A stretch of 36,620 nt of DNA. Source: a virus. The stretch covers positions 1 to 36,620 of IMG/VR virus record IMGVR_UViG_3300022935_000057; one strand, given 5' to 3'. How positions within the stretch are numbered: position 1 is the first letter of the stretch; every line of letters starts with the position of its first letter. Shown piece after piece: positions 1-36,620 of this stretch. Position numbers and translations under genes: made by a program. Below the pieces are notes generated by a model. It ran no database searches and was not told the DNA's origin. It saw nothing but the letters and a program-made list of their open reading frames with translations.

Positions 1-1528
1 CGTCAGTTGCATCTTCTTCATTAATTGTAGTAGAGATTGTAGAATCTATTAAGTCACTAGAGTCTAAATTTGGTGTTAAGACAACATCTTCTAGTTCGTC
101 AGTACTAATATTTGGTAATGTAGTTGCAAACTCTCTAACTAGTCTTTCTAAAACTTCGATTGACTCGTCTGTCGTAAGTCTATTTAATTCTTCTATAATA
201 TCAGGTGTTATAAGATCAAGTTGTTTTAATTCATTTATTAAATCTTCTTCAGTAAGATTTTTTTCTCTCAATTCTTCTACTAAAACTTCAGCAACAATTG
301 TTTTTTCTAACAACTCTTCGTCTTGTTTTAAAAACTCTAAAACCTGTTTTTGTAGTTCTTCTCTTAGAGAATCTTCTGTTTTTATTAGTTCTTGACCGAC
401 AAGTTCCTCTACAAATTCTCCTATATTTGTATCTAATAAAAATTCTCTAACTGTAAGTTCGTTTAAATTTATTTCATTAATATTAGATTTTTCTAATTCT
501 TCAAAGAAGAATTGTCCAAAAGTCTGTTCAACTAATGTTAATTCTTCTTTTTCTAAATTGCCCAACTCTACAATGTCGGTTTCTTCTGTGACAAGTTTTT
601 CTATGATAGAAAGAACTTCCCTATCAATAAATGAATCTAAAACATTTACTGCTGCCTTTTCTAATTCTTCTATAAAAATACTTTGTTTAGTTTCTATTAT
701 ATCTGCTATTTCGTTTATTGCAGTTTCTTTGAATTCAGATACAATATTATCTATAATTTGTTCTGGTAAATCTTTTACAAAATCTCTTAAAACATCATCC
801 GATAAGATTGCAGTTTTTATTTCTTCTTCTACTAAAGAAGTTTCTATTATCTCAGCGAGAGCCTCTGTGCTTATAAGTTCTGTAAGTTCTGTGACTCTTG
901 TTTGATTATCAAATAAATCTGAAATATCTCTAGTGCTTATAAGATCAGACTCAGATTCTGCAACAACGGCCTTTACCGACTGTGTTATAGACTCTATCAA
1001 ACTTGTTTTTATTTTTGCAGCGACATCAGCTATTGTTTCTGTGCTGGGTAATGTATCTGCAACTTCAGTTTCTGGTGCGGGTTCTTGTGATAATTGAGAA
1101 TCTGCGACTTGATCTTCTGGCACTTCAACCTGAACTATGACAACGGGCAAAGTTTCTCTTACCTGTTCGTAACTTTCTGAATCGGATGATAATGTAGAAG
1201 ATACTTCTGTGGGCAAACTTGCAGTATTAAATAAAGAAACGTGCCATTCCATTGCAATTGCGCCGGCGACAGTATAGTTATAAACTGAAGTTTGATCGAT
1301 TGTTGGATTTGTTACTTTTAGTTGAATAGTGTCACCATTATTAAATGATGCAGAATTTCCAACATCAATCCCATTTTTAATAATGGTTCCAGTGTTAAAA
1401 GTAACATTAACTGGTTGTGAACTTAAATCTGTAACAGTTACTATTTCTGAAAAGAGCTCACTTGGACTCGTGAGTCCAGAGCTCATTTCAACATAGTCTG
1501 GTATAAAGAAACTGTCTATGAGTGCCAT
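1..1528 (-). CDS. Partial gene: Ig-like N-terminus plus long acidic helical region, unknown function
   Basis: The reading frame starts with ATG at 1528 and stays open for 509 codons to the left edge, so the 3' end is missing. The start is supported by a Shine-Dalgarno GAGGGGG at 1534-1540, five bases upstream. Residues about 17-100 look like a small beta-sandwich with the pattern 'VTVTDLSSQPVNVTF...NNGDTIQLKV', similar in style to Ig/CalX-like repeats in phage fibres. A Pro/Glu-rich linker follows (about 130-165). Residues about 165-509 are predicted helical, rich in Glu, Leu, Ile and Asp, almost free of Gly and Pro, with amphipathic blocks such as FIEELEKAAVNVLDSF. There is no cysteine in the visible part. 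I do not recognise the family. Its place after three peripheral baseplate or fibre paralogues suggests a virion protein, but that is inference. A terminator separates it from the gene before, so it probably uses its own promoter. Confidence 0.85.
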   Translation of the reverse strand, partial: MALIDSFFIPDYVEMSSGLTSPSELFSEIVTVTDLSSQPVNVTFNTGTIIKNGIDVGNSASFNNGDTIQLKVTNPTIDQTSVYNYTVAGAIAMEWHVSLFNTASLPTEVSSTLSSDSESYEQVRETLPVVIVQVEVPEDQVADSQLSQEPAPETEVADTLPSTETIADVAAKIKTSLIESITQSVKAVVAESESDLISTRDISDLFDNQTRVTELTELISTEALAEIIETSLVEEEIKTAILSDDVLRDFVKDLPEQIIDNIVSEFKETAINEIADIIETKQSIFIEELEKAAVNVLDSFIDREVLSIIEKLVTEETDIVELGNLEKEELTLVEQTFGQFFFEELEKSNINEINLNELTVREFLLDTNIGEFVEELVGQELIKTEDSLREELQKQVLEFLKQDEELLEKTIVAEVLVEELREKNLTEEDLINELKQLDLITPDIIEELNRLTTDESIEVLERLVREFATTLPNISTDELEDVVLTPNLDSSDLIDSTISTTINEEDATD

Positions 1529-1544
1529 GCAAACCCCCTCATAT

Positions 1545-1552
1545 TATTTATT
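1545..1552 (-). promoter_or_regulatory. Possible T4-type late promoter (-10 box AATAAATA)
   Basis: The minus strand reads AATAAATA, one mismatch from the T4 late consensus TATAAATA. It lies between the terminator at 1556-1583 and the ATG at 1528, where a new promoter would be needed. AT-rich DNA gives chance matches, so this is weak. Confidence 0.35.
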
Positions 1553-1555
1553 ATT

Positions 1556-1583
1556 AAAAAAGGGAACCGAAGTTCCCTTTTTT
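1556..1583 (-). terminator. Rho-independent terminator with C(UUCG)G loop
   Basis: On the minus strand a perfect 12-bp stem (AAAAAAGGGAAC paired with GTTCCCTTTTTT) closes the loop TTCG, giving the very stable C(UUCG)G tetraloop common in T4-like phage terminators. Six T residues end the 3' arm. It begins 14 bases after the stop codon of the 1195-residue paralogue and should end the long transcript coming from the right. The plus-strand reading has loop CGAA and could also terminate, but no plus-strand gene needs it. Confidence 0.9.
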
Positions 1584-1597
1584 ATTTTACGCCTCTA

Positions 1598-4500
1598 TTA
1601 AGAAACGTCTGGGGGAATGAAATCACTGTATTCTGGTCTGATAGAACCACCTCTTACTAAAAGCATAATTCTCATCCCATTACCATATGGTAGCGTTGAA
1701 TGCATACCAAGATAGGTTCTTTCAGAAGAAGTTGTTGCAGAATTTGTTCCGGTGTGCCAAGTATATGGAAAACGGAAATTCAATTCTTCAGAACTATTGG
1801 TTCCTGTGCCGGCTGTGTCTCCAGTTACCGAAGAGCTCTGCACACTATCCAAATCATACTTTGCGTTGTTGGCACCAACATTAACAAAACCTCCCATAGT
1901 ACTTGCATCTGCTGATGTATAACAAATCAAATCCATTTCATCTTCTGGGTAGATATATCTCTGACTTGTCATTGGGGTTGGAAAGAAAGTAACCAAAGTT
2001 TTTCTATCTGTTAGTGCAAGTTGTTCGTATGGATTAATAATAGCAGGACTATCCACTTGTGGAATAATAGCCGACACATGTTTGTCCCAAGGTTTTAATA
2101 CATCTTGTTCCCTGATACAGAATCTATAAATCGCTTTAGACTCGTTGTGTGGATTCATCCAAGATGCCGGAATATCTGGGTCCGATGGCAATTCAATCAG
2201 ATATTGAGATGTTGCATTAGGATCAATGGCATAATTCTCATATGCAATAGTTACTACTTGAGAATTTGCAATTTCATCTCTAACGTATAGATGATCCGTT
2301 TGCAACATATATGCATAAACATTTTGTTCGTTTCCAAAAACGGGTATTTGAGTAAACTGTGGAACACCATCAGAATCTACAATATATTCTTCAGGAGCAA
2401 CCGCAGCGTTTATTTCAACATTACTGACATATACACTCAACAAACTCGTATTTTCAAGAGGACCCGTCCCATCACCACTTCTGCCAACTGGATTGATATA
2501 TCTATTTTGATATCCCGCACCTTTCCATCTATAATTAACTAAAACTTTTGGTTTTTGTCTGGCGATGGTGCCGCCAGACGTGTTGAGCGGATCATAAGAC
2601 CAATCTGTATCTGTGTCATTAATTTCGTGAATAACTAATTGTCTTAACGAATTATTAACTGGATTTTCTACAGGATGCAAAAACTTAATGCCAAATCTTT
2701 TTACTGGATAGGTTTCACCCCTAAATGTATTTGTAAAATTATCAATTGCTTGTACTTCTAATTCCCAATGCACACCCCTTTCCAATTCAACATAGTCTTG
2801 GAATTTATATTCGGAGTGCCATCTTGCCAAATAAATAGATTCAATTTCCAACCCTTGGCCCGCTGGTCCCAATCCCCATTGATATGCAGTATTAAAATTA
2901 ACTAGTTCTGTATAATCTACCCCAAGATATGCAATATCGGGTGCTTGGGAGGAGATCGTCGGATCCTTGGTAGTAGCAATAGTAGGAAAATCTGACACAT
3001 GAGCTGCCGTAATATAATCTGTGCCAACGGTAAATCCGGGCGAAGTAAGAGAACCAACCTCCGATAAATTGGTATTTGCAACCAAATAATTGTTAAAGTT
3101 TCCAAAAGTTGTGCCAGTTGTAGTTGCAAATATTCTATCTTTATCTGTTATAATACTTGAAACTACTCTATCGGTAGATTTTAACTGTCTACCATCAATA
3201 TCATAAATATCACCTAATTGATCATATTGTAGGTTAACTTGACCGGTAATTGAATTTACAGTTTTACTCCAATTTTGATACAATGCAATATTGGTATTAG
3301 AGGCCTCGACAGCTCTTTTACTTGGCGAATAAACGCAGTGTATAGGAGATTTTCCTTCTTCCAATTCTATTTTACCAGATGTATTATTTACATGTCTTTG
3401 TATTACAAACCATGCATAGTCATCATCTTGATCTACAGATGCATGATCCCACATAAACAAACCAAGACCGTGGTCTGTGACAGTAAGTCTATATTTTACA
3501 GGATATGTTGGAGTAATTAGAGGGTCATCTTTGCCTGCACGTCTGAACCAACCAGAGCGAGACTTTCTAAAGCCATCACTACTATCATAAAAAATATCAC
3601 ATAACTCGCCAGGCCGTCTAAAAGTTGGTCCTTTGATACCATCACGACCTTGTGTACTACTTAAAGTTCCATTATCTGAAATTTGATATTTTGTGCCAGC
3701 AAAAACATTAATTTCATCTTTTTGTTCATTATATTCAAACATCAATCTCCATTTTTGTGGAGCTCTACCCTCCAACCAAGCAGAAGATGCAACCAGATCT
3801 GTTGGAACTGTAATTCCTGAAGGTATAATATCTTTTTTTGAAGAAAGAATATCAACACCTTTTTCGGATTCTACAATAAATCTCGATCCAATTCTACGAA
3901 TACAATTCATTACATCAGACTGATTTTGTTGACCATTTTCATCAATTACTGGATAAGAATTTGCGTCTGGACTTGAATATGGATAAATGATATTGAACGA
4001 TTGTTGTTCTATTTCTTCTTCTGGAATAGACATTCTCCAACTATTTGCGGCATAACGAACTCCAGAAATCATATCTGGTTCTAAATTATTTTCATCTTGT
4101 GTAAATGGTGTTAAAATTGTCCCGAATGCAATTGTACCATCGTTAGAAATAGATTCAATACGAACTTCACCTCTGCCATATTCTTGGATGATTCTTTTCT
4201 GCAAATCATCAGACGAGAAAACTGCATCAGTACCTGTTATTTTAACATTCACTGATGAGTTGGTTTGATTTGACGCATACGAAACTACGATTGTTCCGTT
4301 TTTCATTTTTGAATCAGACCAATCATATGTGTAATGATTTGCATAAGGATGTAAAGTTAAATCCATTGCTAATTGTTTTAAAACGCCATCTTCATAATTA
4401 CTATAATACTGTGTTTTGGTAAAATAATCTAATATAAGTCGATCATTTGGATTTGGAATCGAAGCATTATTCAATGTAATTGAACCATATGGCGCTACTG

Positions 4501-5185
4501 ACGGAACAATTATAATAATGTTATCAGTTCCTGTAGATGGAGTATTATAAAATGTTATGTTTTGGCCATTTACCAAATAGTCATTATTGATTTGTAATAA
4601 ACTACCATCTACATAAATTTCTAAATCTCTAGGATCAGATATAGTCGAAACTACAGTAAATATAGTTGTTCCGAGTTTTCTAACATTTATTGTTGAACCT
4701 ACTGATGGAGCTGTATTAAATGTAATTTCATTATTACTAACACCACCAATTGTATAATCTGTGCCATGAGTTTGCAAAGAACCATCAATAGAAACTTGGT
4801 CGGTTGTTGATGGAGTAAAATTCGTCACCGTAAAATTAGTTATGGTTCCATCACCAGAAAAAGCTTGCGTCAGATCACCAACACCATCAAAAGACTCTCT
4901 GACAGCAGGAGATGGAGGCGTGTAATAAAACTGCCCTCCATTACTAAAACTATTGTCTCCTTCTAAATTATCTAGTAACAATATCTGACCTGTCTGATCG
5001 ATCTTTGCTCGAATTACCAAAGTATTTGTTAATTCCGTATCTACATGTCTAGAAAGTGAATATGATGTTGTAGAACCATCACTTACAAAGTATTCTCTAA
5101 ACATGGGTTGTTGCATAGAAATGAGTTCTATTCTAGATATGGAAAACCCACTGCTTTTGTATTTTGAGTCTAAACTATTAGCCAT
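1598..5185 (-). CDS. Large virion structural protein, paralogue C (1195 aa)
   Basis: This is the third of three tandem paralogues. The N-terminus ('SSGFSISRIELI', residues 11-22) and the segment around residues 266-280 (DGVLKQLAMDLTLHP) match the 1551-residue neighbour. Residues about 109-169 and 172-228 are two copies of a small beta module with the pattern 'VDG...DY.V.G..I.F...P'. The shared core runs from about 440 (ESEKGVDILS, APQKWRLMFEY, RPGELCDIFYD, GWFRRAGK at about 543) to PIHCVYSPSKR at about 615. The shared C-terminal domain is 1021-1195 (REQDVLKPWD, TSQRYIYPEDEMDLIC, GMHSTLPYGNGMRI). The family resembles unnamed structural proteins of marine T4-like phages. A peripheral baseplate or fibre-attachment role is inference from position. 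The start ATG follows 'AAAGGCAAAATTAA'. A strong terminator follows the stop. Confidence 0.9.
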   Translation of the reverse strand: MANSLDSKYKSSGFSISRIELISMQQPMFREYFVSDGSTTSYSLSRHVDTELTNTLVIRAKIDQTGQILLLDNLEGDNSFSNGGQFYYTPPSPAVRESFDGVGDLTQAFSGDGTITNFTVTNFTPSTTDQVSIDGSLQTHGTDYTIGGVSNNEITFNTAPSVGSTINVRKLGTTIFTVVSTISDPRDLEIYVDGSLLQINNDYLVNGQNITFYNTPSTGTDNIIIIVPSVAPYGSITLNNASIPNPNDRLILDYFTKTQYYSNYEDGVLKQLAMDLTLHPYANHYTYDWSDSKMKNGTIVVSYASNQTNSSVNVKITGTDAVFSSDDLQKRIIQEYGRGEVRIESISNDGTIAFGTILTPFTQDENNLEPDMISGVRYAANSWRMSIPEEEIEQQSFNIIYPYSSPDANSYPVIDENGQQNQSDVMNCIRRIGSRFIVESEKGVDILSSKKDIIPSGITVPTDLVASSAWLEGRAPQKWRLMFEYNEQKDEINVFAGTKYQISDNGTLSSTQGRDGIKGPTFRRPGELCDIFYDSSDGFRKSRSGWFRRAGKDDPLITPTYPVKYRLTVTDHGLGLFMWDHASVDQDDDYAWFVIQRHVNNTSGKIELEEGKSPIHCVYSPSKRAVEASNTNIALYQNWSKTVNSITGQVNLQYDQLGDIYDIDGRQLKSTDRVVSSIITDKDRIFATTTGTTFGNFNNYLVANTNLSEVGSLTSPGFTVGTDYITAAHVSDFPTIATTKDPTISSQAPDIAYLGVDYTELVNFNTAYQWGLGPAGQGLEIESIYLARWHSEYKFQDYVELERGVHWELEVQAIDNFTNTFRGETYPVKRFGIKFLHPVENPVNNSLRQLVIHEINDTDTDWSYDPLNTSGGTIARQKPKVLVNYRWKGAGYQNRYINPVGRSGDGTGPLENTSLLSVYVSNVEINAAVAPEEYIVDSDGVPQFTQIPVFGNEQNVYAYMLQTDHLYVRDEIANSQVVTIAYENYAIDPNATSQYLIELPSDPDIPASWMNPHNESKAIYRFCIREQDVLKPWDKHVSAIIPQVDSPAIINPYEQLALTDRKTLVTFFPTPMTSQRYIYPEDEMDLICYTSADASTMGGFVNVGANNAKYDLDSVQSSSVTGDTAGTGTNSSEELNFRFPYTWHTGTNSATTSSERTYLGMHSTLPYGNGMRIMLLVRGGSIRPEYSDFIPPDVS

Positions 5186-5213
5186 TTAATTTTGCCTTTA
5201 TTCGTTTTAGTAT

Positions 5214-5221
5214 TATTTATT
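5214..5221 (-). promoter_or_regulatory. Possible T4-type late promoter (-10 box AATAAATA)
   Basis: The minus strand reads AATAAATA, one mismatch from TATAAATA, about 28 bases before the ATG at 5185. It overlaps the stop codon of the upstream 1551-residue gene (TAATAAATA). Position fits a promoter for paralogue C, but the match is imperfect. Confidence 0.35.
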
Positions 5222-8200
5222 ACGCAGGCGATGCACCTTCTACAACATCTGTCCATTTAATACTACTTCCAGAAACTTGTAAGAATACTCTCATACCATT
5301 TCCATTTGGCATAGTACTCATCATACCCTCATATTTTCTCTTGTTTCTTTTCCAGAAATAAGTATCACCAGTTGGTCCAACATGGCCACCCCATTCAAAG
5401 TCATCTCCGGCATCATTTGGACTTGGGTCAATATCAATACCATCAATATTTAAGACATTTCCACTCAAACCATTAGAATCTTGATACTTGTCAATCTCAA
5501 TAGAACCAGACTGAGTTGAGAAATCAGCAGAAGAAATACAAATCAAATCTAATTCACTTCTTGGATAATAGAATCTTTGTGATGTAAGTTGTGTTGGGAA
5601 TGAGAATACAAAATCTCTATCCTGTGTAATTGACAACTGTTCTTGCGGATTAATAACCGCATGAGAATCAACTTCGTGCATTGTAGCGGAAACATGGTAA
5701 TCCCAAGGTTTCAACACATCCTGTTCTCTTACAACAAATCTATTAATAGTTTTTTCCTTGTTTTGATTTCTTTCTGGGAAATCTCTATCAGCAGGACTAG
5801 TAATATAATATGAGTTTCTAGCTGGATCACTATAAACATAGTTAATTAATTTTATAATTAATTCAGAACTATGTCTTGGAGCAGTTCTAAAGAATAATGT
5901 TTGATTGAAGAAATCGTAAATATATCTTTGTCTGTCATCCCCACTTGAAAAGACTGGGTCTCCAGGCAGTTTACCTGTCAATACACTTGTTGCAGTAATA
6001 GTAGACTTTATTAAATGATTTCTTGCATCATGGTCAGCACTATCTGCCTCAAGAATTGTTCCCTCGTTGCCGTAATATTTTACAGCCAACCATCCAAGAA
6101 CTTGATTTGTCGATTGTTGCCTATATGTATTCTGTGGATCTATGTATTTGAAAAACCTATCATACAATTCAACTGATAAATGCACACTATATGTGTCGTT
6201 TGTAGTATCATTTCTATATGTTTGTGTTGCACCAGAACCAGTACTAGGATCGAAATCAATACGATTTTCCAGACCAAGAATAATATTGACAATTTCTTGT
6301 GGAATAATAAGGTGTTCTACTTCTACAGGCGTATCTGGAGCTCCATCTACAGTTCTTAATTCAGTAACAGTTTCTGTAAATGCGGGAAGTCTAAAATATC
6401 TACCAAGTTCATTAACTCCAGCAGCATCAAGAGACTGAATAAAGCGGCCGCAGGCCTGAGGATCGCCACTTCTTACCCACTCATCATATTGAAGTATATA
6501 TCCTTTAGTGTCTCTTTCAAGTTCCTCACCATCAACAGCAACAACCATTGATTCCATAACTTTTTCCATATTCTGAACATTTTCATTGTAAAGAATATCA
6601 AGTAATGCATATGATGGGTCACTCCATTCACCAAGTGATGCACCAGTTACTGAGTCATTAATCGCAGTATTATTTGCAGCAGCCGCTTGGAAAGATGAAA
6701 CTCTTTCAATTCTATTTGTAGGGAATACAACATTACCAGAATAATGTGGTGCAAGAGTTGCGTCAACCAACCAAATAGAACCGTCAGCAACTGCGTTGGA
6801 GTTGTTTTGCGCGCTTCCGCCAGGAGGAGTAACTTGTTGTCCGTCCCTTGGCAAAGTCTCAAATCCAACAATTTGAAGATCATTAACCTTTGATCTATTT
6901 TCAACAAGTTGTCCAGAAGCAATCTTAACCGTTATAGTAGTAGTACTAGGGTCAATTGGTTGGCTTTGATTTATTCTTTGACTAATAGGATTTAAAGAAC
7001 CTGTGCCGCCAAAAAATGTAATAAATTTTGCTTGTCTGTCTATAATATAATCTTCACCCGCAACCAATGTTAATGTGTTACCTGCGTTTGGGATGTCTTT
7101 ATATGTGACCACAATTTCTCTATCACCTAAATCATAATTGTCTGTCCAAAAATCCCAAAGCGGAAATGAACTAGGATCGGGAAATGCGGGATCATGCTGT
7201 CCGCCAAAATCTCCAATCACTTCTGGATTGCCATTAACTGGAACTAATTGGGTCAACAATGCAACATTCTGTTTAGATCTTAGAGCGTCAACACTAGAAC
7301 TACCTGGCGCTGTTTCCCACGTAGCTAACGACCAGTAATCAGTTGTGTTAGTAGTGGCACCACCAATAATCCCTCTATCCAACTCCTGTTTAACACCCTG
7401 ATTAAGATTTTGAACATTTGTTGCACTCAAAAGACCTGCCGTATAACCATATCCTGTAAAATCTAATGCATTTGTATATCCATTAAATACTGGTGTTGCA
7501 CCAGTTGCACTTATATACATTGTTGGACCTTCTGTTTCTAGCATTTGTCCCAATGATGTGTAAATATTTGGAGATTTTGTCAAATCATTTACATCAGACG
7601 AAGAATAATACTGATTTAGGTCAGAAATGTCTACTGGACGTTTGGCAGGAGAATACACGCAATGTACTGGAGACTTTTGTGTAAACTCTGGTTGTCCTGT
7701 TGTTTGATCAACGTGTCTTTGAACAACAAACCATGAGTAATCATCGTCTTGATCTACAGAAGCCTGATCCCAAAGAAACAATCCCATTCCATGATCGGTA
7801 ACTGTTATTCTGTATGACATTGGATAAGTTCTAGAAATATTATCTTCAGTTTTTCCAGATCTTCTAAACCAGTGTGACTTTGCCTTTACCATTTCATAAC
7901 CAATTGTTCTACCAGTATTTGGTTCTAAGTATACATCACACAATTCTCCTGGCTCTCTATAAATTGGAGATTTAATACCATCTCTAGTTTGACCAGATGA
8001 TACAGACATATCATCTAACAATTGATATTCAGTTGCCACATTAACTTTAATTGACTGTAGTTTACGATCCCACTCAAATCTAATTCTCCATTTTTGTGGT
8101 CGTCTTTGACTTTGCACCTGATAATATTCTGGAATCAGATTATCATCAGATAATAGATCGACTCCTTTTGTAGACTCCACCAAAAACGAATCCGTGATAT

Positions 8201-9875
8201 CTCTAAGTGCTGCCTTAACAGCTGTTGGAGTATTTGAAACTGGTTTTGGATAAATTAAGTTAAATCCCGGCTGGAATTTTTCATTTTCTTCATAGAAGAG
8301 CATAAACGCATCACTATTTTTTACCTTAGTCAACTCCAAAAGTGCTGTATGAGATTCACTAGATGTAAATTGAAGGGTATAGTCTCCAGTAACCGTTGCA
8401 GCAACATCTAATTGTAATGTCGCAGTTGGCCAATAGCCAGGAACATTTGTGCCTGTTCCAGTATTTACATTACCACTAACAACGACTCCATCTGGGTCCA
8501 AAATAACAAATTGATCGTTGTGATTAATTGTGATTGCGCTACCAGTAACATTACTACTTACATCACCCTGCACAAAACCAAATTTAATAACCTCTCTTCT
8601 ATCTCTTAAAGTTTCGGAGTAATATGTATTAATCTGATAATGGTTTGGATCGTTCAGATCAGTTGAACTTACATCAATTTCAATATACCCAGTATTATCG
8701 GTTGTACCAAAGGGATTTGTCGTAGGATCGGATTTTGGTGGTTGATGGCGAATAACAGATACTGCTACGTCATCCAAAGTTGTTGCTTCAGATTTTAACG
8801 CATTTGTTAAATCATAATCTTCACTATCAAGAGCCTCTTGTATTGGTCCATATCCTAGTTTTCCGATCATAGCTCCATAAGGAACATCCAAAGAATGTTT
8901 CCAAATATACGAAATTTCAACATCAACATCAGAACGATCTAACACCCATCCCCAAGTTTTGGCACTTTCTAAGAAAATTCTAAATCTACTTGTTCTATTA
9001 ACTCTGTCAGAAGAAACAGACCACGCAGAATCTGGAATCACTTTACCATCAACAGCGATTCTAAATTCTCCGTCACCTAAGTCATTGAGGGTTAATGGAA
9101 AATTACCAATATATAAATCTGTTTCGTCTACACCAGTAGCTGGCGTAAATGAATGATTTTTAAATGTAAAACTAAATTCTTTTACACTTCTAAAAATTTT
9201 AGAACCAATTCTTGCACTTTCCAATTGATCCGTAAATGCATAATCTTGTTCTACACCAAATTTATTATCTAGTCCATATACTGTAGTGTATTGATCAATT
9301 TCTGCTGGCAATATATTCGCTGCAGGAACAAACGCAGAATGATCTGTTTTAAGTACATAATTTGCCTTTTCGGGAATATTTCTAAAAACTTCTGGAGTTT
9401 CGAATGGATGCACTGTTAAGTCTTTTGCAAGTTGATATAAAAGTCCACCATCAGTTCCTGTCCAATTATCTTCTGATTCTTGATAACCAATAGTTACTTT
9501 TTCACCAGAAACTGGCGCAGTTTGCGGTAAAAATTCCAAAGCTCCATGTTCGCCTATGTTAGTAATATATCGAACAACACCCAAACCAGCGTCCAAAGAG
9601 CCTTCGGTATAGGTATTTGCTTGCCAATTATTAAATTCTATCAATGGTGATTGTGTAGAATCTGCGAGCAAGTTGTTGCCGGTGTTTCTGTTCAGAGCGA
9701 TTCTTATTTCTCCAATTTTAATTTCCCAAACCCAAGTTTTATCTTGAAAATCTGGTTTTGAGCGCAGAACATAAATCGTATTTGAACCAATAGCAGTATG
9801 TGTTTCCACATTCTGTCTATGAGGAATATCTATAATCTCTGTTCTTTGTATGCTATACCCACTTGAGAGCGCCAT
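5220..9875 (-). CDS. Large virion structural protein, paralogue B (1551 aa)
   Basis: This is the largest of the three tandem paralogues. It shares with paralogue C the N-terminus ('SSGYSIQRTEII', residues 4-15), the block 'GGLLYQLAKDLTVHPF' (about 143-158), and the long core about 530-750: FNLIYP, ESTKGVDLLS, RRPQKWRIRFEW, REPGELCDVYL, SHWFRRSGK, 'TVTDHGMGLFLWDQASVDQD' and SPVHCVYSPAKRPVD. The C-terminal domain shared by all three is 1379-1551 (REQDVLKPWD, TSQRFYYPRSELDLIC, MMSTMPNGNGMRV). Two regions are private to it: about 160-530, and about 750-1378, the latter holding another 'DY...ITF' beta module near 915-990. The start ATG at 9875 has a strong AGAGGAGA Shine-Dalgarno (9881-9888, spacing five). 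A consensus late promoter lies upstream at 9913-9920. The role, probably peripheral baseplate or fibre, is inferred from position only. Confidence 0.9.
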   Translation of the reverse strand: MALSSGYSIQRTEIIDIPHRQNVETHTAIGSNTIYVLRSKPDFQDKTWVWEIKIGEIRIALNRNTGNNLLADSTQSPLIEFNNWQANTYTEGSLDAGLGVVRYITNIGEHGALEFLPQTAPVSGEKVTIGYQESEDNWTGTDGGLLYQLAKDLTVHPFETPEVFRNIPEKANYVLKTDHSAFVPAANILPAEIDQYTTVYGLDNKFGVEQDYAFTDQLESARIGSKIFRSVKEFSFTFKNHSFTPATGVDETDLYIGNFPLTLNDLGDGEFRIAVDGKVIPDSAWSVSSDRVNRTSRFRIFLESAKTWGWVLDRSDVDVEISYIWKHSLDVPYGAMIGKLGYGPIQEALDSEDYDLTNALKSEATTLDDVAVSVIRHQPPKSDPTTNPFGTTDNTGYIEIDVSSTDLNDPNHYQINTYYSETLRDRREVIKFGFVQGDVSSNVTGSAITINHNDQFVILDPDGVVVSGNVNTGTGTNVPGYWPTATLQLDVAATVTGDYTLQFTSSESHTALLELTKVKNSDAFMLFYEENEKFQPGFNLIYPKPVSNTPTAVKAALRDITDSFLVESTKGVDLLSDDNLIPEYYQVQSQRRPQKWRIRFEWDRKLQSIKVNVATEYQLLDDMSVSSGQTRDGIKSPIYREPGELCDVYLEPNTGRTIGYEMVKAKSHWFRRSGKTEDNISRTYPMSYRITVTDHGMGLFLWDQASVDQDDDYSWFVVQRHVDQTTGQPEFTQKSPVHCVYSPAKRPVDISDLNQYYSSSDVNDLTKSPNIYTSLGQMLETEGPTMYISATGATPVFNGYTNALDFTGYGYTAGLLSATNVQNLNQGVKQELDRGIIGGATTNTTDYWSLATWETAPGSSSVDALRSKQNVALLTQLVPVNGNPEVIGDFGGQHDPAFPDPSSFPLWDFWTDNYDLGDREIVVTYKDIPNAGNTLTLVAGEDYIIDRQAKFITFFGGTGSLNPISQRINQSQPIDPSTTTITVKIASGQLVENRSKVNDLQIVGFETLPRDGQQVTPPGGSAQNNSNAVADGSIWLVDATLAPHYSGNVVFPTNRIERVSSFQAAAANNTAINDSVTGASLGEWSDPSYALLDILYNENVQNMEKVMESMVVAVDGEELERDTKGYILQYDEWVRSGDPQACGRFIQSLDAAGVNELGRYFRLPAFTETVTELRTVDGAPDTPVEVEHLIIPQEIVNIILGLENRIDFDPSTGSGATQTYRNDTTNDTYSVHLSVELYDRFFKYIDPQNTYRQQSTNQVLGWLAVKYYGNEGTILEADSADHDARNHLIKSTITATSVLTGKLPGDPVFSSGDDRQRYIYDFFNQTLFFRTAPRHSSELIIKLINYVYSDPARNSYYITSPADRDFPERNQNKEKTINRFVVREQDVLKPWDYHVSATMHEVDSHAVINPQEQLSITQDRDFVFSFPTQLTSQRFYYPRSELDLICISSADFSTQSGSIEIDKYQDSNGLSGNVLNIDGIDIDPSPNDAGDDFEWGGHVGPTGDTYFWKRNKRKYEGMMSTMPNGNGMRVFLQVSGSSIKWTDVVEGASPA

Positions 9876-9912
9876 TATTTTCTCCTCTAAGCCTTTTTTA
9901 GTTACTTAATTC

Positions 9913-9920
9913 TATTTATA
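9913..9920 (-). promoter_or_regulatory. T4-type late promoter (-10 box TATAAATA)
   Basis: Exact TATAAATA on the minus strand, in the 64-base gap between paralogues A and B. A start site about six bases downstream would give a leader of roughly 30 bases containing the AGAGGAGA ribosome-binding site of the gene at 9875. T4-like phages read such boxes with a gp55-type sigma factor and the gp45 clamp. Confidence 0.65.
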
Positions 9921-9939
9921 AAAAAACAATACACATTAT

Positions 9940-11880
9940 TTAAATATTAATATCACTATTATAGATATTTTGGGCCTGCACCAAGCACATAACTCTCATT
10001 CCATTTCCATTGGGTAGAGTTGACCTTATACCTTGATATCTTCTATAATCTATGTTTGTACCATCGTATTTGTATGTTTGCATTGGGACATTACTACTTT
10101 CCGCGACAACTTCAGCAGACGAGAAACAAATCAAGTCCATTTCTTCTTTAGGATACATGTACCTTTGACTGGTAAGTCCTGTAGGAAATGTAATTACAAA
10201 TCTGTTATCGTCCGTAATTGCAAGTTGTTCTTGCGGATTTATAATTGCATTACTATCTGTCTGGTGTTTTGTAGCTCGTTTGTGTGCGTCCCAAGGTTTC
10301 AATATATCCATTTCTCTAATAACAAATCTCCATATTTTTTTCTCTAAAAATTCATCTGCGAGATAGTCTTCTCTATCATAAGGATTTAAAATGTATAGTG
10401 AATCTGTTAACTCAGAAACATTATAACTATTTCCTTGTGGATCGTATATCGGCCCCAATTCGTTGTCTACTGTTTGTAAGTTTGCAGCAGATTCTGAAAA
10501 ATAAACCCCAAAATCTCTAGGCGTTATTCCTTCTCTAGAACATGAATAAATGCAGTGTACAGGAAAACGACTGGCCTCATCAGTTCTTGGCAATCCAGTT
10601 TCGTTATTAACTGTTCTTTGACAACAAATCCATGCATAGTTATCATTTTCATCTACGCCAGCTTCATTATATAATGCTAAGAAAAATCCTCTTTCTGTAA
10701 GAGTGACTCTATATGTTATTGGATATGTGCCGGCAACATTTGGATTTGCATCAGACGCAAGTGGAAATCTTTTAAACCATCCAGGCCCTTTTCGTTTATT
10801 TCTAAATCTAACAGAACGGGAATCAGAAGCAGGTTTGGTAACAACAATAACTGCACCATCAGCTGGGGCCACAGTAAAAGTTATATTATTTCCACTAACT
10901 GTATAATCTACTGCAAGAGTTTTAGTTGTTCCATCTACAACAACCGTATCTGTATTTGCAAATGCTGGAATTTGTGTTATTGTAAATAGAGTTGTTTCCC
11001 CATCGCCCACAAATTGTTCTGATTGCGCCGTGGCAACCCAAGTAATATCTTCGTGATTGATATCTACAATTTCCCCAGGCAATCTAGAGACAGCTGTATT
11101 AATTGTTAATCCATTTTCGAGTGTAATTAATCCATCATTATAAGATAAATTATCTGACGTATTACCATCAATAAAAATTTGATTTTTAGTTCCAGTTTGA
11201 ATTTTTAACCATGTGTATGCTGGATTTGGAATACCAATACTATTTTCCCAACCTGTATTTAACAAAACATTAATTTGGTTATATCCTATATGTGCTGGAA
11301 ATGCTTGCGCAAACTCTGTGTCATCTATTGTATTTCCAGTGACATATTCTACACCACCAATTTCTCTCAATTTAATATTTAATTGGTATAGTTCGTAGGC
11401 AAATTCTTTGTCTTCAGCATACAACCTTGGTCTTTCGTCGTATTCCATTCTCATTCTATATTTTTGATCTACACCTCTGGTTACTGTTCCTTGATTTGGT
11501 GACATATAATCAGATGTTTCCAGAATCACCACATGCTGTAATTTTATTCCGGCTCTAGGAGAAGAAGGTGCGTCTACTCCAAAGTTTGCTGTACCAGAAT
11601 AATCCAATCCAGCGCTTGGATCCCCAATTTCTGTAAAAAAGTTTCTGGTTATATCGTTACCAGTGACTGCATCTACAAGTTTATTCGATTGCTCAGGAAC
11701 ACCATCCCACATTTGCCAAGATCTTATCAAATCTTGTCTAAGAGTATCTAACAAGCCAGCATTATCAATTGGGGCCCCACTACTAGAAAACCCGCCTGGT
11801 CCCTCAATTTTAGTAAGACCTACTCTTATAGTTGATGCCCCATAATGTTTAAATGTATTTAAATCTATCGGTGTCGTCAT
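9940..11880 (-). CDS. Virion structural protein, paralogue A (646 aa)
   Basis: This is the shortest and first-transcribed of three tandem paralogues. Residues 1-285 are largely its own ('RQDLIRSWQMWDGVPE', 'QHVVILETSDYMSPNQG'). Residues 289-350 form a beta module with the pattern 'FVGDGETTLFTI...VVVDG...DYTVSGNNITFTVAP'. The core shared with B and C is residues 367-450 (GWFKRF, TYPITYRVTLTERG, VDENDNYAWICCQR, FPVHCIYSCSRE). The shared C-terminal domain is 518-635 (RFVIREMDILKPWD, SNAIINPQEQLAI, TSQRYMYPKEEMDLIC, STLPNGNGMRV). Compared with B and C it lacks the long insertion between core and C-terminus (only about 65 residues there). This may be the closest to the ancestral form, but that is inference. 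It sits 46 bases after the 196-residue gene, with late-promoter-like boxes in the gap. Confidence 0.9.
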   Translation of the reverse strand: MTTPIDLNTFKHYGASTIRVGLTKIEGPGGFSSSGAPIDNAGLLDTLRQDLIRSWQMWDGVPEQSNKLVDAVTGNDITRNFFTEIGDPSAGLDYSGTANFGVDAPSSPRAGIKLQHVVILETSDYMSPNQGTVTRGVDQKYRMRMEYDERPRLYAEDKEFAYELYQLNIKLREIGGVEYVTGNTIDDTEFAQAFPAHIGYNQINVLLNTGWENSIGIPNPAYTWLKIQTGTKNQIFIDGNTSDNLSYNDGLITLENGLTINTAVSRLPGEIVDINHEDITWVATAQSEQFVGDGETTLFTITQIPAFANTDTVVVDGTTKTLAVDYTVSGNNITFTVAPADGAVIVVTKPASDSRSVRFRNKRKGPGWFKRFPLASDANPNVAGTYPITYRVTLTERGFFLALYNEAGVDENDNYAWICCQRTVNNETGLPRTDEASRFPVHCIYSCSREGITPRDFGVYFSESAANLQTVDNELGPIYDPQGNSYNVSELTDSLYILNPYDREDYLADEFLEKKIWRFVIREMDILKPWDAHKRATKHQTDSNAIINPQEQLAITDDNRFVITFPTGLTSQRYMYPKEEMDLICFSSAEVVAESSNVPMQTYKYDGTNIDYRRYQGIRSTLPNGNGMRVMCLVQAQNIYNSDINI

Positions 11881-11911
11881 ATTTTTACTCTTTTTGATTT
11901 ATAGATAATTA

Positions 11912-11919
11912 TATTTATC
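11912..11919 (-). promoter_or_regulatory. Possible T4-type late promoter (GATAAATA)
   Basis: The minus strand reads GATAAATA, one mismatch from TATAAATA, about 32 bases before the ATG at 11880. A second near match, TATAAATC, lies at 11896-11903, closer to the start. One of them could serve paralogue A; neither is exact. Confidence 0.35.
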
Positions 11920-11925
11920 TCGTTT

Positions 11926-12507
11926 TCAGCCTTCTATTCCATAAAATCCAATTTTAACTGCAATATCATATAAACCAGAACCATTGGGTATAAATTCTTC
12001 ATCATCTGAAAATGCCAATACTGCTATTTGATGGTCAGATAATTGTGGTATGAAAAAACTAGAAACTATTTCTCCCCCAACTGTCCCATCATCTTTTTCC
12101 AATGCCGCGCCAATCTCTTCGTTTACAAAAAGATTATTAGCCCAAGTTTGCGAATCTTCCATCAAAAAATAACCAATTGTGTAAAATCCATTTGTTTTAA
12201 ATTTTAAATCTACATTAATTGTAGTTAAAGCGATTGGACATTCATTTGGATCTATGCCTAAATCTATTAGACTTTGATTTGTCACAAGTGGGCCACGAAA
12301 TGCAACATCTCTAATTGGCGTATAAAGCGCTGGTTGCAATGTTGAATGATAACTCTTTAACATTACATTTGCATTAATGTTTGTCCCATATATAGTGCCA
12401 GCTGATACTGATTGAGTGGCATTTTCAAGACCCTGCAACCTAACAGAATAAACAAAATTATCTTCTTGATTTGAACTTGTCCAAGGACTTGTCACTATAG
12501 TATCCAT
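11926..12507 (-). CDS. Small virion-region protein of unknown function (193 aa)
   Basis: I do not recognise the family. I prefer the ATG at 12507, which shares its A with the TAA stop of the preceding gene (TAATG), over an in-frame GTG at 12516 that would add MEI. GGTGGAG just upstream acts as ribosome-binding site, so translation is probably coupled to the PA14-type protein. The protein has short strands ('NFVYSVRLQGLENATQSVS', 'TTINVDLKFKTNGFYTIGYF', GLYDIAVKIGFYGIEG), no membrane segment, no signal peptide and one cysteine. This is consistent with a compact beta-rich accessory or chaperone-like partner of the upstream protein, but the function is unknown. Confidence 0.8.
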   Translation of the reverse strand: MDTIVTSPWTSSNQEDNFVYSVRLQGLENATQSVSAGTIYGTNINANVMLKSYHSTLQPALYTPIRDVAFRGPLVTNQSLIDLGIDPNECPIALTTINVDLKFKTNGFYTIGYFLMEDSQTWANNLFVNEEIGAALEKDDGTVGGEIVSSFFIPQLSDHQIAVLAFSDDEEFIPNGSGLYDIAVKIGFYGIEG

Positions 12508-14552
12508 TATCTCCACCCACTTCCTCTATGTTTAATTGTATAATATGTCATATCATAAGAAGAATGCTGACGGGAAACACCGTCCGGTCCAGTGACATAA
12601 AAATCAAACTTATTTTTGTCTCTCCACTCATAATATGCGATCCAAATCGGATAGTATTTATCTTTAGTGAGATAAACATTACCACTTGTGTTACATTTGT
12701 AACGACGGTTTCCAAGATACCCCGTCACTTTATTACTATCAGTCGATTGTCCAAATCCTTTATCTTTACCACCATGAACTGCGTGTCTACCAAGCCAAAT
12801 AGCAGAACCATCATCCGAACATACTGTAAATTTAAAATGTCCAGTTTGTTTCGGAACAAAAAATCCTCTCCATTCATAAGTGTCAAGCAGCAAACGAGTG
12901 CCACCTCTGTCTATTTGTATTTTCCCAGTTCTGGTTGCCGTATAGGTTCCACCAACACCAAATCCAGAAGGGCCCCCATAGCTAAGTCTTAAATTTCCTG
13001 TGTCGTGATAATACTCCAAAAATCCATTTCCATATGTTGGTAAATCTTGAATATAGTTTCTCAATATATCACCAACTTTTGGTTTATCTCCATCATAGTA
13101 AAGAGTTTTTCCATTGTCACCAGTTATTTTCCAATCTCTTGTGCCAACCGAGTCAACATCAACTTTTGCAACTCGACTTCTACCATCATATCGATCAACT
13201 TCAACAATTGAATCGCCTATCATTTCTGGTTCACTAAAAGTTGTTAAATTTCTTGCAATTGAAGTGTCTGTAGTAAAGTGTGGATAAACCTTTTTCCAAG
13301 AACCATTTTCCTTTACCCAAATATCTTTAGGTTCTTTCCAAACATTACTGTCTTTTACAAATATTTCTTTGGGAACCCACCATTTTGCTGTGCCATCATC
13401 TATTGACATTGGACTATCAATTGGTGACTTTATTGTTTGTGGCTTAATCAATGAAATTATATTTCTGTCGAACGTTGTACCCTTTACTGACAATCTGTAC
13501 CATTTATAAGTAGAAGGAGTTTCGAGTTTTGCACTTACATATAAATTACTATCTATATCTAGTCCACCATCGCCATACAAATCATTAAATGTCCCATCGG
13601 TATTAAAAGTGAAGTGAAATTTTCTTTTCTGTTTTATAGTTTTTTCTATTTCTTTGTAAGTCGTAACATTTGAAATTCCAAATCTATGTTTTTGTCTTTC
13701 TGGACCATTTGGTTTGTTATATCTAAACTGTAAAATATGTTGTCCTGTTAAATGTTTAACTTTAAATTTATAATTAGTCCATACAGTATCAGAATCAGAA
13801 TTTAAAGTAATTTTCAGCAGTTTTTGCGCACCTTCGGCCAATTCGACATTATCATCCAAACCACGAACATCTACTATCAATGTTTCGTCACTGAGGGGCG
13901 TTTTTCCTCCGTTTGAATTATTACCAACAATTGCCCAAAACTCAATATAATCACTATCTGTCAAATCTAATGGTAAAGGAAATATTCCACCACCAGCCGA
14001 TGATGCAGACTCACCCCAATTATCTGGAGAAAATGATCTATATCCTGTTATTTTATCAAATTCCGAATTACTTGGTTTTGCAAAATCACCACCATCTCCC
14101 GATCCATTTCCAAAATTGTGTCTGCGCACATCAAGTTTTTGATTGTATGTTTTTCTTGAATAACTCGAAGGTATCGAACCGGAACCAATTCTTCCAACCT
14201 CATACCAAGGTCCGTTAAAATCTACCGCACCTTCGAGTTTAACTATATCTTCTTTTGCGCCAAATGCCTCTGTCCAATCAACGTCCACTCTAATTGCTAG
14301 GTTATTATCAGAATCTTTGTATGAGTGGTTTGGACCAATAGAAAATGGTGGTGTGTAAACTCTCTGAGGAATATTGACTAAACTTTGTAAGAGATTACCT
14401 TCTGGCGGATAAACTTCTCGCAGATCTTCATATAATCTAGATTCTTCTCTTGGCAAACCTATAGCCTTTTTTCTATCCCAACGCAAATTTATATTTGTCG
14501 AGATTTCAGTTGAAGTTTGAGAGATTGTATCGTCTTTGATTAGTAATGGCAT
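12507..14552 (-). CDS. Fibre/adhesin-like structural protein with C-terminal PA14-like domain (681 aa)
   Basis: Three parts are visible. Residues about 1-370 are beta-rich with no family I can name. Residues about 387-425 carry tandem 'KEIFVKDSNVWKEPKDIWV'-type repeats (VKD/VKE...W K), a motif seen in many phage fibre proteins. Residues about 525-675 resemble a PA14 domain: WRGFFVPKQTGHFKFTV, SDDGSAIWLG near residue 575, then GNVYLTKDKYYPIWIAYYEW and the closing KFDFYVTGPDG. PA14 domains in other proteins bind sugars or mediate surface contact, so a host-surface role is likely but inferred. Its stop overlaps the start of the small downstream gene (TAATG). Ten bases separate it from the upstream 295-residue fibre-like gene, suggesting one transcript. 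Confidence 0.88.
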   Translation of the reverse strand: MPLLIKDDTISQTSTEISTNINLRWDRKKAIGLPREESRLYEDLREVYPPEGNLLQSLVNIPQRVYTPPFSIGPNHSYKDSDNNLAIRVDVDWTEAFGAKEDIVKLEGAVDFNGPWYEVGRIGSGSIPSSYSRKTYNQKLDVRRHNFGNGSGDGGDFAKPSNSEFDKITGYRSFSPDNWGESASSAGGGIFPLPLDLTDSDYIEFWAIVGNNSNGGKTPLSDETLIVDVRGLDDNVELAEGAQKLLKITLNSDSDTVWTNYKFKVKHLTGQHILQFRYNKPNGPERQKHRFGISNVTTYKEIEKTIKQKRKFHFTFNTDGTFNDLYGDGGLDIDSNLYVSAKLETPSTYKWYRLSVKGTTFDRNIISLIKPQTIKSPIDSPMSIDDGTAKWWVPKEIFVKDSNVWKEPKDIWVKENGSWKKVYPHFTTDTSIARNLTTFSEPEMIGDSIVEVDRYDGRSRVAKVDVDSVGTRDWKITGDNGKTLYYDGDKPKVGDILRNYIQDLPTYGNGFLEYYHDTGNLRLSYGGPSGFGVGGTYTATRTGKIQIDRGGTRLLLDTYEWRGFFVPKQTGHFKFTVCSDDGSAIWLGRHAVHGGKDKGFGQSTDSNKVTGYLGNRRYKCNTSGNVYLTKDKYYPIWIAYYEWRDKNKFDFYVTGPDGVSRQHSSYDMTYYTIKHRGSGWR

Positions 14553-14562
14553 TTAAATATCC

Positions 14563-15450
14563 TTATATTCTATACCAAACATCACCATTATTTCCAACAC
14601 TGTTGTTAGGATTTGCAGATGAAATATACTGATCGTGAACCGACTGATTACCTAAATTTCTATATGTAATAGATGTAATATGTCCAGCGGAATCTGTAGT
14701 AACTTTCCTAATGACTGTAGTACCCGTCATAGTATCCGAAGATGGATTAGTTCCTTGCAATGCGTGTGACAAAGTAACATCATTACCACTCACACTTCTT
14801 GTAATTAAAGAATTATCTGATAATACATTAGACGCAGATATTTTACCATCAATTTCTGTTGCTGAACTAGCTATTGCAGAACCAACATATCCTAGTGCAG
14901 TCCTAATTGCAGAGACTTCTGCATCCAATGCTAGAACATCTAACTTAACATTATTGTTATTTGCAATTGTACCATCCGTATCTATATTACCATCTGCATC
15001 AAAACCCAAAGATGTTAGTAATGAACTAATAAGTGAATCTGTCGCATTAGCCTGTACTTGTACTACCGAAGTAGCACTAGTTAGTGTTGAATTTACATTA
15101 TTAAGAGATTGTGTTAGTGTCTGATTGAGAGAATTAACACTACTATCAATCTGACCCGACAAATCACCAGACAATTTAACGTGTAAGGACTCAATAGTGT
15201 TACTAATACTAGTCCCTCTATAACTAGCATCAATATCAGTTAAATTTCCAACAAGCGTTTCGACATTATCTGTTTTTGTTTTAACTTCGTTCACAGCACC
15301 AACAACATTTTGGGCCGTAGTGTTTAATCCATCGTCGGCACCAATCAAGTTCTGTGTATATAAAAGACTTGCTCTGTTTTGATTTGTTTTAGTTGCCCAT
15401 GAATCAAATGTATCAGTTCTTAATACTTCAGATGTTGTTGGATATGTCAT
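14563..15450 (-). CDS. Fibre-like structural protein (295 aa)
   Basis: The N-terminus ('TYPTTSEVLRTDTFDSWATK', then TNQNRASLLYTQNLIG) is typical of short baseplate-attached fibre proteins of marine T4-like phages. The middle (about 35-190) is rich in Asn, Ser, Thr and Leu with heptad-like spacing (VGAVNEVKTKTDNVETLVGN; SVNSLNQTLTQSLNNVNSTL), suggesting a trimeric coiled-coil shaft. Residues about 200-275 look like a small beta domain (VTLSHALQGT, VTTDSAGHITSITYR). The end, NSVGNNGDVWYRI, resembles a short terminal motif seen in phage fibres. It is close in length to T4 gp9 (288 aa) but shows no clear sequence match to it. It starts one base after the stop of the 71-residue gene. The exact role is inferred. 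Confidence 0.87.
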   Translation of the reverse strand: MTYPTTSEVLRTDTFDSWATKTNQNRASLLYTQNLIGADDGLNTTAQNVVGAVNEVKTKTDNVETLVGNLTDIDASYRGTSISNTIESLHVKLSGDLSGQIDSSVNSLNQTLTQSLNNVNSTLTSATSVVQVQANATDSLISSLLTSLGFDADGNIDTDGTIANNNNVKLDVLALDAEVSAIRTALGYVGSAIASSATEIDGKISASNVLSDNSLITRSVSGNDVTLSHALQGTNPSSDTMTGTTVIRKVTTDSAGHITSITYRNLGNQSVHDQYISSANPNNSVGNNGDVWYRI

Positions 15451-15451
15451 T

Positions 15452-15667
15452 TTAATTTCTCTCTAAAAGTTTAGTTAACATTTGTTTTATTTCACTTACA
15501 TCAGACTTTAGTTTTTCAATTTCTTCTCTCTTGTCTTGTTCCCTTGAAACTCGTTTAAGGTATTTAAGATATGCAGTATCGTCATTATTAATAATTGCTT
15601 TAGAAAATGAATCTCTTAATAAATTTTTATCTTCTTTTACAATTAATTTTTTATTTTCCATACTCAT
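15452..15667 (-). CDS. Small coiled-coil protein (71 aa), conserved-type hypothetical
   Basis: The short protein has a conserved-looking start (KEDKNLLRDSFSKAIINNDD, about residues 11-30) and a C-terminal heptad region (about 47-70, EEIEKLKSDVSEIKQMLTKL) that should form a coiled coil. Small proteins with the same 'NL.RD..S.AIIN.D' plus coiled-coil layout occur in this position in marine T4-like phages as I remember them; their function is not known to me. The ATG at 15667 is preceded by AAAGG at nine bases. The second ATG (Met3, 15661) is a possible alternative start because a late promoter box overlaps the first one. Low size and no catalytic motif leave a structural or assembly role as the best guess. 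Confidence 0.85.
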   Translation of the reverse strand: MSMENKKLIVKEDKNLLRDSFSKAIINNDDTAYLKYLKRVSREQDKREEIEKLKSDVSEIKQMLTKLLERN

Positions 15668-15674
15668 ATTTATA
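15667..15674 (-). promoter_or_regulatory. T4-type late promoter (TATAAATA) overlapping a start codon
   Basis: Exact TATAAATA on the minus strand whose last A is the A of the ATG at 15667 (TATAAATATG). A transcript starting about six bases downstream would begin near Met3 of the 71-residue protein and lack its ribosome-binding site, so it might mainly serve the fibre genes downstream. Confidence 0.55.
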
Positions 15675-15683
15675 AACCTTTAT

Positions 15684-18600
15684 TTACTTCGCCAATGCAA
15701 TAATTCTAAGATCTGTGACTTTTGGAACCACAGCTGTGTTATTTGACTTCAATACTATTTTGACACCCAAAGAAACAAATTCTTCTAAATTTTGAACATC
15801 AAATTCATAATCTATAAAGCTACCATCGGGCGTGGGATTCGAAAATCCTTGTGGTTTAGTGAATTCTACATAAGGCATTTCTCTGTATATATCACCTTCG
15901 GAAGTTTTTATTTTATAATAGAAATCTATATCTGTATCAACTGGTTTTGAAACCGCAACCCTCATATTAATAGATGTTGCTGGATTTGCAAGTTTAATTT
16001 CTCTTGTGATATATTTCGCAAGTCCCGCGCCGCCCTGTGCGCTAGTTTCAAGATCCTCTTCTGGAGTATTTGAAACTACAAGTGGATTATTAATTCTATT
16101 AGAAATAAGAGTTGCACTCACTCGTTGAAGATCTAACATTGGCGAAAGGTGAGATACATCACTGTTCAGTGTAATTTTATAAACAAGAGATTTCCTATCT
16201 ACATTATTACTTTGTCCAGCGAACCAATCTTCGTTAATAGAGTTTGAAACGAGTCTTGGAGTTTTAAAGAATGTATTTTCATTTGGTTCAAAATCTCTGT
16301 ACAACAAATCTTTAACGCCAGGAGTATAAATTGTCTGACCAAGTGAGCCACCAGATGTTGTTTTCATTTGATATCTTATACTTGTATTTGGATAAGTTGT
16401 AGTTGTCAGTTGAGGACAAATAATATCATATCTGTAATTTACTAAAACATATGCAGAATCGATATCAGTTCTATATGGGTCTACGACAGCATCAAACCTA
16501 CCACTACTAGAAGCTGTTTCTGACGAACCAGGCAGTGGCCACAAGGTCTTTACAAAATCAGATGGAGCTCTGGAATAAGTTTGAGTACTACCACCAAATT
16601 GTGTTGCCAATACGGCCGGATCAGTAGAAGTTAGATTATTTGTGTGATCTTGTATAGTAGATTGTTTTTGATTGTTTATATCAATTGTAAAAGAGTCTAC
16701 ATCAAACGCAACAACTTTATGGAAGCCGTTTATTTTACCACCACGAATTCCAGATGTGGCGCCAGTATCAGTTGTACCACCATAAATTGTCGTAGAAAGA
16801 AGTCCATCAATACCAACATAAAAGTTATTTGTATAATTTACTTCATCTACAATACCGTGATTTGGACAATGAATTTTGACTAATGTAGAATCTTTTGTTG
16901 TTTCAATTGACCTTTTACCAAGTTTTACCTTTTGTACAATTTTAGAATTATCATCTTTTGGAGAATTTACAAAATAAACTTCTGATGGTCTAGAATTATC
17001 AAATTCCTGTCTGTAGAGTGTAAATTTAATATCTTCGTTTTGTTCTGCATTCCATGCTTGGTTATTTGAAGATTTAAACATAACTCCTGCATTTGGTTGT
17101 TTTGAGATAATACCAGAACCATCAAGTGCTTGTTCTCCCAACCGTGACACATGTAATCTATAATCAACCGAGTCGGTGATAACTACAAAACACACTTGAG
17201 TTCCTTCTTCTACATATACTGGTGAAGGAAATTTAAAATTAGTAGCTACACTACCATCAGCTGATGTAAATATTTTTTGACCAACATATGAAGCTTCACC
17301 GGTCGTTTCATCAATTTCAACCCCCCAAGCTGGTTCTAATACTGCCGCTTCCCCAATAATCATTTGGCCAGGATATCCATTAACAACATTTCTCAATTCT
17401 ACTCTAATTGGAGTAAGATCCTTTGTTGGAATTCTTTGGAAAAACAAATCAATTGATGAAAGATAACATCCCCCAGCTGCTTCTGTCGAATCCAACTCAA
17501 AAGTTTGTGCAATTGGGTCAAAGAAAAAGAAAAACGTGGCAGCTGCCGCGAGTGCACCTCTGCCATCAGAGCCTCTGCCATCAGAGCCGCTATCAGTTTC
17601 CTGAACTGGAGCCGGTAAAGTTCCATTTCCAGTAATAACTCTTCTGGTATCATTTTCAATAAGAGTTCTATTATCACTTAAAGCTGTATTGGTAAAATTA
17701 GGAACCCTCGTGTTTACAAAAGTTTCTTGTTTAGTGTCGATAAATCCAGAAGCAGCAAACATCGCAGATGCCTCAGTACCAACATCAGTAGAATTTGGAG
17801 TTGGCTGATCAGACAATCTGAATTCTTTTTCTCCGACTCTAAATCTAATGTTATCCGAGGATGGTAAATCGAAGAAACCACGAATAACTCCATTACTATT
17901 AGTTCTTAATGTTGCACTATCAAATTCTGACAAAAATCTACCAACAGGCATGGAGAGATCGCCTTGGAGTACAGACCCTTCCCCACCTCTAATAGTTAGT
18001 TGCATAGGTTCCCCAGCATTTGGGTCAGTTCCTTGGAAATCAATCCCCTCCAATGGTTCATCAGTTCTAGTAGTAAAGAATCTTAAACTATTTGTAGAAA
18101 CATATTCTACTCCATACACAATTCTTTCGGCGCCACTAGTTAATCCAACAAGTCTGGCCACCCCTAATTGTCTATTAATAAAATCAAAAAGCATTCCGTT
18201 TGGTCTAGAATCAGTTACACCCTGTCCTAATATTTCAAGAGCAGTTTGACCTAATGAGTCTACGACAACTTCATCAATTGGTGTGCAGAATTCAGACACA
18301 TCAATACCATCAAATGTTGCATAAAGTTTTGTAGTTTCCTTCATACCAGAGCCAGTAAAGAAAATTCTTTTTTCTCTCATAAAAGGTATAATCTCAGTAC
18401 TGATCATTCTATCACCAAAACTATCAGTAACAATAGAAGAATTGAGGTCAACTCGTCTACCCGTTCTTTCCTGATCCGTTAAAATATTAAATGATTCAGT
18501 AACACTATCTTCCCAAGTAAGTGTGTTCCAATTTTCATCTCTTTCATTTTCTACCCTACTTACTATTTCCTCGCCTACATTTGTTGTTTGCCAAGAATTC

Positions 18601-21600
18601 CAATGTGTGCCCAAAATCCCCATTTCGTTTGCAAGGAATTCAAAGTTATCAAACATATTATCTCTATTAATTTCCAAATCTGGTCTTCTATCAACTTCTC
18701 TCCAATCATCTGAACTTGGAGATAAAATTAGATTGCCCTTATACATTGCCTCTGCAAATGGATTTGGATTTACATATTTTGACGAAACTGTATTTTGGGC
18801 GACTACACTTTGACCAGCGAAAGGTAGATAAATTTGTCCATTGTGCATTTCATAATTATTAGAAACAACATCTGTCAAAACCATATTGACATTTCTTTCA
18901 TCACCCTTTGGTCTCATAAGACGTTTTTTACCATCAACTGCAATAGAGTAATTGGGATCGAAAACATCACCAATGCCATGACCTACAAACGGCTCAACAA
19001 TAAATCCATTTTTAAATCTGTCTAAACCATTTTCATCCAAAATAACTAGATCTTTTGTTTCTTTTTCGAGCAAAGAAAGTGTAGTGTAGTATTCTAATGT
19101 GTTAATTCTTTTTTCAAGTTTTCCGATATCTCGCATCGTGTATCGTTTATTTTCAACTTTTTCTATGATAATATCTTTTGGACTTAAAGTGAATGGTCTG
19201 TTTGACAATTTAAATAAAACCATACCTTCACTTGGGTCTTTTGGATATTGCGGACTCATAGAAGAAGCACCATAAATAACTTCAAATTGACCGTTCTTGG
19301 TCAATATTACTTTATCTTTCCTTGGCAGATATTGACGATAATCAGTAATAACTGTCGTTTCATTTATAGGAAAATATACGTTATTTGCTGTTTCTCCAAC
19401 TTTCAAAAAAACTTTATCAGGGTTAGTTGTGGCTGTAACAGCGGGTCTAAAATCAAGAACATCTGTTAAAAAATTACCTTCAAATTTTGGAATGCTTCTA
19501 TAATCAACATTTCCATATGAGTTTACAGAAGCATAATCTCCTGAACTATGTGAAAAATAATCATAAACAACTACAGGTCTACCAGCACAAATAGTTTCTC
19601 TTGGTTTCAGTCTGGCCTGCCCAAGTTTAAGTACGCCTGGTCTCTGTCCATTATCAAAATCGTAACTATCGGTGATGTCTAAAATTTTTGCCGGTTGTGA
19701 AATGCCGTTTCCAAAATTATATCCATGCGCCTGCGCTGGTGTATTTGGGATAGGAGTTCCTGCCGCAATAGCTATATTGTATTCTTTTGCAAACGGCGCA
19801 TCTGGATAAAGAGCAGGATCGAGGTTATACGGATTTGTAACACCAGTTGCCTCGTAGTAACTCCAAGCCTTATAGGCAAACTCAAAGTCTTCCTTAGTCA
19901 TATCACTAATATATTTTACCGTTCCAAAAATATCTGTTTGAAAGACCACATTCCAAGGATGGCATGTATCATAAATTGCGTGTAATTTAGAAATATCTGA
20001 ATTTTTTAGTTGTAGATAATCTAAACTATAAGAAACTGAATTGGCATCACTAAACGTGCCGTTAAAAGAATTACCCAAGGTTCCTATGGCGTCACCTTCC
20101 GCCCCAAACTTATCATCAGTTTCCATAATGGTGGGTGTTATTGTCTCTGGATTTGTCGGTTTAGTTAAATCTGCGCCCGAAGAAGAATCTAACAAACTAT
20201 ACGGTAAGTCAACTTGTCCCAACACCAAAGTTTTAGTTTTTTCTTGTGGGACACTAATCACTGTTGGTGCTAGGAGAACAATTTGCGAAATGCCGAGCGG
20301 GATTTGCTCTATAGTTATCTCTCTATTTCCTACAGCACTATTAAAACTAACCTCAATATTTCCAGCAAACTCAGTATCACTTAATTTGGGTTGGTTGTCT
20401 ATAATTTCACCATATGTGGGAGTTGCACCACCACTGGTTTTTGTGTAAATTTGGTATCCATCATTAGAATCACTCCAAATTGGGTAAAAAGATTCATTCA
20501 AATTTGAAGTTACAATAGTTGCCGCCTGATTAGTAACTGAAGCTGTGTATTCTTTCAATAACGTATATGTTGTGTCATTTGTAATTGAACCAGTCTGTTC
20601 ATCAACATTTCTCAAAGAACTCACAAATTTACTTCCAGTTTTTACTATGTTAGAACCACCAGTTTCAAATACATTTTGGTGACTATAAATTTGAGCGGTA
20701 AGTGATAATTCTGATCTTACTTCATCCTCAAACGCAATTCTTTCATTCGATGTCAGAATGCTATTAAAACCAGCATTTGTTCCGACTGTATTACCATATC
20801 CTAGAGTCTTTACCAGAATATTGTTGTCTTCAGATGTATGATATACAATACCCAAAGAAGCTGGTAATGACGAACTTGGTGGACGATCTTTGCTCTTTAT
20901 AATTTTTTTATCAATGCCACTAACGACTGCACTTGCATTATATAATTTATATTGACTTAGAACTGACCCAGTGAAATTAGGTTTTAAGTTAGAAGTATTG
21001 CCTGACGATTGTGAAATATACTCTGTGCCCGCGATACCACGAACATCTTCCCAAGAATATCTGTCCTTTTTAAGTCCAGTGTATGCATCTACATATTCTG
21101 GAGTTCTGAATTCTACATCATACAAATAAACTTTGTAAATTAAATTTGTTCCCTGAGGAAGTGAACCGGGCGATGTGATCGTACCTGATGTAGCAAACAA
21201 AGATTTTTCATAATCATTTTCAAAATCGCCTGCATAATATTCAATAGATTTTATTTTTGCGGTCCCTACAACATCAATTTGATGTATATTCGCAGTTGTA
21301 ATTGCATTAGTATCTGGCCATAGTTCTGATGTTGTATCTGAGGTTGTTACAAATCCGTTAGTTGTAGTATTATAGTAGTAAGTATTGCCTTGATACCAAG
21401 TGGTGTTTACAAGAATTGCTCTATCATTTATTTTTGGCAAAGACATCAAATCACTAACATAAATGTAATTGCCTAAATTTACAGGCAGTCTCACATTATT
21501 TTCTTGTTTTTCATCAAGTGCTCTTTTATAATTAATATGAGTTTTGCCAATTGTGTTAATTCTATATCCTTGCACATAAGCTTTACCACTGTCAATACCT

Positions 21601-22898
21601 AAATCCATATTTGCCCTAAGCGCGTCCAAAAGGTTTTGATGTGTTCTGCCAGGATAATATTTAGTTCCAGTTGTATCTAATCCTTGATCTGGATATGCAG
21701 TTAAATCTGTATTTGTGATTACATGTGCGTAACCTTCTTTTGTGACTGAATTAACCATTCCAGTGTAATCGGCAAAATTATTTCTTGCATATTCTTTGGC
21801 GTCAAGTTCAGTCGCAAATTCATATGATGCCATAGTTTTGACGCCACGATTGCCATTTTCATTAAAAAGATTTTTAACTTCTAATTGAAACGGTTTTACA
21901 GTATAATTTCCAGATTCCTCAAAAGTTCTTCTTGCCAAAGTATCTTCTATTACAGAATATTCAGTAGAGTTTGTAAAACTTTTTAAAACCCCATTTTTCA
22001 ATTCAATTAACAAAACAAAATTAGAAGTATCTTTTGAATCGATAGCTCTTTTTACCAAATTCAAACGCATACGATATCTATCTGCACCGGGCGCCTGAAA
22101 GTTTGTAGTACCTTGTGCATTATCAAGTAAAGAATTGTCCGTACTCGAAGTAATAATATCTTCGATAACTTCCAAACCTACTTTATATGTTGACAAATTA
22201 GTGTATTTATCAAGTGCAATTGTTTGTGCAGCAACTATAGTCATAAATCCTTGAACATAATATATACCATCTTCGATTAGTGCCAAACAACCAAGACCAG
22301 TAGGTCTTTCTGAAAGTGGCCTTACTTGACATTCATAGGTACTCTTATTTGGTTCAATTACTGTTTTGATAACCTCACCAGGCAAAAATTTACTATTGGA
22401 ACCAATCTCTAAATTAAATGCTGCGAGTGCTTCTGCTTGAGTTGTGTATGTGGTTCCGCCATCTGAAATTGCAGTAAAATTTGTTGATGATACATCACTA
22501 ACTCCAGATTGATATTTCAAATAAAGCGTATCAGGATCATCACTTGATGTGGTGCCTGTTTTACTTTCGGCATGAACAACTAATGCGCGAATTCCTGTTG
22601 TTCCACCAACAACAGTTCTGCCCACAAAGTCCTGTGGGGTGTTGTAACTGTTTGCACTATTAAAATCTATTTTAATAAAATCTGCTGCCAAGTCCACTGA
22701 TGGTGCGCCAGGGACAACCATCGCACCTTCCTTGAAAAAATGATTTGCCATTTTACTGACTTGATTCTGCAAAATGGTCTGTGTCTGAGTCAATTCTCTT
22801 GCTTGCACAGAATGTCCAGGCCTAAACAGAATTCTTAAATAACTTTTTTCTATATCGTAATCGTCATAATATGGAGTTATGTTGAAATTGGTTGCCAT
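15684..22898 (-). CDS. Giant DUF4815-type virion structural protein (2404 aa)
   Basis: This is the largest gene of the window. The N-terminus (residues 9-65: ITPYYDDYDIEKSYLRILF, RPGHSVQARELTQTQTILQN, HFFKEGAMVVPG) is the hallmark of DUF4815 proteins of marine T4-like phages. Around residues 1766-1800 there is a tandem SDGRG repeat, an Ala run and a Phe run leading into DPIAQTFELD, a motif typical of these proteins. The C-terminal 250 residues (DIDSAYVLVNYRYDIICPQ; AKYITREIKLANPATSINMR; KPVDTDIDFYYKIKT) are probably beta-rich. Position after gp8 fits a peripheral baseplate or fibre-network protein; that role is inferred. It follows gp8 by 36 bases with only a modest ribosome-binding site (AAGAGAAGAA) and no exact late box, so it is probably read from the gp8 promoter. 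Confidence 0.92.
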   Translation of the reverse strand: MATNFNITPYYDDYDIEKSYLRILFRPGHSVQARELTQTQTILQNQVSKMANHFFKEGAMVVPGAPSVDLAADFIKIDFNSANSYNTPQDFVGRTVVGGTTGIRALVVHAESKTGTTSSDDPDTLYLKYQSGVSDVSSTNFTAISDGGTTYTTQAEALAAFNLEIGSNSKFLPGEVIKTVIEPNKSTYECQVRPLSERPTGLGCLALIEDGIYYVQGFMTIVAAQTIALDKYTNLSTYKVGLEVIEDIITSSTDNSLLDNAQGTTNFQAPGADRYRMRLNLVKRAIDSKDTSNFVLLIELKNGVLKSFTNSTEYSVIEDTLARRTFEESGNYTVKPFQLEVKNLFNENGNRGVKTMASYEFATELDAKEYARNNFADYTGMVNSVTKEGYAHVITNTDLTAYPDQGLDTTGTKYYPGRTHQNLLDALRANMDLGIDSGKAYVQGYRINTIGKTHINYKRALDEKQENNVRLPVNLGNYIYVSDLMSLPKINDRAILVNTTWYQGNTYYYNTTTNGFVTTSDTTSELWPDTNAITTANIHQIDVVGTAKIKSIEYYAGDFENDYEKSLFATSGTITSPGSLPQGTNLIYKVYLYDVEFRTPEYVDAYTGLKKDRYSWEDVRGIAGTEYISQSSGNTSNLKPNFTGSVLSQYKLYNASAVVSGIDKKIIKSKDRPPSSSLPASLGIVYHTSEDNNILVKTLGYGNTVGTNAGFNSILTSNERIAFEDEVRSELSLTAQIYSHQNVFETGGSNIVKTGSKFVSSLRNVDEQTGSITNDTTYTLLKEYTASVTNQAATIVTSNLNESFYPIWSDSNDGYQIYTKTSGGATPTYGEIIDNQPKLSDTEFAGNIEVSFNSAVGNREITIEQIPLGISQIVLLAPTVISVPQEKTKTLVLGQVDLPYSLLDSSSGADLTKPTNPETITPTIMETDDKFGAEGDAIGTLGNSFNGTFSDANSVSYSLDYLQLKNSDISKLHAIYDTCHPWNVVFQTDIFGTVKYISDMTKEDFEFAYKAWSYYEATGVTNPYNLDPALYPDAPFAKEYNIAIAAGTPIPNTPAQAHGYNFGNGISQPAKILDITDSYDFDNGQRPGVLKLGQARLKPRETICAGRPVVVYDYFSHSSGDYASVNSYGNVDYRSIPKFEGNFLTDVLDFRPAVTATTNPDKVFLKVGETANNVYFPINETTVITDYRQYLPRKDKVILTKNGQFEVIYGASSMSPQYPKDPSEGMVLFKLSNRPFTLSPKDIIIEKVENKRYTMRDIGKLEKRINTLEYYTTLSLLEKETKDLVILDENGLDRFKNGFIVEPFVGHGIGDVFDPNYSIAVDGKKRLMRPKGDERNVNMVLTDVVSNNYEMHNGQIYLPFAGQSVVAQNTVSSKYVNPNPFAEAMYKGNLILSPSSDDWREVDRRPDLEINRDNMFDNFEFLANEMGILGTHWNSWQTTNVGEEIVSRVENERDENWNTLTWEDSVTESFNILTDQERTGRRVDLNSSIVTDSFGDRMISTEIIPFMREKRIFFTGSGMKETTKLYATFDGIDVSEFCTPIDEVVVDSLGQTALEILGQGVTDSRPNGMLFDFINRQLGVARLVGLTSGAERIVYGVEYVSTNSLRFFTTRTDEPLEGIDFQGTDPNAGEPMQLTIRGGEGSVLQGDLSMPVGRFLSEFDSATLRTNSNGVIRGFFDLPSSDNIRFRVGEKEFRLSDQPTPNSTDVGTEASAMFAASGFIDTKQETFVNTRVPNFTNTALSDNRTLIENDTRRVITGNGTLPAPVQETDSGSDGRGSDGRGALAAAATFFFFFDPIAQTFELDSTEAAGGCYLSSIDLFFQRIPTKDLTPIRVELRNVVNGYPGQMIIGEAAVLEPAWGVEIDETTGEASYVGQKIFTSADGSVATNFKFPSPVYVEEGTQVCFVVITDSVDYRLHVSRLGEQALDGSGIISKQPNAGVMFKSSNNQAWNAEQNEDIKFTLYRQEFDNSRPSEVYFVNSPKDDNSKIVQKVKLGKRSIETTKDSTLVKIHCPNHGIVDEVNYTNNFYVGIDGLLSTTIYGGTTDTGATSGIRGGKINGFHKVVAFDVDSFTIDINNQKQSTIQDHTNNLTSTDPAVLATQFGGSTQTYSRAPSDFVKTLWPLPGSSETASSSGRFDAVVDPYRTDIDSAYVLVNYRYDIICPQLTTTTYPNTSIRYQMKTTSGGSLGQTIYTPGVKDLLYRDFEPNENTFFKTPRLVSNSINEDWFAGQSNNVDRKSLVYKITLNSDVSHLSPMLDLQRVSATLISNRINNPLVVSNTPEEDLETSAQGGAGLAKYITREIKLANPATSINMRVAVSKPVDTDIDFYYKIKTSEGDIYREMPYVEFTKPQGFSNPTPDGSFIDYEFDVQNLEEFVSLGVKIVLKSNNTAVVPKVTDLRIIALAK
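17557..17586 (-). repeat. 15-bp tandem repeat, two copies
   Basis: Two perfect adjacent copies of CCTCTGCCATCAGAG (plus-strand reading) inside the DUF4815-type gene. They encode the peptide repeat SDGRGSDGRG just before an Ala run and a Phe run. It looks like a flexible linker that can grow or shrink by whole repeat units. Confidence 0.9.
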
Positions 22899-22934
22899 GT
22901 TATTTCTTCTCTTTTAATATTTTTTTTATTCAAA

Positions 22935-24608
22935 TTAGAATTCAAATACAACTTTAATATCTTCGATTTGATCTACTGCCCGTGTGATTGGATGTCTATT
23001 TTCTACATATAAAACTTTTCCAGAACCACCTACAATATTAAATTGAGTATCACCATCGTTATATTCACTATTGGCAGGACCTCTGTATGTAGTTTGGGAT
23101 GCAAGTTTGTTTGTATAAACATCCACTGGATCAGCAATAATACTTACCTGTCTAAATGCGGAAGTAGAACCAGTTACAGGGAAAACTGATTTTGTTACCG
23201 AATTTCTTGTGTCTGGTTCATCATATTCCAGTTTGACTGCGACCATTGCATAGTAACCATTCAATTCTTCTACTGGATTATGACCATGACCAACTTCTGG
23301 TGAAATTTGTGGTTCAACTTTCGCAGAAGATACACTAGTTGGGTCGACTGTACCACGAACTTCGGCAGTAGCGTATGTATATCCACTACCAATATTAGTA
23401 ATAATAATTTCAGAAACTTGATCTCCGGTCAAATGTGCATAAGCAGAAAATCCTGTTCCATCGCCGGTTGTAAGAACGACATTTGGCGCTATACTTACTA
23501 CGCCAGTGCCATCGCCCTCTCCAGCTGCAAAGGCACTTTCGATAGTTACGGTAGCTGTGTTTGTGTTTGAATCAAAAGACCAACCTGTAATTTTTCTTTG
23601 ATTTGCAGTAGCAGCACCATCTTTCAGATAAACTAATGCATAATCTGTGTAATCACTAGCTGCAGCTGCGATATTTGCACCACCAGTTATTCCCAATGAT
23701 ATTGTAGTTGTGCCTTCGCCTGGAGTAGTAGAAGATTCTACAATCATTGCATTGTAACCACTACCACCGGCATGGCCGCTATTATCGTTGTCGTCGACAA
23801 TATCAATCCACTCAATTGCGCCTGGAGATGCAGCTGCGTTTTGTTGGACTTGCCACTGTACATAGTCGGCAGAAGAAGTATCGGATGGAATTGAAGTGAT
23901 ATATTTTACTGGAAAATAATCTTTCGTTAGAAATTTTAATGCTTGATCTAATTTAATTGAATACATATATTTCCAAACATATCCATCGGTTGTGTGAATT
24001 AATGCGTTGCTTGTGCCTGTAGGTTTGACCGTAGATGCAGTTGGTTGCACACCTTGTGACGAATTAAGATATCTTTTGTTATTAATAACTTTATAGACAT
24101 TATACTGATTGTTTGCTTCCGTCAAAACATATGAATTTGGTATCACTTCTTCACTACTTTTATAATTATACATTGTATATTGTGTATTAGTAGTCCAATT
24201 GATTCTTGGAACTGCTAGGGTAATTGTGTCAGCATTAACTTTTTTCACAGCTGTAAGTGCGTTCTTTGCGGAATTTCTTCCAGAGATAGAATCTTCTGGA
24301 GTTGGCGGCAAATTATCATCCTCCCAAGATGTGTGTTTACCAATTCCCAAGAACAAATTATTAAAAATAGATTTGTTGTAAAATGCCCAGTTAACACCAC
24401 CATCACTGACAACACCAGTTACGTGAGTTGGTGCATTTGGTCCTGCTGTACCATCCGATACTGCAACATATAAATTTGATGCATTAAGAACTACTTGTCC
24501 TTCAGTATATGCTTCTCCAGTTGACCATAATGCAGTTTGTTCATTTACGGCCTCAATAAACTGTTGAGCATTAAAAATTCTAAGTTTATTGGTAATTATT
24601 GCTGACAT
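22935..24608 (-). CDS. gp8: Baseplate wedge protein gp8 with inserted modules (557 aa)
   Basis: The ends match T4 gp8: the start AIITNKLRIFNAQQFIEAVN and NNLFLGIGKHTSW (83-95), the middle HTTDGYVWKYMYSI (T4 DGYVWEYLFEI), and the end 'RQVSIIADPVDVYTN...VLYVENRHPITRAVDQIEDIKVVFEF'-type pattern (T4 'RQISIITNP...IYMENRPPIIMAMDQTEEINILFTF', quoted in pieces). gp8 is a dimeric wedge component that joins gp10-gp7 and gp6. The protein is longer than T4 gp8 (334 aa) because of two insertions: residues about 25-78, resembling a carbohydrate-binding module of the CBM5/12 style (LWSTGEAYTEGQVVLNASNL), and about 265-450, Gly-rich with GSGYTYATAEV. An exact late promoter lies upstream at 24649-24656, and AAGGG precedes the ATG. 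Confidence 0.93.
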   Translation of the reverse strand: MSAIITNKLRIFNAQQFIEAVNEQTALWSTGEAYTEGQVVLNASNLYVAVSDGTAGPNAPTHVTGVVSDGGVNWAFYNKSIFNNLFLGIGKHTSWEDDNLPPTPEDSISGRNSAKNALTAVKKVNADTITLAVPRINWTTNTQYTMYNYKSSEEVIPNSYVLTEANNQYNVYKVINNKRYLNSSQGVQPTASTVKPTGTSNALIHTTDGYVWKYMYSIKLDQALKFLTKDYFPVKYITSIPSDTSSADYVQWQVQQNAAASPGAIEWIDIVDDNDNSGHAGGSGYNAMIVESSTTPGEGTTTISLGITGGANIAAAASDYTDYALVYLKDGAATANQRKITGWSFDSNTNTATVTIESAFAAGEGDGTGVVSIAPNVVLTTGDGTGFSAYAHLTGDQVSEIIITNIGSGYTYATAEVRGTVDPTSVSSAKVEPQISPEVGHGHNPVEELNGYYAMVAVKLEYDEPDTRNSVTKSVFPVTGSTSAFRQVSIIADPVDVYTNKLASQTTYRGPANSEYNDGDTQFNIVGGSGKVLYVENRHPITRAVDQIEDIKVVFEF

Positions 24609-24648
24609 GACGTTACCCTTTGTCGGTTGTGTATTAATTTGTTTCTTT

Positions 24649-24656
24649 TATTTATA
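24649..24656 (-). promoter_or_regulatory. T4-type late promoter (-10 box TATAAATA)
   Basis: Exact TATAAATA on the minus strand in the 62-base gap before gp8. A start site about six bases downstream gives a leader of about 35 bases containing AAGGG. It probably also drives the giant DUF4815-type gene. Confidence 0.65.
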
Positions 24657-24670
24657 ATATTTTTTATCGC

Positions 24671-27600
24671 CTAAATTTGTTCAAGAGAATTTAACTCATT
24701 CCAAGTAGTAGGAGCACTGGAATATGCCGTTGTAATAGATTCGTGAGCTATGTTGGTTTTAATGTTTGATTTATTTTCAATATTTTCGATTGTTTCTAAA
24801 TACAACTCATTATCGATGCTCTGTGGAGTTTGATTGAATTTCATTCTCTCCACAGAATTATAATTCATACCACTATTTAATCTATTGTTAGGGTCTTTTG
24901 GTGTAGTTACTCGCATAATTTTTGGATAAACATTAATCTCAGAATCTAAGTTTATATTTTGACCACGATCGTATGAATCTACAATCTGGCCCCAAATCAT
25001 TTCATAGAATTCGTGCGACTCTAGACTTGAATATGGATTTCTAGATGTTACATAACCATATTCTTCTTCACCATTTGGGTTTTGTTGAACTCTCACAATA
25101 CCAGCAAGAGTTTTCTTTTGTGGGTGTAATTCTGCCTCATCTTCACTACTAAATCTATATCTGACTAATTTTTCGAAAGGAATTTCTCTGTCAAATCTGA
25201 ATTTAATTCTATCCAAACTTCTATACTGATTACTCAATGATGGAACTTCTTCACCAATAGAATCTATCATAATTACGAATTTTTCATCTCTTGGATCCGC
25301 ACCATCTCTAATCGCACCAACCCAATATCTATTGACTCTTTCAACATTTCCCCTAAAAACCTTGTCCCATCTAAATTCGACTTTATCGCCAGGGGTCGCA
25401 CTCAGAGAACATACACCAAAACTTGTTAAATGTGTAACTTCAAATTCTACATATAAATCATTTTCGTAATGTGTGGTGTCAATCACTTTGAATTTTGCAA
25501 ATGGTCTAGTTGTTTCATCTGTAATATCTATATCATAAATTGTGAAGTTTCTCTGTACAGTATTTTCTGTATAAAATTTAGTCAAGTCAAGTCCATTTTC
25601 ATCTCTTACATTTACAAGGACATATTTTATTTCACTCCAATTTGATGCTGTTGGAATTGGATCTCTATTAACATCTAAAAGTTTATATCTACCATCTCCA
25701 GTATCAACTGTTTGTCCCACAGGCGTGTCGTCACCTACACCAGACATTGGGCCCCCTGTTTGATAATTATCGTATACAAAGGTATATCCATGAGAAAGAA
25801 GATCATTAACATTAATAGGCGTCGAGTCTGAGCCTGTCCATCTACCCAAACCATCCATGTTTTTAACACTAACGTCTGCATTTTTTACAATTTCAAACAA
25901 AAACTGCAAATACAGACTTTGTAGCTTTTTAGGTTCGGGGTTTGATATAAGATTCACCTCACCAAACATCATTAACCCTGATGGGTGCAACAATTTCTTT
26001 ACGATATAACGCCACTGATCGATATTTCTGGAAGTTCTCAATACATAAGAATAATCCTGCCACAAGTAACCATCTTGAATTCTGTTTTCGTCAGACAAAA
26101 ATCCTTTGTCGTTAAAAAAGAATCCATCTCTTTTTAGCAAAGGTCCCAAAATTGGAGTAATTTGCGCGTTACCGTCGCCCAAGGTTGATAAATCTATAGT
26201 GGGCGCAACGGTATATCCAACCCCAAAACCATCAGAAGCAGAATCTGGAGAATTTGTAATTTTAATTTCTGATATAGAACCAATATTACTACCTTTGGGT
26301 TGAAGTATTGCGTTCGTTCCAATAGAATTGTATCCAGATGTAGAATTTGATATCGATGCAAATGGAAATTTTTCATAACCATCACCACCACTATAGACAT
26401 CAATCTTTACTATTGGCCCATGTGGATGATTGATAAAATCCATTTTTACAGTCCAATTATCAGGTACAATAAATGGTTCGGCTGCCAATCCATACTGCGC
26501 GATCTGACTTGAAATTGTTGATGCAAAACTACTGTTGTCTGTCCAATTGTTTACATCAGGTTCTGATGTTAACTTAAATATTACTAATCTGTCATTAACT
26601 ACGTCAAAATAATACTGAGCTGGCCGATTAGTTTCTTTTGTAATATGATATGCACTATAAAAGTTTTGAATTGGATCTAATTCCCAAGATTTAATATATG
26701 TAGTACCAGAAGAAGTATATTCTGTATATCTTTCATCAGAAGTTACTCTAAAAGAACTATAATGGCCTAAATTATAATCGTAATAAGAACCAGACGGACT
26801 TAAAGAACTACCAAGGGTAACTAGATAAGAGTCGAGAGATTCAAACATTGCAGTATATGCATCTTCGCCATTCAATCCATTAAACAAAATATTTGACCAA
26901 GTGGATGCATCTTGACTATGACATGCGTATCCCCATTGTGATGAACCACTAAACAAACTGGCCCAAGAATAACCATCATCAACCAATTCCGAAAGACTGA
27001 ATGTAAATTCAGTATTTACATCTATGTTACTATTATCAGTTTCTACTGAAGTTGTAAATTGAGAAACCGAGGTAGTAAATGTGTCTCCATTTCTTATTGC
27101 TCTTAGTCTACTATAAAGTCCTGCCCAACCTCCAGACTGCGCGGGCGCAAGAGAATTACCATTAAACACCACCACTTGATCCGCCTGCAAATAGTTATAG
27201 ACAACTTGATATCCCCCCGTATTCAACATACCACCTTGAGCTCTTAGTAGAGATAATGTATGTTCTTTACCATCATCATCAATTACAAACGCAATAACTA
27301 AACCAATAGTATCATCGTCCGTAGAGGTTGAAGAAATTGTAGCAGAAAAATCGTATTCAGAAAACTTTTCAGATTCTAATGAATAAAAACCAACATATGT
27401 GCTTGTGTTTGCTGTACAAACAATTGTATCATTAGCGGAATTATAAACAAAAGCCGTTGTTTCGCCCGCATTTGCTGGATAAGTTCCACTAGAATTGTGC
27501 GAAAATCTATTCCATGTATTAAAAACGGTTTGTCTGGTTGGTGCAGATTGGATAAACCCACCAGCAAGAATTTTTCTTTCACCGTTTATATGCAATTTTA

Positions 27601-29578
27601 TTTCTGTTTCGCTTACATATAATGAAATATGATTCCACTGTCCCTCCCAATCAACTGGCACCGGAGCCGTGTATTCTGTGCCAGAAATCTCTACAATAAG
27701 ATTTCCTGTTTTTGCTGTGCCGGAACCTTCTTCAATAATTCTAATACTATTAGCATTAAATGCAACATCGTTAAGTGCAAAAAGAGTTCCACCAGTATCT
27801 GTGCCGTTGATATCATCTGGATAAATCCAAAAATCTACACTAAAACTATCTAAAGAATCTTTCAAATGGTCTTTATACAAATCTGATAAAAGAATATATC
27901 CATTTTCTCCTTTTGCAGATTTAGAACCCCACTTTGGTCCACCAGCCGGATTAATTAAATTTACGCCGTATCTGAAGCTTTCTTGTTCAAATTTCGAATC
28001 CACAAACCCACTACCATTTTCATGTACATTTTCAAAATCTAAAAATATTAAAACGTCATCCCATTTGTGATCTGTGTTAGAAATCGTGACTTTTCTATCC
28101 CTAGAATACGAATCTGAATAATCAATACTAGGATAATCAGACAAACTATAATAAAAAGATGGATTGTCTTCGTCTTGAACCCAAGAAACAGTTTCTGTTG
28201 TAAATTCATTTGGTTCAACAGCACTTATGTAGGCAGATGCGGCAGAACCAGAGCCATATGAACCTATAGAAACCTGTTCTCCTGTGATATAGTTACTACC
28301 ACCAGAAATAATTTCAACAGCTTCGACTGGTCCTTTTGATGTGTTAGATATTTTCGCAGATAATCCAACTCCATCGCCGGGGTCTGAAATATATTGATTT
28401 AAATAGAAATTGTTTGGATAATTTGAACCACCATTATCAATATCAAAACCAACAATACAATCATACAAAGTTTCTGTAATTGTTACACCATTACTCATGA
28501 GTATTTCTATTTCTTCTCTTGATGTAAAAGTGCCAAAAACGTGAGTAACAAAATATTCCCTAACTGGCGAATCTGAAATACTAAATTCCAAAAATCTTTC
28601 AACTGTTGCACTTGCACCACTAGTCTTTCCCACAATTCTAACTGGATTACTAACAGTTTTGTTACTAGGTATAGTACGAACACTTCTCTCTTCGACCCAA
28701 GTATTGTCGCTTGGTTTCATAATATTGTCTTTTGGATAATAAAATTCTACATCTTCGTTGAATAAAGATCTAAACAAAAATTGATACGAACTTTCAGAAC
28801 CTTTTGATTGATAAAATTCTTTCATCAATTTTAAAAAAAGCTTTTTGTTTGAGTATTTTGTTTTTTTATATTTTTTGTTTATAAATTCTTGAGTGACACC
28901 AGATTTCTTGCGAAGATGATAGGCAATTTTGATAATTGTTTGTTCGGGCAATGGTTTTAAGGTGCCTGGGTCAACATCGGGACTGGGGTCTACAAATTTT
29001 ATTTCTTTATTGCTATCATCTAATACATAATCTGTACCTTCAGTCAATAAAGTGTAATCGGTCGGAAAGGTATATTCATCAAGCAAATCTGCTAATCCAG
29101 AAGTGCCGGATTGTGAACTGGCATCGACACTATAAACTTTTATTTCAACCGCACTCGTATCAAAATCTCGAATTTCGTAATATACGGGACTATAATATGA
29201 CAATGGAAAGACCGAATTTACACCACCAGACAAATAATTATCATACTCTATATACTCTAACTTAGAATCCGAATCCCCAGAAAAATTCAAGGCCGCTCGT
29301 AAATCAGTCGTTAGTTCTTCCCTATCTTTGATTCGAGAAAACTGTGGAAAATCCTTTGCAAGAACATTCTGATATTCATCAACAAAAATATCTAAAGTTT
29401 CATCCAAATCACTAAAATTTTCTATTTGATTTCCAATTGCGGCAGGATTTCTGTCACTTTCTAACCATTTATAGTAAAGTTCGATAAAATGAACAAATTG
29501 TTGATAATCTTCGTCCGATTTCAAATAAAACGGAAGTTGATCGACAACACTAGCTGATATTTTTTTGTGTTCTCTCAT
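24671..29578 (-). CDS. gp7: Baseplate wedge protein at the gp7 position, with LamG-like insertion (1635 aa)
   Basis: Placed exactly between gp6 and gp8, where T4 has gp7 (1032 aa), the wedge initiator that binds gp10 and gp8. The gp7 name rests on position and size more than on sequence. Residues about 1-300 carry the block common to these marine phage proteins: LPFYLKSDEDYQQFVHFIEL, LFLKLMKEFYQSKGSESSYQ, FNEDVEFYYPKDNIMKPSDN. Residues about 375-450 and 1055-1145 are Gly-rich GGSxY/GxGY segments. Residues about 505-680 resemble a LamG/concanavalin-type lectin fold (LIFLDFENV, SVDFWIYPDD, 'WNHISLYVSETEIKLHINGE'). The C-terminal part (about 1390-1635) is conserved-looking (RVNRYWVGAIRDGADPRD, LVRYRFSSEDEAELHPQKKT). 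It starts eight bases after the gp6 stop. Confidence 0.88.
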   Translation of the reverse strand: MREHKKISASVVDQLPFYLKSDEDYQQFVHFIELYYKWLESDRNPAAIGNQIENFSDLDETLDIFVDEYQNVLAKDFPQFSRIKDREELTTDLRAALNFSGDSDSKLEYIEYDNYLSGGVNSVFPLSYYSPVYYEIRDFDTSAVEIKVYSVDASSQSGTSGLADLLDEYTFPTDYTLLTEGTDYVLDDSNKEIKFVDPSPDVDPGTLKPLPEQTIIKIAYHLRKKSGVTQEFINKKYKKTKYSNKKLFLKLMKEFYQSKGSESSYQFLFRSLFNEDVEFYYPKDNIMKPSDNTWVEERSVRTIPSNKTVSNPVRIVGKTSGASATVERFLEFSISDSPVREYFVTHVFGTFTSREEIEILMSNGVTITETLYDCIVGFDIDNGGSNYPNNFYLNQYISDPGDGVGLSAKISNTSKGPVEAVEIISGGSNYITGEQVSIGSYGSGSAASAYISAVEPNEFTTETVSWVQDEDNPSFYYSLSDYPSIDYSDSYSRDRKVTISNTDHKWDDVLIFLDFENVHENGSGFVDSKFEQESFRYGVNLINPAGGPKWGSKSAKGENGYILLSDLYKDHLKDSLDSFSVDFWIYPDDINGTDTGGTLFALNDVAFNANSIRIIEEGSGTAKTGNLIVEISGTEYTAPVPVDWEGQWNHISLYVSETEIKLHINGERKILAGGFIQSAPTRQTVFNTWNRFSHNSSGTYPANAGETTAFVYNSANDTIVCTANTSTYVGFYSLESEKFSEYDFSATISSTSTDDDTIGLVIAFVIDDDGKEHTLSLLRAQGGMLNTGGYQVVYNYLQADQVVVFNGNSLAPAQSGGWAGLYSRLRAIRNGDTFTTSVSQFTTSVETDNSNIDVNTEFTFSLSELVDDGYSWASLFSGSSQWGYACHSQDASTWSNILFNGLNGEDAYTAMFESLDSYLVTLGSSLSPSGSYYDYNLGHYSSFRVTSDERYTEYTSSGTTYIKSWELDPIQNFYSAYHITKETNRPAQYYFDVVNDRLVIFKLTSEPDVNNWTDNSSFASTISSQIAQYGLAAEPFIVPDNWTVKMDFINHPHGPIVKIDVYSGGDGYEKFPFASISNSTSGYNSIGTNAILQPKGSNIGSISEIKITNSPDSASDGFGVGYTVAPTIDLSTLGDGNAQITPILGPLLKRDGFFFNDKGFLSDENRIQDGYLWQDYSYVLRTSRNIDQWRYIVKKLLHPSGLMMFGEVNLISNPEPKKLQSLYLQFLFEIVKNADVSVKNMDGLGRWTGSDSTPINVNDLLSHGYTFVYDNYQTGGPMSGVGDDTPVGQTVDTGDGRYKLLDVNRDPIPTASNWSEIKYVLVNVRDENGLDLTKFYTENTVQRNFTIYDIDITDETTRPFAKFKVIDTTHYENDLYVEFEVTHLTSFGVCSLSATPGDKVEFRWDKVFRGNVERVNRYWVGAIRDGADPRDEKFVIMIDSIGEEVPSLSNQYRSLDRIKFRFDREIPFEKLVRYRFSSEDEAELHPQKKTLAGIVRVQQNPNGEEEYGYVTSRNPYSSLESHEFYEMIWGQIVDSYDRGQNINLDSEINVYPKIMRVTTPKDPNNRLNSGMNYNSVERMKFNQTPQSIDNELYLETIENIENKSNIKTNIAHESITTAYSSAPTTWNELNSLEQI

Positions 29579-29586
29579 GACGAGTC

Positions 29587-31467
29587 CTAATTATTTCTTA
29601 TGGTTTTTACATTTTGAGTTGTAATATCATAATTATTATTATAATCATCTGTATCTTCTTCAACCGTCACTGTCACATCTTCTTTTAAAATTACAAGGAC
29701 TTGATTTCTTCTTGGAAATACATCAAGTCCGGCCGGTACGCATTCGAGTCTAAAAACTTCCAATGAACCCTCGACGGCCTCAATATTTACCGGATCAATA
29801 TTTATTGTGCCAGTTTCGTAATTTACACTACCAGTAATTTTAGTTGAATATATTTTTTTATCATTCACATCAAAGGTGTAAAATTTTAATTTTCCATCAT
29901 AATTTGAAGTTTCTTCTACATAGTAAATTCTAGTATCTCCTACAACTCTAACACCAACAGATTTTATACTACCTTTTTTAATTTTATTGTTGAAATTAAA
30001 AACATAAAATGCAGATGTATTAAACAAAACTGTCTGTTCATTTATAAGTCCAACGTAAGTTTCATTATTCGTGATCGATTGATCCAGAGTATCTATCCAA
30101 TTTACAAAATTAGAGTATCTAAAATAATCATTGAAATCGTCTAGATATTTTTTACTGAAAGAAACAATACCATTAGAAACAATATTTTTAATATCCGATT
30201 GACTGAGAGATGTAGTTTCATTATCATACTGAACTGTAGTATTAATTTTCAACTTTGTATATTCTGCATCAACTATTTGTGGTTCGATTGAGAGAACAGA
30301 ATAATCTTTTCTAAGTTTTTTTCTAATTTCTTCTTTTGTATACTCAGAAAGAAAAAATCCAGTATCTGGACGAATTGAAATATACACTCTACCATAAGTG
30401 GGTGGAATATTATCTTCTCCACCCCATATGTTTAATGATTGAGTTGAAGGATAAATTTGTGGGATAATAGTTTTATAGTCATTAACAGTGACGGCTCTAC
30501 CTTGTCCGCCAAAAGTTTTTGGTGCGTGAAATTTTATAGATTCAATATCCTCTTCGTCGGCACCACCAGCACTTCTACTAACAACTTCGATACTATCAAG
30601 TATTTCATAATTACTAATTTTGCCCTTTGCATCAATTTTTACTATTTCATTGCCAGCAGATCCGGAAGTTGTTAAATAATTTATTTCTATCATTTGTCCA
30701 GACTCTATTTGAGCCCCTAAGACACCATCCCCAAAATAAATTTCATAATTACCACCTCTACCTTCTTGAAGGAAAAACGCCTTCTCAAGTTCAGATAATT
30801 TCATATTATCATTAGATCTTTTAAACTCTTGTTTTTCTGGAAAATCTGGATTATCGTATACAAAAACTGTAATTGTACTAGTATCTACATCACTATTTGT
30901 CAATAAATACCTTTGATTTGGATCATTTGTATTTACAATATAATTTTCCGTTACATATGTACCTTGAATTAAAACAACATCTTTAACCGAAAAAACATTT
31001 GTAAAAGTGCCATCAGATCTTGCCAAAGATGAAACTTTCGGCACTATTACATTGTTTTTTGGTCTGAATTTATAAGATATTCCATCTTTTGTTGCAGTAA
31101 ATTCGAAATCTTTATTTAACATGAAAGTTTCATATACATTACTAGAAGATTTTGGTACTGTACCTTGAAATTCTAAATTTACAACCATCTCTGCGGCCTT
31201 TTTTGACCTTGGGGTATAATTTAGCATTTTTGCTTTAGATACAACATTATCTCTAATTCTAGCGGTATCCAAAAACATTTCGTTAGAAATGGCATTCATA
31301 TAATATGAATTAATATGAGTGTTAGTTGCAAGAATATCGATAAGAGTATTCAAACCAGACGCTTGAAAATCGTAATCTTTGAATTCTTTTTTGGAACTCA
31401 TATAATTTATAATACTAGTTTTTATTTCTTCAAAGTCTAATTCTGTAATTTCTATTGTCTTTGCCAT
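29587..31467 (-). CDS. gp6: Baseplate wedge protein gp6 (626 aa)
   Basis: gp6 is the backbone of the baseplate wedge; its dimers join the wedges into the inner ring around the hub. The length is close to T4 gp6 (660 aa). A Baseplate_J-like region is visible at about 300-375, with AVTVNDYKTIIPQIYPSTQS, then LNIWGGEDNIPPTYGRVYIS, strongly typical of the family. The N-terminus (EITELDFEEIKTSIINYM, DILATNTHINSYYMNAISNE, TARIRDNVVSKAKMLNYTPR) is also characteristic. Its ATG shares the A of the gp25 stop codon (TAATG at 31467), so translation is coupled to gp25, its partner in the wedge. The acidic tail 'VTVEEDTDDYNNNYDI' is not a known motif. Confidence 0.95.
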   Translation of the reverse strand: MAKTIEITELDFEEIKTSIINYMSSKKEFKDYDFQASGLNTLIDILATNTHINSYYMNAISNEMFLDTARIRDNVVSKAKMLNYTPRSKKAAEMVVNLEFQGTVPKSSSNVYETFMLNKDFEFTATKDGISYKFRPKNNVIVPKVSSLARSDGTFTNVFSVKDVVLIQGTYVTENYIVNTNDPNQRYLLTNSDVDTSTITVFVYDNPDFPEKQEFKRSNDNMKLSELEKAFFLQEGRGGNYEIYFGDGVLGAQIESGQMIEINYLTTSGSAGNEIVKIDAKGKISNYEILDSIEVVSRSAGGADEEDIESIKFHAPKTFGGQGRAVTVNDYKTIIPQIYPSTQSLNIWGGEDNIPPTYGRVYISIRPDTGFFLSEYTKEEIRKKLRKDYSVLSIEPQIVDAEYTKLKINTTVQYDNETTSLSQSDIKNIVSNGIVSFSKKYLDDFNDYFRYSNFVNWIDTLDQSITNNETYVGLINEQTVLFNTSAFYVFNFNNKIKKGSIKSVGVRVVGDTRIYYVEETSNYDGKLKFYTFDVNDKKIYSTKITGSVNYETGTINIDPVNIEAVEGSLEVFRLECVPAGLDVFPRRNQVLVILKEDVTVTVEEDTDDYNNNYDITTQNVKTIRNN

Positions 31468-31898
31468 TATCTTATTCTTTCTATACTAAATTGAGTAGAA
31501 AATACTTCTTCGGATGCTGGTACTTGATATGTTAATACTATAACTAGAGTATTTTCGTCTTTAAGTGGCTTGAAATTTATACTTAATTCTCTTACTCTAG
31601 GCTCAAAATTTGAAATTGCGTTTTCCATTCTATTTTTTATATTTATTACAGACATATCATCCAATGGTTCAAATATATCTTCCCAAATATTTCCACCAAA
31701 GCTTGGTTGAAATGGTCTTTCGAAAAAATTTGTTAGAATTAAATTTTTCAAAGATTGGTTCACTGCGGCCGCATCTCTTTTTTTTCTAACATCATTTGTA
31801 ATTGGATTTTTTTTAAATGATAAATCAAAATCAACAAATTGATTTTGTTTACTTTTTAATACTCCAAGTCTGTTTTCTAAATTTACTAATTCTGACAT
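31467..31898 (-). CDS. gp25: Baseplate wedge protein gp25 (143 aa)
   Basis: gp25 sits in the inner baseplate with gp6 and gp53 and starts sheath polymerisation; it belongs to the gpW/gp25 family. The length matches T4 gp25 (132 aa). Visible family marks are FVDFDLSFKKNP near residue 21, AVNQSLKNLILTNFFERPFQ at about 45-64, and the conserved EPR at residues 99-101 (NAISNFEPRVREL). Its ATG lies nine bases after the gp5 stop. It overlaps gp6 by one base. Confidence 0.97.
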   Translation of the reverse strand: MSELVNLENRLGVLKSKQNQFVDFDLSFKKNPITNDVRKKRDAAAVNQSLKNLILTNFFERPFQPSFGGNIWEDIFEPLDDMSVINIKNRMENAISNFEPRVRELSINFKPLKDENTLVIVLTYQVPASEEVFSTQFSIERIR

Positions 31899-31907
31899 TT
31901 TTAAAAC

Positions 31908-33422
31908 CTATGGATTTAAATCTATTTTTGGTGCTTTGATTGTGTGGTTGCCACCGGAAGTTATATCTATTTTGCCACCGACACCTGTAGTTGATTTTTT
32001 ACCAACTACTAAATTAAAGTTTCCTTCGACCACTATAGTTAAATTACCACCAACATGTAAATTTTTATTACCCATAACTAAATCAAAACCATCTCCAACT
32101 GTTTTAGAAACCTTTTTCCCGTCTGGATGATATTCTTCAAAAGAACCAGATCTGTGATAAGTATGAATTCTTTCTGCGCCTGGAGTATCGTCAATTTCTA
32201 ATACATGGCCTGTAGGAGTCCTTATCGCTTGATTATATGGATAAACGGCGGCATAAGGAGATTCTGGCTCAGTAAATTTAGAATTACTGACAAGTTCATT
32301 TTTTGTTTCTGAACATTCGGATTGTGGTTCATCCGGCAAACCACATCTTGTGGGCAAATCAGAATCTGCTGTTTGCGTAGGAGTTTGTGAACTATTAGTA
32401 CTATTAACAGTACGATTGCCAGATTGATTATTAGTATTTACACTTTGACTTATTTCATTAGAAATACTATTCATTGATCTTTGATTTCTTTGATCAATAA
32501 CATCATCTGGTGATAACGCTGCAGCTGGGGTTCCTGTTGGGTCAGACAAAAACATCGCCCTCTCTTCCTGTCTTCTAGTTGCCAATGCATCAATAGTTTG
32601 TCCACTTGCCTTATTGTATAGTAACATTTTGTTTGCAATGGTTTCATTGTCTCTTGTACCATTATTAGTCAATTGGTCAAGTCCGCCGGGCCCAAGATTA
32701 TACGCAAAGGAAGTTAGAGCATCTCTTTGTCTTTCGTTCCAAGTGTAACCGTATTGTTTTTCTTTTTCCAAAACATATCCTCTATATTTTGCTATATTTT
32801 GTGATAATCTAGCTTCGGCCTCTTGCTCATCAATCACTTCGCCCGGATAATTTGCCTTTGTACCATAACCAATTGAGTGTTGTTTATGATCCCAATATGA
32901 TTTAGAACTATATCCTTCTTTTGCTTTCAAAAAACTTACCAAATCTTTACTCGCTGCATCATTAAAGGTGGTATCGGATATTTGCGAAACTTTTTGTCCA
33001 CTTGGAACAACTCCTGTACCTTGTCCTGTTCCGCCATTAGCAACATCCTTAGAATAATTTCGTAGTGTTTGAGGAACTTCTTCACCTCTACCATTTCTAT
33101 TGATTCCCTCACCCTGACTCCCTTTAGTGCCGGGCAAAGTGCCCCATATTATAGGTTCTTGTGCATACTCACCATCTCTAAAGAAACCGATAACCCAAGA
33201 ATCGGTTCTAACACCAGTTGGACTTTGACCAATTCCACCAACTGACGCACTTGTAATTGGCATAATCGGAAGAGCCCAAGGCAAATCTTCTGTTTCAATG
33301 CCTTCATCATAAAAACCAAAAATTCTTACTTTAACTCTGCCAATTTTCAAAGGATCTTTTTCAAAATCTTCGACAACACCTGTCCACCAAACAAAATTGT
33401 CTTTTCCAATAAAATTTAACAT
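31908..33422 (-). CDS. gp5: Baseplate hub spike protein gp5 with lysozyme domain (504 aa)
   Basis: gp5 forms the trimeric spike that pierces the outer membrane and digests peptidoglycan. Domains in order: OB-fold about 8-98 (NFVWWTGVVEDFEKDPLKIG, GFFRDGEYAQEPIIWGT); linker; lysozyme of the T4/GH24 type about 158-295; C-terminal beta-helix about 385-504 with NKNLHVGGNLTIVVEGNFNL and the end KIDLNP. The lysozyme keeps the catalytic Glu (E169 in KEGY) and Asp (D178), but the third position reads Ser (S183, HSIGYGT), with one residue fewer between Asp and Ser than in T4 lysozyme (E-D-T). T4 gp5 has 575 aa. An exact late promoter is at 33441-33448, and AAAGGA precedes the ATG. Confidence 0.95.
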   Translation of the reverse strand: MLNFIGKDNFVWWTGVVEDFEKDPLKIGRVKVRIFGFYDEGIETEDLPWALPIMPITSASVGGIGQSPTGVRTDSWVIGFFRDGEYAQEPIIWGTLPGTKGSQGEGINRNGRGEEVPQTLRNYSKDVANGGTGQGTGVVPSGQKVSQISDTTFNDAASKDLVSFLKAKEGYSSKSYWDHKQHSIGYGTKANYPGEVIDEQEAEARLSQNIAKYRGYVLEKEKQYGYTWNERQRDALTSFAYNLGPGGLDQLTNNGTRDNETIANKMLLYNKASGQTIDALATRRQEERAMFLSDPTGTPAAALSPDDVIDQRNQRSMNSISNEISQSVNTNNQSGNRTVNSTNSSQTPTQTADSDLPTRCGLPDEPQSECSETKNELVSNSKFTEPESPYAAVYPYNQAIRTPTGHVLEIDDTPGAERIHTYHRSGSFEEYHPDGKKVSKTVGDGFDLVMGNKNLHVGGNLTIVVEGNFNLVVGKKSTTGVGGKIDITSGGNHTIKAPKIDLNP

Positions 33423-33440
33423 AAAAAAATCCTTTTTTAG

Positions 33441-33448
33441 TATTTATA
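33441..33448 (-). promoter_or_regulatory. T4-type late promoter (-10 box TATAAATA)
   Basis: Exact TATAAATA on the minus strand in the 32-base gap between the two gp5-type genes. It would give a short leader of about 12 bases including AAAGGA, and would transcribe gp5, gp25, gp6 and gp7. Confidence 0.6.
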
Positions 33449-33454
33449 ATTAAA

Positions 33455-34267
33455 TTATGGGTTTAGTTCTATTTTACTACCATCAGCCTTTATTGTGATT
33501 TCTGCACCACCCAATAAATCTTTTTCCTGTGAAATTTCTTCACTATAATCACCTTTAACTAATATTTCTAAATTTTTTTGTGTTAGAATTTCATAATCAC
33601 CAGACACATGAATATATAAATCTTCAGCATATATGTCGTATGAATCATTTATGATTCTTTCTTTATAATTACCATTCGGTGCATATTCTTCATAACTACC
33701 ACTGACATGATATTTTGACAATCTTTCATTACCACCAGTGTCTGCGAGCTCTGAATGGTGGCCAGACCTACTACTATATGAGCCAGTTGTATTTGGATAT
33801 ACTATATCATCTTGACTTGATGGTTCTGTTATCCTAGAAGTTTCTTTGTATTCTGATATAGTATCCTCTTTCACTTCTCTATTGATTCTATTGACATCAG
33901 ATTCAGTAACTTCACTACGTCCAACTAAAGGCCCAGTACCCTCATCTCCATACTGATCCTGTAGTGCATCATCATTAGTCACTCCGTAAATTGTACCCCA
34001 AACTAAAGGGTCTTGTGCCGTGTGTCCATCTCTAAAAAAACCAACGCACCACGAACCCTTTACAACTCCAACTGGAGATTGACCAATATTATTTACACAT
34101 GCACTTGTAATTGGCATGATAGGTAGGGCCCACGGTAAATCTTCTTCAGAAATGTCGTCATCATGGAATCCATAAATTCTTACTTTTACTCTACCTATTT
34201 TTAGTGGGTCATCCTTTACATTTTCAATAACACCTGTCCACCATAAAAAATCTTTCTCATTAAACAT
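33455..34267 (-). CDS. gp5-like spike/hub protein without lysozyme domain (270 aa)
   Basis: Residues about 5-98 are an OB-fold nearly the same as that of the neighbouring gp5 (DFLWWTGVIENVKDDPLKIG, EDLPWALPIMPITSA, GFFRDGHTAQDPLVWGTIYG). The C-terminal part (about 175-270) also parallels gp5: KYHVSGSYEEYAPNG, then short strands (DLYIHVSGDYEILTQKNLEI) and the end KIELNP against KIDLNP in gp5. The region between, which in gp5 holds the lysozyme, is only about 75 residues with no catalytic motif. It is a paralogue from tandem duplication with loss, or never gain, of the enzyme. It could form a mixed spike with gp5, or cap a different part of the hub. Its ATG shares the A of the upstream TAA (TAATG). 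Confidence 0.93.
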   Translation of the reverse strand: MFNEKDFLWWTGVIENVKDDPLKIGRVKVRIYGFHDDDISEEDLPWALPIMPITSACVNNIGQSPVGVVKGSWCVGFFRDGHTAQDPLVWGTIYGVTNDDALQDQYGDEGTGPLVGRSEVTESDVNRINREVKEDTISEYKETSRITEPSSQDDIVYPNTTGSYSSRSGHHSELADTGGNERLSKYHVSGSYEEYAPNGNYKERIINDSYDIYAEDLYIHVSGDYEILTQKNLEILVKGDYSEEISQEKDLLGGAEITIKADGSKIELNP

Positions 34268-35532
34268 TAAAATGCACCTGTCGAATCATAATCATAATAC
34301 GGCAAACCAGTTTTAATTGGTTGTGGTTGAGGATATGGATCGCCTTGCGAATCTCTAACACATTCCACACTAGAAAGATAACCATTTTTTGGAGAAAATG
34401 TATGTTTCACGGCTGTCACCAACCAATTTCCTGATATTTTTGGATTTTCCGCACCGGCCGAACCAAAAACAAAAGATGGGAAAGTAATGTCTATAAGTTT
34501 ACCAGCATTTACTTGCGTATCTCCAAAGGCAGTAAAAACCAGTTTTAAATTATCAAATAATTGTAGTTGGGCTTTACGTCTTAGAAAAGTTTGTTCATAA
34601 TTATATGTCATATCTGTATTTTCTGGTAAAAGAAATAAAGAATCTGGATGAAATTGTTTGCCTTGTCCACTTATATCAAATAATGGTTGAGACTCTATTC
34701 TATCTACACTATTATATTGATCATAAATGTTATATTCTATACCAGTCACATTTTTGTTTATAATGTCTATCAATTTAGCTTTACCACCATACATACTTTT
34801 TATCATATTTTGCATCACATTAAAATGAGATTCAAATTTAAATGTTATTATGTTTTTATCTTCAGTATTTGCATCCAATGTAACATTTGGAATACCATAC
34901 TTGTAAAAAAACTGTGGTTCTGCATTGGTTAATTCTGACAGACTTTGGAAATTATGTCCTTGAACATCTTCCCAAAATAAAAAATCAGCGGCCCCTTGTC
35001 TAAACGCCTTAGTTGCCATCCAATTAATTGCTTTCATAGGTGTCATCCCAGGCACTATTAGTTTTTGATTATCTTCCGAAGAAGATTTCATCAACCCCCG
35101 CTGAGAACCTAGAGTATTATATAACTCTTGCACAATATCAGATGCCGCGCCTTCAAATGCACGCGATATTCTTGTTTCGTAGTTTGTAATTTGTTCAGGA
35201 GTCACAAGATGAAGAGTAAAGCTTGTCGTGCCCTGATCGACAGAAAAATCAGTTAGTTTATACACAACCATATTTAATTCTATAGGTAATCTGGTATCGC
35301 CCGGATGATTGACTTTTATACGCACAGTTTCTTGGCCAATAATTGGCAATGCATCAATCAAATCTTGTGTTGTTACAATACTAATAGTTGCAGTTATACT
35401 ATCTCCAAAAATATCTTCATAGATTTCAACTAATGTGTATGTTGCTTCCAATTTCATTGTATAACCATTATGTCCTGTTATGGACAATTCCATCATGTCA
35501 TAATCGCCTGGCTTTGTTATTCCTACTGACAT
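34267..35532 (-). CDS. gp27: gp27-like baseplate hub protein (421 aa)
   Basis: The length is close to T4 gp27 (391 aa), the torus-shaped hub trimer that carries the gp5 spike. The sequence fits that fold family: LEATYTLVEIYEDIFGDSIT, LIDALPIIGQETVRIKVNHP and the tube-domain strand 'FTLHLVTPEQITNYETRISR', then GMTPMKAINWMATKAFR, 'DFLFWEDVQGHNFQSLSEL' and a C-terminal strand set 'GNWLVTAVKHTFSPKNGYLS'. Its place directly before the gp5-type genes supports a hub role. Direct identity to T4 gp27 is low by eye, so the name is by fold pattern and context; it could also be annotated only as a hypothetical hub protein. It starts 11 bases after the gp53 stop. Confidence 0.85.
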   Translation of the reverse strand: MSVGITKPGDYDMMELSITGHNGYTMKLEATYTLVEIYEDIFGDSITATISIVTTQDLIDALPIIGQETVRIKVNHPGDTRLPIELNMVVYKLTDFSVDQGTTSFTLHLVTPEQITNYETRISRAFEGAASDIVQELYNTLGSQRGLMKSSSEDNQKLIVPGMTPMKAINWMATKAFRQGAADFLFWEDVQGHNFQSLSELTNAEPQFFYKYGIPNVTLDANTEDKNIITFKFESHFNVMQNMIKSMYGGKAKLIDIINKNVTGIEYNIYDQYNSVDRIESQPLFDISGQGKQFHPDSLFLLPENTDMTYNYEQTFLRRKAQLQLFDNLKLVFTAFGDTQVNAGKLIDITFPSFVFGSAGAENPKISGNWLVTAVKHTFSPKNGYLSSVECVRDSQGDPYPQPQPIKTGLPYYDYDSTGAF

Positions 35533-35543
35533 AATTTATCCTA

Positions 35544-36152
35544 TCAAATTTTAATCATTTTTTCAAATTCAGTTATAAAATCTTCTAAATAATTTAATCT
35601 TAGTAATTTTATAACTCTATTTTTTTCATTTCTATCAAACTCATACTCGTAAACCGAATATTTTTCAAAAGTTTTAAACTGGTAGTATGTGATTTTGTTA
35701 AACGGCGGTGTTAAATCGCCGGCGTCTTCTTTAGGATTCTCGAATTTATTCTTAAACCAATTATTAATCAACATATAAGTTGATGGACTCATTTTAGTAG
35801 AATTGTTGTAATAGTAATATGCGTTTTCAGTTTCTTTTATATCTTCGTATTTCTCGTCCATATATCTTTGAAAATTTTCACTTGATTTTGGCCACTCAGA
35901 ATAATAATCACGTATGTCATTAAAAAACAAAATTATCCACCAATAGTTTGGATTTTCATAATAAAGTTCAGCAATTTTCCAAGGCGTTTCACCATCTTTA
36001 ATTTCGTATTCATAATGAGTTAAAGGATTATTTGCAAATGCATCTACAACTTTCGTTGTGATAAATATATTTTTCATCAGTTTTGGTTCGTTTAGTAACT
36101 GAATATCATATTTTATATTGGGTAATTTAGAAAAAAGTGTAGAACCCGCCAT
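35544..36152 (-). CDS. gp53: Baseplate wedge protein gp53 (202 aa)
   Basis: gp53 surrounds the hub and, with gp6 and gp25, joins the wedges to it. The length matches T4 gp53 (196 aa). Residues about 47-95 show the LysM-like fold of the family: YEIKDGETPWKIAELYYENP, NYWWIILFFNDI, then DYYSEWPKSSENFQRYM. The N-terminus 'FSKLPNIKYDIQLLNEPK' is also typical. The ATG follows the gp48 stop directly (TAA-ATG), with AAAGGA upstream. Confidence 0.94.
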   Translation of the reverse strand: MAGSTLFSKLPNIKYDIQLLNEPKLMKNIFITTKVVDAFANNPLTHYEYEIKDGETPWKIAELYYENPNYWWIILFFNDIRDYYSEWPKSSENFQRYMDEKYEDIKETENAYYYYNNSTKMSPSTYMLINNWFKNKFENPKEDAGDLTPPFNKITYYQFKTFEKYSVYEYEFDRNEKNRVIKLLRLNYLEDFITEFEKMIKI

Positions 36153-36620
36153 TTAAAATCCTTTCTCTACATCATCTTGTGTTACTTGGAGAAGTTCTAA
36201 AAATGTTAAATTCATTTCAGTAAATAATGGAGTACCATCTCTTAATATTTCAAAAGAACCTTCTCCACCATAATTTACTTCACAGGAAGTTAAGACACAA
36301 GGTTTAAATCTATGAAGTACGGTTGATGCAGGACCGTGATATGATATTAAAAATGTTTGTGGTGCCTTATAAAAGAATTTTTCATAATCAATATTAGGCA
36401 TCATTGCACTCCTAAAAGATTTAACAATCTGAGTAACCGCCGGTGCTTCAGTGTCATTTTTTGGTACAAATTTGTAATTGAAACTAAATTGTCTAAAAGA
36501 TGGACCCTCTAATAGTTGATATTGTGCTGCATTTCCGATCATATCGTTATTTTCTCGCAAAGCACCTTCTGAACCAATTAGAGTGTCTAAGGCACTGAAG
36601 CCGCCACCAAGAGCGATGCC
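36153..36620 (-). CDS. gp48: Tail-tube cap protein gp48-like, C-terminal part (partial)
   Basis: The frame is open from the right window edge, so the start lies outside; a TTG at 36560 inside it is not the real start. The visible residues begin GIALGGGFSALDTLIGSEGA and run to the TAA at 36153. 'FRQFSFNYKFVPKNDTEAPA' followed by VKSFRSAMMPN, FFYKAPQTFLISY and 'RFKPCVLTSCEVNYGGEGSF' is the C-terminal tube-domain pattern of the gp48/gp54 tail-tube initiator proteins. gp48 lies at this place in cyanophage-type genomes, but gp54 is a close relative and cannot be ruled out from this fragment. These proteins sit on the hub and start polymerisation of the tail tube. Confidence 0.85.
   Translation of the reverse strand, partial: GIALGGGFSALDTLIGSEGALRENNDMIGNAAQYQLLEGPSFRQFSFNYKFVPKNDTEAPAVTQIVKSFRSAMMPNIDYEKFFYKAPQTFLISYHGPASTVLHRFKPCVLTSCEVNYGGEGSFEILRDGTPLFTEMNLTFLELLQVTQDDVEKGF

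Follow-up and report, generated by a model that had tools for sequence, protein, structure and literature searches.

Three giant paralogues in a baseplate gene region

The window analysed here is the whole 36,620-nt stretch of IMG/VR record IMGVR_UViG_3300022935_000057 (positions 1 to 36,620), from a marine virus of bacteria. Its minus strand carries three giant genes in tandem: paralogue A (9940..11880; 646 aa), paralogue B (5220..9875; 1551 aa) and paralogue C (1598..5185; 1195 aa), exactly as listed in a preliminary description of this DNA. That description had called for an all-against-all comparison of the three proteins. By BLASTP, B and C match at 43% over 293 aa (E 3e-62) and 40% over 241 aa (E 3e-40), A and B at 41% over 204 aa (E 1e-36) and 32% over 139 aa (E 2e-20), and A and C at 43% over 166 aa (E 8e-30) and 32% over 131 aa (E 4e-20). 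No further protein of the tested window set matched A, B or C significantly. With E values of 1e-20 to 1e-62 the shared regions are not chance, and on these alignments A, B and C are homologous, their similarity lying far beyond what chance would give.

The motifs previously read from the three proteins are present with small variations. The first core motif is GWFKR in A, HWFRR in B and GWFRR in C, and the second appears across the paralogues as VHCIYS, VHCVYS and IHCVYS. In the C-terminal part, KPWD is common to all three, and NGNGMR in A and B becomes YGNGMR in C. The spacers between the core and the C-terminal part measure 64 (A), 629 (B) and 393 (C) aa, close to the earlier estimates of about 65, 630 and 400.

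The three genes sit in a baseplate and appendage gene region. Upstream of the cassette are homologues of a tail-tube cap, a wedge protein, a tail protein, gp5 (two), gp25 and gp6, as well as a large wedge-like protein, a gp8 homologue and a 2404-aa VrlC-like protein. Proteins of 295 aa, 681 aa (with a GLEYA/PA14 domain) and 196 aa lie between the VrlC-like protein and A. Directly downstream of C is gene D (2..1528, minus strand; 509 aa in the window and 683 aa in a longer contig), followed by a 1082-aa protein, a PAAR+CHAP tip protein and a tail-fibre-like protein.

The cassette had been placed in the slot of T4 gp9-gp12. Its approximate map position after gp8 and its presumed peripheral location do resemble those of the T4 genes, but no relationship to those proteins was detected: searches of the PDB by sequence and by fold gave no homology to gp9-gp12, nor did a profile comparison with one cyanophage gp9. 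In Pelagibacter phage HTVC008M, the phage with the closest gp6, a set of mutually related structural genes (I899_gp059, 062-064) follows gp8 and the VrlC-like protein in the equivalent position. The tail-fibre-like paralogues of HTVC008M are repetitive, however, unrelated to the giants and without a match to the family described below.

In 22 environmental viral contigs A and B again stand in tandem, and C is complete wherever the fetched stretch was long enough. A, B and C are real paralogues, but the set is larger than the three first described and has at least four members. A 76-kb contig with identical A, B and C encodes a fourth, paralogue E (1513 aa), about 11 kb past the left end of the window. 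Two other whole contigs also carry an E-type member (1346 and 1297 aa). The gene of paralogue E is flanked by tail-fibre-like genes, and phylogenetically E falls next to A, B and C.

One conserved fold with inserts at a few sites

Profile comparisons match A, B and C to PHROG 12249 over both halves of the fold (phrog_12249, E 6e-49 for A, 2e-46 for B and 6e-38 for C), and the conserved family residues (among them QR, E, N, R-Y, D, SA and GMR) are present in the giants. The minimal homologues in jumbo phages (Lu11, PaBG, Alexandra, NCTB and Y3) are only 320-400 aa long and have both halves contiguous. The "core" and the "C-terminal domain", earlier taken as separate units, are thus the two halves of one mostly beta fold of about 330 residues. 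The N-terminal similarity that had been noted between B and C corresponds to the first strand and first helix of this fold; A has the same element. Direct BLAST comparison of the B and C N-termini yields weak matches (E 0.2 and 0.003). An AlphaFold2 model of PaBG gp261 (66 sequences) reached a pLDDT of 92.4 and a pTM of 0.92. The model of A, the least inflated member of the giant clade, has a mean pLDDT of 72.9 and a pTM of 0.75 (69 sequences), with higher pLDDT over most of the conserved domain.

In A, the end of the N-terminal half (GWFKR...VHCIYS) lies at residues 349-448 (10537..10836) as aligned to the minimal members, and the C-terminal half (KPWD...NGNGMR) at residues 513-646 (9943..10344); the latter is 77-79% identical to that of orthologues. 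In B, the conserved core at residues 609-744 (7644..8051) is 66-72% identical to orthologues, while the 629-aa insert between the core and the C-terminal half (residues 745-1373; 5757..7643) is 32-40% identical. The C-terminal half of B (residues 1374-1551; 5223..5756) has a 43-aa insert of its own at 1468-1510. The corresponding parts of C are the core at residues 492-622 (3320..3712), a 393-aa insert at 623-1015 (2141..3319) and the C-terminal half at 1016-1195 (1601..2140), which holds a 40-aa insert. All of these parts, and the module copies described below, are on the minus strand.

Alignment of the giants to the minimal fold, in two alignments numbered on PaBG gp261, shows that A, B, C and their orthologues carry their large inserts at the same few positions. 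Site 1 is at about residue 14-16, between the first strand and the first helix, and site 2 is in the region of about 37-82, where the two alignments disagreed and the exact placement is uncertain. Site 3, at about residue 122, is used in A and the fourth paralogue; site 4, at about 206, separates the halves of the fold; and site 5, at about 298, is used in B and C. The extra length relative to the minimal members is roughly 270 to 1190 residues in A, B, C and E.

One module of about 65 aa occurs once in A and twice in C, at different sites of the fold. In A it spans residues 285-352 (10825..11028), at about fold residue 122, and weakly resembles the N-terminal domain of the T7 tail fibre, with a score under the Pfam threshold. 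In C, one copy lies between the first strand and the first helix (residues 107-170; 4676..4867; phmmer domain E 2.5e-7), and a second, weaker copy follows at residues 173-221 (4523..4669; phmmer domain E 0.002). The module of C scores 22.0 bits against Pfam PF03906, for a cut-off of 25.2. A close orthologue of A, L101/L105, mostly lacks the module: of the 72 residues in the insert that bears it, no more than 12 align. These observations support a gain of the module, and with it the suggestion of duplication followed by module gain: a single 330-aa fold carries inserts at fixed sites, and the module occupies different sites in A and C.

Comparison of orthologues gives 56-72% identity for the core and 31-46% for the inserts, a pattern that fits a constrained scaffold whose decorations vary more freely. 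Receptor-binding proteins would be recognized by a hypervariable distal part; the inserts diverge more than the core and stay largely alignable between relatives.

A widespread family in jumbo phages

A tblastn search with PaBG gp261 identified 68 records of isolates with the family; most are jumbo myoviruses of the Lu11/PaBG/Alexandra/Y3/NCTB group. Also among the 68 are those of Agrobacterium phage Atu_ph07 (gp321 and gp323), Sinorhizobium phage Phosso and two shorter ones (Alcaligenes and Salmonella). Most of the records listed have two copies, PaBG has one detectable copy and NCTB has five. Named members include Lu11 gp246/gp247, Alexandra gp153/gp154, PaBG gp261 (gp225 in RefSeq) and NCTB BN7874_241-244 and 246. 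No member was seen among the proteins examined of HTVC008M and S-SM1, phages of the T4 superfamily that share the baseplate genes. A scan of cellular genome contigs for relatives returned only two Pseudoalteromonas loci, and a search among isolated phages found no near DNA relative of the marine virus.

The jumbo-phage members resemble the giants in the order of their conserved elements and in being tandem paralogues near tail and fibre genes. In contrast to these 320-400 aa proteins, the giants are larger, are encoded within a baseplate cluster of T4 type and branch as a separate clade. A gene of phrog_23630 commonly precedes the jumbo tandem, a protein of approximately 1330-1430 aa adjoins it, and tail proteins of phrog_13325/14098 or tail-fibre genes are nearby. 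A short N-terminal stretch of D is similar to the 1330-aa protein that follows the family tandem in NCTB (E 1.4e-5 over 48 residues), which hints at shared synteny.

A maximum-likelihood tree resolves A, B and C as one clade each, with B as sister to C and a well-supported grouping of all the giants. The Lu11-type pairs, the Alexandra-type pairs and the NCTB set are placed elsewhere, which is consistent with independent duplications of the gene in the jumbo lineages. Such independent duplications, giving one to six copies, offer a natural series for asking how phages elaborate their tail appendages.

Identity of the fold

The preliminary description knew of no described function for these proteins. 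That was right as far as function goes, but the family itself is already catalogued as PHROG 12249, which is named "tail sheath", a name that the RefSeq records also carry. Given the lack of a profile relation to true sheaths and the separate sheaths encoded in the same phages, this label looks wrong. An hhalign comparison with the sheaths of the same phages gave a probability of 2.8% over 28 columns, there is no sheath among the best 50 fold matches of the PaBG gp261 model, and Alexandra has another protein that clearly matches sheaths (phrog_23, E 9e-65). The phrog_12249 and RefSeq names are what favours a genuine tail sheath paralogue, and we find that reading barely credible; PaBG, too, has its own sheath proteins (gp76 and gp213). 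These results correct a misleading label on many jumbo-phage records.

Fold searches of the PDB with the models of A and of PaBG gp261 returned nothing significant, and sequence searches of the PDB with the family and with alignments of B and C orthologues returned nothing convincing. As no solved structure with this fold was found, structural comparison gives no placement in the virion. The gp261 model is nevertheless a high-confidence prediction of a fold for which no solved counterpart was found.

A possible precedent is the siphophage JBD30, in which the adjacent and similarly folded gp47 and gp48 form three lateral arms of three heterodimers each that bind the type IV pilus (PMC11445458). 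The paralogues studied here could likewise be tail-fibre protomers that stack into lateral arms and bind pili or other receptors, a reading that overlaps with the one we favour but that we consider quite unlikely as stated. It draws on the JBD30 precedent and on a structural search in which the model of A weakly matched the relative of gp47 from Burkholderia phage KL1 (E 0.12, prob 0.54). The profile probabilities were only 0.6% (gp47-like) and 0.3% (gp48-like), compared with 98% for gp47 against gp48 as a control, and the JBD30 structure (PDB 8RK3) is absent from the best 50 solved matches of the high-confidence gp261 model. We use JBD30 as a working analogy only. The likeness lies in tandem paralogues of similar fold, of about the minimal size, in a heteromeric tail appendage; unlike the giants, the JBD30 proteins belong to a non-contractile tail, are encoded directly after the tape measure and show no detectable profile homology.

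Virion association and possible roles

The family member of PaBG, GenBank tag PaBG_00261, is the same protein as gp261, a product of 34,778 Da annotated "Unknown" among the 14 virion proteins visible by Coomassie staining, where the sheath proteins gp213 and gp76 are listed apart (PMC7412058). The family is thus virion-associated, as shown for PaBG gp261, which supports a virion location of the giants too. This also ties an unexplained PaBG virion band to a widespread family. In Atu_ph07, CDS 284-329 are one of the three clusters with most of the virion proteins detected by mass spectrometry (PMC6102473); gp321 and gp323 fall inside it, a link to the virion at the level of the cluster.

The virion structure that uses the fold is most likely tail-associated. 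A neck, collar or head decoration, or an adaptor unrelated to the baseplate, would agree with the PaBG data, which show co-purification with virions only (PMC7412058), and with the whiskers of Atu_ph07, which are mostly borne on the capsid (PMC6102473). The gene neighbours make such a location very unlikely, as they are baseplate, PAAR tip and fibre genes in the marine virus, and tail and fibre genes in the jumbo phages.

Another alternative is that the family builds the hair-like appendages of "hairy" myoviruses, with many copies on the tail sheath and the giants as elongated hairs. The isolates with the family belong largely to the "hairy Myoviridae" clade, and Y3, Lu11, the JA phages and AD1 are reported to be hairy. 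Atu_ph07 has whiskers as well, though they are reported to be mainly on the capsid, the PaBG product is abundant enough for Coomassie staining, and a sheath gene lies within about 10 kb in several genomes. However, RaK2-like phages such as CBB are hairy and yet none is among the records matched with PaBG gp261, a compact 330-aa fold makes no obvious hair, and the marine cassette stands among baseplate and fibre genes. On balance we think hairs unlikely.

We infer instead that A, B and C, together with E, may be paralogous building blocks of a heteromeric baseplate or tail-fibre appendage, in which the fold attaches and the inserts make private contacts, and we give this reading an even chance. 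In this scenario, the minimal members would serve jumbo myoviruses as the subunit of a structure associated with the tail. In the marine lineage the gene was duplicated to at least four copies, each of which took up modules of its own at a small number of fixed positions. The conserved fold would dock onto the baseplate periphery and onto the other paralogues, creating a heteromeric appendage or a fibre platform, and the inserts could serve as arms, spacers or surfaces that touch tail fibres or the host envelope. The analyses suggest repeated duplication and decoration of one protein, most likely for building tail appendages that touch the host. They also suggest two alternatives for the paralogues, which could be non-equivalent subunits of one appendage or could form several appendages on one docking fold. 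With its single detectable copy, PaBG indicates that heteromerization is no general requirement. Counting against the proposal, the inserts of orthologues, which mostly align at 30-40%, are less variable than typical receptor-binding tips, and HTVC008M and S-SM1 share the baseplate genes but showed no family member among their examined proteins.

A broader and more tentative proposal, which we consider rather unlikely, is that this fold without a PDB counterpart is a general scaffold, independently duplicated to one to six paralogues in jumbo and marine phages. Each lineage would have its own heteromeric appendage tuned by inserts at fixed sites, a modular way of building arms unlike the T4 gp9-gp12 periphery. 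The isolates PaBG, Lu11 and Alexandra make the question of an appendage testable now.

Two minor similarities were also recorded. The insert of C has a weak sequence match in the PDB to a scaffoldin (E 0.016), to which we give no weight. Weak to moderate predicted-fold matches were obtained to A7KUQ3 and A7KUT2-T4, three of them with consecutive accessions, which we take to be structural proteins of Bacillus phage 0305phi8-36.

A fourth giant paralogue (1513 aa, minus strand) lies outside the window at L121:6964-11505, about 11 kb past window position 1 on the longer 76-kb contig that carries identical copies of A, B and C. Its largest inserts are placed upstream of fold residue ~62 and sum to more than 900 residues, and orthologues also occur in contigs L122 and L123.

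Two viral contigs carry six members of the PHROG 12249 family in tandem, with sizes of about 300-650 aa, and a related locus is found in two sequenced Pseudoalteromonas genomes, on contigs of 128 kb and 203 kb (sequences L077, L083, L118 and L119 for both settings). Gene sizes at the locus of the 128-kb contig match those of the six-member viral tandem. In Pelagibacter phage HTVC008M the slot of the cassette, which follows a VrlC-like gene bearing the label 'baseplate wedge initiator', is filled by four mutually related, repetitive tail-fibre-like genes (L107:32559-41752).

RefSeq annotates some family members as 'tail sheath' (e.g., NC_047995, NC_017972 and NC_022096), a name that apparently derives from the PHROG 12249 label; the true sheaths of phages whose members bear it are encoded elsewhere.

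Two neighbouring genes encode gp5-like hub proteins of 504 and 270 aa (31908-34267) that share 67% identity over 91 N-terminal residues. The larger has a lysozyme domain, which the smaller apparently lacks.

Between the genes for the VrlC-like protein and paralogue A lies that of a 681-aa protein with a GLEYA/PA14 domain, of carbohydrate-binding type (12507-14552). The 1635-aa wedge-like protein (24671-29578) includes a laminin-G/lectin-like stretch scoring slightly below the Pfam cut-off. Downstream of the A/B/C cassette, a single gene fuses a PAAR tip protein to a CHAP cell-wall hydrolase (sequence L099:23628-24719).
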